Below are positions 1-64,000 of a DNA stretch of 64,000 nt, piece after piece (positions within the stretch are counted from its first letter, which is position 1; each line of letters opens with the position of its first letter). The position numbers and the translations under genes were made by a program. The stretch lies in NCBI GenBank assembly GCA_030429455.1, contig JAUIFC010000001.1, forward strand, positions 1 through 64,000. Direction: 5' to 3'. The notes under the pieces were generated by a model. It searched no databases, was not told the DNA's origin, and worked only from the letters and a program-made list of their open reading frames with translations. Source of the stretch: Bacteroidia bacterium (GTDB taxonomy: Bacteria; Bacteroidota; Bacteroidia; Flavobacteriales; Flavobacteriaceae).

Positions 1-44
1 TAAAATTTTACTTGAAGATTAATTCTAAATTAAAACGCTAGTTC

Positions 45-755
45 ATGTCAGCCAAAAATTACAAGTTTGATACCTATTTGCCTCATCGTTATATTATGAC
101 GATTAAGGAGAATACAAATAGACATATTCATTTTAAAGAACAACTAAAAGATGCAGGAATAGAAAATACTAAAGTTCATTTTAGTAAAAAGTTTTTATTT
201 AGGTCTTGTTTTAAGAATACAGCGTCAAGAAGTATGACGGAAACTCATATCTATATTCATAAATTGGCTCAAAAACTGCACAAAGAAAATGTTGTTATTT
301 TTGAAGACGATATATGTTTTGTTGATCATTTTAAAGAGAAAATGGAGCCAATTTTATTGGATCTAGAGAAACAAGATTGGGATATATTTTATTTCTTCAA
401 ACCAATAAAAGGAAATAGAACAGATTACGATGCAAGAAGGGGAGACATTGTGGAAGAATTTGATTCGGGTCTTGTGAAAACCATTGGAACAATTAATACG
501 CATGCCTTAGCCATCAACATCAAAAACATTGATAAAATTGTAAGGACATATAATCTGGAGTATATTAAAAATCTCCCATTACAAATTAGAATTATTGACA
601 AGTCGTTATCAAATTCTGGGTTGAATATGTATGCATGCAATGAAGATTTGATTTACCAATCAGAGAAATTCCCTTCTTCTACAATGCATGCCAATCCTAA
701 CCCTTCCTTATGGGAAAACATAAGACTATATTTTAAACAAGTAGGAAATGGTTAA
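45..755 (+). CDS. GT25-like glycosyltransferase
   Basis: This 236-residue soluble protein resembles family 25 (LPS biosynthesis) glycosyltransferases. It opens with a strand leading into a basic stretch, and VVIFEDDICF places an EDD metal/nucleotide-sugar motif at residues 87-89, as in LgtB-type enzymes. GT25 members transfer hexoses, often galactose, on the cytoplasmic face to lipid-linked glycans. The donor and acceptor cannot be read here. It is the first gene of the window and lies 30 bp before the carbamoyltransferase, so it probably belongs to the same transcript, whose start is off the left edge. The family call is moderately firm. Confidence 0.65.
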   Translation: MSAKNYKFDTYLPHRYIMTIKENTNRHIHFKEQLKDAGIENTKVHFSKKFLFRSCFKNTASRSMTETHIYIHKLAQKLHKENVVIFEDDICFVDHFKEKMEPILLDLEKQDWDIFYFFKPIKGNRTDYDARRGDIVEEFDSGLVKTIGTINTHALAINIKNIDKIVRTYNLEYIKNLPLQIRIIDKSLSNSGLNMYACNEDLIYQSEKFPSSTMHANPNPSLWENIRLYFKQVGNG

Positions 756-785
756 AACAATTTCCTTTAAGACCACAATATCGAA

Positions 786-2489
786 ATGAAAGTATTAGGT
801 ATACGATATGGCGGACATGACTCCGCAGCTAGCTTGATGATAGATGGCGAAATAATTGCAGCATCTTCTCAGGAAAGATACGATTACAATAAGCATTCTA
901 GGGCATTTCCATTAGATGCCATTAAAGATTGTCTTAAAACAGCAGACTTAGATATCAACGAGTTAGATGAAATCGCTTTCGCAAACGATCCGATTTATCA
1001 CATAAACGAATTTTACTTAAAATCCGCACTTAGCGATAAAGAGAGAATACCATTTCTATTCAATGATGCTCAAAAGATCAAAATGAATTTTGAAATGGAA
1101 AAAATCACTCGCGATTTTACAGGATTCAACGGTAGTATAAAATTCTATAGACACCACATGTGTCATCTGACGAGTGCATATTATCCTTCTGGTTTCAATG
1201 AAGCTGTCCTTTTAAGTCTCGATGGTATGGGAGAAATGGAAACTGGAATTTATGCGGTTGGAAGAGATGGTAAAATCGACATCTTACACGATTCTACAAA
1301 ATACCCTCATTCATTAGGACTGATATATTCGGCAATAACATTTTATTTAGGCTGGAAACATCATTGTGACGAAGGTATTATCATGGGACTTGCCTCTTTT
1401 GGCAAACCTCATGCTCAAATTCCAAATTCTGAAATGACCTATTATGAGTTGTTTTGCGAAGTCATTCAGGAAAAAGGAGATTATGATTACGAATTGAATA
1501 AAGATTGGATAGTTTTTGACAAGGTCCGTGACAAATGGGTAAGCGATAAGTTTTATGATTTAATGGGGCCGAAAAGAAACTACGAAGATGAAATAACAGA
1601 ACATCATCAAAATATTGCTGCGGCACTTCAACTCCGATTAGAGACTGTTGTATTAAATCATTTAAAAAAACTTAGGAAGCATACAGGAATAAATAAATTA
1701 TGCATCGCAGGCGGAGTTGGACTTAATTGTTCTATGAACGGTGTGATCGAAAAATCAGGCATTTTCGATGAAATATTTGTACAACCAGCCAGTGGAGACG
1801 ATGGTTCCACGCTAGGAGCTTGTTTTGTTGCAACATTAGAAGCAGGAATAGAGCTAAAGCCTAAAAAAAATCACAACTACTATCTTGGGAGTGTTTTTAC
1901 AGTAGAAGATATTAGAAACGCAGTTGAAAATTCGAATGTTAAATTTGAAAAACCTGAGAACCTCTATAAAGCAACTTCCAAGCTATTAACAGATGGCAAA
2001 ATTATATCGTGGTATCAAGGAAGAGCAGAATTTGGACCAAGAGCTTTAGGAAATAGAAGTATCTTAACAAAGCCTTTTCCAGCTTCGATGAAAGATTACA
2101 TAAATGCCAAAGTTAAGTTTAGAGAAGAATTTAGACCTTTTGCACCAGCAGTTTTAAAGGAACATTGCTCGACTTATTTTGATATTAAGCAGGAAAGTCC
2201 ACATATGCTTATCGCCTGTAATGTTCAACCTGAAAAAAAGGACGTTATCCCTGCTGTTGTGCATACAGATGATACTTGCCGCGTACAAACTGTGGGAGAA
2301 GAAAACAATTTTAGGTTTAGAAAATTACTTGAAGCCTTTTACGAAGAAACCGGAGTTCCAGTGTTATTAAATACCTCGTTTAATGTCAAAGGTCAACCTA
2401 TTGTAAACTCGCCAGAAGAAGCAATAAATTGTTTTAAAAGCACAGCAATAGATCATTTAATTGTTGGAGATTACATTTTAAGCAAATAA
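786..2489 (+). CDS. NodU/CmcH-family carbamoyltransferase
   Basis: This 567-residue enzyme has the family's two-domain layout. The N-terminal ASKHA-like part begins MKVLGIRYGGHDSAA and carries the HHMCH metal-binding segment followed by SLDGMGE. The C-terminal YrdC-like part carries GRAEFGPRALGNRSIL, and GGVGLNCSMNG lies between them. The family moves a carbamoyl group from carbamoyl phosphate through carbamoyl-AMP onto a hydroxyl. In a polysaccharide locus the likely acceptor is a sugar hydroxyl, as in Nod factor O-carbamoylation. Length is normal and no key motif is missing. It is followed 36 bp later by an aminopeptidase-like gene that is often seen in such loci. Confidence 0.88.
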   Translation: MKVLGIRYGGHDSAASLMIDGEIIAASSQERYDYNKHSRAFPLDAIKDCLKTADLDINELDEIAFANDPIYHINEFYLKSALSDKERIPFLFNDAQKIKMNFEMEKITRDFTGFNGSIKFYRHHMCHLTSAYYPSGFNEAVLLSLDGMGEMETGIYAVGRDGKIDILHDSTKYPHSLGLIYSAITFYLGWKHHCDEGIIMGLASFGKPHAQIPNSEMTYYELFCEVIQEKGDYDYELNKDWIVFDKVRDKWVSDKFYDLMGPKRNYEDEITEHHQNIAAALQLRLETVVLNHLKKLRKHTGINKLCIAGGVGLNCSMNGVIEKSGIFDEIFVQPASGDDGSTLGACFVATLEAGIELKPKKNHNYYLGSVFTVEDIRNAVENSNVKFEKPENLYKATSKLLTDGKIISWYQGRAEFGPRALGNRSILTKPFPASMKDYINAKVKFREEFRPFAPAVLKEHCSTYFDIKQESPHMLIACNVQPEKKDVIPAVVHTDDTCRVQTVGEENNFRFRKLLEAFYEETGVPVLLNTSFNVKGQPIVNSPEEAINCFKSTAIDHLIVGDYILSK

Positions 2490-2525
2490 AGAATTTTATA
2501 ATACCTTAATCATTTATACCTTAAG

Positions 2526-3815
2526 TTGAAAGAAATAGACCTTATTGGTTTTATAAAAGAACTTTGGCCCATTAATAGGAGCATTACAGGTAAAGGGCTT
2601 AGGCAAACTTTAAGTGTAATTAAAGAGTATTTACCAGAATTAAATCTTTATGAAGTTGAAACGAGGACAAAAGTATTAGATTGGGAAGTACCAGAAGAAT
2701 GGGATATAAATGAAGCTTATATCGAAGATTCTGAAGGCAATAGAATTGTTGATTTTTCAGAGAATAATTTGCACGTTATAGGTTATAGCGCGCCGGTAAA
2801 CAAAGAGTTGACTCTGGAGGAACTTGAGCCTCACCTATTTTCTTTACCCGAAAAACCAAATGCAATTCCCTATATCACTTCATATTATAAGAAATATTGG
2901 GGATTTTGCATCACCGATTTACAAAAGAAAGAGCTCAAATCAGGACACTACAAAGCAGTTATAGATTCAAGACATTTCGAAGGAAGTCTTACTTATGGCG
3001 ATTTACAAATTAAAGGTCAAACAGACAAAGAAGTCTTTATCTCTACGTATTGCTGTCATCCATCTTTAGCAAATAATGAACTATCTGGCCCTTGTGTTGC
3101 TGTAGCGTTGGCACAATGGTTATTGTCACAAAAAGACCTGAAATACAGTTATAGAATTGTATTTGCACCAGAAACCATTGGGTCTGCTACTTATCTGGAA
3201 AAAAATCTAAACGATTTAAAATCTAAGGTCATAGCAGCCTTCAACCTAACCTGTGTTGGAGACGAAAGAGCATGGTCTTATCTTCCATCAAGATTAGGAA
3301 ACACATACACCGATAAAGTTGCTTTACATACATTGAATCATTGCACAGATAGTTATTCAAAGTACACTTGGAGTGATAGAGGTAGCGACGAAAAAATGTA
3401 CTGTGCGCCACATATAAATTTACCAATGGTATCTGTAATGCGTTCCAAACATGGAACTTATCCAGAATATCATACTTCTTTGGATACAATTGGAAAAGTT
3501 GTTACCGCAAAAGGTCTAAGTGATTCCTTAGAGTTGCATAAAAAAATGATATCTATTATCGAGAACGACTGTGTTCCAATAACAAAAATTATTGGAGAGC
3601 CTCAATTAGGGAAACGTGGTTTATACCCAAATTTGAGCCATAATAGAAGTTCTGAATTAGTGAGAACACGACTAGATGTTATTTCTTATGCCGATGGAAA
3701 GCATACGCTTTTAGATATCGCAGAAAAGTGTGATGTATCTTTTTTTGATGTATTAGACGAGTTAGAAGTCTTGTTAAAGCACGATATAATTCAAATAGAC
3801 TATCTTAAGGTTTAG
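2526..3815 (+). CDS. DUF4910-type aminopeptidase-like protein with winged-helix tail
   Basis: The start is TTG; no ATG fits the conserved N-terminus. The 429-residue protein has the M28-like aminopeptidase fold of the DUF4910/DUF2172 family, with YCCHPSLANNELSGP around residues 178-192, FAPETIG, and a late TYPEYHTSLDT histidine segment. The usual Asp-Asp pair of M28 zinc sites appears as Asn-Asn here, so peptidase activity is uncertain. The C-terminal 65 residues (TLLDIAEKCDVSFFDVLDEL) look like a winged helix. Family members recur in surface-polysaccharide loci next to carbamoyl- and sugar-modifying genes, and their substrate is unknown to me. Confidence 0.75.
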   Translation: MKEIDLIGFIKELWPINRSITGKGLRQTLSVIKEYLPELNLYEVETRTKVLDWEVPEEWDINEAYIEDSEGNRIVDFSENNLHVIGYSAPVNKELTLEELEPHLFSLPEKPNAIPYITSYYKKYWGFCITDLQKKELKSGHYKAVIDSRHFEGSLTYGDLQIKGQTDKEVFISTYCCHPSLANNELSGPCVAVALAQWLLSQKDLKYSYRIVFAPETIGSATYLEKNLNDLKSKVIAAFNLTCVGDERAWSYLPSRLGNTYTDKVALHTLNHCTDSYSKYTWSDRGSDEKMYCAPHINLPMVSVMRSKHGTYPEYHTSLDTIGKVVTAKGLSDSLELHKKMISIIENDCVPITKIIGEPQLGKRGLYPNLSHNRSSELVRTRLDVISYADGKHTLLDIAEKCDVSFFDVLDELEVLLKHDIIQIDYLKV

Positions 3816-3850
3816 TTTTAGACAAAATTTTTTGATCTAATAAGTTTATT

Positions 3851-5287
3851 TTGAACAAAGAACTAAGTTCTAAATCCAAAAAAGCATTTTTTTGGGATCT
3901 TTCGGGAGCATTTGTTAGACAATTTGTTTCATTTTTTATTTCTATTCTATTAGCTCGTCTTCTAGGGCCAGAGGAATTTGGACTAGTTGCATTATCTATG
4001 ATAGTGATTAACATATCTAACGCATTAACAGATATTGGATTTACAAATGCTTTGGTACAACAAAAGACAGTAAAGGATATTGCCTATTCTTCAGTATTCT
4101 ATGTAAATATTGGATTAGGCTTTACATTGTCTATTATCATAGTTGGTCTTTCCTCTTGGATAGCTTTATTTTTTGAAAATAATGAATTAAAATACATATG
4201 TTTATTTTTAGCTGTCATACCTATTTTTAATGCTTTAGGCAGTATTCATACAACGATACTAACTAAAAAATTGGACTTTAGAAGTTTAGCAGTTCGAAAT
4301 ACGGCAGCAACTACCATAGCAGGTGTTATTGCAATCATAGCCGCATTTTATGGATTGGGAGTTTATAGTTTGGTTATGCAATATGTTATTTCTGCGGCAT
4401 TAGGAACATTAGTTGTTTGGTTGGCAATCAAATGGAAACCAAAATGGGAATTTTCAGTTTATGAAATTAAAAAGCTCTTTAGTTATTCTAGCTACATTTT
4501 TTTGGATAATATTTTAAGACGAGTTTTTATCAACATAGACACAGCATTTATAGGAAAAGTATTCTCACCAGCAGTTCTAGGATTTTATAATAGGGCTCAA
4601 TCTCTAAAATCTCAAGTCGAAACTTACAGCACTCAAAGTTTAAGTAAGATTATATTTCCTGTATTGAGCCAGCTACAAGATGATAATGAAGGGTTTATTA
4701 AGATGTACAATAAAACCTATAAGCTTGTTAGCGGTCTTATCGTATTGCTAATTGCTCCTTTGTATTTTTTGGCAGAATTTGTAATCATCTCGTTATTAGG
4801 TGAAGAATGGAGATTTAGCATCACCTTTTTCAAAATTCTTATTTTAGGAAGTTTAGTTGCACCACATATAGGAATAATGGCAAAAGCCTTGTTAGCCAAG
4901 GGTTTCTCAAAAACGAGGTTTAAAATGGGTCTTGTTCAAAGAGTACTCATGTTATTTCCATTAGTAGCATGGTATTATTTCGGTTTATCTGTTTTTGCAG
5001 CGACTTATTTTGTAGTGGTCATTTTAATGTTTTTGCTATTTGTTTATCAAATGAAATTCAAATTTGATATTAAAGTCGATAACCAAATAAGCTATATTTT
5101 ACTGCCGAATTTGATTTTTTTAATTTTCCTAATTACCGATTATTTTGTTTACAGCGGAGTAAATCAGTGGATAATTGCAGGTTCTTTTATAGTACTACAA
5201 ACCTTATTTATGGTGCTTTTGAAACACGAAAGTTATTTGTTTATCAACAATAATATTAGAAGTTTTTACAAATCGAGAATAAAATAA
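3851..5287 (+). CDS. Wzx-type polysaccharide flippase (copy 1)
   Basis: This 478-residue MOP-superfamily membrane protein has about 12-14 hydrophobic segments and the typical N-terminal pattern RQFVSFFISILLARLLGPEEFGLVALSM. Such proteins flip undecaprenyl-diphosphate-linked repeat units across the inner membrane. The start is TTG. A clearly homologous protein of exactly the same length is encoded at 9450-10886, so the locus has two flippases. The deoxysugar genes follow directly. Which lipid-linked unit it moves is not visible from sequence. Confidence 0.88.
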   Translation: MNKELSSKSKKAFFWDLSGAFVRQFVSFFISILLARLLGPEEFGLVALSMIVINISNALTDIGFTNALVQQKTVKDIAYSSVFYVNIGLGFTLSIIIVGLSSWIALFFENNELKYICLFLAVIPIFNALGSIHTTILTKKLDFRSLAVRNTAATTIAGVIAIIAAFYGLGVYSLVMQYVISAALGTLVVWLAIKWKPKWEFSVYEIKKLFSYSSYIFLDNILRRVFINIDTAFIGKVFSPAVLGFYNRAQSLKSQVETYSTQSLSKIIFPVLSQLQDDNEGFIKMYNKTYKLVSGLIVLLIAPLYFLAEFVIISLLGEEWRFSITFFKILILGSLVAPHIGIMAKALLAKGFSKTRFKMGLVQRVLMLFPLVAWYYFGLSVFAATYFVVVILMFLLFVYQMKFKFDIKVDNQISYILLPNLIFLIFLITDYFVYSGVNQWIIAGSFIVLQTLFMVLLKHESYLFINNNIRSFYKSRIK

Positions 5288-5339
5288 GCGTATTAAGACC
5301 AAAGCTGATATTCTGAAGATTTCCAACACCAACGCTGAC

Positions 5340-6767
5340 ATGCAATATCAAAAAAACTTGTTATTTCTTAAATCCGCTTTTTCGACTGAAAATGTAAAAG
5401 TTGAAACAGATTATGCTCTACATTGGATAAAGGAACAAAACCAAAAGACAGCAGTAGAGGTAAAAAAGATAGACTTTAACGACTTAAAGTTATGGGGATT
5501 TGATAAGGATGTGGCTAAATTATCTCATCAAACAGGAAGGTTTTTTACGATTGAAGGCATCCATGTTCAAACCAATTGGGGAAAAGTACAAGAATGGTCT
5601 CAACCCATAATTAATCAACCAGAGATTGGGTATTTAGGATTTATCACCAAAGAGTTTAATGGTGTTTTACATTTTTTGTTACAAGCCAAAATTGAACCAG
5701 GCAATGTCAATCATGTGCAACTTTCACCGACTTTGCAAGCCACCAAAAGTAATTATACAAGAGCACATAAAGGGAAGTCACCGGCGTATTTAGAGCATTT
5801 TATTAATGCCACGCCGAATCAAATTTTATTAGATCAATTACAAAGCGAACAGGGCGCTAGATTTCTTAAAAAAAGAAATAGAAATATTATTATAAAAATC
5901 GATGAGGACATCCAAACTCTAGATAATTTCATTTGGTTAACGCTTGGACAAATTAAACAGCTAATATCTTTTGACAATATTGTAAATATGGATACGAGGA
6001 CTGTAATTTCTGGTATACCTTATGGCGATTTTACAGAAGAGCAAATCGACTCGTTGGATTTTTACGATTTAAAGAATAAAAATGAATCGATTGAGTACAA
6101 ATTATTGAAATCTCAACTTTTATCTCACAGAGCTCTAAATTCTCAAGATGAAATTATAAGTTACATTACAAAACAGAAGTGCAAATTTGAACTTAATGTG
6201 TCTCATATTTCCCTAGCAAACATACAAGATTGGAGAATAGAACCCAATTGTATAAGGCACAAAGACGATAAATTTTTTAAAATAATAGCGACAGAAGTAA
6301 GCATAGAAAACAGAGAAGTTGTCAAATGGACTCAACCAATGGTCGAACCCACTCAAGATGGGATATGTGCTTTTGTTTGTAAAGAGATTGACGGCGTATT
6401 GCATTTTATAGTTCAAACAAAATTGGAATGTGGTAATTTCGATATCATAGAGTTTGCTCCAACTGTACAGTGTCTAACGGGTAATTATCGAGAAACACCA
6501 AAAGGAGAATTACCTTTTTTAGATTATGTTTTAAATATTCCCGAAGAGCAAATAATATTCGATACATTTCAGTCTGAGGAAGGCGGACGTTTTTATAAAG
6601 AACAAAACAGAAATCTACTCATATTTGCAGGTGAAGAAATAGGGATAGATTTACCAGATAATTACATTTGGATGACGCTTAACCAACTACAGACATTTAT
6701 AAAGTATAATAACTATATTAATATTCAGGCACGAACATTGATTTCTGCTATTCAATTTAAAAAATGA
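5340..6767 (+). CDS. NDP-hexose 2,3-dehydratase
   Basis: This 475-residue protein is built of two homologous halves. Each carries the signature ending in W-x-QP-x(n)-G followed by GVLHF and QTKLE/QAKIE (first half near residues 85-125, second half near 330-370). This is the architecture of the EvaA/TylX3-type NDP-4-keto-6-deoxyhexose 2,3-dehydratases, which remove the C2 hydroxyl on the way to 2,6-dideoxysugars. The stop overlaps the next start by 4 nt (ATGA), so it is coupled to a Gfo/Idh reductase, the usual partner that reduces the unstable 3-keto product. Such dehydratases are better known from antibiotic deoxysugars than from surface polysaccharides. Confidence 0.85.
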   Translation: MQYQKNLLFLKSAFSTENVKVETDYALHWIKEQNQKTAVEVKKIDFNDLKLWGFDKDVAKLSHQTGRFFTIEGIHVQTNWGKVQEWSQPIINQPEIGYLGFITKEFNGVLHFLLQAKIEPGNVNHVQLSPTLQATKSNYTRAHKGKSPAYLEHFINATPNQILLDQLQSEQGARFLKKRNRNIIIKIDEDIQTLDNFIWLTLGQIKQLISFDNIVNMDTRTVISGIPYGDFTEEQIDSLDFYDLKNKNESIEYKLLKSQLLSHRALNSQDEIISYITKQKCKFELNVSHISLANIQDWRIEPNCIRHKDDKFFKIIATEVSIENREVVKWTQPMVEPTQDGICAFVCKEIDGVLHFIVQTKLECGNFDIIEFAPTVQCLTGNYRETPKGELPFLDYVLNIPEEQIIFDTFQSEEGGRFYKEQNRNLLIFAGEEIGIDLPDNYIWMTLNQLQTFIKYNNYINIQARTLISAIQFKK

Positions 6768-7735
6768 ATAAATTAAACATAGGGATTTTAGGTTTTGCCT
6801 CTATTGCCATAAAGGCCATTATACCTGCCGTAGTTCAAAGCGAATATTTTGAATTACGTGGTATAGCAAGCAGAAATTCTGATAATAAAGAAGTGATTGA
6901 AAATAAATATTCATGTAAGTTTTATAACGAATATGAAGCAATGGTAGATGACCAAAGCATTGATGCTTTGTACATTCCGCTACCAAATTCACTTCATTAC
7001 CCGTGGGCCAAAAAGGCCTTGGAAAATGGCAAACATCTTCTTGTCGAAAAGTCTTTAGCCTGTAGCTACCAAGATGTTGAAAGGCTTAACGACCTAGCAA
7101 AACAAAATAATTTGGCTATTGTTGAAAACTTTCAGTTTAGAAAACATTCGCAATTAGCCAAAATAAAAGAGATTATTGGCAATAATCAACTAGGAGAAAT
7201 TAGAGCTATAAAGAGTTCATTTGGTTTCCCTCCATTTCCTGACAAGAATAATATCAGATATATCAAGGAGTTAGGAGGTGGAGCATTACTTGATGCAGGT
7301 GCTTATCCAATAAAGCTAGCACAGGAACTTTTAGGTTTTGATATTAAAATCACTTCGGCATTATTGGAATATGAGGGTCAAGAAGTGGACATTTGGGGTG
7401 CTGGGATGTTACAACAAGAAAATGCATCAAACTTTGTTCAGTTTTCTTTTGGGTTCGATCACCATTACCAATGTTCTTTGGAGATTTGGGGAAGTAAAGC
7501 CAAACTTTTTACCAATAGAATATTTACGGCGCCTCCAGAATATGAGCCAACTGTAATAGTTGAAAGTAGAGAAGGACAAGAAACCTTAACCTTGGATGCA
7601 GATAACCACTATGTAAATATGCTAAAACATTTTTATAATTGTACACAAGATCAAGATTTGCGGACTATGGAATATAGAGCAAATAACACTCAAGCAAAAC
7701 TTCTAGAAGATTTTTATAACTTGGCACATTCCTGA
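6764..7735 (+). CDS. Gfo/Idh/MocA oxidoreductase, probable 3-ketoreductase
   Basis: This 323-residue protein has an N-terminal Rossmann domain (GILGFASIAIKAIIPA, where GFASIA replaces the usual GxGxxG core) and the family motif EKSLACSYQDV in place of EKPxA. A C-terminal substrate domain contains GGGALLDAGAYPI. It overlaps the 2,3-dehydratase gene by 4 nt. In deoxysugar pathways a Gfo/Idh protein (EvaE- or TylC1-like role) reduces the C3 ketone left by the dehydratase, so NDP-4-keto-2,6-dideoxyhexose is the likely product. The pairing is the strongest argument; the family fold alone would not fix the substrate. Confidence 0.8.
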   Translation: MNKLNIGILGFASIAIKAIIPAVVQSEYFELRGIASRNSDNKEVIENKYSCKFYNEYEAMVDDQSIDALYIPLPNSLHYPWAKKALENGKHLLVEKSLACSYQDVERLNDLAKQNNLAIVENFQFRKHSQLAKIKEIIGNNQLGEIRAIKSSFGFPPFPDKNNIRYIKELGGGALLDAGAYPIKLAQELLGFDIKITSALLEYEGQEVDIWGAGMLQQENASNFVQFSFGFDHHYQCSLEIWGSKAKLFTNRIFTAPPEYEPTVIVESREGQETLTLDADNHYVNMLKHFYNCTQDQDLRTMEYRANNTQAKLLEDFYNLAHS

Positions 7736-7738
7736 AAA

Positions 7739-8158
7739 ATGACAGTAGAGCAAGCAAGACTTATCGAAATTAAGAAAGTACAAGACAGCAGAGGCTCGCT
7801 TTCTGTAATTGAGCAGAGTTCCGACATTCCATTTGAAATAAAACGTATTTATTACATGTACGACATTGCAAAAGGAGCGGATAGAGGTCATCATGCCATG
7901 AAGACACAGTGCAAATTTTTGATTCCCATCCATGGGAAATTTGATGTAGTTTTAAAAGATGGGACTAATGAAAAAGTATTCCATTTAGGAGAAAGACATC
8001 AAGGGCTTTTAATTCCAGGAGGTCTATGGCGAGAAATGAGAAACTTTTCTGCTGGAGCAGTTTGTCTAGTACTTGCAGATGAATTTTTTATCGAAGAAGA
8101 TCATATAAGAGATTATCCTTCTTTTATAGAATATAGAAATTCGTTATCGAATAGTTAG
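7739..8158 (+). CDS. FdtA/WxcM-like sugar 3,4-ketoisomerase cupin
   Basis: This 139-residue single-domain cupin begins 3 bp after the reductase. The layout DSRGSLSVIE, then RGHHAMK, then LIPGGLWREM and ADEFFIEEDHIRDY matches FdtA/QdtA, which interconvert dTDP-4-keto- and 3-keto-6-deoxyhexoses before 3-amination. The family's RGxHAHK motif reads RGHHAMK here, so the second active-site histidine is methionine (residue 54). Activity may therefore differ. It could instead be a non-isomerising WxcM-like cupin. No 3-aminotransferase follows directly; the nearest DegT gene is at 26123. Confidence 0.75.
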   Translation: MTVEQARLIEIKKVQDSRGSLSVIEQSSDIPFEIKRIYYMYDIAKGADRGHHAMKTQCKFLIPIHGKFDVVLKDGTNEKVFHLGERHQGLLIPGGLWREMRNFSAGAVCLVLADEFFIEEDHIRDYPSFIEYRNSLSNS

Positions 8159-8210
8159 ATATTTGTTTATAAGACAACACTTTTTAGCTTTCATTTAATT
8201 AAAGTGTTTT

Positions 8211-9344
8211 ATGCGTAAAAGAAAAATTCTACATATTTTAAGGAGTACAAAAAGGGATACGTATATTGTAAAGCTTTATAATTCTATCGACGCTCTTGAG
8301 AACACCTTTTTTTTTAACGAAACCAAATTACCGAAGCAAAATTCTAAAGAAAATATAGAGTTTTTAAAAAGGCAGAAGAATACTTATTTCTATACAAAAG
8401 ATAATTTTCCAATTGTAAAGGATCAAAGTTTTGATACCATAATAGTATACAGTTTAAGCAATGTACAAGTAAAATTATGCTTTAAGTTTTTAAAAAAGGG
8501 CACTCAATTGGTGTGGCGATCATTAGGTGGAGAATTATACACGTTGGCATTTATTAATTTGAATGATGCTTATCAGCCAGAAACACTTCAATTGCTAAAA
8601 AGGCATTCTTTTTTTAAGAATAAATTTAGATTTAAATTTCACAGATTTTACAAAAGATTTTCACTAAACAGTAAATTTTTTAAAAAAATTGACTTTGTGT
8701 CTTCAATGGTGCCAGAAGAATTGGATATTATAAACCGAAACAAAAATATACATGCAAAATATGTTTATTTACCATTAGGGGATAATAACAATTTTGAAAA
8801 CACAGCAATTGAAAGGATTAATCCAGATGCGAAAAACATTTATATTGGTTCTTCAGGTTCAGCTGCTTGTAATCATTTAGATGTTTTAAAAAAGTTAAAA
8901 GAAATCAATTTTCAATATGACATTTACATTACCTTATCCTATAAAGTACCTAGTAAAATATATCTAGACAAAGTTTTAGAAGTGGGTTATAAATATTTTG
9001 GGGACAGATTTAAGCCTCATCTGACTTTTCTTTCAAGAGAGGAATTCATCACTATTTTAAACACAGTTTCGACTGCTATTTTCAACATCGACCAGCAAGA
9101 AGGCTTGTATTCTATAAACATATGTTTTAGAAAGGGAATTAAAGTTTTTATTTCGGATAAAAGTCCTATGTATCGACATTTAATAAATGCAGGCTATGAT
9201 GTATTTTCTTTTCAAAAAGATTTAAGTCAAAAAATGATTGCCTCTCCTTATGCGCCTGATATAACAAGCATTAAAGGAGATAATGTCTTTACAAAAGAAG
9301 ATAGAAAGGCTGTGTACGAATTGTTAGAAGAGTTAGATGGATGA
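8211..9344 (+). CDS. Glycosyltransferase, GT56 (WecF/Fuc4NAc transferase)-like
   Basis: This 377-residue soluble protein lacks the GT4 C-terminal signature. It resembles the WecF-type 4-acetamido-4,6-dideoxygalactosyltransferases: LVWRSLGGELYTL occupies the place of WecF's W-G-xD-LY segment, and IYIGSSGSAACNHLD resembles the family's GNS-x(n)-NH nucleotide-binding loop. GT56 enzymes add an amino-deoxysugar from dTDP to a lipid-linked glycan. It follows the deoxysugar cassette, so that cassette's product is a reasonable donor. The similarity is weak by eye, so I call the class and not the substrate. Confidence 0.55.
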   Translation: MRKRKILHILRSTKRDTYIVKLYNSIDALENTFFFNETKLPKQNSKENIEFLKRQKNTYFYTKDNFPIVKDQSFDTIIVYSLSNVQVKLCFKFLKKGTQLVWRSLGGELYTLAFINLNDAYQPETLQLLKRHSFFKNKFRFKFHRFYKRFSLNSKFFKKIDFVSSMVPEELDIINRNKNIHAKYVYLPLGDNNNFENTAIERINPDAKNIYIGSSGSAACNHLDVLKKLKEINFQYDIYITLSYKVPSKIYLDKVLEVGYKYFGDRFKPHLTFLSREEFITILNTVSTAIFNIDQQEGLYSINICFRKGIKVFISDKSPMYRHLINAGYDVFSFQKDLSQKMIASPYAPDITSIKGDNVFTKEDRKAVYELLEELDG

Positions 9345-9449
9345 CAATATTCCTAGCAATTTGCAGAGATTTTATAATAATCAGCTCACCAATAAATCAA
9401 TAGAATTTGGGTTTTATCGTTTCGTTTCAAAAATTTAATATTAGCATAG

Positions 9450-10886
9450 TTGGTTAAAGATTTAGGAAAAAAATCAAAAGCATCTGTTATTTGGGATATC
9501 TCAGGAGGTTTGATAAGGCAACTGTCATTTCTTTTTATAACCATTGTTTTAAAAAGAATTCTTACACCAGAAGAGTTTGGTATTGTAGCCTTATCTATGG
9601 TTTTTATTGCCATATCAGAAGTCTTTATCGATGCTGGATTTACCGCTGGTTTAATCCAACAGAAAGACTCGAAGGATATTACGTATTCAACAGTATTTTA
9701 TTTTAATTTGTTAATTAGTATTGTATTTTCAGTCTTATTAATAGTTTTTTCTCCGCTTATTTCGCTTTTTTTTGAGAATCCTGTAATCGAAAATATATTG
9801 TATTTGCTAGCTATAATTCCTCCCGTTGCTGCATTAGGGAGAGTACAATTTGCCATCTTAACAAAGGATATTAACTTTAAAAGCCTTACCATACGGGATT
9901 TGGCTGCAAACATATCCGGTGGTTTGTTAGGGCTATTAGCTGCTTTAAATGATTTTGGTGTTTACAGTTTAGTGATTCAGCAGATAACAATGGTTGCAGT
10001 AAGTACTATAATGCTTTGGTTTGCAACCAAATGGTATCCTAAACTGGAATTTTCTTTCACAGAACTCAAAACTTTATTTACTTTTTCTGGATATGTATTT
10101 CTAGATGACCTGATTAGAAGAATTGTAATGAAGATAGATACGATATTTGTGGGAAAGGTTTTTTCTCCAACGATTCTTGGCTTTTACTCTAATGCAGAAA
10201 CACTAAAGGCACAAGTCGAAGTATATACTTCTAACAGCGTTAGTAAAGTATTATTTCCTGTGTTAAGCAAATTACAAGATGACCACGAAACTTTTAAAAT
10301 AACTTACTTCAAGGCCTTTAACTTAGTAACAGGTTTAATCGTTCTTTTAATTGGGCCTGTTTGTTTTTTATCTTATTTCATTATTACAACTATGTTTGGT
10401 GAGAAGTGGATACCAAGCGTGGTTTTATTTCAAATTTTAATTTTAGTTACTATTATATCGCCGCATATAAAAATGATGGGCAAAGCTATTCTTGCGAAAG
10501 GCTATTCTAAATTAAAATTTCAAATAGGAATTGTACAACGAATTTTAAGACTATTACCAATAACAATAGGGCTTTTCTATGGGATAAAAGAATTCACAAT
10601 TGCAATAGTCTTTTCAGCTTTTTTGGTTTTCATTTTACTTTGTACTGTTTTTCATGTAAAATTAAAAATCAGTTTTTTATTACATCTAAAGTCTTTTATT
10701 ATACCTAATATCGTATTAGTCTTATTTTTGACTTTTTATTATGTATTAAGCGAACATTTTAATCAATGGGTGATTGCTATTACCTTTTTCTTTACACATT
10801 TGTTGTATTTAAAAATACTAAATCATGAAAGTTATATTTTTTTGAATTCTAATTTAAATAAGGTCTTAAAAAAACTAAAAAAATAA
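9450..10886 (+). CDS. Wzx-type polysaccharide flippase (copy 2)
   Basis: This 478-residue MOP-superfamily protein is a paralogue of the protein encoded at 3851, matching along its length (for example TPEEFGIVALSM against GPEEFGLVALSM, and GKVFSPTILGFYSNAE against GKVFSPAVLGFYNRAQ). It is a multi-pass inner-membrane protein expected to flip lipid-linked oligosaccharide. The start is TTG. It is preceded by a 105-bp gap and followed by three sulfotransferase genes. Two flippases of the same subfamily 4 kb apart suggest a duplication, with either two lipid-linked substrates or redundancy. Confidence 0.88.
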   Translation: MVKDLGKKSKASVIWDISGGLIRQLSFLFITIVLKRILTPEEFGIVALSMVFIAISEVFIDAGFTAGLIQQKDSKDITYSTVFYFNLLISIVFSVLLIVFSPLISLFFENPVIENILYLLAIIPPVAALGRVQFAILTKDINFKSLTIRDLAANISGGLLGLLAALNDFGVYSLVIQQITMVAVSTIMLWFATKWYPKLEFSFTELKTLFTFSGYVFLDDLIRRIVMKIDTIFVGKVFSPTILGFYSNAETLKAQVEVYTSNSVSKVLFPVLSKLQDDHETFKITYFKAFNLVTGLIVLLIGPVCFLSYFIITTMFGEKWIPSVVLFQILILVTIISPHIKMMGKAILAKGYSKLKFQIGIVQRILRLLPITIGLFYGIKEFTIAIVFSAFLVFILLCTVFHVKLKISFLLHLKSFIIPNIVLVLFLTFYYVLSEHFNQWVIAITFFFTHLLYLKILNHESYIFLNSNLNKVLKKLKK

Positions 10887-10949
10887 TCTTTTAGATTATT
10901 AAACTGTAAACTCTATTATTCTTTTATAATTGCTGAACAATAGTCAAAG

Positions 10950-11906
10950 ATGAAAAATTTGTTATTTCATATTGGTTTTCATAAAACTGCTAGTACTTGG
11001 TTTCAAAACGAATTTTTTTTAAAGCATACAAGTACTTTTAATGCCTTAGACATTAAAGAAAAACATTATCATAGTTGGATTGCTATGGATTTTATTTTTG
11101 ATGAAGAACAGAACATGTTAAATCCCAATGACATTAACAAAAACGCTATTCTGGAAAAGATTGATAAAATTGGCACAACAGAAGATGACAGAATAAATGT
11201 CATAACCCATGAAAGACTATCTGGTAACCCACATTCAGGAGGTTTTGATTCTTCAATAATTGCAGATAGAATTCATAAAATATTTCCAAACGCCAAAATA
11301 TTTATGGTCATAAGAGAGCAAAACTCTTGGTTGTTGTCCAACTATTATCAATATTTGACTGCTGGTGGTACTAAAAGCCTTGTTAAGTATTTGAACACCA
11401 AGTATGATGCAAAAATACCTTATTTCTCTCCAAATCATATCAAGTACCATTTTTTAATAAACAAATACTATGATTTGTTCGGAAAAGACAATGTGCTAGT
11501 TTTTCCTTATGAATTGTTTGTGAAAGACAAACCTATCTTTTGTGAAACATTTGGCAAATTTGTAAACAAAGAAATAACAATAAACCAAAATTCGTCAAAT
11601 AAAAAGTATAACAAAAAGGTTGGGTTTTACGTGAATTACAAGACAAGGTGGCTTAATATTTTTTATTCAAGTAGTTCTGTAAATCACTATTCTCCTTACC
11701 ACACTAAAGTTCTTAGCTTAGCTGTAAAAGGGTTAAGAAGAATGCTCATCAAATTGTTCCCTAAGAGTGTGGATGAAAACTTAATTAAGTCCCAAAAAAA
11801 GATAATTTCCGATTGGTCTAGAGGAATATACGAGTCTTCTAATAATGAAACATCCAAACTGATTGGTATAGATTTAGAAAAATTTGGCTATTCAATTACT
11901 AAATGA
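10950..11906 (+). CDS. Sulfotransferase-family protein A
   Basis: This 318-residue protein has the PAPS 5'-phosphosulfate loop at the N-terminus (HIGFHKTASTWFQ, residues 6-18) and a 3'-phosphate-binding strand with Arg and a following Ser (VIREQNSWLLSNYYQ) near residues 123-137. It should transfer sulfate from PAPS to a glycan in the cytoplasm. The rest is variable, as expected for acceptor recognition. It is first of three adjacent sulfotransferase genes (10950-13874), and the next starts 8 bp after its stop. The acceptor is unknown. Confidence 0.8.
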   Translation: MKNLLFHIGFHKTASTWFQNEFFLKHTSTFNALDIKEKHYHSWIAMDFIFDEEQNMLNPNDINKNAILEKIDKIGTTEDDRINVITHERLSGNPHSGGFDSSIIADRIHKIFPNAKIFMVIREQNSWLLSNYYQYLTAGGTKSLVKYLNTKYDAKIPYFSPNHIKYHFLINKYYDLFGKDNVLVFPYELFVKDKPIFCETFGKFVNKEITINQNSSNKKYNKKVGFYVNYKTRWLNIFYSSSSVNHYSPYHTKVLSLAVKGLRRMLIKLFPKSVDENLIKSQKKIISDWSRGIYESSNNETSKLIGIDLEKFGYSITK

Positions 11907-11913
11907 TTAAGCC

Positions 11914-12798
11914 TTGAATACTAAAATTGATTTTATTGGAATTGGAGCCCAGAAAGCGGGTACAACTTGGTTGTTTAAACAATTTGAAAAATCTAATCAG
12001 ATACAACTTCCACCAGTCAAGGAGCTTCACTATTTTGACCGTTCTTCAACTTACTTATCTCCTAATATTCTCGAAGAAACCTTGTTAAAAGATAGGATGA
12101 AAAACCCAAAATGGGTACTTAGGTCTATATTTGAAATCTTAAAAAATGCAAAAGATTTTGGTTGGTTTAAGAAATGGTATTTTTCAGACTATAGTGACAA
12201 GTGGTATTTGTCTCTTTTCAAAGGATATTCTAAGTGCAAAGGTGAAATTACACCAGCCTATGCTATTCTTAGAGAAGAAGATATTTCCGAAATGAGTAAA
12301 CTATTAGGTGAAGACACAAAAATTATATTTATGCTACGTAACCCTATTGACAGGGCATGGTCTAGCTATAAATATAAATACAACATAACTGAATATGACA
12401 AAGGCGATTATGAAGACGCAAAAAGATTTTTTGTATCAGATTATCAGGTGTTTAGGTCGGAGTATTTAAAAACAATTCAACTGTATAAAAAGTACTTTAA
12501 CTCGATTTGTTTAGCATTTTTCGATGCTATAACGGAAAATCCAAAAGATCTTTTGTTTGATATTTTTAATTATTTAAACTTAGATACCAAAGAGATAGAT
12601 TCCTTTTCTGGATTACAGAAAAGGATAAATACATCAAGGACCATTGAGATTCCAGATCGTATTTATAATTTTTTGACCGATATGTATCAAGAACAAATCA
12701 AGGAATTATCAATTGAGTATGGAGAATATTTTAGAACTTGGCAAATCCAAAATAATATTGGATACATTTCTCCTAAACCAACAATTATTTTAAAGTAA
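11914..12798 (+). CDS. Sulfotransferase-family protein B
   Basis: This 294-residue protein of the Sulfotransfer_1 type starts at TTG. The PAPS loop is GIGAQKAGTTWLF (residues 8-20), followed by the typical KELHYFD segment. The 3'-phosphate motif MLRNPIDRAWSSYKY lies near residues 139-153. This pattern is that of heparan-sulfate-type and related carbohydrate O/N-sulfotransferases. The stop overlaps the next start by one base (TAATG), so the two are likely translated together. Confidence 0.85.
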   Translation: MNTKIDFIGIGAQKAGTTWLFKQFEKSNQIQLPPVKELHYFDRSSTYLSPNILEETLLKDRMKNPKWVLRSIFEILKNAKDFGWFKKWYFSDYSDKWYLSLFKGYSKCKGEITPAYAILREEDISEMSKLLGEDTKIIFMLRNPIDRAWSSYKYKYNITEYDKGDYEDAKRFFVSDYQVFRSEYLKTIQLYKKYFNSICLAFFDAITENPKDLLFDIFNYLNLDTKEIDSFSGLQKRINTSRTIEIPDRIYNFLTDMYQEQIKELSIEYGEYFRTWQIQNNIGYISPKPTIILK

Positions 12799-13874
12799 TG
12801 AAACTTTATTTTCATATAGGTACAGAAAAAACAGGGAGTTCATTTTTACAATCATACCTAGCACGTAATAGAACCATTTTAGAAAAGCACGCAATATGTT
12901 ATCCTCACGCCGGAGTTCATGAGGCAAACGTACAAAAAGGAATCATTACGCCTGGTAATGCCGAAGATTTGCAAAGAAGTATAGATGCTTTGGAATGGCC
13001 AAAGGTGAAAGAGTGGTTAGCTCAAAAAAAGAAAGAAGCTCAAAAAAAACAATGCGATACGTTATTGATATCTAACGAAATATTGGTACTAAGTTTTTCT
13101 AAAGAAGGGGTTTTAGCAAAAGTGATTGACATTTTAGAGGCCTTAGAGATTTCTTGTGAAGGCTTGTTGCTGATTATCAGAGAGCCTGTAAGCCAAGCAC
13201 TATCACTTTATAAGCATAGGACAAAAAGTGGGACATTCACTCCAATTCAAGAGTGGTTGGAAAATCAGTATTTTATTGCAGGTGGATTAAAGGATTTTTA
13301 TACAGAACTGTCAAAAACGAATATAAAGCTAAGCCAGTTTGAATATAAAAAAGACAGTGAATATTTGGTAAATGTTTGCATAAATGATTGGTTAGGGCTT
13401 AATGAAGATATTAAAATTGAACAGCAAAAAAGTGTAAACCCCTCTTTGTCTTTGTCAGAATTGGTTTTGCTTTGTGAAATATTTCAGAATGATGAAATTT
13501 TGGCAAAAAAGTTTTATCAATTTATGATTAGGATAGATGTTAAAGATAAGTCCGATGATAAGTATCTTAAAGGCTATGTAAAAAACCATATTAATAACTA
13601 TATGGTTAAGCATAATGAACTATGGAATATAGTTAATCAAAAAATGAGTACAACCAAGAGCAATTTTAATTATAAACCATGTAAAGTGACTTCTGAGGAA
13701 AAAATAACCAGTTTCTCAACACATCAAATTAAAACCATTTCAAAATTTATAGAATATTCTAAAAGTAAAAGTTTTAGGAAACATAAAATCAAGTACAAAA
13801 CAATTGTTTTCATAGGTAAAAACACCCCAAAGTTTATATACAAGTTAAGAAAGAAACTATTGTATAGAACCTAA
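12798..13874 (+). CDS. Sulfotransferase-like protein C
   Basis: This 358-residue protein begins MKLYFHIGTEKTGSSFLQSY, giving a PAPS-type loop at residues 6-18. IIREPVSQALSLYKHR near residue 130 is the 3'-phosphate strand with Arg and Ser. Sequence between and after the motifs differs from proteins A and B, and the basic C-terminal region is longer than usual. It is coupled to sulfotransferase B by a one-base overlap and precedes the asparagine-synthase gene. A PAPS-dependent glycan sulfotransferase is the best reading. Confidence 0.72.
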   Translation: MKLYFHIGTEKTGSSFLQSYLARNRTILEKHAICYPHAGVHEANVQKGIITPGNAEDLQRSIDALEWPKVKEWLAQKKKEAQKKQCDTLLISNEILVLSFSKEGVLAKVIDILEALEISCEGLLLIIREPVSQALSLYKHRTKSGTFTPIQEWLENQYFIAGGLKDFYTELSKTNIKLSQFEYKKDSEYLVNVCINDWLGLNEDIKIEQQKSVNPSLSLSELVLLCEIFQNDEILAKKFYQFMIRIDVKDKSDDKYLKGYVKNHINNYMVKHNELWNIVNQKMSTTKSNFNYKPCKVTSEEKITSFSTHQIKTISKFIEYSKSKSFRKHKIKYKTIVFIGKNTPKFIYKLRKKLLYRT

Positions 13875-13897
13875 AAGGATAAATTAATAGCAACAAT

Positions 13898-15757
13898 ATG
13901 TGTGGCATCAGCGGAATAATATATAACAGAACTTCTAAGAATACGGAAAAATTTAAAAGTTCAGCCAATTTACAATCCCATAGAGGACCAGACTATACGG
14001 GATATTACGGCGACGAACATTCGGATTTTATTCACCATAGATTAAGTATTTTGGATTTAGATTCTCGATCTAATCAACCATTTACGGATCAAAATAAAAA
14101 TAATTATCTCATCTATAACGGGGAGATTTATAACTACAAAGACTTAATTAAGCAATATGATCTTAAGGTTACAACTACATCAGATACAGAAGTGTTATTT
14201 CAACTTGTATCTGACCAAACTTTTGATTACAAAGAACTTAATGGCATCTATGCTTTTGCATTCTATAATAAAATGCAAGGACAATTAAAACTAGTAAGGG
14301 ATAAATTAGGAGTAAAACCTCTTTACTATTATCAAGGTAAAGACTATTTTATTTTTTCATCCGAAGCTAAAGTCATTTATTCTTACTTGGATGAGCTTAA
14401 ATTGGACTACCAAGTTCTTAGTGAGTATTTGGCTTTTAGTCATTCAAACGGCTTAAACACGATAGTATCTGGTGTCAAAAAGTTAAATCCAGGTTCTACA
14501 CTTCAATTGGATGTCAATACTTTTGAGGTTGAGCATCATCAGTTTTGGAAATTAGAAGAAGAGGTCAAACATCAAATAAAACCAACATATGTAGATGCTA
14601 AAAAGCACACAACAAAACTGTTGGAGGAAGCAATGCAAAGACAGTGTATAAGTGATGTGCCAGTCGGAGCTTATTTAAGTGGCGGTATAGACTCTTCTGC
14701 CGTTGTTGCTATGGCTTCGAAATACACAGATAAAAAATTGTTGACGTATTCCGTAGATTTTGATAAGAATCCACACTCCGAACTAAAAGCAGCTACAAAA
14801 ATTGCGAAACGCTACGGAACAGAGCATCATGAGTTTCAAGTAAATTTGGATAATGTCGAGGAATATTTAACAAAGTTGATTTATCAATACGACGAACCCT
14901 TTGCAGATCCAGCAATGATACCGTTGCATTTAATTGCAGAAAAAGCTAAACATTCGTCCACCGTTGTGCTTCAAGGTGATGGTGGTGACGAAATTTTTGC
15001 AGGCTATGGGAGACACTTAGATTTTAGGCAATTTCGTGAACGAAAGTTAATTTTTAAAACCTTAAAGAATTTCCACTTTGATAAATCTAAAAGAAAACAT
15101 TTTAAAACAAGGTTTGAATCGTTGAACTATGATAATAAAGTAGAACTTATGGCAAATATGGTGCCTATAAATAGCGATGTAGATTACGATAGGTTTTTTG
15201 CTCACGAAAAGGCAGATGTGTTAAAAATGGCCAAACCATTCCAACTATATGAAGAAAGTTATAACAGGTATAAGGATTATCCATTAATGCAAACCATGCT
15301 ATATACAGACATGGAAAACATATTGCCACATAAATTTCTAGAAAAAGTAGATAAGGTCAATATGTGGCATTCCATAGAAGCGCGAGTACCGCTTCTAGAT
15401 GATAAACTCGTGGACTATGTAATGCGTTTACCTCACTCTTACAAAATCCGAAAAGGAATAACCAAATATTTCTTAAGAGATATTTTAAAGGATTATTTGC
15501 CAGATGAAATACTTAATGACAGAAAAAGAAGCTTTGGTACTCCGGTTATAGAATGGCTTAGAACAACATTATACGAATTTACATTAGATATATTTGAAAA
15601 AGCTGATCAGCAGAAGTATCCAATTAATTACAAGTACTTAATCTATAGTTTGCAAGAATTCAGAAAAGGAAATGCCATAGAAGACGGCCATCTGTTGTGG
15701 AAATTTTTGGTGCTTACTATTTGGATGAATTGTTATAAAGAAAAAATTATATTTTGA
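13898..15757 (+). CDS. asnB: Asparagine synthase (glutamine-hydrolysing)-type amidotransferase
   Basis: This 619-residue protein begins MCGISGII, so Cys2 becomes the N-terminal nucleophile of the class II glutaminase domain (about residues 1-200). The synthetase domain has the PPi loop SGGIDSSAV near residue 263, followed by EARVPLLD and GITKYFLR. The basic reaction amidates a carboxylate using glutamine and ATP. Inside polysaccharide loci such proteins are thought to amidate sugar carboxylates or supply amide nitrogen, for example on uronic acids. Here a diaminouronate-type set occurs at 24.6-27.2 kb. It may still be ordinary asparagine synthase. Confidence 0.85.
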   Translation: MCGISGIIYNRTSKNTEKFKSSANLQSHRGPDYTGYYGDEHSDFIHHRLSILDLDSRSNQPFTDQNKNNYLIYNGEIYNYKDLIKQYDLKVTTTSDTEVLFQLVSDQTFDYKELNGIYAFAFYNKMQGQLKLVRDKLGVKPLYYYQGKDYFIFSSEAKVIYSYLDELKLDYQVLSEYLAFSHSNGLNTIVSGVKKLNPGSTLQLDVNTFEVEHHQFWKLEEEVKHQIKPTYVDAKKHTTKLLEEAMQRQCISDVPVGAYLSGGIDSSAVVAMASKYTDKKLLTYSVDFDKNPHSELKAATKIAKRYGTEHHEFQVNLDNVEEYLTKLIYQYDEPFADPAMIPLHLIAEKAKHSSTVVLQGDGGDEIFAGYGRHLDFRQFRERKLIFKTLKNFHFDKSKRKHFKTRFESLNYDNKVELMANMVPINSDVDYDRFFAHEKADVLKMAKPFQLYEESYNRYKDYPLMQTMLYTDMENILPHKFLEKVDKVNMWHSIEARVPLLDDKLVDYVMRLPHSYKIRKGITKYFLRDILKDYLPDEILNDRKRSFGTPVIEWLRTTLYEFTLDIFEKADQQKYPINYKYLIYSLQEFRKGNAIEDGHLLWKFLVLTIWMNCYKEKIIF

Positions 15758-15780
15758 TCATGTCAAAAGTAGTACATTTG
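15752..15780 (+). promoter_or_regulatory. Candidate Bacteroidota promoter before the polymerase gene
   Basis: TACATTTG at 15773-15780 fits the Bacteroidota -7 consensus TAnnTTTG. TTTTG at 15752-15756 could be the -33 element, although the 16-nt spacer is shorter than the usual 18-20. It lies 25 bp before the polymerase start, in one of the longer gaps of this part of the locus, so an internal promoter is possible. Confidence 0.4.
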
Positions 15781-15804
15781 AAAAATAATATAGAAATATA
15801 AATC

Positions 15805-17130
15805 ATGTCTTTATTAAAGGAAAAGTTTAAATATAATTTAATACTTTATTTTCTCTCTCCTATTTTAGGTTTGTTCTATGGTCTCAAATCTGGAAATTAT
15901 AAGTACATTCGTTGGAGTATTTTTGTCTTTACTATTTTTTATGGTTCCCTTTTGACTTTTAACCTATTAGGTGGTGCATTGGGAAGCGACGCAGGGTCTG
16001 ATGGTGCAAGGCACTGGAATAGTGTTTATGAACATTATCAATATTTGGACATTGGAGTATGGTGGAATGAATTAAAATCTATATTAGCCTTTAGCCCTAA
16101 AAGTACTACAAAAGATGACCCTTTTATACATTTTTTGTCCTTTTTTGTTGGTGGTATATTACGTATGCCAGGTCTTTTTTGGGTTGTTCTATCTATAGTG
16201 TATGGGTATTTTTCTTCTGGAGTAATAGTTAAAATTTTACAACGGATAAATTGGAAAACTGGACACAATAAATTTTACTTTGCTTTTTTTCTATTTATAT
16301 TTCTTTTGTCATTTTCACCCTTAAATATGCAAACTGTAAGAACATGGACGGGAATGTGGGTGCTGGTATATGCTGTATTGTCCTATGAAGAGACTAAAAA
16401 AAAGAAGTATTTATTTCTTGCTTTAGCTCCTGTAACGATACATGTAGGTTATTTTGCATTAGGAATAGGTATTTGGTTCGTCTTATTTACAGGCATAAGA
16501 AATCTTAGATTTTTGTTTTTTGGTTTTGTGGCTTCCATATTTTTATCTACCGCGATTGACTTTCTTGGTTTGGATCAGGTTATAGCACAAACGCCTCTTG
16601 GATCTAGTAAGTTAGATGCTTATTATGTTGATGATAAAAAAGCAGAAAACTTTGAAACAAGATTACAAGAATCTGAAACCAATTTTTACAAACGCTATGA
16701 AGAATACAAAATACAAAAGTATGTGTTTTCTGCTATGTTACTTTTTTTATATTTTGTTTTTAGCAAAAGAAGTTTAAGTCATTTTCAAAAGACCTTACTG
16801 TCATATGCTTTAGCTATGGCAATTGTTTCAAACTTATTTACACTATTGTATGCTGTGCACAATAGAGGTTGGATCATTGCATCTTTTTTTATTTTTTCAT
16901 TAATGCTTATTATACTTTCAAATAGAACACTTCCGAAAAGAAAATTGGGCTTTTTGATATATCAATTGCCTTTGTTTTTGATTACAGTGACTATTATTCC
17001 ATATATGTTGTTTGTGTTATCTAGATTTATCAATTTCACCTCTGGGTATATTTTAATAACACCTTTTTTTAGTTGGTTTGATGGCGATTTGAGTTTTAGC
17101 TTAAAAGATATTTTGGTCGTCTTTTTCTAA
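15805..17130 (+). CDS. EpsG/Wzy-like polysaccharide polymerase
   Basis: This 441-residue integral membrane protein has roughly ten hydrophobic helices. The first follows a short basic stretch, and a large hydrophilic loop lies near residues 265-310. The segment NMQTVRTWTGMWVLVYA followed by YLFLALAPVTIHVGY is typical of the EpsG family, which polymerises lipid-linked repeat units in the Wzx/Wzy pathway at the outer face of the inner membrane. It is the only polymerase candidate in the window, against two flippases and two initiating transferases. Assignment is by topology and motif. Confidence 0.75.
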   Translation: MSLLKEKFKYNLILYFLSPILGLFYGLKSGNYKYIRWSIFVFTIFYGSLLTFNLLGGALGSDAGSDGARHWNSVYEHYQYLDIGVWWNELKSILAFSPKSTTKDDPFIHFLSFFVGGILRMPGLFWVVLSIVYGYFSSGVIVKILQRINWKTGHNKFYFAFFLFIFLLSFSPLNMQTVRTWTGMWVLVYAVLSYEETKKKKYLFLALAPVTIHVGYFALGIGIWFVLFTGIRNLRFLFFGFVASIFLSTAIDFLGLDQVIAQTPLGSSKLDAYYVDDKKAENFETRLQESETNFYKRYEEYKIQKYVFSAMLLFLYFVFSKRSLSHFQKTLLSYALAMAIVSNLFTLLYAVHNRGWIIASFFIFSLMLIILSNRTLPKRKLGFLIYQLPLFLITVTIIPYMLFVLSRFINFTSGYILITPFFSWFDGDLSFSLKDILVVFF

Positions 17131-17139
17131 TTATTTATA

Positions 17140-18321
17140 ATGATTTATAAAATATTAATAGTTCTTGTACCAGCATTTGATCCAAATAATGGTGGAGTAC
17201 AGCGTTCCACATATAAAATGTCAAGCTATTTTAAAAGTAGTGGTCATAACACTTATATATATTCATATTACAATTCGGGTCATGCTGAACAAAATGTAGC
17301 AGAATTACACTTTGCAAAACAACCAGACGAGCACAAGAACGAGAATAATAATGCACAACTATCGGCTTTAATTCTTGAGATTAAACCCGATATAGTAATT
17401 AATCAAATGCCGTATGAGCATGAAATTGGTCATACACTAAAGAGTACTCAAAAGCGACACCATTTTTTGTCTATCAGTTGTTTGCGAAACACACTTTACA
17501 GTGTAAAGCTTAACTTAGACAGTTATTTACAATCAATTATACCAAAAAGTATTCAGCCAATTTTTAATAATCAGATAGGTAAATTTATTCTATTACAAGG
17601 GCATCGGCAAAAGCACAAAAAGGACCTTAAGCTTATACTAGATTGTTATGATTATTTTGTCATGTTTGGCCCTCCAAACATCAAAGAGTTAAAGTATTTT
17701 GTGGGTAATTACAAGCTAAATAAAACGCACCTTATACCGAATTCGATTTTAAGCGTTTTACCAACATTACCAACCAAAGAAAAACGAATTCTTTGGTTAA
17801 GTAGATTGAGTTATGGGCAAAAACGGGCAGATCTTATTTTGCCCTTTTGGAAAATAGTTTTACAAAAATTACCGGATTGGCAATTAGATGTTGTTGGAGG
17901 AGGAGATGCATTTTCGGATATAAAACAGCAAATCGAAGAGGAGAATATTCAAAGGGTTAATCTATATGGACAACAAGTCCCTTATGAGTATTACAAACGT
18001 GCTCCTATCTACATTATGACGTCAAAGAATGAAGGTTTTCCAAACACACTAATAGAAGCTCAGTCCTTCGGATGTGTGCCAGTAGTTTATGATAGTTATC
18101 CTATATGCTCATGGGTAGTGAAAGAGGGTAAAAGCGGTATACTTATTCCACCATTTAACGTTAACAAAATGGCAGAAGAAGTCATCAACATTGCTAAAGA
18201 TGAGCATAGAAGAGAATTACTTATGCGAGCCGCTTTGGACAATGCAAACGAATTTTTGTTAGATAATGTTGGTAAAAAATGGATTGAATTTTTTGATAGA
18301 GAATTGATGACAAAGGATTAA
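17140..18321 (+). CDS. GT4-family glycosyltransferase
   Basis: This 393-residue protein has the GT-B fold. The N-terminal domain opens with a glycine-rich loop (NNGGVQRSTYKMSSYF). The C-terminal nucleotide-binding domain has ILWLSRLSYGQKRADL and MTSKNEGFPNTLIEAQSFGCVPV, the E-x7-E signature of retaining GT4 enzymes. It acts in the cytoplasm on lipid-linked intermediates. Donor and linkage cannot be read from sequence. It starts 9 bp after the polymerase and is followed by a 457-bp gap, so it may end a transcript segment. Confidence 0.87.
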   Translation: MIYKILIVLVPAFDPNNGGVQRSTYKMSSYFKSSGHNTYIYSYYNSGHAEQNVAELHFAKQPDEHKNENNNAQLSALILEIKPDIVINQMPYEHEIGHTLKSTQKRHHFLSISCLRNTLYSVKLNLDSYLQSIIPKSIQPIFNNQIGKFILLQGHRQKHKKDLKLILDCYDYFVMFGPPNIKELKYFVGNYKLNKTHLIPNSILSVLPTLPTKEKRILWLSRLSYGQKRADLILPFWKIVLQKLPDWQLDVVGGGDAFSDIKQQIEEENIQRVNLYGQQVPYEYYKRAPIYIMTSKNEGFPNTLIEAQSFGCVPVVYDSYPICSWVVKEGKSGILIPPFNVNKMAEEVINIAKDEHRRELLMRAALDNANEFLLDNVGKKWIEFFDRELMTKD

Positions 18322-18778
18322 GAAATTTATCATGAAAAATAGCATTTCTTCCAATATATTTAATTAACAAATTATCCGATAGGCAATATTTTGAGAAAAT
18401 TTCAAATGATTATTAAAAACTCATTATTATTTACTAAAATTACATGTTAATGCTTTTTTCAAATGAACCACTAAGGCTCACTGCTAAATTAAGGTTTGCA
18501 AATTTAAAACCTTGAACAGATTATTTTGATTTAATTTATCAATTGTACATTTTTTTGAAGACCAATTTTTTGGTTTTGTGAGTAGCTGATATCTTAAAGG
18601 AAATATATGAATAAAGAATAAGAATAATTTCTAGTTGCCTAAGTCACTTTTTAAAAGGTATTTTTATGATTCATGCGATTTAGTAATATTTTTAACAATA
18701 ATTCTTCATACATGAACATAAACCTATATTTTTTAAAAAACTCAGCTTGCGAAAGAAGAAAGGTAAAACAATGTATTT
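18322..18778 (+). other. 457-bp intergenic gap with no recognisable gene
   Basis: No reading frame here resembles a protein I know, and all frames close quickly. Two weak structures are visible: a 7-bp perfect inverted repeat (18491-18497 with 18507-18513, 9-nt loop) without a clean T-run, and a promoter-like pair (TTTTG at 18524-18528, TACATTTT at 18546-18553, the latter one base off TAnnTTTG). This is the longest gap in the polysaccharide locus and could be a scar of gene loss or the start of a new transcript. Confidence 0.5.
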
Positions 18779-19528
18779 ATGAAGTTTAAAACGATAAAGA
18801 AGTTTTTAGTCAATCCTAAATTGGGATGGATTAAATTGACAGATAAAATTACTATTTTAATAAGATTGAATAATGTTTTTGTTAAAAAGAAGGTGTTGTC
18901 AAAGATGAAGAAACACCCAGTGATTTATGTAAGAACCCCAAAAGTTGTTTCGAGCTCTATTCTTTTAGCACTAGAAGAAAGTGGCAGGTTGGTAAATATG
19001 CTTAATAAGAAAAATCAAAGAAAAGACTTTTTAAAAAATGTTGATTTAAGCGATAAAATTATTTGTGTTGGAGCTTATAAGAATCGAATTTGGTTTAAAG
19101 ACAATTATCCTCAAATATGGGAAAATGCTTTTAAATGGGCAGTTGTTCGTAACCCTTACGACAAAACTATTTCGGCATGGAAATACTTAGAAAGTACAAG
19201 CGGAAAGACATTGTCAGAAGTACTTACATCACCGCCTAATGAAGAAGATAACTTTAGGGATTATCTCCACTTTACTCGAACACAAAGCGAAACTCTTTCA
19301 ACCAAAGGTAAGCTTTACGTTAATTATATGTTGAAATACGAGAATCTTGGTGAGGAATGGATTAAGCTAGGAGATGAACTCGGAATTAAATTACCTGAGC
19401 TCCCAGTTGTGAACAAAACTGCTAGCAGAGTACGTGCACATTCTACAGATTCATTGTCCCAGGATGAAAAAAAGATGATTCAAGATAGATATAACCTTGA
19501 TTTTGAAAATTTTGGATATTCAAAGTAA
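18779..19528 (+). CDS. Sulfotransferase-family protein D (Sulfotransfer_2 type)
   Basis: This 249-residue protein has a delayed PAPS loop (YVRTPKVVSSSILLAL, about residues 46-61), after a basic N-terminal extension that could be an amphipathic membrane-associating segment. VVRNPYDKTISAWKYL near residue 122 is the 3'-phosphate strand. The pattern matches the Sulfotransfer_2 group (chondroitin/dermatan or HNK-1-type). A four-codon ATG frame overlaps its start (18771-18782), so the ATG at 18779 is in a tight stop-start context. It follows the 457-bp gap. The acceptor is unknown. Confidence 0.75.
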   Translation: MKFKTIKKFLVNPKLGWIKLTDKITILIRLNNVFVKKKVLSKMKKHPVIYVRTPKVVSSSILLALEESGRLVNMLNKKNQRKDFLKNVDLSDKIICVGAYKNRIWFKDNYPQIWENAFKWAVVRNPYDKTISAWKYLESTSGKTLSEVLTSPPNEEDNFRDYLHFTRTQSETLSTKGKLYVNYMLKYENLGEEWIKLGDELGIKLPELPVVNKTASRVRAHSTDSLSQDEKKMIQDRYNLDFENFGYSK

Positions 19529-19542
19529 AGTCTATTCGCTTA

Positions 19543-19695
19543 TTGTCGTTTATTTTTAAACTCTTAGTGATAAGAAAAATTAAAAAGCAAAACAAATCCT
19601 TATTCTCTAACAAAGAACATAAACTATCGAATGAAAAATCAATGTATTTGAGCAAAAGTAATCTACTCAATAACTTTTTCGATATTCTAGAATAA
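19543..19695 (+). other. Possible 50-codon small ORF of unknown nature
   Basis: In the 197-bp gap between a sulfotransferase gene and a deacetylase-like gene, one plus-strand frame stays open from a TTG at 19543 to a stop at 19693-19695. It would encode a lysine- and asparagine-rich peptide with no family I recognise. It could be a small gene, the remnant of a larger one, or chance in AT-rich DNA. A longer minus-strand frame across the same place is also without support. Confidence 0.15.
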
Positions 19696-19725
19696 TTAAA
19701 AGTATTATTTAAAGTTACTATATAA

Positions 19726-20868
19726 TTGATTGTGCGCGATTGGATTAAAAATGGTATAAACAACTATATAAATTACAAATCTTTTAAGACAAATAAAAAA
19801 TATGTCATTATTGAATCTGATGATTGGGGAAGTTTAAGAACTAAAGACAGTAAGGCAAGAGATGCATTGAACGCTTTGCATCCAAACATAAAAAATGACC
19901 CATTCACTCAATATGACAGTATTGCATCTTGTGCAGATTTACAAGCCTTATTTGAAGTTTTAAATTCGGTAAAAGACAGAAAGGATAATCCAGCTTGTAT
20001 AACAGCAAATGTATGTACCGCAAATCCACACTTTAAAAAAATTTCAGACAATAATTTCGAAGATTTTTACTTTGAGCCTTTTACAAAAACACTTGAAGGC
20101 TATTCAAAGGACAAAAGTATTTTTGAAGTTTGGAATGAGGGTATTAAAAGTAAACTATTTTACCCACAATTACATGGAAGAGAACATCTACATGCATTGG
20201 CATGGCTCAAAGAGTTACAGGCAGGTCAAAAATCCTTGTTAAAGGCTTTTCATTATGAAACTTGGAGTATTCCATATACTTCAATAACAAATAACCAAAG
20301 AAGAAAAAATCTACAAGCGGCTTTAGACCATTATCAACTAGATAACGAAATAAAATTTCAGGAAAAATGGATAAATGACGCGAGCCAAATATTTAAAGAC
20401 GAATTTGGGTTTACGTCAAAAACATTTATTCCACCAACTTATAAATGGCATTCAAATTTAAATTCAGTTTTTCAGATTAACGGTATAGAAGCTTTACAAG
20501 GAATCAAACTTCAATATCAACCCAGTGTAAAACATAAATCTGGCTATAATAGAAAATTGCATTACACAGGACAAGTTGATAAGGGTTCTAATCTTTTGTA
20601 CCTTACAAGAAATGTGTTTTTTGAACCTTCTTTGCAACAAAATAAAGATTGGTATTCCTTAACGCTTAATGGCGTAAAAGAAGCTTTCAAAAAATCTCAA
20701 CCAGCAATTATAGGAAGTCACAGGATAAATTTCGTCGGACGCTTAGATGAAAATCGAAGAGATAACAACCTTAAGGTATTAAGGTCTATTTTAAAACAAA
20801 TTACAAAACTCTATCCAGACGTTGAGTTTGTAAACAGTTCGGATCTAACAACTATAATTAAGAAATGA
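19726..20868 (+). CDS. DDWG/HGREH-family protein 1, divergent polysaccharide deacetylase-like
   Basis: This 380-residue protein is the first of four paralogues in the window (others at 28667, 31047, 45036). Shared landmarks are ESDDWGS (Asp32-Asp33), HGREH (residues 150-154), a PPTYKWH segment, RNVFFEPS, SHRINFVG and a C-terminal YPDVEF. The order Asp-Asp, H-x3-H, Pro-rich loop, late SH mirrors the metal and catalytic motifs of NodB/CE4 deacetylases, so I infer a divergent deacetylase fold. The start is TTG, with GTG at 19732 as the alternative. It overlaps the next gene, a sulfotransferase, by 4 nt (ATGA). Confidence 0.65.
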   Translation: MIVRDWIKNGINNYINYKSFKTNKKYVIIESDDWGSLRTKDSKARDALNALHPNIKNDPFTQYDSIASCADLQALFEVLNSVKDRKDNPACITANVCTANPHFKKISDNNFEDFYFEPFTKTLEGYSKDKSIFEVWNEGIKSKLFYPQLHGREHLHALAWLKELQAGQKSLLKAFHYETWSIPYTSITNNQRRKNLQAALDHYQLDNEIKFQEKWINDASQIFKDEFGFTSKTFIPPTYKWHSNLNSVFQINGIEALQGIKLQYQPSVKHKSGYNRKLHYTGQVDKGSNLLYLTRNVFFEPSLQQNKDWYSLTLNGVKEAFKKSQPAIIGSHRINFVGRLDENRRDNNLKVLRSILKQITKLYPDVEFVNSSDLTTIIKK

Positions 20869-21698
20869 ATTTACCAAATTTCCTAATCATAGGAGCTCAG
20901 AAATCTGGCACTACCAGTTTGCACGATATTTTGGATGCTCATCCTCAGGCATTGATGTCAAAGCCTAAAGAAGTTAATTTTTTTACTTTCGACTATAAAT
21001 TAAATAAAGGATTAGAATATTATAGCACATTTTTCCAAAATAATGAAATATCGAACCCAATAGCCATTGGAGAATCAAGTCCAGGATATATCTGTTATCC
21101 AGATATTCATGAAAAAATATACCAGCATTTAGGAAATATTAAAATTGTAATGATTTTAAGAAATCCTATAAAAAGAGCTTTTTCTCAATACTGGGATAAT
21201 AGAAGACAACTCAAAGAAGAATGTAACGAAGAAGAAATAATAGAAAAGTATTTGGAAGCGGATTACCAGCCTGGCAGAAAGGGATACTTCAGCAGAGGAG
21301 TGTATTATAATGATGTAAAAAAATATATCGACTTATTCGGCAGAGAAAATGTGCATATCATTATTTTTGAAAAACTTTTAAAACATCAAAAAGATGAATT
21401 GCTAAGGCTTTATTCATTTTTAGGTTTAGATATCGACAAAGGACTACAAGAATTACCAAAGGCATCGAATTCTTCCTCTATTTTTAATAATCGATTTTAT
21501 TGTTATTTTTTCAACAATCCGAAACATACACAATTTCTTCCTAAAAAGTTTAGAAAACTATTATTTTTCGGTAAGAAAGTAGAATATAAGTATAAGCAAG
21601 TAAACACTGAACATTTAGAAAAATTGAAAACATTTTATGCACAATGGAATGAAAAACTTGAAACTCTTATTGATTTTGAAATACCAGAATGGAAATAA
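20865..21698 (+). CDS. Sulfotransferase-family protein E (heparan-sulfotransferase-like)
   Basis: This 277-residue protein shows the clearest Sulfotransfer_1 layout of the window: PAPS loop IIGAQKSGTTSLHDIL (residues 7-22), KEVNFFTFD with the following KGLEYYSTFF, GESSPGYICYP, and ILRNPIKRAFSQYWDN as the 3'-phosphate strand. This is the pattern of heparan-sulfate N-sulfo- and 3-O-sulfotransferases. Its start overlaps the stop of the deacetylase-like gene by 4 nt, so the two proteins are probably made in step. That suggests, without proving, sequential N-deacetylation and N-sulfation. Confidence 0.88.
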   Translation: MNLPNFLIIGAQKSGTTSLHDILDAHPQALMSKPKEVNFFTFDYKLNKGLEYYSTFFQNNEISNPIAIGESSPGYICYPDIHEKIYQHLGNIKIVMILRNPIKRAFSQYWDNRRQLKEECNEEEIIEKYLEADYQPGRKGYFSRGVYYNDVKKYIDLFGRENVHIIIFEKLLKHQKDELLRLYSFLGLDIDKGLQELPKASNSSSIFNNRFYCYFFNNPKHTQFLPKKFRKLLFFGKKVEYKYKQVNTEHLEKLKTFYAQWNEKLETLIDFEIPEWK

Positions 21699-21701
21699 AT
21701 T

Positions 21702-22439
21702 ATGAAGAAATTTTTTTACAAATTCATCCATATTTATCTCGCAAAAAAAAGAACGCTAATTTTAAGCTTTATCGCAAGAAATTATTACCGGTTTATATTT
21801 AATCCCTTAATAATTAGGGAGAATACTTCGGATATAAAAGTATTTCGAAGTATATTTATTTTAAAGGAGTTTGATCTTCCAATAGATATAAAACCAAAAC
21901 TAATTGTAGATGCAGGGGCATATACAGGTTTGTCAGCCCTTTTTTTTTCGAGAAAATACCCAAATGCAAAAATAATTGCAGTCGAACCAGAAGACTCTAA
22001 TTTTGAAATTTTGAAACAGAATACAAGTCAATTCAAAAATGTAGAACTCGTAAAATCTGGGTTATGGTCAAAGAATGCCTATCTAAAAGTAATCGACAAT
22101 AATCTTGGAAAGTGGGCTTTTTCATTAAAAGAAGTTGACAGCACATCGAACTACGACCTTCAAGCCACAACTGTCGACGACATACTTAAGAATAGTCCAT
22201 TCGACCGAATAGATATTCTTAAAATAGATATTGAAGGCGCAGAAAAAGAAATATTTAAAGACAATTATAATTCTTGGCTAGAAAAAGTAAATATAATTTT
22301 CATCGAGTTGCATGATAGGTATTTAGAAGGTTGTTCGGAAGCAGTATACAATGCCATAGATTTAAATCTTTGGAATGAGTACAAAAAAGGAGAGAAGGTA
22401 ATTTTTATAAGAAAAAACATTAAAGATTTATCTGAATAG
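21702..22439 (+). CDS. FkbM-family methyltransferase
   Basis: This 245-residue SAM-dependent methyltransferase has motif I VDAGAYTGLSALFF, followed by IIAVEPEDSNFEIL with the acidic residue that holds the ribose of SAM. IDILKIDIEGAEKEIF is the FkbM signature. Members O-methylate sugars or related hydroxyls. The N-terminal 60 residues are basic and hydrophobic and may sit near the membrane. It starts 3 bp after the sulfotransferase stop and is followed 3 bp later by a glycosyltransferase, so it belongs to the same operon. The methylated position is unknown. Confidence 0.87.
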   Translation: MKKFFYKFIHIYLAKKRTLILSFIARNYYRFIFNPLIIRENTSDIKVFRSIFILKEFDLPIDIKPKLIVDAGAYTGLSALFFSRKYPNAKIIAVEPEDSNFEILKQNTSQFKNVELVKSGLWSKNAYLKVIDNNLGKWAFSLKEVDSTSNYDLQATTVDDILKNSPFDRIDILKIDIEGAEKEIFKDNYNSWLEKVNIIFIELHDRYLEGCSEAVYNAIDLNLWNEYKKGEKVIFIRKNIKDLSE

Positions 22440-22442
22440 TAA

Positions 22443-23450
22443 ATGTCAAATCCTCGGCCAATAAAATCTATTGTTTTTCCGCATAGACCTGGAACAGGTG
22501 GTCCAGGAAGTTTTCAGAAGCGCTTCGAAATAAAACTCAAAGAAAACGGTTGGAGGATAGAATATGCCAAAGAGAACACATCAAAACCAGACATAATTTT
22601 TGTAATTGGTGGTACCAGAAAAGTCTTTTGGCTATTGAAAATGAAAATAAAAGGAGTGCCAATTATCTATAGATTGGATGGCATAAATTGGCTGCACACA
22701 AAAAAGAAAGTTTCTTTTGGTTATTACTTAAATAAAACATTAGCAAATAGCATAAGCAAATTTATTCATGCTTTCCTTGCGAATAGGATTATCTATCAAA
22801 GTACATTCGTACAAGAATGGTGGAACAGAAGTGGTTGGAAAAAGGCAAAAAATGCTGTTATCATTCATAACGGTGTTACAATCCCAAAAGTAGAGGATAT
22901 TGTTAATGCTGTAAAACAAAGGAAAACCAATAGACTTGTTGTTTTAGAAGGGACTATAGATTATACGCCATATGCCATCAAGTTATTAAACGACTTGGCA
23001 AAAAGTTTGCCTGAAGATATTCAAATTGAGATTTACGGAAAATTTGAAAATAATTCAGTACAAGGAAAGCTTCATAATCGGTTGAAATACAAAGGCTTTC
23101 TAGAGCATAAAAATGTTTATCAAGTATTTCAAGGGGCGGTATATTTATCATTAGACATTCATCCTGCGTGTCCTAATACAGTAGCCGAGGCTCTTGCTTG
23201 TGGTAATCCAGTAGTAGCCTTCAATACTGGTGCATTGTCCGAACTTGTGGATGCATCTTGCGGGAAAATTGTAGACTACGGGTCAAATCCTTGGAATTTA
23301 GGATATCCAGATGTAAAAAGTCTTAGCCGTGCTATAGTTGAGGTATTTGAGAATTACAATTCATTTTCAAAGAATGCCTATGCAAAAGCGAAAAGCGATT
23401 TCGATTTAACCCACATGTTTCAAAAATACCTAGATGTTTTTACAAATTAA
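22443..23450 (+). CDS. GT4-family glycosyltransferase
   Basis: This 335-residue GT-B protein has a short N-terminal domain beginning with HRPGTGGPGSFQKRFE, a glycine-rich acceptor loop, then PIIYRLDGINWLH. The C-terminal domain has the retaining GT4 signature HPACPNTVAEALACGNPVVA. It resembles compact GT4 enzymes from capsular loci. It sits in a tight run after the FkbM methyltransferase. Donor and acceptor are unknown. Confidence 0.85.
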   Translation: MSNPRPIKSIVFPHRPGTGGPGSFQKRFEIKLKENGWRIEYAKENTSKPDIIFVIGGTRKVFWLLKMKIKGVPIIYRLDGINWLHTKKKVSFGYYLNKTLANSISKFIHAFLANRIIYQSTFVQEWWNRSGWKKAKNAVIIHNGVTIPKVEDIVNAVKQRKTNRLVVLEGTIDYTPYAIKLLNDLAKSLPEDIQIEIYGKFENNSVQGKLHNRLKYKGFLEHKNVYQVFQGAVYLSLDIHPACPNTVAEALACGNPVVAFNTGALSELVDASCGKIVDYGSNPWNLGYPDVKSLSRAIVEVFENYNSFSKNAYAKAKSDFDLTHMFQKYLDVFTN

Positions 23451-23499
23451 TACAGTTTTAGTTAACCTTTTTTCTGAAACGAAAAGCTAAATTGCTGAA

Positions 23500-24651
23500 A
23501 TGAAAATAGTTAGGGTATATCCATATTTTCAAGTTGATTTGCAATATTCTGAGCATTATCTCGCTACAGCGCTTAATAAGTTGGGGCATACAACAACCTT
23601 TATTAGCTCTAATAAATATACAAGTCTTTTTAAAAGATATATCACAAACGAAGACCCCGAAGGTTACTACAAGTACAAACGTTTTGATTTACATCGATTA
23701 AAATCTTTATTACTTCTAGATAAGCCTGTTTTGATACAATTGCGAAAATTATCTAAGTTGCTATTTAATTCGGATGTTCATATTATCCATTTATATGGAG
23801 TAGCCACCTTTACCACGGCAACAACATTATGGCTGCATTTTTTGGCAGGAAGTAAAATTCCAATTTTAATTAGTGACCACTCAGATTCTAGATCTCACAA
23901 AAGGGAGGGTTTTTTAGCCTATTTAAACTATCAATTTTTTACCTTGAATCTACATTTGTTTTTTAGACGAATTAATAAGATTATTTCATTTAGCCAATCT
24001 AGTGTAGACCTAATTTCCAAGAGGCACAAGATACCTCATGAAAAAATGGAAGTAATCAAATTGGGATATGATCAGGATAATTATAGATTTCGACCAGACC
24101 TTAAAAACAAATCAACTAAAATGATTATTGGGTATGCTGGGAAAGTGACACCATTAAAACGTTTGGATTTTTTAATCAATACTGTTGACAAGTTAGAAAT
24201 AAGTTCGCAAATTAAAATAATCATTGTTGGCTATAATGAAAGTGATCCGTACTGCAAATCGCTTAAAGAGTTGGCAAAAAATGTAAATTTCGAAGTTGAG
24301 TTTAGACCATTTGCCTCGAGTAAAGAGTTGGTTGAGTTTTATAATTTTATAGATATTGCAGTTTATCCAGGAGGCGTCTCAATCACAACTATAGAGGCAA
24401 GTGGATGCGGTACACCTGTAATTGTTTACAAATCTATACCTAACCTCCAAGAAAGAGTTAGCCATAACAGAGGTTTACTGTTTGATAGCGAAGAGGAATT
24501 AGTAGAAGGTATAAAGTATTATTTTAATCAACAAAAAATAGGTGCAATAGAAAATGAGTACATTGCAAGCAAAACAAAAGAATTGTTTTCTTGGGAAATC
24601 GTTTCTAAAGACTATTTAAATTTATACAATAGTGCATTAAATGGGAAATAG
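23500..24651 (+). CDS. GT4-family glycosyltransferase
   Basis: This 383-residue GT-B protein begins MKIVRVYPYFQVDLQYSEHY, has a donor domain with IGYAGKVTPLKRLDFLI, and carries AVYPGGVSITTIEASGCGTPVI as its E-x7-E-like region. The first glutamate of the usual pair is Ser/Thr-rich here, which makes the signature looser than in neighbouring GT4 proteins. It overlaps the following oxidoreductase gene by 11 nt, which links it to the diaminouronate-type set and hints that it may use that sugar. That link is inference. Confidence 0.8.
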   Translation: MKIVRVYPYFQVDLQYSEHYLATALNKLGHTTTFISSNKYTSLFKRYITNEDPEGYYKYKRFDLHRLKSLLLLDKPVLIQLRKLSKLLFNSDVHIIHLYGVATFTTATTLWLHFLAGSKIPILISDHSDSRSHKREGFLAYLNYQFFTLNLHLFFRRINKIISFSQSSVDLISKRHKIPHEKMEVIKLGYDQDNYRFRPDLKNKSTKMIIGYAGKVTPLKRLDFLINTVDKLEISSQIKIIIVGYNESDPYCKSLKELAKNVNFEVEFRPFASSKELVEFYNFIDIAVYPGGVSITTIEASGCGTPVIVYKSIPNLQERVSHNRGLLFDSEEELVEGIKYYFNQQKIGAIENEYIASKTKELFSWEIVSKDYLNLYNSALNGK

Positions 24652-25654
24652 AGTAAAGTTTGCAATAGTTGGCTGCGGAAGAATAGCTCATAGACATGCC
24701 GAACACATTTCAAATTATGGAGTATTAACCTCGGTTTGCGATGTCATACAGCATAGAGCTGAGACTCTTGCAAATCAATATTCGGCAAAAGTATTTCATA
24801 CAATAGAAGATTTATTAATAAACGATAAAGAAGCCGATGTCATATCCATATGCACACCAAATGGCCTTCATGCAGAACATACTATTTTGGCTCTAAACGC
24901 TGGTTTTCATGTTTTATGCGAGAAACCTATGGCTATTGATGTTTATGATTGCGGTACAATGATTCAAGCCGCAGAAAAGAATAACAGACGGTTATTTGTT
25001 ATTAAGCAAAATAGATTTAACCCACCTGTTGCTGCTGTCAAAAAAGCCATCGATGAGGGCAGATTTGGTAAGATATACAGCATCCAGCTCAATTGTTTTT
25101 GGAATAGAAACGAAGATTATTACAACAATTCTTGGAAAGGAACTAAAGAAATGGATGGCGGTACACTTTTTACTCAGTTTAGTCATTTTATAGATTTACT
25201 CTATTGGTTAGTTGGAGATGTGAAAAAGGCAAAAGCTTACACCGCCAATTTTCATCATAAGGGCATCATAGAATTTGAAGATACTGGTGTTGTTGCTTTA
25301 GAGTTTTACAATGGTGCAATTGGAGCCATAAATTATACAGTAAACAGTTATGGTGGTAATATGGAAGGATCTTTAACAATTTTTGGAGAAAAAGGGACAG
25401 TAAAAATTGGAGGTCAGTATCTAAATGAGCTCGAATATCAGAACATTAAAGACTTTACAATCGAGAATCTACCGGAAGGAAACAAAGCAAACAATTATGG
25501 CTACTACCAAGGTTCCATGTCCAACCATGACCTTGTCTATAAAAATGTTATCGATGTTCTTCAAAATAGTGCGTCAATTCTGACCAATTCTTTTGAAGGA
25601 TTAAAAACGGTTGAAATAATTGACAAAATCTACCAATCCGCCCAAAATAACTAA
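24641..25654 (+). CDS. WbpB/WlbA-like UDP-aminouronate oxidase (Gfo/Idh family)
   Basis: This 337-residue protein has the Rossmann motif IVGCGRIAHRHAEHI and the Gfo/Idh catalytic motif EKPMAID with its lysine. IKQNRFNPPV and GGTLFTQFSHFIDLL match WbpB/WlbA, which oxidise the C3 hydroxyl of UDP-GlcNAc-uronate. The next two genes are an acetyltransferase and an aminotransferase, the same trio that makes UDP-2,3-diacetamido-2,3-dideoxyuronates in Pseudomonas and Bordetella. The UDP-GlcNAc 6-dehydrogenase that would feed it is not in the window. Confidence 0.83.
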   Translation: MGNRVKFAIVGCGRIAHRHAEHISNYGVLTSVCDVIQHRAETLANQYSAKVFHTIEDLLINDKEADVISICTPNGLHAEHTILALNAGFHVLCEKPMAIDVYDCGTMIQAAEKNNRRLFVIKQNRFNPPVAAVKKAIDEGRFGKIYSIQLNCFWNRNEDYYNNSWKGTKEMDGGTLFTQFSHFIDLLYWLVGDVKKAKAYTANFHHKGIIEFEDTGVVALEFYNGAIGAINYTVNSYGGNMEGSLTIFGEKGTVKIGGQYLNELEYQNIKDFTIENLPEGNKANNYGYYQGSMSNHDLVYKNVIDVLQNSASILTNSFEGLKTVEIIDKIYQSAQNN

Positions 25655-26115
25655 TGAATAGTAAACCAAAAGTGTATAAAAGTAAGGTTGTGAACATCAA
25701 ACATGGCTCAGGCTTTACCTATGTAGAACCTGTAAACCTATACGGATGCGAATTTGGACAAAATGTGTTTGTAGGACCATTTGTCGAAATTCAAACCAAT
25801 GTAAAAATTGGCAATAACACAAGAATCCAATCTCATACATTTATTTGCGAATTAGTAACAATAGGGAATAATTGCTTTATAGGACACGGTGTAATGTTTA
25901 TAAATGATTTGTTTTCGAAAGGAGGTCCTGCGCAAGGCGATCAGTCTTTATGGAAAAAAACAGAAATTGGAAACAATGTTAGTGTTGGAAGCAATGCTAC
26001 CATACTGCCTGTTACTATTTGTAACGATGTAGTCATAGGAGCAGGTTCAGTTGTGACCAAAGATATTACAGAACAAGGAGTGTATGCTGGAAATCCAGCA
26101 CGAAAAATTAGATAA
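25654..26115 (+). CDS. WbpD/WlbB-like sugar N-acetyltransferase
   Basis: This 153-residue left-handed beta-helix protein is made of hexapeptide repeats (GCEFGQNVFVGPF, VKIGNNTRIQSH, VTIGNNCFIGHGV) with the conserved histidine-containing turn GHGVMFIND and the C-terminal signature GVYAGNPAR. WbpD/WlbB acetylate the 3-amino group of UDP-GlcNAc3N-uronate using acetyl-CoA. Length fits that subfamily. Its start overlaps the upstream stop by one base, and the aminotransferase starts 8 bp later. The product is probably UDP-2,3-diacetamido-uronate. Confidence 0.82.
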   Translation: MNSKPKVYKSKVVNIKHGSGFTYVEPVNLYGCEFGQNVFVGPFVEIQTNVKIGNNTRIQSHTFICELVTIGNNCFIGHGVMFINDLFSKGGPAQGDQSLWKKTEIGNNVSVGSNATILPVTICNDVVIGAGSVVTKDITEQGVYAGNPARKIR

Positions 26116-26122
26116 TAATAGC

Positions 26123-27226
26123 ATGCGAGTACCATTTGTGGATTTAAAAGCTCAATACCAAGACATAAAAGACGAAATAGATTCCAATATTCAAAGAATT
26201 ATTTCTCATACAGCGTTTATTGGTGGAAAAGAGGTTGAGGATTTTTCCATTAATTTTCAGGCTAAATATGGTGTAAAACATTGTATACCAGTTGGAAACG
26301 GAACAGATTCTCTTTTTATAATTATGAAAATGCTTGGTATAGGACATGGCGATGAAGTTATTACGCCAGCCAACAGTTGGATTTCGTCCTCAGAAACGAT
26401 AACACAAACCGGTGCAACTCCTGTTTTTGCAGACATCGAAGAACATTATTTCACCATCTCTCCCGTCAAAATTGAAGAATTAATTACAGAAAAAACCAAA
26501 GCGATAATGCCTGTCCATCTTTATGGCCAAATGTGTGACATGGATAAAATTAACCATATAGCTCAAAAGTATAATTTGTTTATCATCGAGGATTGCGCAC
26601 AATCTCATTTTTCGAAGTATAACGGCAAAAATGCTGGTCTTTTTGGCAATGCTGGTTCTTTTAGCTTTTATCCAGGTAAAAATCTAGGTGCTTATGGAGA
26701 TGCAGGCGCTATAATTACCAATAATGATGAACTTGCACAAAAATGTAAAATGTATGCTCGGCATGGCGCTTTAAAAAAACATGAACATAAAATTGAAGGA
26801 ATAAATTCAAGACTGGATGGAATTCAAGCTGCAGTTTTGAATGTAAAATTGAATTATATTACACAATGGACTAACCAAAGGATTGCAAATGCTTCGTTAT
26901 ATAATAAATATTTAAGCGATATTCCAGAAGTTGTTATACCAAAAGTGAGAGAGAATACTGAGCATACATTCCATCTTTATGTTATAAGAGCAAAAAGAAG
27001 GAATGAGCTTTCCATTTTTTTAAAAGAAAACGGAATTCAAACAGTACTTCATTATCCAAAAATACTTCCAAATCTCGAGGCATATTCCTATTTAAACAAT
27101 AGAGATGATTTTGAAATAGCGAACAGCTACGAAAGTCAGATATTGTCATTGCCAATGTATCCAGAATTAAATGAAAAGCAAATTGAATTTGTTTCTGAAA
27201 GGATAAGAGATTTTTACAAAAAGTAA
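26123..27226 (+). CDS. WbpE/WlbC-like DegT-family PLP aminotransferase
   Basis: I chose the ATG at 26123 because MRVPFVDLKAQY is the family's standard beginning; a frame-open extension to 26084 would overlap the previous gene by 32 nt with unrelated residues. The 367-residue protein has IEDCAQSHFSKYNG and FSFYPGKNLGAYGDAG, where the lysine forms the PLP Schiff base. WbpE/WlbC transfer an amino group to the C3 ketone made by WbpB. Its neighbours support this role. It could also serve the FdtA-type 3-keto sugar, but that gene is 18 kb away. Confidence 0.85.
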   Translation: MRVPFVDLKAQYQDIKDEIDSNIQRIISHTAFIGGKEVEDFSINFQAKYGVKHCIPVGNGTDSLFIIMKMLGIGHGDEVITPANSWISSSETITQTGATPVFADIEEHYFTISPVKIEELITEKTKAIMPVHLYGQMCDMDKINHIAQKYNLFIIEDCAQSHFSKYNGKNAGLFGNAGSFSFYPGKNLGAYGDAGAIITNNDELAQKCKMYARHGALKKHEHKIEGINSRLDGIQAAVLNVKLNYITQWTNQRIANASLYNKYLSDIPEVVIPKVRENTEHTFHLYVIRAKRRNELSIFLKENGIQTVLHYPKILPNLEAYSYLNNRDDFEIANSYESQILSLPMYPELNEKQIEFVSERIRDFYKK

Positions 27227-27266
27227 TCTTATAGTAGAAAAGTATAAAAATAAGACAATAGACATT

Positions 27267-28670
27267 TTGAAACAAAATATAATTTTAGAATTAGATTCGT
27301 TTTATATTGATCGAGTTGTACAATGGTTTAAAAATGATGAAACACACAGGGGTTATAACATTTATGTCCTAACCAAAAACTCAAAACACAACAGGTTTGT
27401 CACGGCCTTGTCTTCCTATAGTCATGTGACCTGCTTGACCTATGATGATTTGTTTTCATACACTACTAAGACTAAACTGGATATAGATAAATACCATCAA
27501 TTTAACAAATATTTTTTCAATAATCATCTGACAGCTAGGTTTTTAGACAGGTCAGGATACTATCCAGAGTACGGCATTGGAGTACAAAATGCGTTTACCA
27601 ATTATGCTTTTGCAGCTCACAATCTTTTGCTCTTTCTTATCGATAAAAAAATTGATTTTATCAGTTTTAGAAACACGCCACATAATATGGTGGAATGGTT
27701 GCTTTTAAGCACGGTAGAATTTTTGAATTTAGATGTTTACACCTTTGAAGATTTTATTTTTCCTTGGTTATTTACTATTAAAAAAGGCTGCCTAGGAGAT
27801 ACTGAACTACTTTTTGAAGATATTGAGCTAAATGATAAAGATGAAATTAGAAATCATATAAAAAAGTGTATAAAAATAAATTCTGGGAATTACGAAAACG
27901 CTATCCCATTATATGAAAAAAGCAGAAGAGGTAAGGGTGTGTTTAAGCACTTTAATCCTTTCTTAAATTTAAGATCTTCAATCTTAAAACCTCACCAGAT
28001 CATTAACAAGACGCGGAATTATTTTTACTACAAGAAATGGAGTAAAAAGCATAAACTTGATGATTTAAAGTACATGGTATTTTTTATGCATTTTCAACCA
28101 GAAAGATCCACATTACCAGAGGCTTATGATTTTGTGGATCAGTTTTATACCATCAAAATTTTGAGTATGATGTTGCCGGAAAATGTAAAATTGTTGGTAA
28201 AAGAACACCCCTCAATGTTTACCAAAATATCAGAACCAAAAGCTAGAAACCCTTATAACTACAAGCTAATCAAAGACCTTACTAATGTCGAATTTGTATC
28301 CATGGATATGGACAGTTTTAGTTTGATAGACAATGCTTTGGCTGTTATTTCCTCAAAAGGTACTGTAAGTTTGGAAGCTTACATGAGACATAAGCCCGTC
28401 ATTATGTTTGGGAAAACTAATTTGAAATTACCAGGAGTTTACAATTTTGAAAGTATTGATGGTTTACAAGAACATATTAATAAAATAATTTCAGACCAAA
28501 TAAAGGTTGATAATACATTGCATCACCTCACAGAAGCTTGTTACAAAGTAGCATCTTCGGGACTAACAAAATCTCCTGAAGAAATGGAAAATTACAGTTT
28601 TACAAGAGACAATAGAGAAAATGCGACCTATGTTTTGTTATCTAAACTTTTGAAACACAAGTTAAAATGA
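27267..28670 (+). CDS. KpsS/LipB-like capsule polysaccharide glycosyltransferase
   Basis: This 467-residue protein starts at TTG. The C-terminal half has MFFMHFQPERST-like and LLVKEHPSMF segments, then SFSLIDNALAVISSKGTVSLEAYMRHKPVIMFG. These match the capsule_synth (KpsS/KpsC-type) GT-B fold, in which the HP and SxG-x-EA segments bind the nucleotide sugar. Some members add Kdo linkers and others are ordinary polymer glycosyltransferases. There is no other sign of a Kps system in the window, so a side role in glycan assembly is more likely. It overlaps the next gene by 4 nt. Confidence 0.65.
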   Translation: MKQNIILELDSFYIDRVVQWFKNDETHRGYNIYVLTKNSKHNRFVTALSSYSHVTCLTYDDLFSYTTKTKLDIDKYHQFNKYFFNNHLTARFLDRSGYYPEYGIGVQNAFTNYAFAAHNLLLFLIDKKIDFISFRNTPHNMVEWLLLSTVEFLNLDVYTFEDFIFPWLFTIKKGCLGDTELLFEDIELNDKDEIRNHIKKCIKINSGNYENAIPLYEKSRRGKGVFKHFNPFLNLRSSILKPHQIINKTRNYFYYKKWSKKHKLDDLKYMVFFMHFQPERSTLPEAYDFVDQFYTIKILSMMLPENVKLLVKEHPSMFTKISEPKARNPYNYKLIKDLTNVEFVSMDMDSFSLIDNALAVISSKGTVSLEAYMRHKPVIMFGKTNLKLPGVYNFESIDGLQEHINKIISDQIKVDNTLHHLTEACYKVASSGLTKSPEEMENYSFTRDNRENATYVLLSKLLKHKLK

Positions 28671-29776
28671 AAGTAAGCAATCTGTTAGGATGGAAAACGT
28701 CTAGAAAAATCATTGTTTTCGAAAGTGATGATTGGGGCAGTTTTAGATTTCAGAACAAAACAATTCGAGATGCATACCTGCCTAATTATGACCCTAAGGG
28801 TTGGATGCATTACAACGATTGCTTTGAGTCTATTGAAGATTTAACGGCTTTAGAATCCACATTAAAATCTGTTAAGGACAAAAATAGCAATTACGCCTGT
28901 TTTACATTTTTGATGAATCCTGCCAATCCAGATTTTAAAAAGATTAAACAATCACACTGTCAAGAGTTTTATAACGAAACATTTCTAGATACCCTTTCAA
29001 AACGAAAAGATGGAGATGATATATTAAATTGGTATAAGACTGCTCTAAAGAATACTTTAATCGAAATAGGTTTTCACGGAAGAGAACATCTTAATGTAAA
29101 TTCTTGGATGAAAGATTTGCGCGTAAAAGATGAAATTACGATTAAAGGTTTTGAAGACAATGTATGGGGACATAATATTATATTGTCCAAAAAAGAGAAA
29201 AAAAGACATCGATCAACTTATAATTTCACGTCATACAGCGAAATTGAAGACCTTAAGTTAAATATTAAAGAAGGCATCCAGTTATTAAATGAAACCTTTA
29301 ATCAAAGGACAACTTATTTCCTGCCGCCTGATGGCCCTTATCATTTAGATTTAAATCAAAGTTTAGCAGATAATGGAATTAAATACATAGGACTTTCAAA
29401 AAAACATAAAAATCCATTAGATGAAAAATGGCATCAAACAAAGATTTTTTGGTTGGGCAAAAAGACAAAAGAAGGATTAAGAGTGGTGACAAGAAATGTA
29501 ATTTTCGAGCCGAGCTCACCCCGACAAAAGGATTGGTTAAAGTATGCCTTAGAAAATATAAGTTTAGCGTTTAATAATAATAAACCAGCTGTAATTAGCT
29601 CACATCGAGCAAACTATTCTGGAAGCCTAAATGAACAAAATAGAAGCAATAGCAATCAACAGCTCAAATCCCTATTAGAAAATATAATAGAAAAATGGCC
29701 TGATGTTGAGTTTATGACTTCTTCTCAGTTAGGAGAATTAATTGCCAAAGGCAAAAAATCCATTCTCAACAAATGA
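28667..29776 (+). CDS. DDWG/HGREH-family protein 2, divergent polysaccharide deacetylase-like
   Basis: This 369-residue paralogue of the protein at 19726 keeps ESDDWGS near residue 20, GFHGREH near 140, YFLPPDGPYH, RNVIFEPSS, SSHRANYSG and PDVEFM. It is coupled on both sides by ATGA overlaps, to the KpsS-like gene upstream and a GT4 gene downstream. That fits acting on a specific sugar soon after it is added. The deacetylase reading rests on the order of Asp-Asp and H-x3-H motifs as in CE4 enzymes and not on a match I can compute. No signal peptide is visible, so action is likely cytoplasmic. Confidence 0.63.
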   Translation: MKVSNLLGWKTSRKIIVFESDDWGSFRFQNKTIRDAYLPNYDPKGWMHYNDCFESIEDLTALESTLKSVKDKNSNYACFTFLMNPANPDFKKIKQSHCQEFYNETFLDTLSKRKDGDDILNWYKTALKNTLIEIGFHGREHLNVNSWMKDLRVKDEITIKGFEDNVWGHNIILSKKEKKRHRSTYNFTSYSEIEDLKLNIKEGIQLLNETFNQRTTYFLPPDGPYHLDLNQSLADNGIKYIGLSKKHKNPLDEKWHQTKIFWLGKKTKEGLRVVTRNVIFEPSSPRQKDWLKYALENISLAFNNNKPAVISSHRANYSGSLNEQNRSNSNQQLKSLLENIIEKWPDVEFMTSSQLGELIAKGKKSILNK

Positions 29777-30990
29777 AAGTACTACAAATTAATACAAACG
29801 TAGGTTATGCAAGTACTGGAAAAATTGCAGAAGAGATAGGAAATGTATTGCTGGCAAATGGCCATGAAAGCTATATTGCTCATGGAAGCTATTTTTCACA
29901 TGGCGGCAAAAGACCAACGAGCAAATCAAAATTGCTAAAAATTGGAAAAGAAAGAGATGCGTATCTACATGGAATATATACCTTACTTACTGATAAACAT
30001 TGTTTTGCGTCGAAAAAAGCCACTAAAAATTTTGTTTCAAAACTTGATGAAATAAAGCCTGACTTGGTCGCCTTACATAATTTGCATGGATATTATATCA
30101 ACGTAGAAATTTTATTTAATTACCTTAAAGATAATAACATACCAGTAGTATGGACGCTTTTCGATTGCTGGGCTTTTACAGGACATTGTACATATTATGA
30201 CGACATAAACTGTGAAAAATGGAAAAAGAAATGTCACAATTGCCCGAAAATTCATAAATATCCACGTTCTTATGTAGACAATTCAGTATTTAATTTTGAA
30301 AATAAAAGAAGGATTTTTTGCTCCCTAGAAACTTTAGAGTTCATTACGCATTCGAAATGGTTATCCAATCAAGTGGAACAATCTTTTTTAAAAAAATACA
30401 AAACACACGTTACACCGTCAGCAATCAATATTCAACTTTTTAAACCTACAAAGTCTGACATTAAAAAACAATTTGGTATCAAAGAAAAAGTCGTTTTGGG
30501 TTGTGCAAGTGTTTGGGGAATAAGAAAAGGTTTAGCAGATTTTATTCAATTAAGTAAAGTTTTAAGCGAAGACTACAAAATCGTATTAATTGGACTTAAT
30601 GAAAAAGAAAAAAAGTCACTCCCACAGAATATCATTGGGATAACGAGGACAAATAGCAGAGAAGAATTAGCAAAGTGGTATTCGACAGCTACAGTTTTTG
30701 TCAATCCTACTTTGCAAGATAATTTCCCAACGACAAATATTGAAGCTCTAGCTTGTGGAACACCAGTTATAACATACAATACTGGTGGAAGTCCAGAATC
30801 CATCGACATTTTGACTGGAAGAGTTGTACAAAAAAATGATGTTGTTTCTTTAGCCAAATCTATAGAAGAACTTAGCGAATTAAATCAAGACATACTTAGA
30901 AATAACTGTAGAGCAAGAGCAGAGAAATTATTTGATAAAAACAAAAGATACTTGGACTATTTAAATATTTTTGAAAACCTCTTGGTTTAG
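29773..30990 (+). CDS. GT4-family glycosyltransferase (WcaC-like)
   Basis: This 405-residue GT-B protein begins MKVLQINTNVGYASTGKIAEEIG, a glycine loop typical of WcaC-type enzymes. WTLFDCWAFTGHCTYYDD with a C-x6-C-like cysteine group (NCEKWKKKCHNCP) is a hallmark of this subgroup. The C-terminal signature is FVNPTLQDNFPTTNIEALACGTPVI. In colanic-acid and related loci these enzymes transfer fucose or galactose. It overlaps the deacetylase-like gene by 4 nt. The donor is not certain. Confidence 0.86.
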   Translation: MKVLQINTNVGYASTGKIAEEIGNVLLANGHESYIAHGSYFSHGGKRPTSKSKLLKIGKERDAYLHGIYTLLTDKHCFASKKATKNFVSKLDEIKPDLVALHNLHGYYINVEILFNYLKDNNIPVVWTLFDCWAFTGHCTYYDDINCEKWKKKCHNCPKIHKYPRSYVDNSVFNFENKRRIFCSLETLEFITHSKWLSNQVEQSFLKKYKTHVTPSAINIQLFKPTKSDIKKQFGIKEKVVLGCASVWGIRKGLADFIQLSKVLSEDYKIVLIGLNEKEKKSLPQNIIGITRTNSREELAKWYSTATVFVNPTLQDNFPTTNIEALACGTPVITYNTGGSPESIDILTGRVVQKNDVVSLAKSIEELSELNQDILRNNCRARAEKLFDKNKRYLDYLNIFENLLV

Positions 30991-31046
30991 GTGGACTATG
31001 ACAAATAAATATAAGATTTGATGAAATTTAACATGCTTATAATAAG

Positions 31047-32174
31047 ATGATTGCTGCGTTAAAAAACAATATTTTAAACACAATAAGCTGGAAAACAAAC
31101 AGAAAAATTGTGGTTTTTGAAAGTGATGATTGGGGAAGTATTCGTATGTCGTCAAAAGAATCCTACCAAAAGCTACTTGACAAAGGGTATCCTGTCGATT
31201 ATTGCGCATACAGCAGTAATGATGCACTAGAAAGCAATGAAGATGTTCATTATTTGGCTGAGGTACTATTGGAAGTGAAAGACAAAAATGGCAATCCTGC
31301 ATGTATCACATTAAATATGTTATCTGCCAATCCAGACTATGATAAAATTAAGCAGAATAATTTTCAAGAGTATTATTGGGAACCATTTGCCAAGACACTT
31401 AGCGACTATCCAAGTCATCATAATGTCATGCAACTTTATAAAGAAGGCGTAAGGTCTAAAGTCTTTAGACCACAACTTCATGGCAGAGAACATATTAATG
31501 TTAGCAGATGGTTCGATGCGCTTCAAAAAGGAGAACAAAGAAGTTTAGATGCATTCGAAAATAGAACTATTTCTTTGCCAAAAGTAAAAAAGACAAATGG
31601 GCGGAAGGACTTTATGGATAGCTTTGGATTACAAGTAGAAACAAGTTCAGATAGTTATGAACAAATATTACTTGATGCAGCTGATGTATTCAACAAAACT
31701 TGGGGATTTTCGTCCTCTACATTTATGGCACCATGTTATACATGGCATCCTGAATTAGAACACCACTTGAAAGATGTAGGTGTGGAAGCACTTCAAGGAA
31801 CATATGTTCAAAGAATTCCTGACGAAACCAAAAAAATAAAAGTGAGAAGAAAATACCACTTTATGGGCCAAAAAAATAAATTGCAACAACGCTATTTAAT
31901 CCGAAATGTGTTTTTTGAACCAACAGAATTCAAAAGTAATTTTAACATTGAAGATACATTAAGGGATATACAAAAAGCCTTTAAATTTAGAACTCCAGCA
32001 ATTATCCAGACACATAGGTTAAATTACATCGGTTTTATAAATCAAGAAAATAGGGATACTAATCTTAAGGGGTTACAAAATCTACTCCAACAAATCGTAA
32101 AGCTTTATCCAGATGTAGAGTTTATGAGTTCTGACCAATTAGTGGATATAATGAATGGTAGAAATGGAAAATAA
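31047..32174 (+). CDS. DDWG/HGREH-family protein 3, divergent polysaccharide deacetylase-like
   Basis: This 375-residue paralogue is closest by eye to the protein at 19726. Both share ESDDWGS, PQLHGREH, the WHPELE/WHSNLN segment after a Pro-containing loop, EALQG, RNVFFEP and THRLNYIG/SHRINFVG. Here SHR is THR, which keeps the histidine. It ends with YPDVEFMSSDQL as the others do. The following GT4 start overlaps its 3' end by 20 nt. The four-copy pattern within one locus suggests separate acceptors. Confidence 0.63.
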   Translation: MIAALKNNILNTISWKTNRKIVVFESDDWGSIRMSSKESYQKLLDKGYPVDYCAYSSNDALESNEDVHYLAEVLLEVKDKNGNPACITLNMLSANPDYDKIKQNNFQEYYWEPFAKTLSDYPSHHNVMQLYKEGVRSKVFRPQLHGREHINVSRWFDALQKGEQRSLDAFENRTISLPKVKKTNGRKDFMDSFGLQVETSSDSYEQILLDAADVFNKTWGFSSSTFMAPCYTWHPELEHHLKDVGVEALQGTYVQRIPDETKKIKVRRKYHFMGQKNKLQQRYLIRNVFFEPTEFKSNFNIEDTLRDIQKAFKFRTPAIIQTHRLNYIGFINQENRDTNLKGLQNLLQQIVKLYPDVEFMSSDQLVDIMNGRNGK

Positions 32175-33324
32175 CAAAAAGTACAAAATACTATTTATAA
32201 TGCCTTCCATGTTTCCAGGAGGCGCAGAAAGAGTACTGATAAATCTATTAGGGCTTTTTGATCAAAACAAGTATGAAATAGATCTTATTGCTGTAGAACA
32301 AAAAGGACAACTATGGGATAGTGTTCCAGATTTTGTAAATAAGTCACTATTATTTCCAAAAACGATATTAAGTAAATTAGCGATTTATCTCTTTAGAACC
32401 TATAATATAGATTGGCTTTTTAGATTATATGGCAGAAAAATAAAAGGTGATTACGGTACTGCCATCTGTTTTTTGGATAGTGTATATTCAGAATTTTTAT
32501 TTCATAATAAAGCAAATATTGGAGAAAGAATAGTAGTAATTCATAGCAGTTATAAAACCTATAAAAACAAGTCTAAATTTATCAAGGGTAGATATAAAGA
32601 AGTAATGAAAAAAAGATACTCCAAAATAAACAAAATTGTCACTGTTTCTAATGAAAGTTTAGAGCAGTTCAAAGAGTTTTTTGGAGAATATCAAGATATG
32701 AGAGTAATATATAACCCAATAAATAATGCTAATATTGAAGAAAAGGCTAAAGATGAAATGCCTTTAGAATTAAAAGAAGATACATTCAATTTTATAGCTG
32801 TTGGAAGTTTACTTCCTGTAAAGGGTTTTGATTTGCTTATCGAAGCGAGCTACATGCTTTCTAAAAAAACAGAAAAATTTAAAGTATTTATATTAGGAGA
32901 AGGTTATTTGAGAGAGGAATTACAAAAAAAAATTGACGAATACAAATTGAATAATACTGTTTTTTTAAAGGGCTTCACTTCAAACCCATACGTATGGATG
33001 AAACATGCCGACGCCTTGATAATGACTTCGAAAGCAGAAGGTCTACCAACGGTACTTTGCGAGTCTATGATTTTAGGATTACCTTCAATTGTGCCAAATG
33101 TGCCAGGCTGTAGGGAAGTAGTGGATCATGGTGTTTATGGAGGTATGTTTGAAAGAAATACAGAGGACTTAGTAAATATAATGCTTCAGTTTATGGAAGA
33201 TAAAGACATATATCAAAACTACTTGGATAAATGTAAAGAGAGAGCAAAAATTTTCAACGATGAAAGAGTTATAGAAAATTATTATCATCTAATACACAAT
33301 AAGAATGAGCAAAAGAAAGTATAA
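32155..33324 (+). CDS. GT4-family glycosyltransferase
   Basis: This 389-residue GT-B protein begins with FIMPSMFPGGAERVLINLL, the glycine-rich loop common to GT4 enzymes. The donor domain has FNFIAVGSLLPVKGFDLLIEA, and the catalytic signature is MTSKAEGLPTVLCESMILGLPSI. A second ATG at 32164 would remove three residues and reduce the overlap with the upstream gene. The next gene, a sulfotransferase, overlaps by 20 nt. The substrate is unknown. Confidence 0.88.
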   Translation: MVEMENNKKYKILFIMPSMFPGGAERVLINLLGLFDQNKYEIDLIAVEQKGQLWDSVPDFVNKSLLFPKTILSKLAIYLFRTYNIDWLFRLYGRKIKGDYGTAICFLDSVYSEFLFHNKANIGERIVVIHSSYKTYKNKSKFIKGRYKEVMKKRYSKINKIVTVSNESLEQFKEFFGEYQDMRVIYNPINNANIEEKAKDEMPLELKEDTFNFIAVGSLLPVKGFDLLIEASYMLSKKTEKFKVFILGEGYLREELQKKIDEYKLNNTVFLKGFTSNPYVWMKHADALIMTSKAEGLPTVLCESMILGLPSIVPNVPGCREVVDHGVYGGMFERNTEDLVNIMLQFMEDKDIYQNYLDKCKERAKIFNDERVIENYYHLIHNKNEQKKV

Positions 33325-34210
33325 TTTTGAGGTTTTATACATCGCTGGAAATGGTCATTCAGGTTCAACGTTATTAGATATTATTTTGGGATCAATAAAT
33401 CCAAAAGAAAATTTTAGCGCTGGAGAATTAACTTTCGTTACTCGAGAGTCCATTTTTGAAGAAATATGTTCATGCCAAAATACAATTAAATCTTGTGAGG
33501 TATGGTCTAGAGTTTACGCGGAGTGGGAAGAAAGAAGAACAATTTCATTTAATCAGTATAGACAATTGAATCATAAATTTGATAGAAATATTAATTTTTT
33601 ATTAGTCTTAAAGAATATGCTATTTCCTTCAAAACAATATAAAGCTTATGTAGAGAATACTGGGCTACTTTTTTATTCTATTCATTTAGTAACAGGAAAA
33701 TCGACTATTGTAGATTCTTCAAAAACAGCTTTAAGGATACCTGTATTGTCTAAATTTTGTAATGTAAAAGTTATACATATCTGTAGGGATTTTTCTGGGG
33801 TTCTAAATTCAGCAAAAAGAAACTATAAGAAAGATATAGCTCAAGGATATGAAGTTGACTTGAAGCCAAGAAAAACATCAAAAACATTTTTAGACTGGAT
33901 ATTAAATAATGTTTTAGTAGTGTTGTTTTCTATTGGGCAAGAAAGGATTAAACTGTATTACAAAAATTATGTAAGTGATCTAAATTGTTTATCAAGAATT
34001 ATAGATGTTTCTCGAATCAAGAAACCAAGTTTTAAAATAAAACCAGAACATGTACTAGCAGGAAATGTTATTAGACTCAAAGAAGAGTTAAAATTAAATG
34101 CAACTATTGGGTTTCGCTACAAGAGATTGTCAAAAAAACAATTATTATTTTCAAGAATTATAGATAAGTTATTTTTTTTCTGGTCTGGCAGCTTTATACC
34201 TAATGCATGA
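33305..34210 (+). CDS. Sulfotransferase-family protein F (cysteine-containing type)
   Basis: This 301-residue protein has the PAPS loop GNGHSGSTLLDIILGS (residues 14-29) and a Cys-rich element, CSCQNTIKSCEVW, typical of a sulfotransferase subgroup with CSCG-x(n)-C-x-FW. ICRDFSGVLNSAKR near residue 160 carries the Arg and Ser of the 3'-phosphate site. This subgroup is distinct from proteins A-E, so the sulfotransferases here are not recent copies of one gene. It overlaps the GT4 gene by 20 nt, suggesting that sulfation follows that transfer. Confidence 0.8.
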   Translation: MSKRKYNFEVLYIAGNGHSGSTLLDIILGSINPKENFSAGELTFVTRESIFEEICSCQNTIKSCEVWSRVYAEWEERRTISFNQYRQLNHKFDRNINFLLVLKNMLFPSKQYKAYVENTGLLFYSIHLVTGKSTIVDSSKTALRIPVLSKFCNVKVIHICRDFSGVLNSAKRNYKKDIAQGYEVDLKPRKTSKTFLDWILNNVLVVLFSIGQERIKLYYKNYVSDLNCLSRIIDVSRIKKPSFKIKPEHVLAGNVIRLKEELKLNATIGFRYKRLSKKQLLFSRIIDKLFFFWSGSFIPNA

Positions 34211-34249
34211 TAATTTATCATCAGTTAATCTTAAAATTTTGAATTTATT

Positions 34250-35362
34250 TTGAAAATCATTTTTAATTCAGCACATCAAAGATTTGGAGGAGCAATCCAA
34301 GTGGCACTTTCATTTATTCAGGAATGTAGAAAATTTCCTGAAAATGAATACCATGTTTGGATAGGATTAGGGCTTAGAAAGGTTATAAATAAGGAAGAGT
34401 ATCCTAGCAATTTCATATTTTATGAATTTGATATAGGTCCTGTAAACTTGCTCCGAACTCTTAAAATACAAAAACTATTGCGTAGCTACGAAAACAAAAT
34501 ACAACCAGATGTAATTTTTGCAACCTCTGGTCCAAGCTACTATCATTCGATTGCGCCTCAAATTATTGGTTATAATTTGCCATTATACATTTATAAAGAG
34601 TCTCCATACATAAGAGATTTGAGAGGCAAATTAAAAATAAGATATATTTTAAAAAGAAGATTGCACTTTTATTTTTTTAGAAGAGATGCAAATGCCTATG
34701 TCGTACAAACAGAAGACGTGCAAAAAAGAGTAATGGCTGCACTTAAAACAAAAAATGTATTTAAAGTGTCCAATACAGCAAGTTCGCTTTATGCCAATTT
34801 TAAAAAATTTGATAACAAATTGCCTGCTAAACAAGGAAATACAATTCGTTTTATAACCATTACGTCGTATTATCTGCATAAAGATTTAGAGATTATCCCA
34901 AAGGTTATTAGAGCCTTAGAAAATAAAGGCATAACAAACGTCGAATTTGTGATTACAATAAAGAAAGAAGATTATACAAGATATATTGAAGATAACGACA
35001 AAATTATAAACGTTGGTCCTGTTAAGCCAACTGAATGCCCTTCGTTATACAACGAATGTGATTTCCTATTTTTACCAACATTAGCTGAGTGTTTTTCAGC
35101 TTCGTATCCAGAAGCGATGATAATGAATAAGCCAATAATTACCACAGATTTAGGATTTGCAAGAAGTATTTGTAAGGATGCTGCGGTTTTTTACGAAGCA
35201 AAGAACCCCATTTCGGCAGCAAACCAAATTGAAAAGTTGATAAACAATAAAGAGCTACAAACTAAATTGATTTCTAGAGGACATGAAGTTTTAAAAACTT
35301 TTGATACACCTTTGCAAAGAGCAGAAAAATATTTAGAGATTTGCAAAAAGTTTTCAAAGTAA
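34250..35362 (+). CDS. GT4-family glycosyltransferase
   Basis: This 370-residue protein starts at TTG. It begins KIIFNSAHQRFGGAIQVALSF and carries FLFLPTLAECFSASYPEAMIMNKPII, the E-x7-E region of retaining GT4 transferases. IYKESPYIRD in the N-terminal domain resembles a group of capsule GT4 enzymes. It stands between sulfotransferase F and GDP-fucose synthase with short gaps on both sides. Fucose is a possible donor by position only. Confidence 0.83.
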   Translation: MKIIFNSAHQRFGGAIQVALSFIQECRKFPENEYHVWIGLGLRKVINKEEYPSNFIFYEFDIGPVNLLRTLKIQKLLRSYENKIQPDVIFATSGPSYYHSIAPQIIGYNLPLYIYKESPYIRDLRGKLKIRYILKRRLHFYFFRRDANAYVVQTEDVQKRVMAALKTKNVFKVSNTASSLYANFKKFDNKLPAKQGNTIRFITITSYYLHKDLEIIPKVIRALENKGITNVEFVITIKKEDYTRYIEDNDKIINVGPVKPTECPSLYNECDFLFLPTLAECFSASYPEAMIMNKPIITTDLGFARSICKDAAVFYEAKNPISAANQIEKLINNKELQTKLISRGHEVLKTFDTPLQRAEKYLEICKKFSK

Positions 35363-35405
35363 AAAACAAATTTAATTATTAATTCTAAAATATTCTACAG
35401 GAGAG

Positions 35406-36365
35406 ATGATACATAAAAATTCTAAAATTTACATAGCGGGTCACAGGGGAATGGTAGGCTCTGCAATTTGGAGAGCATTAGAATCTAACGGTTATACCAA
35501 TCTTATTGGTAAGACAAGTAAAGAATTAGATTTAAGAAGTCAAAATGAAGTATTCAAATTTTTTGAAGAAGAAAAGCCAGAAGTCGTAATAGATGCTGCA
35601 GCCCGTGTAGGAGGGATACTAGCTAATAACGATTATCCTTATAATTTTTTAATGGAAAATATGCAAATTCAAAATAATTTGATAGATATATCATTGAAAA
35701 AAGAGGTATTAAAATTTATTTTCTTAGGCTCCTCTTGTATCTATCCAAAATTTGCACCTCAACCTCTTAAGGAAGAATATTTGCTTACTGATACTCTTGA
35801 GCCTACTAATGAGTGGTATGCTATTGCAAAGATTTCTGGTGTAAAAGCCTGTCAAGCGATAAGAAAACAATATTCAAAGGATTTTGTTAGCCTTATGCCA
35901 ACAAATCTTTATGGTACGTATGACAATTTTGACCTTAAGACATCTCATGTTCTTCCGGCTATGATTAGAAAATTTCATGAGGCCAAGGAGAACAATCATG
36001 CGCCTGTAACACTTTGGGGTTCAGGGTCGCCAAAAAGAGAATTTTTATATGTAGAAGATCTTGCAGATGCTGTATTATATGCGCTAGAGAATACCTTAGA
36101 TGAGCATTTATACAATGTAGGAACTGGAGAGGATTTGTCTATTAAGGCTTTAGCAGAAAAGATTCAACAGTTAACAGGTCACAAAGGAGAAATAGTTTGG
36201 GACTCCTCCAAACCTGACGGAACGCCGAGAAAATTAATGGATGTTTCAAAATTAGCAAATGAAGGATGGACATATACAGTCAAACTAGATGAAGGCATTG
36301 CCTTAACTTATGATTGGTTTTTGAGAAATGCAGAAAATTTTAAACAAGTCAAGATTGAGTCTTAG
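35406..36365 (+). CDS. fcl: GDP-L-fucose synthase
   Basis: This 319-residue extended SDR begins with the NADP motif IYIAGHRGMVGSAI and has LGSSCIYPKFAPQPLKEE, WYAIAKISG with the catalytic Tyr-x3-Lys, and MPTNLYGTYDNFD. These are diagnostic of Fcl/WcaG, which epimerises and reduces GDP-4-keto-6-deoxymannose to GDP-L-fucose. The partner gmd is not adjacent; only a broken C-terminal piece lies 5 kb downstream (41229-41487), so an intact gmd must exist elsewhere if fucose is made. Length is normal. Confidence 0.93.
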   Translation: MIHKNSKIYIAGHRGMVGSAIWRALESNGYTNLIGKTSKELDLRSQNEVFKFFEEEKPEVVIDAAARVGGILANNDYPYNFLMENMQIQNNLIDISLKKEVLKFIFLGSSCIYPKFAPQPLKEEYLLTDTLEPTNEWYAIAKISGVKACQAIRKQYSKDFVSLMPTNLYGTYDNFDLKTSHVLPAMIRKFHEAKENNHAPVTLWGSGSPKREFLYVEDLADAVLYALENTLDEHLYNVGTGEDLSIKALAEKIQQLTGHKGEIVWDSSKPDGTPRKLMDVSKLANEGWTYTVKLDEGIALTYDWFLRNAENFKQVKIES

Positions 36366-36419
36366 ATTTTAAGAATTATTATGACATCTTGAAATTACTT
36401 AAAACCATTACATAATAAC

Positions 36420-37634
36420 ATGAACATTTGGTTAATATCACTTTTTGATCCCACACCACTGGACGAACCAATTTTTCCTAGATTCATAGAAATTGCAAAA
36501 GCAGCTATAAAGGAGGGACATATAGTTCATCACTTTACAAGTACTTTTAGGCATACAAAAAAAGAGCATCGTTTTAAGACCTCTAGAGTCGAAAACATAG
36601 AAAAAGGTTATGACGTAATATTTACCCACAGTATGTCATACAAGAAAAATATGTCGCCAAAGCGGTTTTACGCCCATAGAGATTATGCCAAAAAATTGAT
36701 AAAAGAGTTTAGCAATTTTTCAAAGCCAGATGTGATATTTATGAGTATGCCACCTTTAAGTACAGTACGAGAAGTGACTCGTTGGGGCAGAAAAAATAAT
36801 GTGCCTGTTGTGGTAGACGTCATAGATCCTTGGCCAGATTCTTTTATAAAAGATGTTCCAAGAGTTTTAAAACCTTTGGCTAAAATATTAATTACACCCT
36901 TTTACAACAAATTAAGAAAGACTTTTAAGGATTCGAGCGCTATTACTGCTATTTCCAATGGGTATCTTAATTGGGCTAAGGACTTTCATGATGTGGATAA
37001 ACTCACAAAACCTTTCTTTTTAGCGATTGATGTGGATGAGGTAAGAAAAGTGACAGAACAAATAGTTAAGTTGCCATTATCAGAACGTCCACTGCGATTG
37101 ATTTATGCCGGAAGCTTAGCTAGTTCTTATGATATACCTTCTATCTTAAAAGCTGCTGAAATTATAGAAAACAAATACCCTGGCAGAACAGAGTTTTTGT
37201 TTACAGGTAAAGGGCCACAATTGGAATTGATTAACACATATACTAAGCAATATAATAATGTAGAATATTTAGGTTGGCTTAGTAGAGAAGAGCTCTTAAG
37301 GCAATATGGATTAGCAGATATAGGCCTCATTCAACATAAAAATAGCTTAACACAAACTATTACATACAAGTTTTTTAATTACATGTCTGCTGGTCTAGTA
37401 TTACTAAACTCGCTTCAAACTGAAATGGCCGAAATGATAGATAAATACGATTTAGGTCTTAATAATAAAGAACAAGATTTTGAAAGACTAGCTCAAAATA
37501 TTGAAACTTATATTAATAATCCTGAGTTGTTAACCGAGCAAAAGTCAAAAGTTGTCGATTTTACAAACGAGAATGGCCATACTAGAACAGTGTATCTCAA
37601 ATTAGTTGATTTCTTGAAAAATATAGCAAGCTAA
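36420..37634 (+). CDS. GT4-family glycosyltransferase
   Basis: This 404-residue GT-B protein of the WbuB-like type has an N-terminal domain with VVVDVIDPWPDSFI, the segment this group uses near the acceptor site, and a donor domain beginning LRLIYAGSLASSYDI. The late region is YGLADIGLIQHKNSLTQTITYKFFNYMSAGL. The usual Glu pair is replaced by a looser pattern, as in WbuB/FucNAc transferases. These enzymes often add FucNAc or related amino sugars. The substrate here is unknown. Confidence 0.8.
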   Translation: MNIWLISLFDPTPLDEPIFPRFIEIAKAAIKEGHIVHHFTSTFRHTKKEHRFKTSRVENIEKGYDVIFTHSMSYKKNMSPKRFYAHRDYAKKLIKEFSNFSKPDVIFMSMPPLSTVREVTRWGRKNNVPVVVDVIDPWPDSFIKDVPRVLKPLAKILITPFYNKLRKTFKDSSAITAISNGYLNWAKDFHDVDKLTKPFFLAIDVDEVRKVTEQIVKLPLSERPLRLIYAGSLASSYDIPSILKAAEIIENKYPGRTEFLFTGKGPQLELINTYTKQYNNVEYLGWLSREELLRQYGLADIGLIQHKNSLTQTITYKFFNYMSAGLVLLNSLQTEMAEMIDKYDLGLNNKEQDFERLAQNIETYINNPELLTEQKSKVVDFTNENGHTRTVYLKLVDFLKNIAS

Positions 37635-37650
37635 TTATAATCATATCGAA

Positions 37651-38808
37651 GTGTCAAAATCAATTTTATCTGTTGTAGTTACAGACGTAAATTCTAGAAA
37701 AGGATTTGATGTAGCTAACATTATAAAGAATAGTTATAAATACCCTGTTGTATTAACATCAAGCAAAGATGTTAAGTTTCAGTTACCACTTATTTATACT
37801 AAAAAAGTCTATAGACTTAGATTAGATAACATTGGTAATTTTGAAATGGATATCAAAGAAATTGAAGCTAAGGTCAACGGTGATTTGGTGTATTTGCCTG
37901 TTTCAGAATTAACTACTAGATATTTTATAACCCTTTTTCAGGATAACAAATTAAGTAGTAGGTGGAAATTTATACTGCCAGATTTAAAGACTTTTAATCT
38001 TACAAGTGATAAGTGGGCATTTCAACAATTCTGTGAAGAGAATAACCATCCAGTACCTAAAAGTATAACCAAAGACAATTACAATCAGCTTAGACAAAAT
38101 TTTAGACCAGTAGTTCTTAAGCCTAAGTCTGGTCAAGGATCGGTAGGAATCAAGTATTTTGAAAAAATTTCTGATTTACCCAACATAGAGGACATAAACT
38201 GGGAGACTCATTTAATACAAGAGAAAATATTTTCGAAAAGAAAAGTAGCTGGAGCATTTTTTTTGAGACATAATGGAGAAATTTTGAGCGAATACTGTCA
38301 CCAGCGTGTTCGAATATTTCCCCCAGAAGGTGGTGTTACGGTGTATTCCAAATCTGTAGTTTATCCTGAGATTTTAAAAGCAGGTCAACAATTACTAGAT
38401 GGCTTAAACTGGCAAGGTTTGGCTATGATCGAATTTATGTATGACGAGCCGACTAAAAGTTGGCGCATTATAGAACTTAATCCTAGATTGTGGGGATCCG
38501 TATTGCTGTCTGCTTTTAATGAGTCTTTTATGCTAAAAAATTACGTTGAGGCTACATTAGATCATTCTGTGATCAAAATAAATGCAAATCAAACTAAACC
38601 TGTCAATATAAGATGGCTATTCCCATTTGATTTACTCGCATTAATAAAAGGAAAATTGAGTATTAAGGAATTTTTTAAATTCAATTTAAAAGAAACATGT
38701 TATATCAATTTTACTTACGCTTCTTTCTTTAAAGCGCTTTTATTTTTGTTTTATTTCTTTTTCAATTTGGCATCTATCAAACGATTTATAAAAAAGATTA
38801 AGAAGTGA
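37651..38808 (+). CDS. ATP-grasp carboxylate-amine ligase-like protein
   Basis: This 385-residue protein starts at GTG. It has an N-terminal pre-ATP-grasp domain, then RPVVLKPKSGQGSVGIKYF (ATP lysine and glycine loop) and WRIIELNPRLWGSVLLSAF (metal-binding Glu and Asn). The family joins a carboxylate to an amine or hydroxyl using ATP. A C-terminal hydrophobic segment (about residues 348-378) may anchor it to the membrane. It is coupled to a HAD phosphatase by a 4-nt overlap. In glycan loci such ligases may add amino acids to sugars; the acceptor is not known. Confidence 0.75.
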   Translation: MSKSILSVVVTDVNSRKGFDVANIIKNSYKYPVVLTSSKDVKFQLPLIYTKKVYRLRLDNIGNFEMDIKEIEAKVNGDLVYLPVSELTTRYFITLFQDNKLSSRWKFILPDLKTFNLTSDKWAFQQFCEENNHPVPKSITKDNYNQLRQNFRPVVLKPKSGQGSVGIKYFEKISDLPNIEDINWETHLIQEKIFSKRKVAGAFFLRHNGEILSEYCHQRVRIFPPEGGVTVYSKSVVYPEILKAGQQLLDGLNWQGLAMIEFMYDEPTKSWRIIELNPRLWGSVLLSAFNESFMLKNYVEATLDHSVIKINANQTKPVNIRWLFPFDLLALIKGKLSIKEFFKFNLKETCYINFTYASFFKALLFLFYFFFNLASIKRFIKKIKK

Positions 38809-39377
38809 TTTTATTTGATTTTGATAAAACCTTAATAGATAAAGATACATTATTTGGATTTTATAAAACAGTTCATGGCGATAATACCTTGTTTAAGTTT
38901 AAAAGACTGATTATCATTTTGGTAGCTATTATTTATAAATTAAAAATTATAAATAATACTAGGCTAAAAAAAATTGGAATTACATTGTTTTTAAACGGTA
39001 AAACTCAAGCAGAAATTGAGGAAAAAGCAGAAGTTTATGTAAAAGGGCTTAAGCTAAACTCTATTTATCACGATATTTTTTTAAGCTGTCCTCAAGAAAA
39101 GAGGCTTATCATTTCCGCATCGCCTGAAATATATTTGAAAAAAATGTTTCCAAATGAGAATGTTTTAGGGACAATCCTAAATTTTGATCACAAAGAGGTT
39201 AAGTTGAAATTAAATTGCTATAAGGACGGTAAAGTGTTAAGGTATAATGAAAAGTATTCTAACATTCCAATAGACTCGGTTTATTCCGATTCTTATTCTG
39301 ACATGCCGCTATTTAAAAAATCAAAGGACTACCATATAATTGAAAAAAGTAGTATAAAAGCGTCGTACACAAATTAG
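38805..39377 (+). CDS. HAD-IB family phosphatase-like protein
   Basis: This 190-residue protein starts at GTG inside the upstream stop (GTGA overlap). HAD motifs are in order: LFDFDKTLID (motif I), IISASPEIYL (motif II), a lysine around GKVLRYNEKY, and YSDSYSDMPLF (motif III). HAD-IB enzymes include phosphoserine phosphatase-like and polyprenyl-associated phosphatases. A short hydrophobic run near residues 34-50 fills the cap region. Coupling to the ATP-grasp gene suggests one pathway, but the substrate is unknown. Confidence 0.82.
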   Translation: MILFDFDKTLIDKDTLFGFYKTVHGDNTLFKFKRLIIILVAIIYKLKIINNTRLKKIGITLFLNGKTQAEIEEKAEVYVKGLKLNSIYHDIFLSCPQEKRLIISASPEIYLKKMFPNENVLGTILNFDHKEVKLKLNCYKDGKVLRYNEKYSNIPIDSVYSDSYSDMPLFKKSKDYHIIEKSSIKASYTN

Positions 39378-39403
39378 AATTATTAAAATTTGAGCAAGCT
39401 ATA

Positions 39404-40257
39404 ATGAAAGATATAATAGTATTCTCACATATGATGAAAACCGCTGGCACATCTCTTTCCAAACAATTAATTGAGTACTGCGGAAAGAAAGTGCATATTG
39501 TTCCTGGTGGATTATTATTGAAAGACGATTATTATAATAATGAAAAGTTGAATAAGGATTACCTAAAGAAAAAGAATGAACTTAAGGTGTTAATAGGTCA
39601 TCCTTTAAGGCCCTACATTGATTTTAATATTGCAGATGTCAATTTAAGGTGGTTTACTTTTGTTAGGCAACCAGAAAAAAGATATTTATCGCACTACCTA
39701 CATAAATACCATGAATCAAATCATTTTAGAGTTGAGAAATACGCGGGTTTGTCGTCTGATTCTATAACCGAATGGGAAAAATAGATAATAGCTCAAATTA
39801 CCAGTGTAAATTCTTGTCCGGCGAAGCAAATGCCCAGAAAGCAATAGATATTCTTGAATCTAAATTTGATTGGGTAGGATTAACCGAAGATTATAAAGCA
39901 GGTATAAAGTCATTCAAAAACCACTTTGATGTTAAAGATTTATACGTCGAGGAAAAGGTTAGTAATAAAAGCTTAACCGATACTTCAGAAAAACAAAAAA
40001 TAGCAGAAACCTATAAAGACTTTATTTATTCTCAAAATATTGAAGATTGGAAGCTATACGAATATGTGAAAAACAATATTTGGCCAAGATTTAAAGATCA
40101 TTCAGCAGAAGAGGTAGACGTAAAAAGTATAAAATCTAATCCTATCCTAAGGAAATATAAATTAATTGAATTTCAAATCGACCGTCAATTAAGTTTTAAT
40201 GAAACCAACATAAACTCTAAAAACATTAAAATATTTTATAACCGGTGGATAAAATAG
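39404..40257 (+). pseudogene. Frameshifted sulfotransferase-family gene G
   Basis: Two overlapping frames together make one sulfotransferase. The first (39404-39784) has the PAPS loop SHMMKTAGTSLSKQ and FVRQPEKRYLSHYLHK, and stops right after TEWEK. The second (from 39772) continues with NYQCKFLSG and DWVGLTEDY, both typical of the Sulfotransfer_2 family. The run of five A at 39777-39781 would need one more A to join them as TEWEKID. So the gene carries a one-base loss in a homopolymer: a true mutation, a phase-variable tract, or a read error. With the repair the product would be about 284 residues. Confidence 0.85.
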
Positions 40258-40316
40258 ACTTATTCTATACTGATATCAGTTACGCTTACATTCAAACAAT
40301 AATTAGATGACTTAAA

Positions 40317-41225
40317 ATGCAAAAAGGAAGTTTTAATAATGCCTATTCATCAGCCTTTAGTGTCGATGTTGAAGATGGTTTAAGCCTAGCAATGAGAGAT
40401 TATTTTCTTAAACCAATGCAGCAAACAAAAAGAGTGGAAGGCAATACTTTGGAGTTAATTGAGCTGTTAGACAAGAAAAGTATTAAGGCGACTTTTTTTA
40501 CACTTGGCATGGTTGCAGAGGATTATCCCAACTTGATAAAAGAAATAGTTAAGCATGGGCATGAGCTTGCGGTACATGGATTTAATCACTATAGATTTTT
40601 TAGAATGACACCAGAACAAGCACTGGAGGAACTTTCTAAGGCAAAAGATATATTGGAACAAATCTCAGGTGTTCAAGTTTACGGACATCGGGCGCCAGCT
40701 TTTTCTATAAGCAAAAATACACCTTGGGCATTCGATGTCATAAAAGAAGCTGGATTTACTTATGACAGTAGCATAATGCCGATTTCATCAGAATATCATG
40801 GGTGGAATAATTTTCCAAAAGAAATAGTAAACCTTGAGACTTCAAATGGCCCATTGATAGAATTTCCAATTTCTTTACTAAACATTTTTGGCAGAGATTT
40901 GCCAGTTTCTGGAGGCAGTTACTTAAGACTTTTGCCTTATTGGTTTTTGAAAAGGGCATTTTCAAAAATCAATAAAAACCAACATAATATGGTATACGTT
41001 CATCCTTATGAACTTGATAGGGAAGATTATCCAGATTACTACTTTGAAGAGCTAAATAAAAAAGATTTTAAAACTCGATTAAAGTTGAAGACCAATTTTA
41101 TTAATAGAAAAAAATCAATAAATAAAATTGCAAAGCTTCTTGAAAATTTTGATTATAAAACTGTAATTGAAATAATAGAAGACCAAAAAGATATGAAAAA
41201 GATTAGTCTTAAAGATTTAAATTAG
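40317..41225 (+). CDS. Polysaccharide deacetylase (NodB/CE4, DUF3473 type)
   Basis: This 302-residue protein has canonical CE4 motifs: FSVDVED (metal Asp), ATFFTLG, HGHELAVHGFNHYRF (H-x3-H metal site), GHRAPAFSI and, late in the protein, MVYVHPYEL. This layout with a DUF3473-like C-terminal part is common in exopolysaccharide loci (PEP-CTERM/XrtA type). It should remove N-acetyl groups from a sugar. No signal peptide is seen. It is clearly separate from the four DDWG-family proteins, which have only a trace of this pattern. A gmd scrap begins 3 bp after its stop. Confidence 0.88.
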   Translation: MQKGSFNNAYSSAFSVDVEDGLSLAMRDYFLKPMQQTKRVEGNTLELIELLDKKSIKATFFTLGMVAEDYPNLIKEIVKHGHELAVHGFNHYRFFRMTPEQALEELSKAKDILEQISGVQVYGHRAPAFSISKNTPWAFDVIKEAGFTYDSSIMPISSEYHGWNNFPKEIVNLETSNGPLIEFPISLLNIFGRDLPVSGGSYLRLLPYWFLKRAFSKINKNQHNMVYVHPYELDREDYPDYYFEELNKKDFKTRLKLKTNFINRKKSINKIAKLLENFDYKTVIEIIEDQKDMKKISLKDLN

Positions 41226-41228
41226 TCT

Positions 41229-41487
41229 ATGCTAAATTTTTCTATTAAAGCAACAAAACTTAAAGAAGAGGATGTATTAGTTTCTAACAATCCAGAATAT
41301 TTAAGACCTAGGGAAGTCGATTTATTAATTGGAGACATAAGCAAGGCACTAAACTACCTTGGTTGTAAAACAAAGCACGATTTTAATGGTCTAGTAAAAG
41401 TAATGGTTGCCACAGATGAAAACTTATTTAATAAGAATTTTGCAATTAATCAAAAGTGGTTATAAAGTCTTGAATCAGGTTCAGTAA
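41229..41487 (+). pseudogene. gmd: C-terminal remnant of GDP-mannose 4,6-dehydratase
   Basis: The 78-codon frame encodes YLRPREVDLLIGDISKALNY and KHDFNGLVKVMVATD, the end of Gmd (usually YFRPTEVDLLIGDPTKAK with LGWxPK). All N-terminal parts, including the Rossmann and Tyr-x3-Lys site, are missing. Near 41453 the frame shifts: the stop at 41463 cuts the tail, but a neighbouring frame (41455-41487) reads SGYKVLNQVQ then stop, which looks like the lost C-terminus. It is therefore a doubly damaged scrap lodged between a deacetylase and a GT4 gene. It cannot work as a dehydratase. Confidence 0.8.
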
Positions 41488-41491
41488 TATT

Positions 41492-42628
41492 TTGGATAAA
41501 AAGTCTATTCTATTTGTTAATCAAAGTTCGGGCTATTTGATGATAGATATCATAAATGCGCATGTCCCGTATTATGATGATATAGTCTTAATTACAGGTT
41601 TTTTAAACCCAAGAGAAACACCATTAAATGAAAAAGTTAAGGTCAAGATGTGTAAATTGTATGACCGATCAACGGCAAAATCAAGGTTTTATACTTGGTT
41701 TATTTTTTGGATTCAGAGTGTTTTTTATATTTTTTTGAAGTACCGTAACTATAATTTGTATTTTGTTTCCAATCCACCGATTAATGTTTTTTCAGCAAGA
41801 TTGACAAAAAGACCATTTGCTTTTCTCGTGTACGATTTATACCCAGAAGCATTGAGCAGATTTAATTACCTAAAGGAATCCTCTATTTTATATAAGCTTT
41901 GGTCTAATTCTAATAGTATTGCTTACAACAAAGCTCAGAAGCTTTTCACCATAAGTTCAGGTATTAAAAAAGCAATGCTCAACTATAAATTAGCTAAAGA
42001 AAAAATAGAAATTGTGCCAATTTGGACGAACGCAGATTTCTTTAAAAAAGTAGCTAAAAATGAAAATATTTTTTTAAAACTAAATGATATTGAAAATAAG
42101 TTCATCATAGGATATTCAGGCAATTTAGGAAAATCTCACCCACTTGAAAAACTAATTGATTTAGCAAATATTTTAAAAGATCAAAAAGATATTTTATTTT
42201 TAATCATTGGCGAAGGAGATAAAAAGAACCTTTTGCAAGAAGCTAAGCAAAACTTGAAACTGGAAAATGTAAAGATATTAGGATATCAAGAAACAGAGAT
42301 TTTTCCGCACGTTCTTCATGCTATGGACATAGGTGTAATTACTTTAGATTCAAAAGCCAGCGATCTTAGTGTACCATCCAAAATTTATAACTTAATGTCC
42401 GCAGGAAAACCAGTCATGGGAATTTCAAGCGAAAGTTCTGAGTTGGCAAAACTTATTAAGGAAAATGATATTGGCAAAAATTTTGATAAAGTTGATATCG
42501 ATGAAATGAAATCCTTTATCATAAGCTTAAAAAACAATGATCATTTGTATAAGGAAATTCACCAAAAATCTTATGAGACTGGTCTAAAATTTACGCCAAA
42601 GAATGCCATGAAAATGATATTAAAGTAG
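41492..42628 (+). CDS. GT4-family glycosyltransferase (WbuB-like)
   Basis: This 378-residue protein starts at TTG, 4 bp after the gmd remnant. It has YFVSNPPINVFSARL and FLVYDLYPEALSRF in the acceptor domain, FIIGYSGNLGKSHPLEKLI in the donor domain, and LDSKASDLSVPSKIYNLMSAGKPVMG at the catalytic region. This is the WbuB-like subgroup of GT4, which often transfers FucNAc or QuiNAc. It is intact although both flanking genes are broken scraps. Confidence 0.84.
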   Translation: MDKKSILFVNQSSGYLMIDIINAHVPYYDDIVLITGFLNPRETPLNEKVKVKMCKLYDRSTAKSRFYTWFIFWIQSVFYIFLKYRNYNLYFVSNPPINVFSARLTKRPFAFLVYDLYPEALSRFNYLKESSILYKLWSNSNSIAYNKAQKLFTISSGIKKAMLNYKLAKEKIEIVPIWTNADFFKKVAKNENIFLKLNDIENKFIIGYSGNLGKSHPLEKLIDLANILKDQKDILFLIIGEGDKKNLLQEAKQNLKLENVKILGYQETEIFPHVLHAMDIGVITLDSKASDLSVPSKIYNLMSAGKPVMGISSESSELAKLIKENDIGKNFDKVDIDEMKSFIISLKNNDHLYKEIHQKSYETGLKFTPKNAMKMILK

Positions 42629-42636
42629 AGCGAACA

Positions 42637-42858
42637 ATGGAAATTCGAGATTATTCATTCGTGCCTACACATTTTGTCAATGTAACAAGGGAGTTCTCTT
42701 TTAAAATTGAAGCTTTAGAATGCTTTAAAAGTCAAATTAGAAACTTTCCCGACACTCGATCAACAGAATGTGTAGAATCTTTAGCAAAATTTAGAGGAGC
42801 AACAGTAGGATATGAGAGGGCTGAAGCCTTTGTGACCATAAGAACTATTGAAGACTAA
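42637..42858 (+). pseudogene. C-terminal remnant of a PIG-L/LmbE-family deacetylase
   Basis: The 73-codon frame encodes FVPTHFVNVTREFSFKIEAL, then ECFKSQIRNFP, LAKFRGATVGYERAEAF and a final IR, which is the C-terminal end of PIG-L deacetylases (FVPxxFVDIT, KxEAL, CYESQLRxFPHPRS, ARxRGxxxGxxxAEAF). The catalytic AHPDDE and H-x-D regions are absent, so about two-thirds of a roughly 220-residue enzyme is missing. It begins 8 bp after a glycosyltransferase stop. It is probably a deletion scar, though a small expressed protein cannot be excluded. Confidence 0.75.
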
Positions 42859-42867
42859 ATCTTATTT

Positions 42868-42926
42868 ATTTGTAAAGCTTTCTTGGAAATTCTATATTTT
42901 TTTTCATCTTTACAAATCTTTTTTTT
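42868..42926 (+). terminator. Possible rho-independent terminator
   Basis: A 10-bp perfect inverted repeat (42868-42877 ATTTGTAAAG with 42908-42917 CTTTACAAAT) is followed by eight T (42919-42926). The 30-nt loop and low GC make the hairpin weak. It falls between the PIG-L remnant and the ACP gene, where a transcript break would make sense. Confidence 0.35.
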
Positions 42927-42949
42927 AATTTTACTAACCACTTAATTTT

Positions 42950-43180
42950 ATGAAAGAAAATAAATTATTAGAAGCATTTCAAGAAGCTTTAGAACTTGAA
43001 GGCGAAATTATATCCTTAGATGATACAATAGAGGATTTTGACAATTGGGATTCAATCTCTAGATTATCTTTAATAGCATTATTGGACGAATATTTTGAAG
43101 TTGAAGTTACTAATGCAGAATTTGATAGTTTGAATACACTAAGAGATTTGCGTGATTTAGTTATAAATAAGCAAAAGTAG
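42950..43180 (+). CDS. Acyl carrier protein
   Basis: This 76-residue acidic protein has the phosphopantetheine site DNWDSISRLSLI with Ser35. The Asp-Ser core is kept, and it differs from housekeeping AcpP (DSLDSVE), so it is a dedicated ACP. It carries an acyl group as a thioester. The KAS III-like gene starts inside its stop codon (TAGTG), and an acyltransferase follows, so the trio probably builds and transfers an acyl group to a sugar. Confidence 0.88.
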   Translation: MKENKLLEAFQEALELEGEIISLDDTIEDFDNWDSISRLSLIALLDEYFEVEVTNAEFDSLNTLRDLRDLVINKQK

Positions 43181-44238
43181 TGGCTAAATTATCTTTTGAA
43201 AATATTGGAATAACACACCTGGCAGGTGCTGTACCAAAAACGGTAATCGTCAATAGAGATTATACAGATTTTTTTTCAAAGGATGTTGTTAATACTATCG
43301 TTGATAAAACAGGTGTTGAGCATAGAAGGTTTTCAAGAAAGGATCAAACGGCATCAGACCTTTGTTTTGCAGCCGCAGAAAAATTGTTGTTTGATAACGA
43401 AATAGATAAGTCGGAAATAGACATCTTGCTATTTATATCACAAACACCAGATTACAGAATGCCAGCGACTAGTGTTATTCTGCAGCATAGATTAGGATTA
43501 TCAAAAGATACTGCTGCATTTGACATCAACTTAGGGTGTTCAGGATTTGTCTATGGACTTTCTGTTGCATTCGCTTATGCTAATATGCCAGGTGTAAGAA
43601 AAGTTTTAGTTTTAAATGGCGAAACCAGATCCAAAGTATATCATCCCAAAGACAGAAAAACAGCCTTTATATTTGGAGACGCCGGTATCGCTGCCATAGT
43701 AGAAAGACAAGAGAATGTTGGGAAAAGCTTTTTCTCTCTTAACTCAGACGGTTCTAAGTCAGACCTTATTAAAGTAGATGCAGGCGGGTATAGAAACCCC
43801 AGCAGTCCAGAATCATTAAAAGAAAAAGTAGTAGATGAAAACGGAAGCATTCGAACAGATGAACATGGGCATATGAATGGAGCTGACGTTTTTAATTTTG
43901 TGCTTAGAGAAATACCTAAGAGCATTAAGCAAACCTTGGCATACGCAAACTCAACGATTGATGAATGCGATTTTATAGTTTGTCATCAAGCTAATAAATT
44001 CATGAATGATTATTTGTCTAGAAAGCTTAAGTTGGACAACGCAAAGGTGCCCACAACGATTGAAAAATATGGAAACACCTCTTCGGTTTCAATTCCTTTG
44101 ACTATAGTAGACCAATTAAAAGACAAATTAGACGGACATCGCAAATTATTGCTTTCCGGATTTGGAGTTGGTATGTCTTGGGCAACAGCTGTTCTTAGCA
44201 CAAAAGATTTAAGAATATTAACTATTGTAGAAGTTTAA
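43180..44238 (+). CDS. 3-oxoacyl-ACP synthase III-like (KAS III) enzyme
   Basis: This 352-residue thiolase-fold enzyme starts at GTG. The triad is visible: Cys120 in INLGCSGFVYGL, His in FIVCHQANKFM and Asn in YGNTSSVSIP. KAS III joins acyl-CoA to malonyl-ACP. A copy beside a private ACP in a glycan locus suggests synthesis of a short acyl group for a sugar. From memory, the Flavobacterium psychrophilum O-polysaccharide carries a dihydroxyhexanoyl amide attributed to similar genes. Ketoreductases that would be needed are not seen in the window. Confidence 0.86.
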   Translation: MAKLSFENIGITHLAGAVPKTVIVNRDYTDFFSKDVVNTIVDKTGVEHRRFSRKDQTASDLCFAAAEKLLFDNEIDKSEIDILLFISQTPDYRMPATSVILQHRLGLSKDTAAFDINLGCSGFVYGLSVAFAYANMPGVRKVLVLNGETRSKVYHPKDRKTAFIFGDAGIAAIVERQENVGKSFFSLNSDGSKSDLIKVDAGGYRNPSSPESLKEKVVDENGSIRTDEHGHMNGADVFNFVLREIPKSIKQTLAYANSTIDECDFIVCHQANKFMNDYLSRKLKLDNAKVPTTIEKYGNTSSVSIPLTIVDQLKDKLDGHRKLLLSGFGVGMSWATAVLSTKDLRILTIVEV

Positions 44239-44281
44239 TAATTATTTTAAACTTTTTTAATTCATTGTATACAGTAAATAC

Positions 44282-44289
44282 TATTTTTG
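44282..44289 (+). promoter_or_regulatory. Candidate -7 promoter element before the NeuD-like gene
   Basis: TATTTTTG fits the Bacteroidota -7 consensus TAnnTTTG and lies 20 bp before the GTG start at 44310. The nearest TTG upstream (44265-44267) leaves only a 14-nt spacer, so the -33 part is poor. It is a weak call. Confidence 0.3.
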
Positions 44290-44309
44290 TAGGCTAAATA
44301 TCAATTAAT

Positions 44310-44963
44310 GTGAAGATAAATGTTATCATAGTAGGTTCTGGAAGTCATGCTGCAGAATTGAGGGACTATATAAACCATAACAACCAAGCCCGTCCCAATG
44401 AAATAATTGAGGTAAAAGGTTATATAGATGATGATCAAAAATCTTATAAACACTATGGTTTTAAAGAGCCGTTTTTAGGACAAATTAAGGATCACGTTGT
44501 TTTAAAAGATTGTAAATACTTAATGGGTATTGCCAATTTGGATTATCGTGAAACAATTATTGAGCTTTTGGAAAGCAAAGGTGCGGAATTTATAGGATTA
44601 ATTCATCCCACCGCGATTATCTCGCCAACAGCAGAAATTCATCCCACTACAGTTGTTTCTCACAATGCATCAGTTGGTGCAAAAGTGAAAGTTGGTAAAT
44701 ACAATTTATTAAATTCCAGATGTACAATAGGGCATGACTCTGTCATCGGAGATTTAAACTTTATAAGTCCACAAGCTGCAATCTCAGGTTTTACAAAAAT
44801 TGGTAACGGCAACTTGATTGGAACAAATGCTTGCACTCTTCCTGATGTGCAAATAGGAGATCGAAATAAAATAACAGCGGGCATGGTTATTTTCAAAAAT
44901 ATCTCAGACGATAATATTGTTTTGTTTAGATATAAAGAAAAACTAATAATTAAAAAAGGGTAA
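44310..44963 (+). CDS. NeuD/PglD-family sugar O/N-acyltransferase
   Basis: This 217-residue protein starts at GTG. It has an N-terminal Rossmann-like subdomain (VIIVGSGSHAAELRDYI, then GYIDDDQ) and a C-terminal left-handed beta-helix (residues 90-205). The catalytic histidine is in TIGHDSVIGD. NeuD/PglD enzymes acylate an amino or hydroxyl group of a nucleotide sugar, usually with acetyl-CoA. Its place right after ACP and KAS III suggests that it may instead take the acyl group from ACP. That donor choice is inference. Confidence 0.84.
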   Translation: MKINVIIVGSGSHAAELRDYINHNNQARPNEIIEVKGYIDDDQKSYKHYGFKEPFLGQIKDHVVLKDCKYLMGIANLDYRETIIELLESKGAEFIGLIHPTAIISPTAEIHPTTVVSHNASVGAKVKVGKYNLLNSRCTIGHDSVIGDLNFISPQAAISGFTKIGNGNLIGTNACTLPDVQIGDRNKITAGMVIFKNISDDNIVLFRYKEKLIIKKG

Positions 44964-45035
44964 TTGTTTTGTTCCTTAAACACTTCAATCAACTTAATAA
45001 AGTAATATTTAAGTTTTCTTGCTGAAAATTCAGAG

Positions 45036-46184
45036 ATGATACAACTGATAAAAAATCATTTAAAAAACATAGGCGGTTGGACAACCAATAGGAAATTGGT
45101 CTGTTTTGCTGTAGACGACTATGGCAATGTAAGAGTAAATGATAAAAAATCCTTGGATGTATTATTAAGTAATGGGTTAGAAAAGACGGATAGATTCGAC
45201 CAATTCGATAGCTTGTGTACCAAAGAAGACTACTTACAACTATTTAAAGTGTTAAAGAGTGTCAAGGACAAGAATAGTAATCCAGCAATTTTTACAACCT
45301 ATGCACTAAGTTCCAATATTGATTTTAAAAAAGTATTATCCAACGGCAAGAATTATGAATATGAACTATTACCTGCGACATATCAGAGATTAGAAAAAGA
45401 AAATCATAAATATAAGGACACATGGAATTTAGTTTTAGAAGGAATTAACTCCAAGTTGATAAAACCTCAATTCCACGGTAGAGAACATCTTAATATAAAA
45501 TTGTTTGAATACCACTTAAGAGAAAACACGGATATTTTTAGACTAAATTTAGAAAACAATTCGTATGCAGGAATACCCAAAGCACCAAAATTTCCAACAA
45601 TAGGATTCACTCAGTCTTTTTCATTTTGGGATGAGTCTGAAGTAGAGAAACACAAAGAAATAATTAAAGATGGGTTAACAAACTTTGAAAAAGTTTACGG
45701 CTATAAATCAATTACATTTACACCACCTGCTCAACAATTGCATCCAAAGTTATACAAAGACCTAGAAGCTCTAGGTGTAAAATCCATAGACAAGCCCAGA
45801 AAAGTCAAAAGACATTTGGGGCAATCCGTATATGCTTTGGAAGTTAATAAGTTGGGTATTAAGCAGAACCAAAATCACGTAAGTATGGTTAGAAATGTAG
45901 TTTTCGAACCATCAGAAAATAGGGTAAATAATTGGGTGAACTACACATTCGATCAAGTCGAAGCAGCTTTTAGAACCAAAAAACCAGCAATAATTAGTTC
46001 TCATAGAGTTAATTTTTGCGGACACATTAGCCCAGAAAATAGAGACAATAGTTTAACACAATTGGAAGAATTATTAAATAAGATTGCATCTAGATATCCT
46101 GATGTTGAGTTTATTTCTGTTGATCAACTAGCAAAAGAGATTATAAATACTAACCCGAGTCAAAAAATTAGTAGTGAAACTTAA
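45036..46184 (+). CDS. DDWG/HGREH-family protein 4, divergent polysaccharide deacetylase-like
   Basis: This 382-residue protein is the most divergent of the four paralogues. The first motif reads AVDDYGN in place of ESDDWGS, but the Asp pair is kept, as are QFHGREH, FTPPAQQLHP, RNVVFEPSE, SSHRVNFCG and YPDVEF. So the presumed metal and catalytic residues survive while the surroundings differ, suggesting a different acceptor. It comes after the acyl module, and the next gene's GTG overlaps its end by 11 nt. Confidence 0.62.
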   Translation: MIQLIKNHLKNIGGWTTNRKLVCFAVDDYGNVRVNDKKSLDVLLSNGLEKTDRFDQFDSLCTKEDYLQLFKVLKSVKDKNSNPAIFTTYALSSNIDFKKVLSNGKNYEYELLPATYQRLEKENHKYKDTWNLVLEGINSKLIKPQFHGREHLNIKLFEYHLRENTDIFRLNLENNSYAGIPKAPKFPTIGFTQSFSFWDESEVEKHKEIIKDGLTNFEKVYGYKSITFTPPAQQLHPKLYKDLEALGVKSIDKPRKVKRHLGQSVYALEVNKLGIKQNQNHVSMVRNVVFEPSENRVNNWVNYTFDQVEAAFRTKKPAIISSHRVNFCGHISPENRDNSLTQLEELLNKIASRYPDVEFISVDQLAKEIINTNPSQKISSET

Positions 46185-47160
46185 GCGATTATTATATTTC
46201 TTTTATTATCTCAAAAAAATGAATTGGGATCTACTAAGAAAATTTCAAAATTATTTGAAATCTAAGTATAATATTTCTGTAGTTAAGCAATGGTATGATA
46301 TATTAATCAATTCTCTGAAATATAATATTTCAATTTTAGAGTATTATCAGTTTGGTTTTTTTAAGATGTCTCATCAAGAAAAACTAAGTTGGGCTGGCAC
46401 TGGTACAATGTACGAGTTTCAACTAAAAGCAAACCCACCTAAAGAAAGAGAAATATTAGACGATAAACGTTTATTTAATCAGAAGTATTCAAAATTTATA
46501 CCTAATAAAATTTTTCCATTGGATAAATTGAATCCTACTGTAATTAAAGATCTCTTACAGAATAAAAAATTGGTTTTTAAAGATGCAACTGGGAAATGTG
46601 GTTCAGGAGTTTTGATTAAGAATACCAGTGAATTAAGTGAAGACACGTTCATACAGTTTATGGAAAAGGAAGGGTTTGATATGGTAGAGACATTTATCAA
46701 ACAACACGAAAAAATAAATTCACTATCGCCGTCGGCGGTTAATACGATAAGAATTTTCACTAATATTAATGAAAAAGGAGAAGTAGAAATACTAGGTTGT
46801 AGAATGAGAATATCTGTAGATTGTGAGGTGGATAATATGGCTGCTGGAAATCTTGCAGCCCCAATCGATACGAATACAGGAATAATAAATGGTTCTGGAG
46901 TATATTCTGACATTACAAAGACCGAAGAATCTGTGCATCCAATTACTGGAACGCCTATAATTGGTTTTGAAATTCCTTGTTGGAAAGAGATTTTAGACAT
47001 GGTAAAAGAAGCTTCTCTCATGTACCCTCAAAACAAGTCAATTGGTTGGGATGTTGTTCTAACAGAAAACGGGCCAGGATTGATAGAAGGTAACCATGAT
47101 TGGTGTAAGTTAGTTTGGCAATTGCCGGTGAATAAAGGTTTAAAAGAATTGTTGAATTAA
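46174..47160 (+). CDS. Sugar-transfer-associated ATP-grasp protein
   Basis: This 328-residue protein belongs to the ATPgrasp_ST group: LVFKDATGKCGSGVLIKN (ATP lysine and glycine loop), SAVNTIRIFTNINEKGE, then NMAAGNLAAPID and IGWDVVLTENGPGLIEGNHD with the metal-binding Glu and Asn. Family genes cluster with sugar transferases, and the ligated substrate is unknown. The GTG start overlaps the upstream gene by 11 nt; an ATG at 46219 is an alternative. The next gene, an initiating sugar transferase, overlaps by one base. Confidence 0.82.
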   Translation: MKLKRLLYFFYYLKKMNWDLLRKFQNYLKSKYNISVVKQWYDILINSLKYNISILEYYQFGFFKMSHQEKLSWAGTGTMYEFQLKANPPKEREILDDKRLFNQKYSKFIPNKIFPLDKLNPTVIKDLLQNKKLVFKDATGKCGSGVLIKNTSELSEDTFIQFMEKEGFDMVETFIKQHEKINSLSPSAVNTIRIFTNINEKGEVEILGCRMRISVDCEVDNMAAGNLAAPIDTNTGIINGSGVYSDITKTEESVHPITGTPIIGFEIPCWKEILDMVKEASLMYPQNKSIGWDVVLTENGPGLIEGNHDWCKLVWQLPVNKGLKELLN

Positions 47161-47777
47161 TGAAAGGAAATATATATCTAAATATCATCAAGCCAGCTAT
47201 AGATTTTCTACTTAGTTTACTTTTTCTTATTATTTTAAGTCCTGTTTTTTTTATTGTTTTAGTATTATTGTCTATCGTTAACAGTGGTAAACCATTCTTT
47301 TTTCATGAAAGACCAGGTAAGGATGAGCGAATTTTTAAAGTGATAAAATTTAAAACCATGACGGATAAAAAGGATAGTAATGGCAAATTACTTCCGGATA
47401 ATGAAAGGATCACAAAAGTAGGTGCATTTATTAGAAAAACATCTCTTGACGAAATCCCTCAGTTGATAAATGTACTATTGGGAGATATGAGTTTAGTAGG
47501 GCCACGACCTCTTCTTGTCAGATATTTAGACCTTTATTCTGATGACCAGAAGAGAAGACATTGGGTTAAGCCCGGTATAACTGGATTAGCACAAGTTAGT
47601 GGTAGAAATTCTATTCCTTGGAAAAGAAAATTTGAATTAGATATACAATATGTCGATAATCTTTCTTTCAATTTAGATGCTAAGATTATTATGCATACGA
47701 TTAATAAAGTAATTAAAAGAGAAGGTGTCAATCAAACAAGCGAAAGACCAATGCAACCCTTTAATAGTCAAAATTAA
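47160..47777 (+). CDS. PglC-like phosphoglycosyl transferase (copy 1)
   Basis: This 205-residue protein has one N-terminal re-entrant membrane segment (residues 10-40) and the monotopic PGT motifs FKVIKFKTM, RKTSLDEIPQLINVLLGDMS with the catalytic Asp-Glu pair, LVGPRPL and KPGITGLAQVSGRN. It starts glycan assembly by moving a phospho-sugar from a UDP-sugar to undecaprenyl phosphate. UDP-di-N-acetylated 6-deoxysugars are common substrates for short forms. A second PGT lies at 49755. Confidence 0.92.
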   Translation: MKGNIYLNIIKPAIDFLLSLLFLIILSPVFFIVLVLLSIVNSGKPFFFHERPGKDERIFKVIKFKTMTDKKDSNGKLLPDNERITKVGAFIRKTSLDEIPQLINVLLGDMSLVGPRPLLVRYLDLYSDDQKRRHWVKPGITGLAQVSGRNSIPWKRKFELDIQYVDNLSFNLDAKIIMHTINKVIKREGVNQTSERPMQPFNSQN

Positions 47778-47789
47778 AAAAACAAAACT

Positions 47790-48854
47790 ATGAACATCTT
47801 AATAAACGGAGTCGGTGGACCAACACCAAGAAGTATAGCAAGAACTTTAAGACAGTTCACAGATTACAAAAATCTTAAACTTTTTGGTACAGACATCAAT
47901 AGATTGGCTTATGGTCTATATGAAAGTGATTTGTATGATAAGACTTTTATAGTACCACCAGCAAAGCATGAAGATTATTGGACTACCATAGAACAAATTA
48001 TTAAAGAGAACAACATAGAGTTAGCTTTGGTACATCCAGAACTCGAAGTGTTAGAGTGGTCAAGAAGACATACAGAAACAAATGATTTGCCATGTAAAGC
48101 CTTTTTGCCAAATCATGAGTTATGTAAAGTGCTTATCGACAAATCAAGAATGACAGAATTACTTGAGCAAACCGATTTAGTTCCAAAATCTTATGTTTTT
48201 AATTCAGGAATTCAAGATTTCACGGAGCTTGAAACAACATTGAAGTATCCGTTTTGGGTTAGGGCTACAGAAGGTTCAAGTGGGTTGGGCTCTTTAAAAG
48301 TAAACGATCGGGCAGAACTCCAGAATTGGATAAATATAAACCCTAAAGTTGATGTTTTCATAAGTAGTACATTTTTGCCAGGAAGAAATTTAGGAGTAAA
48401 ATTATTGTACTATAAAGGGAAATTAATTCGCTCTGCCTCAGCAGAAAGAGTTAAGTATATTATGTCAAAGGTTGCACCTTCTGGTATAACAGGTAATACA
48501 AGTTATGGCAGATTGTTAAATGAACAAAATCTTGTCGATGTTGCTGATGAGGCAATGCAAATATTATTTAAAAAATTAGGCGTCGAACAACATGGATTTT
48601 TCACAGCCGATTTTAAGGAAGATGAAAATGGGAAACCATATCTAACAGAAGTCAATGTTCGAATGGTAGCCTTTAATCTAGCTTTTGCCGCTGGAGGAGC
48701 AAATTTTACCAAAGACATCGTTGATCTGCTAATGGATGATACTTCTGTTACTCAAGAGTATAAAATGTACGAATTTGAACCTGAGACAATTTTTCTAAGG
48801 GATGTAGACGCAATCCCATTACTCATGAAAGAAAGCGATTTATTTCCGAAATGA
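47790..48854 (+). CDS. ATP-grasp (CPSase/PylC-like) ligase
   Basis: This 354-residue protein has an N-terminal Rossmann-like domain (ILINGVGGPTPRSIARTL) and an ATP-grasp domain with YPFWVRATEGSSGLGSL (ATP-binding) and PYLTEVNVRMVAF (metal-binding Glu and Asn). In polysaccharide loci this kind often accompanies PglC-like transferases and is thought to modify a sugar with an amino acid or carboxylate. The last codons overlap the PurU start by 4 nt (ATGA), so the two are likely translated as a pair. The substrate is not known. Confidence 0.78.
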   Translation: MNILINGVGGPTPRSIARTLRQFTDYKNLKLFGTDINRLAYGLYESDLYDKTFIVPPAKHEDYWTTIEQIIKENNIELALVHPELEVLEWSRRHTETNDLPCKAFLPNHELCKVLIDKSRMTELLEQTDLVPKSYVFNSGIQDFTELETTLKYPFWVRATEGSSGLGSLKVNDRAELQNWININPKVDVFISSTFLPGRNLGVKLLYYKGKLIRSASAERVKYIMSKVAPSGITGNTSYGRLLNEQNLVDVADEAMQILFKKLGVEQHGFFTADFKEDENGKPYLTEVNVRMVAFNLAFAAGGANFTKDIVDLLMDDTSVTQEYKMYEFEPETIFLRDVDAIPLLMKESDLFPK

Positions 48855-49708
48855 ATTCTTCTATAATTCTTCTGATTTATTGCAAGGATAGTAGAAATAT
48901 TATTGCAAAGGTCACTAATTTTATTTCGGATAATTCTGGAAACATTACCTACTTAGACCAGCATGTAGATAAGGATCAAAATATCTTTTTCATGAGGTTG
49001 GAGTTCGAAATTACAGGTGACAACTTTTCAATTGACGAGTTTAAATTAAAATTTGAAAGTGATTTATCCGAGAAATTTGATATGAACTGGAGTATGGCTA
49101 CTTCTCAGGACAGATTGAAAATGGCTATTTTTGTATCAAAATATGATCATTGTTTATACGATTTATTGGCAAGGTACAGATCAAACGAACTGAATGTTGA
49201 AATACCATTTATAGTAAGCAATCATCCAGATTTAAAATTAATTTCAGATAATTTTGAAATTCCGTTTTACCATATACCAGTTGCCAAAGAAACAAAAGCC
49301 CAAGCAGAAGAAAAGCAGCTTGAACTATTACAAGAGCATAACATAGACTTTGTTGTTTTGGCAAGGTACATGCAAATAGTGACACCAAAACTAATTGACA
49401 GATTTGCTAACAAAATTATAAACATTCATCACTCCTTTTTGCCTGCTTTTGTTGGTGCAAAGCCTTATCATTCTGCCTTTAAAAGAGGGGTTAAAATTAT
49501 TGGAGCTACGAGTCATTATATAACCGAAGACTTGGATGCAGGTCCTATAATAGCGCAAGATGTTTCTCCAGTTTCACATACATATTCCATAAAAGATTTA
49601 ATTGCTAAAGGCAGAGATTTAGAAAAAATAGTCTTGTCCAATGCTGTAAAGCTTCATTCTGACAGAAAAGTAATGGTATATAATAATAAGACAGTTATCT
49701 TTTCTTAG
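48851..49708 (+). CDS. purU: Formyltetrahydrofolate deformylase
   Basis: This 285-residue protein has an N-terminal ACT domain (residues 1-85) and a formyltransferase-fold domain with VLARYMQIVTPKLI, NIINIH-type IINIHHSFLPAF (catalytic Asn and His) and GATSHYITEDLDAGPI with the Asp. This is the full PurU layout; PurU releases formate from 10-formyl-THF to free folate. Finding it inside a glycan locus, coupled to an ATP-grasp gene, is unusual. It may serve sugar metabolism through formate/THF balance or be a housekeeping gene captured by the operon. A direct sugar formyltransferase would lack the ACT domain. Confidence 0.88.
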   Translation: MNSSIILLIYCKDSRNIIAKVTNFISDNSGNITYLDQHVDKDQNIFFMRLEFEITGDNFSIDEFKLKFESDLSEKFDMNWSMATSQDRLKMAIFVSKYDHCLYDLLARYRSNELNVEIPFIVSNHPDLKLISDNFEIPFYHIPVAKETKAQAEEKQLELLQEHNIDFVVLARYMQIVTPKLIDRFANKIINIHHSFLPAFVGAKPYHSAFKRGVKIIGATSHYITEDLDAGPIIAQDVSPVSHTYSIKDLIAKGRDLEKIVLSNAVKLHSDRKVMVYNNKTVIFS

Positions 49709-49754
49709 TTCTAACTCTTTCATTTTAAATTAGAAAAGCAAAGTTAGATTTCAA

Positions 49755-50333
49755 TTGTTGCAAAAAAGAGTTTTCGACGTATTTTGTTCATTCATAGGTT
49801 TGACTCTATTGTTCGTTCCATTGGTAATAATTTTAGTTGTTACCTCAATTGACACAAAATCTTTTGGAGTAATTGCTCAAACTCGAATTGGCCTATATGC
49901 TAAAAAATTCAAACTTTTTAAGTTTAAAACCATGAAAGATGATGAGTTTTCTAACAATTACACTACAACCATAAATGATCCCAGAGTAACAAAAATTGGC
50001 AGATTTTTACGTAAAACGAAATTAGATGAATTGCCTCAGCTATGGAATGTTTTAATTGGTGATATGAGTTTGGTAGGACCGCGACCCGATGTTCCTGGTT
50101 ATGCGGACAAGCTCAAGGGAGAGGATAGAATAGTTTTAACTGTAAGACCGGGCATTACTGGACCTGCATCGCTTTACTTTAAAAATGAAGAAACTTTATT
50201 GGCCAAACAAAACGACCCTAAACGGTATAATGATGAGGTCATTTGGCCTCAAAAAGTAAAAATTAATAGAAATTATATTTTAGAATACTCTTTCAAAAAG
50301 GACTTGATGTACATCTTTAAGACCATAATCTAA
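49755..50333 (+). CDS. PglC-like phosphoglycosyl transferase (copy 2)
   Basis: This 192-residue protein starts at TTG. It has an N-terminal hydrophobic hairpin (residues 8-32) and PGT motifs FKLFKFKTM, RKTKLDELPQLWNVLIGDMS, LVGPRPDVPGYAD and RPGITGPASL. It differs from the copy at 47160 in the late region (GPASLYF instead of GLAQVSG), which is typical of the WcaJ/WbaP-like short form acting on other sugars. Two PGTs in the same locus imply two initiating sugars or two glycans. Confidence 0.92.
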   Translation: MLQKRVFDVFCSFIGLTLLFVPLVIILVVTSIDTKSFGVIAQTRIGLYAKKFKLFKFKTMKDDEFSNNYTTTINDPRVTKIGRFLRKTKLDELPQLWNVLIGDMSLVGPRPDVPGYADKLKGEDRIVLTVRPGITGPASLYFKNEETLLAKQNDPKRYNDEVIWPQKVKINRNYILEYSFKKDLMYIFKTII

Positions 50334-50493
50334 TCTCTTTGATTGGTTTGAAGGTATGTGTAATGCCTTTTCGAAGTATTTTTAGTAATTGTAAAAAAGG
50401 TGAAAAAAATGATTAGGAATTACTTTATATATTGCAATTTTAAAATCAAAATGCACGCGATTTTTTATATTAAAATACAGAAAACTAAATAAA

Positions 50494-51495
50494 GTGAAAT
50501 CAGAAGTTTTTCAAAAGTTACTAAACAAAAAAGTTCTTGTTACGGGCGCAGCTGGATTTATCGGTTCTAATTTGTGTGAATATTTGTTGAACAACAATGT
50601 TCATGTCAGAGCACTTGACAATTTTGCGACTGGTCATAAGCACAATTTAAATAGCATCTTGGAGCATCCAAATTTTGAATTTGTCGAAGGAGATATAAGG
50701 GATTTGGAGACTTGTCAGAAGACATGTAAAGGTATCGATTTTGTACTGCACCAGGCAGCTCTAGGTTCTGTACCTCGTTCAATCGAAGACCCTATAACTT
50801 CGAATCAGGCTAATATCAATGGTTTTCTTAACATGCTTGTGGCTTCAAGAGATCAACGGGTAAAACGTTTTGTATATGCGGCAAGTTCTTCCACCTACGG
50901 CGATTCCAAATCTTTACCAAAAGTTGAAGATGTTATTGGAAACCCACTTTCGCCTTATGCAATTACAAAGTATGTAAACGAATTATATGCTCAAAATTTT
51001 AAATTGACATACGATTTAGATACAATTGGTTTAAGGTATTTTAATGTGTTTGGTAGAAAACAGGACCCAAACGGCGCATATGCCGCAGTTATTCCAAAGT
51101 TTGTCATCAAATTGATAAACCACGAAAGCCCGAGAATTAATGGCGACGGAACTTATTCAAGAGATTTTACCTACATCGATAATGTCATTCAGATGAATGT
51201 GCTTGCTATTACCACAGAAAATCACGATGCTTTGAATCAAGTTTATAATACCGCCGTTGGCGACAGAACAACCATAAAGGATATGGCTGAGCTATTGAAG
51301 CAATACCTTTCAGAATTTGATTCGGACATCAGCAAAGTTGAAATAACACATGGTCCTAACCGAAAGGGAGACGTACCACACTCTTTAGCTTCTATCGAAA
51401 AAGCTCAAAAATTGATGGGCTATCAACCGTCACATGAGTTTAAAAAAGGATTAAAGGAAGCTGTGAAATGGTACTGGAAAACTTACAAAAAATAA
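50494..51495 (+). CDS. UDP-N-acetylhexosamine 4-epimerase-like SDR (WbpP/TviC type)
   Basis: This 333-residue protein starts at GTG. It has the NAD motif VTGAAGFIGSNLCEYLL, ASSSTYGDS, and YAITKYVNELYA with the catalytic Tyr-x3-Lys. NVFGRKQDPNGAYAAVIPKF is diagnostic of the WbpP/TviC group, which converts UDP-GlcNAc to UDP-GalNAc or their uronates. It is the last gene of the polysaccharide locus and is followed by a strong terminator. Uronate use would agree with the WbpB-D-E-like set upstream. A general 4-epimerase is the safe description. Confidence 0.87.
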   Translation: MKSEVFQKLLNKKVLVTGAAGFIGSNLCEYLLNNNVHVRALDNFATGHKHNLNSILEHPNFEFVEGDIRDLETCQKTCKGIDFVLHQAALGSVPRSIEDPITSNQANINGFLNMLVASRDQRVKRFVYAASSSTYGDSKSLPKVEDVIGNPLSPYAITKYVNELYAQNFKLTYDLDTIGLRYFNVFGRKQDPNGAYAAVIPKFVIKLINHESPRINGDGTYSRDFTYIDNVIQMNVLAITTENHDALNQVYNTAVGDRTTIKDMAELLKQYLSEFDSDISKVEITHGPNRKGDVPHSLASIEKAQKLMGYQPSHEFKKGLKEAVKWYWKTYKK

Positions 51496-51517
51496 GCTAA
51501 GGAATTTTTCCTAAAGT

Positions 51518-51560
51518 ACAAATAAGCTGTCTCGATATGGAGACAGCTTATTTGTTTTTA
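51518..51560 (+). terminator. Strong rho-independent terminator closing the polysaccharide locus
   Basis: A 16-bp perfect stem (51518-51533 pairing with 51540-51555, loop 51534-51539) is followed by T-rich DNA. It lies 22 bp after the epimerase stop and is by far the strongest hairpin noticed in the window, so transcription of the locus should end here. Confidence 0.88.
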
Positions 51561-51701
51561 TTAGGTTTTGGAATTAGGCATAAACGCAATAGTTTTTATA
51601 GCTAAGCAGTTTATGTCATGTGTTAATCCATGTTTATCGATTTTTTTTTTTGTTTTTGATAAAGAACCTCAATTTCGTCTAGAATTTTAAATCAAATAGA
51701 T

Positions 51702-52385
51702 ATGAAAACAAAAAGTGTAATTTTCTTATTAGGACTTTTATTCCTAAATTCATGTATAGTGAGGTCACTGAATCCCTTCTATACACAAGACAAGATTAAA
51801 TATGAACCTGCTTTGTTAGGAGAATGGACCACTAAAACCTCAAAATGGAAATTTCAATCTTTTAAGATGCTTTGGCTTGAAGACAAAAAGAAAGATAAAC
51901 AAATCTCCCTAGAAGATAAACAAATCTTTGAGCTATATAAAGATTCTTATATTGTTGAATATCAAAAAACAAGCAGTTCAAATAAAATAGAAGATATGGG
52001 ATTTAGCAATTTTGTAGTTACACCTTTTAAAGTGAATGATGATATTTTGTTGAATTTTTATCCTTTGGAATACGAAACAGAAAGTCTAGACAATCTTGTG
52101 GCTCAACATATTTTGAATACCAATTCTGTTTGTCTCGTTGAATTTTTAGAAAAAGGAATGATTAAATTAAAATGGCTTGATGAAGACGTAATAAACCGTC
52201 TAATTGATGAGGAAAAGTTGAAGATTAAACATGAAAAAATTGGGATTGACCAGAGCGATTTAATTTTAACAGCAAGTAGCGAAGAATTATATCGCTTCTT
52301 AGAAAAGTTTTTAAAATCTGATATTGAAGATAAATGGGAGCAAGATCAAACTTACACCTTAAACAAAATAGATGTTAGAGATTGA
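51702..52385 (+). CDS. Hypothetical lipoprotein
   Basis: This 227-residue protein begins with a basic start, a hydrophobic core and the lipobox FLNSC, so it should be lipidated at Cys18 and exported. The mature part has ALLGEWTTKTSKWKFQS and a mostly beta, lysine- and glutamate-rich sequence without a family I recognise. Its stop lies inside the next gene (14-nt overlap), so it is co-translated with a histidine kinase. It might supply a signal to that kinase, though nothing in the sequence proves it. Confidence 0.7.
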   Translation: MKTKSVIFLLGLLFLNSCIVRSLNPFYTQDKIKYEPALLGEWTTKTSKWKFQSFKMLWLEDKKKDKQISLEDKQIFELYKDSYIVEYQKTSSSNKIEDMGFSNFVVTPFKVNDDILLNFYPLEYETESLDNLVAQHILNTNSVCLVEFLEKGMIKLKWLDEDVINRLIDEEKLKIKHEKIGIDQSDLILTASSEELYRFLEKFLKSDIEDKWEQDQTYTLNKIDVRD

Positions 52386-53430
52386 TCCCTTAGCATATCT
52401 TAACAAATCTAAATCCCGTAGGACAATTATATTCCATCTTGTCTTATGGGTTTTAGCGTTTACTATTCTGGTATTTGTTTTTACTAAAGGCAAAATACCT
52501 GTAACAATTGATTATTACTATACCCTTATTTTTTTGTGTTTTCTAGCTATTCCAGCATTATTAAATTTTCATGTCCTTATTCCATACCTCTTGAAAAAGG
52601 AAATGTACACCTATTATATCATCGGGATTGTAAGTTTGGGCTTAAGTTTTGGCGTGTTTATAAAAGCCTTTTACCTTGAGGTTATCGACTATATTTTTCC
52701 GAATTACTTTTTTATTTCTTACATCTCGGGTAAGGACTTTTATTTAGTTTTTAGCATCTTCTTAGTTGCATCAACATTATTAAAGCTGGCGCAAGATTGG
52801 GTGTATTTCAACAGAACAGAAAATGACATTTTGAAACTCAGAAATCTTCAGGTAGAATCACAGCTCAATGCATTACGATCGCAAATAAATCCACATTTTT
52901 TATTTAACAGCTTAAATGTTATTTATTCCATGGCTTTAAGCAATAAAGCAAATATGACCACTGCAATCGTCGAATTATCGGACATTCTTAGATATGTTAT
53001 CTACGATGCGAATACTGAACGAATTTTACTTAAAAAAGAACTGGATTTAATCAATAGTTATGTAGCATTTCAAAAACATCGGGTAAAAACAGAAGTGTTT
53101 TTTCAAAAAAGTATCGAAGATGAAAATTATAAAATATATCCGATGCTTTTACTGCCACTTATCGAAAATGCTTATAAATACGGTGCTTCTTCTCAGTCTG
53201 TTTCAAATCCTATTGAAATAAGTATTAGTCAAAAAAACAAACAACTCTTATTTACAATTAAAAATCAAAAATTAAATACTAATTTAAACCTTGATAAGAA
53301 TTATTCTGGCGTCGGCATATCAACCTTAAAGAAAAATCTGTCCTTAGTATATCCAAAGAGGCATAGTTTTAAGATTGATCAAACCAAAGATTATTTTCAA
53401 GCTTCGTTAACAATCAACAGCTTTGAATAA
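52372..53430 (+). CDS. LytS/YehU-type sensor histidine kinase
   Basis: This 352-residue membrane kinase has four predicted transmembrane helices (about residues 18-38, 48-72, 80-102, 123-142), then a short coiled region and the His_kinase motif LRSQINPHFLFNSLN with His175. The ATP-binding part shows LLPLIENAYKYG (N-box) and GVGISTLKKNL. Such kinases pair with LytTR response regulators. The likely partner is encoded at 54924, beyond a MATE gene. The ligand is unknown. Confidence 0.88.
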   Translation: MLEIDPLAYLNKSKSRRTIIFHLVLWVLAFTILVFVFTKGKIPVTIDYYYTLIFLCFLAIPALLNFHVLIPYLLKKEMYTYYIIGIVSLGLSFGVFIKAFYLEVIDYIFPNYFFISYISGKDFYLVFSIFLVASTLLKLAQDWVYFNRTENDILKLRNLQVESQLNALRSQINPHFLFNSLNVIYSMALSNKANMTTAIVELSDILRYVIYDANTERILLKKELDLINSYVAFQKHRVKTEVFFQKSIEDENYKIYPMLLLPLIENAYKYGASSQSVSNPIEISISQKNKQLLFTIKNQKLNTNLNLDKNYSGVGISTLKKNLSLVYPKRHSFKIDQTKDYFQASLTINSFE

Positions 53431-53433
53431 CTT

Positions 53434-53451
53434 TACAAACAAATGTTTGTA
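53434..53451. promoter_or_regulatory. 18-bp palindrome, candidate operator before the MATE gene
   Basis: TACAAAC-AAAT-GTTTGTA is a perfect 7-bp inverted repeat with a 4-bp centre, located between the kinase stop (53430) and the TTG start of the MATE gene (53481). This spacing and symmetry are typical of TetR/AcrR-type operators, which often control efflux genes. No TetR gene is nearby, so the binder would be encoded elsewhere. Confidence 0.45.
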
Positions 53452-53480
53452 TATTTATGATTACCTAAAAAGCAAAGACC

Positions 53481-54884
53481 TTGACAAATCAACCAACATT
53501 AGTAAAATTTATTCGATACTTTAAAGAAGCTCTTACAGGCAAAGATCAAGATTTTACTTCAGGCAGTATTCGCAAGGCTGTGATGTTATTATCTGTACCG
53601 ATGATATTGGAGATGCTAATGGAATCTATTTTCGCTATTGTCGATATTTTTTATGTCTCCAAAGTTAGTGTCAATGCTGTTGCAACTATAGGCTTAACAG
53701 AATCTGTGGTAACATTGATTTATGCCGTTGCTATTGGATTAAGTATGGCTGCAACTGCCATTGTTGCGAGACGTATTGGCGAAAAAGACAAAAAAGGAGC
53801 ATCGCAAGCTGCTGTGCAGGTTATTTTTTTGGGAATTTTTGTTGCTTTAATTATTAGTGTTGTTGGAGTTTTGTATCCTAAGGAGATTCTACAGCTAATG
53901 GGAGCGGAGCCAGATCTGATTGAAGAAGGTTTTGGTTACACACAAATTTTGTTGGGTGGTAATGTAACAATCATGTTACTCTTTTTGATCAATGCAATTT
54001 TTCGCGGTGCTGGAGATGCCTCAGTCGCCATGTGGGTGTTAGTGGTTTCAAATGGGTTAAATATCATTTTAGATCCAGTTTTTATTTTTGGCTTCGGTCC
54101 AATTCCTGCTTATGGTGTAAAAGGTGCGGCTATAGCCACTACTATCGGACGAGGTGCAGCAGTTATAATTCAGTTTTTAGTTCTATTTTATGGTTGGAGT
54201 AAAATCAAAGTTGAGCTTAAAGACCTTGTTTTACGTATAGTTACAATGACCAATTTGATAAAAGTATCCTTAGGCGGTATAGGTCAATTTCTAATAGGAA
54301 CCTCGTCATGGGTGTTTTTAATGCGCATCATGAGCGAATTCGGAAGCGAAGTATTAGCAGGATACACCATTGCAATTCGAGTCATGCTATTTACATTAAT
54401 GCCCGCATGGGGAATGAGTAACGCTGCCGCTACTTTGGTAGGTCAAAATTTAGGTGCTAAAAAACCTGAAAGAGCAGAGAAATCCGTTTGGAAAACTGGT
54501 CAGTATTGTGCTGTTTTTATGGGAATTGTTTCTCTTGTATATTTAGGATTTGCTCCTCAAATTATACAATGGTTTACAGAGGTGCCTGAGGTTGTGAAAA
54601 ATGGTGCCTTATGTTTGAGAATCATGGCAGCAGGTTATATATTCTATGCTTACGCTATGGTGATAATCAATTCATTTAATGGTGCTGGAGACACTAAAAC
54701 ACCAACCTGGATCAACTTTATTTGCTTTTGGTTATTTCAACTGCCTTTAGCATATATGTCGGCCATTACTTTTAATTTTGGTCCAATAGGTGTATTCGTA
54801 GCCATTACAGCTGCAGAAGTACTTATAGCCATAATAGGCATTTATTGGTTCAAAAAAGGCTATTGGAAATTAGTTAAAGTCTAA
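53481..54884 (+). CDS. MATE-family efflux transporter
   Basis: This 467-residue protein starts at TTG. It has 12 predicted membrane helices in two homologous halves, with IRKAVMLLSVPMILEMLMES at the start and GAGDASVAMWV and GAGDTKTPTWIN as the equivalent loop in each half. MATE proteins export cationic drugs and other molecules in exchange for Na+ or H+. It stands between a kinase and its probable regulator partner, and has a palindrome in front. The substrate is unknown. Confidence 0.92.
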   Translation: MTNQPTLVKFIRYFKEALTGKDQDFTSGSIRKAVMLLSVPMILEMLMESIFAIVDIFYVSKVSVNAVATIGLTESVVTLIYAVAIGLSMAATAIVARRIGEKDKKGASQAAVQVIFLGIFVALIISVVGVLYPKEILQLMGAEPDLIEEGFGYTQILLGGNVTIMLLFLINAIFRGAGDASVAMWVLVVSNGLNIILDPVFIFGFGPIPAYGVKGAAIATTIGRGAAVIIQFLVLFYGWSKIKVELKDLVLRIVTMTNLIKVSLGGIGQFLIGTSSWVFLMRIMSEFGSEVLAGYTIAIRVMLFTLMPAWGMSNAAATLVGQNLGAKKPERAEKSVWKTGQYCAVFMGIVSLVYLGFAPQIIQWFTEVPEVVKNGALCLRIMAAGYIFYAYAMVIINSFNGAGDTKTPTWINFICFWLFQLPLAYMSAITFNFGPIGVFVAITAAEVLIAIIGIYWFKKGYWKLVKV

Positions 54885-54923
54885 TGTTTAAAATATGTTT
54901 AACCCTTTGTAAACTATAGATTT

Positions 54924-55601
54924 ATGTCCATAAATTGCATTATTGTCGATGACGAAATCTCTTCACAAGATGTCCTAAAGCATTTTATAGCAAAAACAGA
55001 AATGCTTCAACTTAAAGATACATGCTCAAGTGCATCAGAAGCATTTGAATATCTTCAATTACACAGAGATATCGAATTGATTTTTTTAGATATAAATATG
55101 CCAAATCAATCGGGATTAGATTTTTACAAAACACTTATACGACCTCCAAAGGTTATTTTTACGACGGCATATCCTCAATATGCTGTGGAAGGTTTTGAAG
55201 TCGAAGCCATAGATTATTTGTTAAAACCATTTTCCTATCAACGTTTTCTCACTGCTGTAGGCAAAGCCATAAAGCTATTTGCTGAAACTGAAGAGGCCGT
55301 AGACTATCTAGTGTTAAAAGAGAATAAATCTTTACATAAAGTGTTTTTCAACAATATTTTGTTTGTAGAAGCATGTGGCGATTACGTAAAAGTACATACA
55401 GACTCAAAAACGGTAATGACTAATATGACCTTCAAAAATCTAAATAATTCCTTACCAAATAATTTTTTTCAAGTGCATAAATCATATACGATTAATGTAC
55501 ATAAACTTCAGCAGGTCTCTGGAAATCTGATTTTTATCGATAGCCATAAAATCCCAATTGGGCAGACTTATAAAAAGGCTGTTATGGAAAATTTGTTTTA
55601 A
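54924..55601 (+). CDS. LytTR-family response regulator
   Basis: This 225-residue protein has a receiver domain (acidic pair VDDE at residues 9-11, phospho-acceptor Asp56 in LIFLDINMP, then FTTAYPQYAVEGF and the Lys of LLKPFSYQRF) and a C-terminal LytTR DNA-binding domain (VFFNNILFVEACGDYVKVHT, then FFQVHKSYTINVHKL). It is the probable partner of the LytS-type kinase at 52372 although a MATE gene separates them. It may control the MATE gene or the lipoprotein genes on either side. Confidence 0.92.
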   Translation: MSINCIIVDDEISSQDVLKHFIAKTEMLQLKDTCSSASEAFEYLQLHRDIELIFLDINMPNQSGLDFYKTLIRPPKVIFTTAYPQYAVEGFEVEAIDYLLKPFSYQRFLTAVGKAIKLFAETEEAVDYLVLKENKSLHKVFFNNILFVEACGDYVKVHTDSKTVMTNMTFKNLNNSLPNNFFQVHKSYTINVHKLQQVSGNLIFIDSHKIPIGQTYKKAVMENLF

Positions 55602-55650
55602 TTTTTAATGAAGTAGAACCCACTTAAATTTTCATTTAGTTTTTTCTTAA

Positions 55651-55680
55651 TTTGAAAATAATAAAATTCATGTACATTTG
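55651..55680 (+). promoter_or_regulatory. Good Bacteroidota-type promoter
   Basis: TTTG at 55651-55654 and TACATTTG at 55673-55680 are separated by 18 nt and match the -33/-7 consensus (TTTG, TAnnTTTG). Transcription should begin a few bases after 55680. The element overlaps a possible TTG start at 55678, which argues that translation starts further downstream. Confidence 0.65.
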
Positions 55681-55704
55681 TTTATTATAAAAAGCAATCC
55701 ACTT

Positions 55705-56706
55705 TTGAGAAATAACTATCACTTTCTTTTCTTGGTTTTATGTCTGTTGACCGCAAGTTCCTGCGATGATGGGAATATTATTGTAACAACTTTCGATTTT
55801 GATCAGGATACGCCATTGTCTTTATGTCAACAAGATGATACAAATGTTCTTTACTATATAAATCCCCAAACAAACGAGGCAATATCATTTCAATTTTCTC
55901 AAGGAGATTTTTCTGGAACGTTTATAGGACTAGACACATCTTTAACACTTACAGTAGACATTAATAGTTCTAATGTGATAACCTATCGCAAATTAAGTGA
56001 TCAGACTAACGGCAATGAGTATTATTGCCAACAGGTTCCGCCGAGTTCGCCTCAAGTTTTAGAAGAATTTGTGAGTACAACTGGCGGTACAGCAACACTT
56101 TTTATAAGCATAGAATCTCAAGATGACAACGATGGTGTGCCAGCCGAACTTGAAGATATAAACGGCGATGGAAATTTGTTAAATGACGATTCCGATGGCG
56201 ATGGCATTCCGGATTTTATTGATACAGACGACGATAACGATAATGTATTAACCATTAGCGAAGAGCTTGAAGCTGTGGATGATAATGGAAATGTGATTTC
56301 AGGTCAATATGTCGATACAGATCTAGATGGCATTCCGAATTATTTGGACGCGGACGATGATGGTGATAATATTTTGACCAATAATGAGGACTTAAATTAT
56401 TGCGAAGACCCTGAAAATCCTGCTTTAAATCCTACCAACGACGTAAATGTAGATGGAATACCGAATTACCTAAATAATACTGAAACGGGAAGTGTAACCA
56501 TAAATGTGGTGAAAAGAAATACCATTACAAGAGCTTTTATTACTCAAGTTGTGTTTAACGACATTACTTTTAACAATCAAAGTAACGCCGAGAGCTTAAC
56601 ATTTTCCGTATTTACAATGGGAAGATACGATACAACCCAAAGCCAAAATCTGCCATTTGCTGAAGGTATTATTTCCGAAGACGAAGCAGGGAATATTTGT
56701 CAATAA
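55705..56706 (+). CDS. Acidic-repeat (TSP3-like) lipoprotein
   Basis: I place the start at TTG 55705: the frame opens further upstream, but 55678 lies within a promoter -7 element. From 55705 the protein reads MRNNYHFLFLVLCLLTASSC, a clean lipoprotein signal with Cys20. Of about 333 residues, the middle carries Asp-rich repeats (DDNDGVPAELEDINGDG, DSDGDGIPDFIDTDDDNDN) like the thrombospondin type 3 calcium-binding repeats common in flavobacterial surface proteins. The rest is unrecognised. It ends tail-to-tail with a minus-strand gene, overlapping by 7 nt. Confidence 0.72.
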   Translation: MRNNYHFLFLVLCLLTASSCDDGNIIVTTFDFDQDTPLSLCQQDDTNVLYYINPQTNEAISFQFSQGDFSGTFIGLDTSLTLTVDINSSNVITYRKLSDQTNGNEYYCQQVPPSSPQVLEEFVSTTGGTATLFISIESQDDNDGVPAELEDINGDGNLLNDDSDGDGIPDFIDTDDDNDNVLTISEELEAVDDNGNVISGQYVDTDLDGIPNYLDADDDGDNILTNNEDLNYCEDPENPALNPTNDVNVDGIPNYLNNTETGSVTINVVKRNTITRAFITQVVFNDITFNNQSNAESLTFSVFTMGRYDTTQSQNLPFAEGIISEDEAGNICQ

Positions 56707-57218
56707 ATCTTAACTTCTGTCGCTCCAAGACCATATTTTTGATAATTAGCATCATGGTATTCAAGGTTGTCGTAGCGTCTTAAAAGCGTTTTTAACTCTT
56801 CTTTTAGCACCCCTTGGCCAACACCATGAATTAAAATGATTTTATTAAAGCGTTTGGCTACTGCCCAGTCAATAAAATTTTTTGCTCTTGAAAGTTGAAT
56901 GTTCAAAATTTCAAAATTCGATAGTCGTCTTGCATCATCAATAAGTTCATGAATATGCAAATCTAGTTCAGGGATGTAATTACCTTTTTTGGGTTTGGAT
57001 TTTATCGGCTTATCATGAGTTTGTTCTTTGTAATAGCCAATATTTGAATAATTGAAATCCATTCTTTTCGAAAGAATTATCTCATTCGAAGAAAATGCTT
57101 GTTCAAAGCCATCATCAAATTTAACGCTTATTTTATCGCCCTGTATTCCCGAAATTGTTCCTTCTAGATTATCATCTATAACTTCTATTCGATCACCTAT
57201 CTTAAAGGGTTTAGTCAT
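56700..57218 (-). CDS. Smr-domain protein (DUF2027 type)
   Basis: I chose the ATG at 57218, giving MTKPFKIGDRIEVID and 172 residues; a longer open frame to 57299 would overlap the upstream gene heavily. The N-terminal part is a small beta-barrel (KOW/Tudor-like, VIDDNLEGTISGIQGDKI). The C-terminal Smr domain has LDLHIHEL and IILIHGVGQGVLKEEL, where the HGxG loop marks the nuclease-like site. Smr domains in MutS2-like proteins bind or cut nucleic acids; the function here is not established. It overlaps its upstream neighbour by 8 nt. Confidence 0.84.
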   Translation of the reverse strand: MTKPFKIGDRIEVIDDNLEGTISGIQGDKISVKFDDGFEQAFSSNEIILSKRMDFNYSNIGYYKEQTHDKPIKSKPKKGNYIPELDLHIHELIDDARRLSNFEILNIQLSRAKNFIDWAVAKRFNKIILIHGVGQGVLKEELKTLLRRYDNLEYHDANYQKYGLGATEVKIY

Positions 57219-57435
57219 CGTCAGTAGAGCTGTCTTCTGTTTGATTTTCAGATGAATTGTTGTCGCTTGACCATTGCTTAGTAGATTTGTAAAGCCCAAA
57301 CATTAAGATGACTAAGCCAGCAATTTTTAGATATACATGCGTTGGACTAGAAATAAAGTCATAAAGTAACAGTCCTGCGCCAATTAGAATGATAACAGTA
57401 TTTATGCTTTGTTTCGATGTGTTTATGCTAGACAA
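57211..57435 (-). CDS. Small two-helix membrane protein
   Basis: This 74-residue protein starts at TTG (57435). It has two hydrophobic helices, NTVIILIGAGLLLYDFI and YLKIAGLVILMFGLY, then a Ser/Asp/Glu-rich hydrophilic tail ending SSTDDD. There is no family I can name. It overlaps the Smr-domain gene by 8 nt, so the two are likely made together. A -7 element lies just upstream on the same strand. Confidence 0.65.
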   Translation of the reverse strand: MSSINTSKQSINTVIILIGAGLLLYDFISSPTHVYLKIAGLVILMFGLYKSTKQWSSDNNSSENQTEDSSTDDD

Positions 57436-57448
57436 AATTCTTTTTTTA

Positions 57449-57456
57449 CAAAAGTA
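57449..57456 (-). promoter_or_regulatory. Candidate -7 element for the small membrane protein/Smr pair
   Basis: Read on the minus strand this is TACTTTTG, a match to TAnnTTTG. It ends 13 nt before the TTG start at 57435, implying a very short leader. No good -33 TTG was found at the usual distance. Confidence 0.4.
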
Positions 57457-57562
57457 AAACTTGAGACCAAGATTTCAGTCTATCTTATAAATATTTAAGA
57501 ATTTGTCTCAATAGTGATTAGAGTTGGTTTGAAACAACACTGAAAGCGATTTAAACGCTCTT

Positions 57563-57988
57563 CTAATCAAAACAAGAATCCAAAAAATAGTTTATGATAT
57601 CAGTCGATGTCACAATGCCTATTAGATGATCATGTTCAATGACAGGCAAGGCGTGAAAATTTTCATTCGACAATATTTCTGCAACATGTTTTATGCTGTC
57701 ATCAGAGTTCACACAAACCACTTTATGGGTCATGACATTTTCTAAAGTAAAATAATCATAAACAGAATCTTCAATTATTCTACCCGTATGATCTGTGGCG
57801 TCTGCATAAGATATTCTAAGTAAATCAGAATAGCTTAACATACCAACAATTTTACCTCCATTCACCACAGGTAAGTGTTTTATCTTATTTTTTTTGAACA
57901 ATACTTCTGCCTTTGCTAAACTATCATTAAGGTTAAGCTTTACAAGGTTTTTTGTCATTATACTGGAAACGGTTTCGCTTTTTTTCAT
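57563..57988 (-). CDS. CBS-domain pair protein
   Basis: This 141-residue protein consists of two CBS domains: TVSSIMTKNLVKLNLNDSL with HLPVVNGGKIVGMLSYSDL, then VMTHKVVCVNSDDSI with HALPVIEHDHLIGIVTSTDI. CBS pairs bind adenine nucleotides and sense energy state or regulate partner proteins. There is no fused enzyme here, and the partner is not evident from the neighbours. It is transcribed away from glyS. Confidence 0.88.
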   Translation of the reverse strand: MKKSETVSSIMTKNLVKLNLNDSLAKAEVLFKKNKIKHLPVVNGGKIVGMLSYSDLLRISYADATDHTGRIIEDSVYDYFTLENVMTHKVVCVNSDDSIKHVAEILSNENFHALPVIEHDHLIGIVTSTDIINYFLDSCFD

Positions 57989-58307
57989 GGCGCAATTATT
58001 TTGAAATGCTAGTCAAATATCAACAAAAAAAAGGAGACTAAATATGACAATTGTCAGTTGTTGGAGCATGTCAAAGGGTATAATTTTGTAGATTTTCTGG
58101 GTTTTAAAATTCTTTTTCAAAATTTTCAAATAATTTCCTATTATGTGATAACATGGGGTATTACTAATTATGATTTTTCTTCATAAAATTTAAAAGTGAT
58201 TTGATTCAAAAATTTTGAAATATACAATCAATTACACTGAAATTTTCAAGTCTTTTTAAACTCCATTTCGACTTAAATCTTCTGTTTTAATTTTTTACTT
58301 TTGCGGC
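57989..58307. other. 319-bp divergent intergenic region
   Basis: This AT-rich gap separates the minus-strand CBS gene from plus-strand glyS and must hold both promoters. A 10-bp palindrome GACAATTGTC is at 58046-58055. A -7 match (TACTTTTG) lies at 58296-58303 beside the glyS ATG. I see no coding frame and no clear RNA structure. Confidence 0.55.
58296..58303 (+). promoter_or_regulatory. Candidate -7 element abutting the glyS start
   Basis: TACTTTTG matches TAnnTTTG and ends 4 nt before the ATG at 58308. Transcription would begin at or next to the A of the start codon, giving a leaderless or nearly leaderless mRNA. No clear -33 TTG is visible at the normal spacing, so the call is moderate. 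Confidence 0.45.
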
Positions 58308-59843
58308 ATGGCAAAACAACAAGATAAATTCAAACAAGTTATAGCTCATGCGAAAGAGTATGGCTATATTTTTTCTTCTAGCGAAATATATGATGGCTTA
58401 AGCGCAGTTTACGATTATGGTCAAAACGGCGTTGAGTTAAAGAATAATATTAAGGAGTATTGGTGGAAAAGTATGACACAGATGCATCAAAATATTGTCG
58501 GTCTAGACGCGGCGATATTAATGCATCCCAAAACTTGGAAAGCTTCCGGCCATGTTGATGCATTTAATGATCCTTTAATAGACAATAAAGATTCTAAAAA
58601 ACGATACCGCGCCGACGTTTTAGTCGAAGATTTTAGAGAAAAAATAAATGAAAAAATCAATAAGGACATTGTCAAAGCTAAAAAGCGCTTCAAAGATGCC
58701 TTTGACGAAGAGCAATATAGAGCTACAAACCCAAATGTTCTAAGGCGCCAAAAGCAAATTGATGATATCACATTAAGGCTTACAGAAGTTCAAAACGATA
58801 ATGATTTAGAAGGTTTTAGACAACTTATTATAGATTTGGATATCAAATGTCCCGTAAGTGGTACGGCCAATTGGACAGATGTTAAGCAGTTTAACCTAAT
58901 GTTTGCGACCAAACTTGGAGCCTCAGCAGAGTCGGCTACAGATTTGTATTTGCGACCAGAAACCGCACAAGGCATATTTGTCAATTTTGCAAATGTGCAG
59001 AAAACAGGACGACTTAAAATTCCTTTTGGAATAGCCCAAATAGGTAAAGCCTTTAGAAACGAAATTGTGGCTAGACAGTTTATCTTTAGGCAGCGTGAGT
59101 TCGAGCAAATGGAAATGCAATTCTTCGTCAAACCTGGGGAAGAATTAGAGTGGTTCGACTATTGGAAAACGCAAAGACAACACTGGCATAATTCACTTGG
59201 CCTTGGAGAAGATAACTATCGTTTTCATGATCATGAAAAGTTAGCCCACTATGCCAATGCAGCAACAGATATCGAATTTAATTTTCCATTTGGATTCAAA
59301 GAGCTAGAGGGAATTCATTCCAGAACAGATTTCGATCTTAAAGCTCATGAAGAATTATCAGGAAAGAAACTTCAGTTTTTTGACCACGAAAAAGGGGAGT
59401 CGTATGTGCCATATGTCATTGAAACTTCAATTGGTGTGGATAGGATGTTTTTAGCAGTATTTTCCTCTGCATTAACGGACGAGACACTTAAAGATGGTTC
59501 TACTAGAACTGTTCTTAAACTTCCTTCAGTTTTGGCACCTTACAAAGCAGCAGTCCTTCCTTTACTTAAAAGAGATGGTTTGCCTGAAATAGCACAACAA
59601 ATTGTTGAAGACTTAAAGTGGGATTTTAAAGTGATTTATGACGAAAAGGACGCCGTAGGACGCAGATATAGAAGACAAGATGCTGCTGGCACCCCATTCT
59701 GCATAACTGTTGATCATGACACAAAAGAAGATAAGTCCGTAACTATTCGGTATAGAGATACCATGGAACAAAAACGAGTTCCTATTTCCGAATTAAAATC
59801 TGTATTAGACCAAGAATTAAGTTATAAGACTTGGTTAAAATAG
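58308..59843 (+). CDS. glyS: Glycyl-tRNA synthetase, class II alpha-2 type
   Basis: This 511-residue enzyme is the single-chain type found in eukaryotes, archaea and some bacteria, and joins glycine to tRNA-Gly. Early motifs are FSSSEIYDGLSAVYDYG and HPKTWKASGHVDAFNDPL. Class II motif 2 is FRNEIVARQFIFRQREFEQMEMQFF, here cited at about residues 253-277, and motif 3 is ETSIGVDRMFLAVF. The C-terminal anticodon-binding domain has LAPYKAAVLPLLKRDG and GRRYRRQDAAGTPFCITVD. Length and motifs are complete. A terminator follows. Confidence 0.96.
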   Translation: MAKQQDKFKQVIAHAKEYGYIFSSSEIYDGLSAVYDYGQNGVELKNNIKEYWWKSMTQMHQNIVGLDAAILMHPKTWKASGHVDAFNDPLIDNKDSKKRYRADVLVEDFREKINEKINKDIVKAKKRFKDAFDEEQYRATNPNVLRRQKQIDDITLRLTEVQNDNDLEGFRQLIIDLDIKCPVSGTANWTDVKQFNLMFATKLGASAESATDLYLRPETAQGIFVNFANVQKTGRLKIPFGIAQIGKAFRNEIVARQFIFRQREFEQMEMQFFVKPGEELEWFDYWKTQRQHWHNSLGLGEDNYRFHDHEKLAHYANAATDIEFNFPFGFKELEGIHSRTDFDLKAHEELSGKKLQFFDHEKGESYVPYVIETSIGVDRMFLAVFSSALTDETLKDGSTRTVLKLPSVLAPYKAAVLPLLKRDGLPEIAQQIVEDLKWDFKVIYDEKDAVGRRYRRQDAAGTPFCITVDHDTKEDKSVTIRYRDTMEQKRVPISELKSVLDQELSYKTWLK

Positions 59844-59867
59844 ACAAGTGTTTTGGTCATCTACCAT

Positions 59868-59898
59868 TTTCAACAATCTTTTGTTGAGATGTTTTTTT
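59868..59898 (+). terminator. Probable rho-independent terminator after glyS
   Basis: A hairpin with TCAACAA (59870-59876) and TTGTTGA (59881-59887), a 4-nt loop and one further pair beyond a G-T wobble, is followed by a seven-T run (59892-59898). It lies 25 bp after the glyS stop. Confidence 0.65.
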
Positions 59899-59956
59899 GG
59901 TTTGAAATTAATTAAAACGCTGAAAGTTCAGTTTACTGAGGATTTAGTTATAGCGT

Positions 59957-59986
59957 TTTGATAATTTTAACATTTGCTTTACTTTG
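59957..59986 (+). promoter_or_regulatory. Candidate promoter of the ABC export operon
   Basis: TTTG at 59957-59960 and TTACTTTG at 59979-59986 (one mismatch to TAnnTTTG) are spaced by 18 nt. Transcription would begin near 59992, inside the 24-bp dyad described separately, and 48 nt before the ATPase start. Confidence 0.45.
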
Positions 59987-59987
59987 A

Positions 59988-60011
59988 AAAATGTAACAAT
60001 TGAAACATTTT
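59988..60011. promoter_or_regulatory. 24-bp dyad, candidate operator of the ABC export operon
   Basis: AAAATGT-aa-CAATTG-aa-ACATTTT is a symmetric element with ten complementary pairs around a CAATTG centre; only the two AA spacers break the symmetry. It immediately follows the candidate -7 element, an ideal place for a repressor. The binder is unknown. Confidence 0.45.
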
Positions 60012-60039
60012 GACGTCTTAATAATCAAATTCAATTTTT

Positions 60040-60741
60040 ATGATTGAGATAAAGGACTTACACAAATCCTATAAAGTAGGAAAAAACTCACTTCATGTAT
60101 TAAAAGGAATTAATTTTTCCGTCAAAGAAGGCGAATTGGTTTCGATAATGGGTTCATCCGGTTCTGGAAAATCAACTTTACTGAATATTCTTGGTATGCT
60201 AGATGAAGCAGAAAAAGGAACCTACCATCTCGATGGTGTTGAAATTAAAAACCTTTCAGAAAAAATTGCAGCGAATTACAGAAACAAATTTTTAGGCTTT
60301 ATATTTCAATCATTCAACTTAATTAATTACAAAAATGCTCTAGATAATGTAGCTTTACCCCTTTATTATCAAAATGTTAAGCGTAAGGAAAGAACCGAAA
60401 TTGCCATGTCTTACCTGGAAAAAGTTGGCTTAGCACAATGGGCAAAGCATTTGCCAACAGAACTTTCTGGAGGGCAAAAACAGCGTGTAGCCATTGCGAG
60501 AGCTTTGGCAGGCCAGCCAAAAGTTATACTTGCCGACGAACTTACAGGAGCACTTGATTCGACAACATCTTATGAAATTATGGAATTAATTCAGGAGATT
60601 AACGATGAGGGAAAAACCATTTTAGTAGTTACACACGAGGACGATATCGCTCATATGACCAAAAGAATTGTAAATCTTAGAGATGGTATCATAATAGACG
60701 ATAGAAAAGTAGACCAAGTAAAAGCAAAAGCACATGTTTAG
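60040..60741 (+). CDS. MacB/LolD-type ABC transporter ATP-binding protein
   Basis: This 233-residue ATPase has Walker A GSSGSGKSTLLN, Q-loop FIFQSFNLI, signature LSGGQKQRVAIARAL, Walker B VILADELTGALD and H-loop VVTHEDD. The separate ATPase with MacB-like permeases defines the type VII (mechanotransmission) ABC family, which drives export across the periplasm without moving substrate through the inner membrane. It overlaps the first permease by 8 nt. Confidence 0.94.
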   Translation: MIEIKDLHKSYKVGKNSLHVLKGINFSVKEGELVSIMGSSGSGKSTLLNILGMLDEAEKGTYHLDGVEIKNLSEKIAANYRNKFLGFIFQSFNLINYKNALDNVALPLYYQNVKRKERTEIAMSYLEKVGLAQWAKHLPTELSGGQKQRVAIARALAGQPKVILADELTGALDSTTSYEIMELIQEINDEGKTILVVTHEDDIAHMTKRIVNLRDGIIIDDRKVDQVKAKAHV

Positions 60742-61978
60742 TATAGAGCGTTGGTCCGAAGTCTTCGAAGCAATAAGCAAAAATAAGTTGAGAACTTTCT
60801 TGACTGGTTTTTCTGTTTCTATAGGAATTTTGATTCTTGTCCTATTACTAGGTGTTGGAGAAGGAATGAAAAACGGTATCGAACTTCAATTTGCTCAAGA
60901 TGCACAAAATAGAGTACAGATTTGGTCTGGAGTTACAACCGTTGAATACAAAGGTTTAAACCCAGGACGAAGAGTACAGTTTAAAAATAAGGACTACGAT
61001 TTAGTAACTAAAAATTATGGCGATGATTTGGAATATAAATCATCAACTTACCAACGTTGGGTAAATGTTTTTTCATACAAAGAGAACACGTCAAGTTACA
61101 GAATTGAAGGTGTTTTGCCAGATTATCAATTTCTTGAAAATGCAGGTATTATTCAAGGAAGATTTATAAATCAGCAAGACCAAGATAGATACACAAAAAA
61201 TGTTGTTATTGGGAAAAAGGTTAGAAATGAACTCTTTAAAACTGAAAATCCTCTCGGAAAACTGATTAAAAGCAATGGCGTTAATTATAAAGTTGTTGGA
61301 GTTTTTCAAGATCCAGGTGGTGATAGAGAAGAGTCTCGTGTATTCTTTCCTCTTTCAACAATGCAAAAAATTTATGGAGCTGGGAACGATATAAGCAATA
61401 TTTCGTTCACATTACCTAAGGCTGCAACTTACGAAGAGGCTGTAAAGAAATCCACAGCTTTAGTTGGAGAAATAGAAACCTTGCTTAAAGCAAGACATAG
61501 TGTGGCTCCAGAAGATACTTCTGGTGTAAATTACTTTAACTCAATAGCAGAAGCCAAAAAGTTTTATGATCTAATGGCAAATATGAATTTGTTTTTCTGG
61601 TTTGTTGGAATAGCAAGTTTACTTGCGGGCATCATAGGTGTGAGTAACATCATGCTGATTATTGTAAAAGAACGTACTAAAGAAATCGGAATTAGAAAAG
61701 CCTTAGGAGCTCAACCTTCAAGCATTATATGGATGATTTTGCATGAATCTATTTTTGTAACTGCTATTTCAGGTTTTACGGGTTTAATATTGGGGTTACT
61801 GCTATTGGAAGCAGTAGGCTCTGCCATACAAACCGAGTTTATTTCCAATCCAGAAGTGAATTTGAATGTTGCTATTTCTACTGTTATTGTGCTTGTAGTT
61901 TCAGGGGCTATTGCAGGATTTTTCCCCGCTAGACGAGGTGCCAAGATCAAACCAATTGTTGCATTAAGAGAAGAATAA
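60734..61978 (+). CDS. MacB-like ABC permease (1)
   Basis: This 414-residue protein has one N-terminal membrane helix (residues 20-40), a large periplasmic MacB_PCD domain (about 45-275), then three C-terminal helices of the FtsX domain with IGVSNIMLIIVKERTKEIGIRKALGA. It works as a dimer partner with the second permease and the ATPase. The two permease genes are homologous in order and length, so they probably form a heterodimer. It is separated from the next gene by one base. Confidence 0.92.
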   Translation: MFSIERWSEVFEAISKNKLRTFLTGFSVSIGILILVLLLGVGEGMKNGIELQFAQDAQNRVQIWSGVTTVEYKGLNPGRRVQFKNKDYDLVTKNYGDDLEYKSSTYQRWVNVFSYKENTSSYRIEGVLPDYQFLENAGIIQGRFINQQDQDRYTKNVVIGKKVRNELFKTENPLGKLIKSNGVNYKVVGVFQDPGGDREESRVFFPLSTMQKIYGAGNDISNISFTLPKAATYEEAVKKSTALVGEIETLLKARHSVAPEDTSGVNYFNSIAEAKKFYDLMANMNLFFWFVGIASLLAGIIGVSNIMLIIVKERTKEIGIRKALGAQPSSIIWMILHESIFVTAISGFTGLILGLLLLEAVGSAIQTEFISNPEVNLNVAISTVIVLVVSGAIAGFFPARRGAKIKPIVALREE

Positions 61979-61979
61979 T

Positions 61980-63245
61980 ATGTTTAGTAAAGACAAGTGG
62001 AGTGAAGTAATAGAGGCTTTGACCTCAAATGTTTTTAGAACAATACTTACAGCATTTGGTGTATTTTGGGGAATATTTATTTTATGTATTCTTCTTGCTG
62101 CTGGTAAGGGTCTTGAAAATGGCGTGAAGAAAGGTTTTGCTGGAATATCGGCAAATTCCATGTTCATGTGGACCATGCCAACAACCAAACCCTATGATGG
62201 ATTGCCAAAAGGGAGACGATATAATTTTAAAATTGACGATGTAGCCGCTATCAAGAGCGAAGTTGATGGGTTGAAATACATATCGCCGAGAAATCAATTA
62301 GGTGGTTTTAGAGGGACAAATAATGTTACACATGGTTTAAAATCTGGCGCATACAATGTGTATGGCGATTATCCAGAAATTATCAAACAAGAACCAACAG
62401 ATATAATTGAAGGCAGGTTTATAAACTATAATGATATAGACCAAGCTCGAAAAGTTGCCGTTATTGGCGAAGGTGTTAAGAAAGAACTATTTGAAGTTGG
62501 CGAGCCCGTTCTTGGAAGCTACATTAAGGTTCAGGGTGTTAACTTTATGATTATCGGTATTTATAAAAGAAAATCCTCACCCGATGGCAATATAGAAGAA
62601 GCTCAAAAAAATATTTTTGTTCCATTTACTGCGTTCTCTAGAGCTTTTAATTTTGGAAATATCGTCGGTTGGATGGCAATTACAGCAGAAGATGACAAAT
62701 CTGTTACGGCATTAAAAAGTTCAATTTTCGATGTAGTAAAAAGTCGTCATCGCATTAGCCCTGATGATAATAATGCCATTGGAAATTTCGATCTCTACGA
62801 ACAGTTTAAAAAAATATCTGGATTATTTACAGCACTAAACTTTGTGGCCTACTTTATTGGAGTATTGATACTTTTTTCCGGAGTTATTGGAATCAGCAAC
62901 ATCATGCTGATAGTTGTAAAAGAACGAACAAAAGAAATAGGCATAAGACGAGCTTTAGGTGCTACGCCATGGCAAATTAGAGGACAGATACTATTCGAAG
63001 CTGTTTTCCTGACCATTATATCTGGAATGGCAGGTATTTCCTTTGCGACACTTGTCCTTTTCGGAATTAATAAAGCATTGGAATTTGCGCCAAGTCAAGA
63101 TTCCATGTTTATAAATCCTAGCGTAGATTTTGTTACGGTGCTTATTGCATTAGTCATTCTAATTTTTGCAGGATTATTAGCAGGGTTTATACCCGCACAA
63201 AACGCTATTAGAGTTAAACCAGTAGAAGCTTTAAGAACAGAATAA
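61980..63245 (+). CDS. MacB-like ABC permease (2)
   Basis: This 421-residue paralogue of the preceding permease has the same layout: helix at residues 20-40, periplasmic domain, and three C-terminal helices around IGISNIMLIVVKERTKEIGIRRALGA. The start ATG follows the upstream stop by one base. Heterodimeric MacB-like permeases with a separate ATPase and a MacA-like adaptor are common in Bacteroidota. The exported substrate is unknown. Confidence 0.92.
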   Translation: MFSKDKWSEVIEALTSNVFRTILTAFGVFWGIFILCILLAAGKGLENGVKKGFAGISANSMFMWTMPTTKPYDGLPKGRRYNFKIDDVAAIKSEVDGLKYISPRNQLGGFRGTNNVTHGLKSGAYNVYGDYPEIIKQEPTDIIEGRFINYNDIDQARKVAVIGEGVKKELFEVGEPVLGSYIKVQGVNFMIIGIYKRKSSPDGNIEEAQKNIFVPFTAFSRAFNFGNIVGWMAITAEDDKSVTALKSSIFDVVKSRHRISPDDNNAIGNFDLYEQFKKISGLFTALNFVAYFIGVLILFSGVIGISNIMLIVVKERTKEIGIRRALGATPWQIRGQILFEAVFLTIISGMAGISFATLVLFGINKALEFAPSQDSMFINPSVDFVTVLIALVILIFAGLLAGFIPAQNAIRVKPVEALRTE

Positions 63246-63283
63246 ATTAAAAATTTTTAGAAAATTCCCAAACCACACATACT

Positions 63284-64000
63284 ATGAAAAAGACTGTAAC
63301 TGTAATCGTATTAATATTAATCGTGGTAATTTTTGGAGGTGCGATATATTATTTATATCAAAAAGACCAAGAACCACCAGTTAAGTTTACAACAGCAACA
63401 CCAACCACAGAAACTATAGTTAGAGAAACAGTAGCGACAGGAACCATTAAACCTCGAGAAGAAGTACCTGTTAAGCCAAATATTTCTGGAATTATAGATA
63501 AGTTATTTGTCGAGGCTGGAGATACAGTTGTTTCAGGACAATTGGTGGCGCAGCTTAAAGTTGTACCAAATGTTGCTAACCTAAACAATGCCAAAAACCA
63601 AATCAGAACAGCACAAATAAATGTTCAAAACGAAAAGAAAATATACGACAGACAAAAGGAGCTTTTCAACAAAGGAGTAATTTCAGCTAATGATTTCGAC
63701 CTGGCACAACGTTCCTATGATATTACAATACAAAATCTAAAAGCGGCTGAAGATACCTATGAAATAGTAAAAAATGGAACTATTGAAGGAATCGGTGATG
63801 CTGCAACAACCGAGATTAAAGCAACTATCTCAGGTATGGTTTTAGATGTGCCAGTAAAAGTTGGTAATCAGGTTATTGAGGCAAATAACTTTAATGAGGG
63901 AACAACTTTAGCCTTAATAGCCAATACGAATGACATGATTTTCGAGGGTAAAGTAGACGAATCTGAAGTAGGAAAAATTAAAGAAGGTTTGCCACTAGAA
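63284..64000 (+). CDS. MacA/HlyD-like membrane-fusion protein, cut by window edge
   Basis: The frame is open from ATG 63284 to the right edge (239 codons). It begins MKKTVTVIVLILIVVIFGGAIYY, a single membrane anchor, then the lipoyl-like half PRVEEVP-type segment (PREEVPVKPNISGIIDKLFVEAG), a coiled-coil hairpin (about residues 90-155) and ATISGMVLDVPVKVGNQV as the second lipoyl half. This is the adaptor that links the ABC permeases to an outer-membrane TolC-like channel. The C-terminus lies outside the window. Confidence 0.92.
   Translation, partial: MKKTVTVIVLILIVVIFGGAIYYLYQKDQEPPVKFTTATPTTETIVRETVATGTIKPREEVPVKPNISGIIDKLFVEAGDTVVSGQLVAQLKVVPNVANLNNAKNQIRTAQINVQNEKKIYDRQKELFNKGVISANDFDLAQRSYDITIQNLKAAEDTYEIVKNGTIEGIGDAATTEIKATISGMVLDVPVKVGNQVIEANNFNEGTTLALIANTNDMIFEGKVDESEVGKIKEGLPLE

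Follow-up and report, generated by a model that had tools for sequence, protein, structure and literature searches.

A predicted deacetylase gene beside a heparan-type sulfotransferase gene: a recurring pair in a bacterial polysaccharide locus

Can a bacterium divide between two neighboring genes what NDST, the enzyme of animal heparan sulfate, does as one protein? The question is raised by two overlapping genes in a 64,000-nucleotide stretch of DNA from a Bacteroidia bacterium (hereafter the window), which forms part of contig G000:C198 in a 4.1-Mb genome that is 86% complete. The pair had been proposed as a possible split NDST: a deacetylase-like gene translationally coupled to a heparan-type sulfotransferase gene. 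The first gene (19726-20868, plus strand) has a TTG start, with an alternative GTG start at 19732, and encodes 380 aa; its product belongs to the DDWG family and is a predicted CE4-like N-deacetylase. The second gene (20865-21698, plus strand) encodes 277 aa, matches PF00685 (Sulfotransfer_1) at E 1.7e-20, and is a predicted PAPS-type sulfotransferase of the heparan 3-OST/NDST fold group. The stop of one and the start of the other share the bases ATGA (20865-20868, plus strand), and the two genes with their 4-base overlap are thus as described. Genes of the window are named below by their first coordinate.

Neither the overlap nor the adjacency carries much weight. Overlaps occur in 15 of the 45 adjacent same-strand pairs in the window and measure exactly 4 bases in 6 of the 45, so translational coupling loses its standing as a special sign. 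The window also holds four DDWG paralogues (19726, 28667, 31047, and 45036), the other three being 31-41% identical to 19726, together with seven sulfotransferase-like genes, counted by phmmer at E 1e-6 from 15 seed genes chosen by eye. Four of the seven (11914, 18779, 20865, and 39404) pass the Pfam sulfotransferase cut-off, 10950 falls under it, and neither 12798 nor 33305 matches any sulfotransferase model in Pfam at the limits used. With four and seven genes to pair, adjacency alone is weak evidence: when the 46 plus-strand genes of the locus are shuffled, at least one DDWG gene is directly followed by a sulfotransferase-like gene in 50% of shuffles, or in 31% when only the four genes above the Pfam cut-off are counted. 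Adjacency and overlap by themselves were therefore dismissed as evidence of linkage. Such frequencies fit a view of the two genes as independent neighbors, where each enzyme would modify different residues of one polymer and the two would stay together only through inheritance of the whole cluster.

Two other genomes carry the same pair, and this recurrence is what goes beyond chance adjacency. When 84,980 species genomes were scanned with two short peptide patterns, 376 DDWG relatives were found, and the neighborhoods of the best 80 of these 376, which make up 79 distinct loci, were compared; further pairs are possible. Together with the window, and with identical proteins counted once, these neighborhoods contain 142 different DDWG genes, 138 of them outside the window. 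The pair is found in locus L005 (Bacteroidetes MAG RI_132), where the DDWG protein and the sulfotransferase are 49% and 50% identical to those of the window, and in locus L015 (Flavobacterium sp. MFBS3-15), where the values are 40% and 53%. A third adjacency, in locus L077 (a Mangrovimonas contig), involves a sulfotransferase-like gene of an unrelated kind that lies under the Pfam cut-off.

The recurring linkage expected by the original prediction is thus seen for this specific pair and not for the two families at large. Among the 130 DDWG genes outside the window that have a readable downstream gene, the next gene is another DDWG (36), a GT4 glycosyltransferase (29), a CapA-like gene (16), an Asn-synthase-like gene (8), a sulfotransferase-like gene (3), or something else (38); this spread of neighbors, with few sulfotransferases, favors independent neighbors. 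Sulfotransferase-like genes are present in 6 of 78 DDWG loci, and the three adjacencies compare with 1.29 expected by shuffling across the 78 loci, a value reached in 12% of shuffles; the two families are therefore not generally linked. Locus L065 was left out of the shuffles and of the run counts given below as the mirror of L064: the two loci are both ends of the 26-kb contig BNTV01000068.1, mirror images of equal length and match position, which suggests either an extensive inverted repeat or an artefact of assembly.

The sulfotransferase side gives the same picture. No CE4-like or DDWG-like ORF was found in any of 20 regions around sulfotransferase relatives, mostly high-scoring relatives from genomes of the order, one of them from the window's own genome, and some regions stop at a contig edge near the sulfotransferase; ORFs were called crudely and searched by phmmer with a single CE4 seed and by an HMM built on four DDWG proteins, a combination that PIG-L types and other remote deacetylases would escape. 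On these 20 regions and the 3 of 130 downstream neighbors, general linkage was ruled out. Counting the window's own genome in each case, 119 of 395 genomes of the order have a match to the sulfotransferase at E 1e-10, and 2 of 149 genomes in the family have DDWG genes. Beyond the window's genome, L005, and L015, the 395 genomes of the order hold no close relative of the sulfotransferase (the next best among the matches listed scores 122 bits at 37% identity), and no further one appears at a limit of E 1e-36 in 299 genomes from the genus to which L015 belongs, 298 from the order of L005, or 395 from the phylum, sets that may overlap. Plasmids carry no DDWG gene and only distant sulfotransferases (best 28%). 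The window's own genome encodes another relative of the sulfotransferase (G000:C145:14559-15152, 37% identity); the 10.7 kb around it contain neither a CE4-like nor a DDWG-like ORF.

How has the pair fared within its surroundings? A wider module is common to the window, L005, and L015, as inheritance of a whole cluster by independent neighbors would have it. It includes an EpsG/Wzy-like polymerase gene (15805-17130, plus strand; PF14897 at E 5.5e-7, just below the cut-off), with relatives in L005 (32%) and L015 (27%); a GT4 glycosyltransferase gene (17140-18321, plus strand; PF00534), 39% identical to L005:7503 and 37% to L015:5874; a second GT4 gene (22443-23450, plus strand; Pfam GT4), 48% identical to L005:11913 and 53% to L015:11960; and a sulfotransferase-like gene recognized by its N-terminal motif (12798-13874, plus strand), with relatives of 32-41% identity in the modules of L005, L015, and L077. 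Within this module, the order of the Wzy-like and glycosyltransferase genes is swapped, and L015 has an extra DDWG gene and a hexapeptide acetyltransferase-like gene. In the window, a gene for an FkbM-type methyltransferase (21702-22439, plus strand; PF05050 at E 1.7e-16) is inserted between the pair and 22443; it is matched in none of the eight loci compared, including L005 and L015, where relatives of 22443 come directly after the pair. The DDWG gene and the sulfotransferase gene keep both adjacency and order in all three genomes. With DDWG paralogues set aside, the Wzy-like gene and its glycosyltransferase are also still adjacent in all three, in swapped order, and make a second such neighboring pair in the window. 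That the pair stayed put while the genes around it swapped or gained insertions argues against independent neighbors.

The phylogeny of the DDWG proteins argues in the same direction. Proteins shorter than 340 aa were dropped for the trees and the residue counts, which kept 139 of 142; the careful tree holds 53 of these 139 rows, chosen by hand, and the groups tested were named after neighborhoods had been seen and a quick tree inspected. The DDWG proteins of the window and L005 group at 100/100; L008_9974 joins them next at 97/86, and L015 follows at 95/74 in the free tree. In the genome of L008_9974, the sulfotransferase finds no match at E 1e-10. A single clade of the three paired DDWG proteins is not rejected (AU p 0.254), whereas a clade that also takes in L014_5766 and L049_9968, which share the downstream glycosyltransferase and are without the sulfotransferase, is rejected (AU p 0.000275). 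Because the grouping by glycosyltransferase is rejected and the paired clade is not, the predicted deacetylase type tracks the sulfotransferase and not the common glycosyltransferase, as judged from the sequences of three genomes. Rejection of the glycosyltransferase-tracking tree again speaks against independent neighbors, a reading we consider rather improbable. A recurring cassette of DDWG gene and sulfotransferase gene is supported by sequence, by predicted fold, and by the two further genomes that have it. Three points weigh against the reading preferred below, in which the pair decorates a polysaccharide: it is known from three genomes only, L008_9974 falls inside the paired clade, and adjacency over the 78 loci is not enriched.

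The activity of the first protein is approached best through its predicted structure. The AlphaFold model of 19726 has a mean pLDDT of 95.6. Aligned with VIA-align, CE4-type deacetylases match it at Z up to 19.8 (3rxz), and many deacetylases exceed 14; of the top five structural matches, four carry deacetylase names, mostly as putative ones. The deacetylase part of NDST1 aligns at Z 15.3-17.8, with 8ccy at 3.3 A over 244 residues, and Agd3 at Z 17.2. From the model, we are confident in predicting a CE4/NodB-type barrel fold. Residues D32, D33, H150, H154, and H332 are each invariant in 139 of 139 DDWG proteins. CE4/NodB-type deacetylases, CE18 Agd3, and ArnD share with the DDWG family both the fold and this metal-site residue pattern, which we take to be that of the CE4 motifs. 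In the portion consulted of a study of NDST1, D320, H389, and H393 are the metal ligands, and D319 and H529 the likely base and acid (PMC10864358). All five are present in the DDWG family in the same order, a correspondence by motif order and fold rather than by measured superposition. The description of the first gene as deacetylase-like therefore holds, in terms of a CE4-type predicted fold and the NDST1 catalytic residue set.

Unlike CE4/NodB-type deacetylases, the six DDWG proteins scanned reach the cut-off of no Pfam deacetylase model; Polysacc_deac_1 gives no match or one below its cut-off in these six (20.0 against 23.1 bits for 28667), and 19726 matches DUF2334 below the cut-off at E 0.0067. 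Matches of the DDWG profile to PDB sequences were designed proteins only and were taken as chance. The family might instead belong elsewhere in the barrel superfamily, perhaps as a GH57-like glycosidase or transferase or as an ArnD-like deformylase: 28667 exceeds the Pfam GH57 cut-off, if weakly (E 4.4e-5), and the structural neighbors of the 19726 model include an allantoinase (Z 18.6), GH57 enzymes (up to 17.2), and ArnD (16.4). The invariance in all 139 proteins of the metal-dependent deacetylase set (D-D, H-x3-H, and a final H) and the four named deacetylases among the five best structural matches make this very unlikely.

The second protein poses the central problem: does it place sulfate on nitrogen or on oxygen? 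The claim that it lies nearest in the window to NDST and 3-OST is correct among the two PF00685 genes compared, 20865 and 11914, the latter of which drew no match among the heparan enzymes of the PDB at E 0.01. Its model (pLDDT 92.6) is nearer in fold to 3-OST and NDST than to SULT, TPST, and others. The closest solved structure is 3rnl, a bacterial sulfotransferase from Alicyclobacillus acidocaldarius (E 3.1e-26, Z 25.8), followed by 3-OSTs (Z 24.1-24.9) and NDST1 (22.1-23.7), with the next match at 15.0. A comparison with NDST and 3-OST structures thus places the protein in their common fold group, with 3-OST slightly ahead and the two nearly level. The best animal matches by sequence and structure alike are 3-OST-1, -3, and -5. 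By sequence, 3-OST5 scores E 8.4e-17 (64.7 bits) against E 2.2e-8 (37.1 bits) for NDST, and a profile built from seven sequences, of which four are unpaired, gives 112.6 bits for 3-OST against 81.4 for NDST. The flavobacterial relative L094 scores below 20865 on both (best 3-OST 34.6 bits, NDST 31.3 bits).

Residues around the active site add detail. Our sulfotransferase alignment (A4) includes two genes, one from L052 and one from L060, twice each; K13 occurs in 39 of its 39 rows and E36 in 36 of 39, with Asp in the other three. We take K13 to be the lysine of the PAPS loop and E36 the catalytic glutamate, and this conserved base of 20865 aligns with E642 of NDST. The catalytic stretch reads KE(V/I)NFF(T/S) in the three paired sulfotransferases, EEIQFFN in NDST1, and EVHFFD or EIHFFD in the 3-OSTs compared. 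Two residues past the base there is thus Asn in the paired enzymes, Gln in NDST1, and His in 3-OST; the His and Asp of the 3-OST ExHFFD stretch, which have a functional role, are Asn and Thr or Ser in the three paired genes. By sequence, an amide at this position resembles NDST more than 3-OST and does not decide between nitrogen and oxygen. The same Asn is found in four unpaired bacterial relatives, or in 7 of the 39 rows in all.

Could the pair nevertheless be a bacterial two-gene equivalent of NDST, in which the DDWG protein would deacetylate a HexNAc residue and the sulfotransferase would sulfate the freed amine? Both catalytic folds of NDST1 are predicted side by side, the five deacetylase residues are matched and invariant, the sulfotransferase base is conserved and followed at two residues by Asn rather than the His of 3-OST, and the deacetylase clade tracks the sulfotransferase. 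N-sulfated bacterial exopolymers have also been reported, as far as the portion consulted of the source describes them: those of two Pontiella strains are 75% and 80% N-sulfated by nitrous acid assay (PMC7356697). Sequence, profile, and structure scores are all better for 3-OST than for NDST, however, and the Asn also occurs in unpaired relatives. Natural fusions, proposed as a check, did not turn up: none is seen among the 142 DDWG genes, the longest ORF of which is 418 aa, and among the sulfotransferase matches listed, open frames span 218 to 347 aa. NDST differs further in being one polypeptide, where there are here two ORFs with apparently cytosolic products; the deacetylase part shows no sequence relation to it in the PDB search, and the three DDWG proteins scanned show no match to the NDST N-terminal Pfam model. 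What remains of the proposed split NDST is a deacetylase fold and residue set beside a heparan-type sulfotransferase, recurring in two other genomes; fusion, general family linkage, and specificity for nitrogen found no support, and we regard this two-gene NDST as a possible but doubtful reading. The better 3-OST score favors O-sulfation, which is also the default expectation because such sulfotransferases usually come without a recognizable neighboring deacetylase (0 of 20 regions).

The setting suggests what the pair may act on. A polysaccharide locus spans about 0.8 to 50 kb of the window, several of its components matching under curated cut-offs, and includes, besides the Wzy-like and GT4 genes named above, a gene for a Wzx-like flippase (3851) and a polyprenyl glycosylphosphotransferase-like gene (47160). 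Neither protein of the pair has a signal-like or membrane segment in a simple hydropathy scan, and no strongly hydrophobic N-terminal stretch was found in any of 139 DDWG proteins; both proteins look cytosolic from their sequences. Given the Wzx- and Wzy-like genes of the locus, the pair would most simply act at the cytosolic face, on a lipid-linked repeat unit. ArnD provides a precedent for a lipid-linked sugar substrate. An APS kinase, which PAPS synthesis requires, is encoded in the genome, as in 11 of 14 control genomes, a common gene; a supply of PAPS to the predicted sulfotransferase is therefore plausible.

Our preferred reading, which we give an even chance, is that the pair forms a decorating cassette of a sulfated surface polysaccharide of the Wzx/Wzy type, with deacetylation and sulfation of one repeat unit. 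The DDWG protein would be a metal-dependent deacetylase of the CE4 type that works in the cytosol and, before the lipid-linked repeat unit is exported, takes the N-acetyl group off one of its amino sugars. The adjacent heparan-type sulfotransferase would use PAPS to sulfate the same unit, and the most probable site is a hydroxyl of the deacetylated sugar or one next to it. We infer the deacetylase reaction, the cytosolic lipid-linked substrate, the use of PAPS, and O-sulfation; O-sulfation of that repeat unit is a safer reading than a split NDST.

Known systems place these possibilities in context. The Pontiella exopolymers offer a parallel in that a sulfotransferase lies in a polysaccharide cluster, and a difference in that the portion consulted of that report names no gene for N-deacetylation; its authors state there that glycosaminoglycan sulfotransferases are not known from prokaryotes (PMC7356697). 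An artificial ND-ST fusion of a deacetylase with an N-sulfotransferase domain, described in 2026, yields N-sulfated heparosan and, according to the portion consulted, is an engineered fusion rather than a natural bacterial pair; the same source describes the difficulty of expressing functional NDST in prokaryotes as a major bottleneck in making heparin (PMC13353177). Titles and abstract openings of the open-licence papers listed showed no natural bacterial pair of deacetylase and N-sulfotransferase. A small, apparently soluble, and naturally paired predicted deacetylase and heparan-type sulfotransferase is therefore a candidate for the N-deacetylation step and for the NDST bottleneck. Were the doubtful two-gene NDST to prove true, Bacteroidota would have evolved N-sulfated amino-sugar polymers through a two-gene system of their own. 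Even if the sulfate sits on oxygen, DDWG emerges as a deacetylase-like family of polysaccharide loci in several phyla, fully conserved in its catalytic residues across the 139 proteins compared and without a Pfam model of its own above cut-off in the six scanned.

The DDWG family occurs in several phyla, and its genes are often clustered. Its genes come from Bacteroidota and from records labelled Chlorobiota, Ignavibacteriota, Planctomycetota, Myxococcota, and Bacillota; in loci L005-L083 they form 104 runs, of which 36 are tandem pairs and 40 come directly after a Wzy-like gene. Within the window, the second paralogue (28667-29776, plus strand) has a 4-base overlap with a GT4 gene, and the fourth (45036-46184, plus strand) is a DDYG variant. 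The third (31047-32174, plus strand) is followed by the GT4 gene 32155 and then by the sulfotransferase-like gene 33305, three consecutive genes (31047-34210) that make, with L077, a second association of DDWG and sulfotransferase. In L077 (9965-12012), a DDWG gene is directly followed by a relative of 33305 (49%) and then by a relative of 32155 (56%); the two DDWG proteins are 37% identical and lie apart in the tree, and 33305 differs in kind from 20865.

Two further regions of the window deserve mention. Overlapping ORFs at 39404-39784 and 39772-40257, of which only the first matches Pfam, are apparently one Sulfotransfer_2-type gene that has been split, possibly by a frameshift; it precedes a CE4 deacetylase gene, 40317, nearest to an XrtA-system model and under that model's cut-off, so that in this region (39404-41225), too, a sulfotransferase adjoins a deacetylase. 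A few genes downstream of the pair, genes for a Gfo/Idh oxidoreductase, a hexapeptide acetyltransferase, and a DegT aminotransferase stand in a row (24641-27226) that, in our estimation, resembles pathways to diacetamido sugars.
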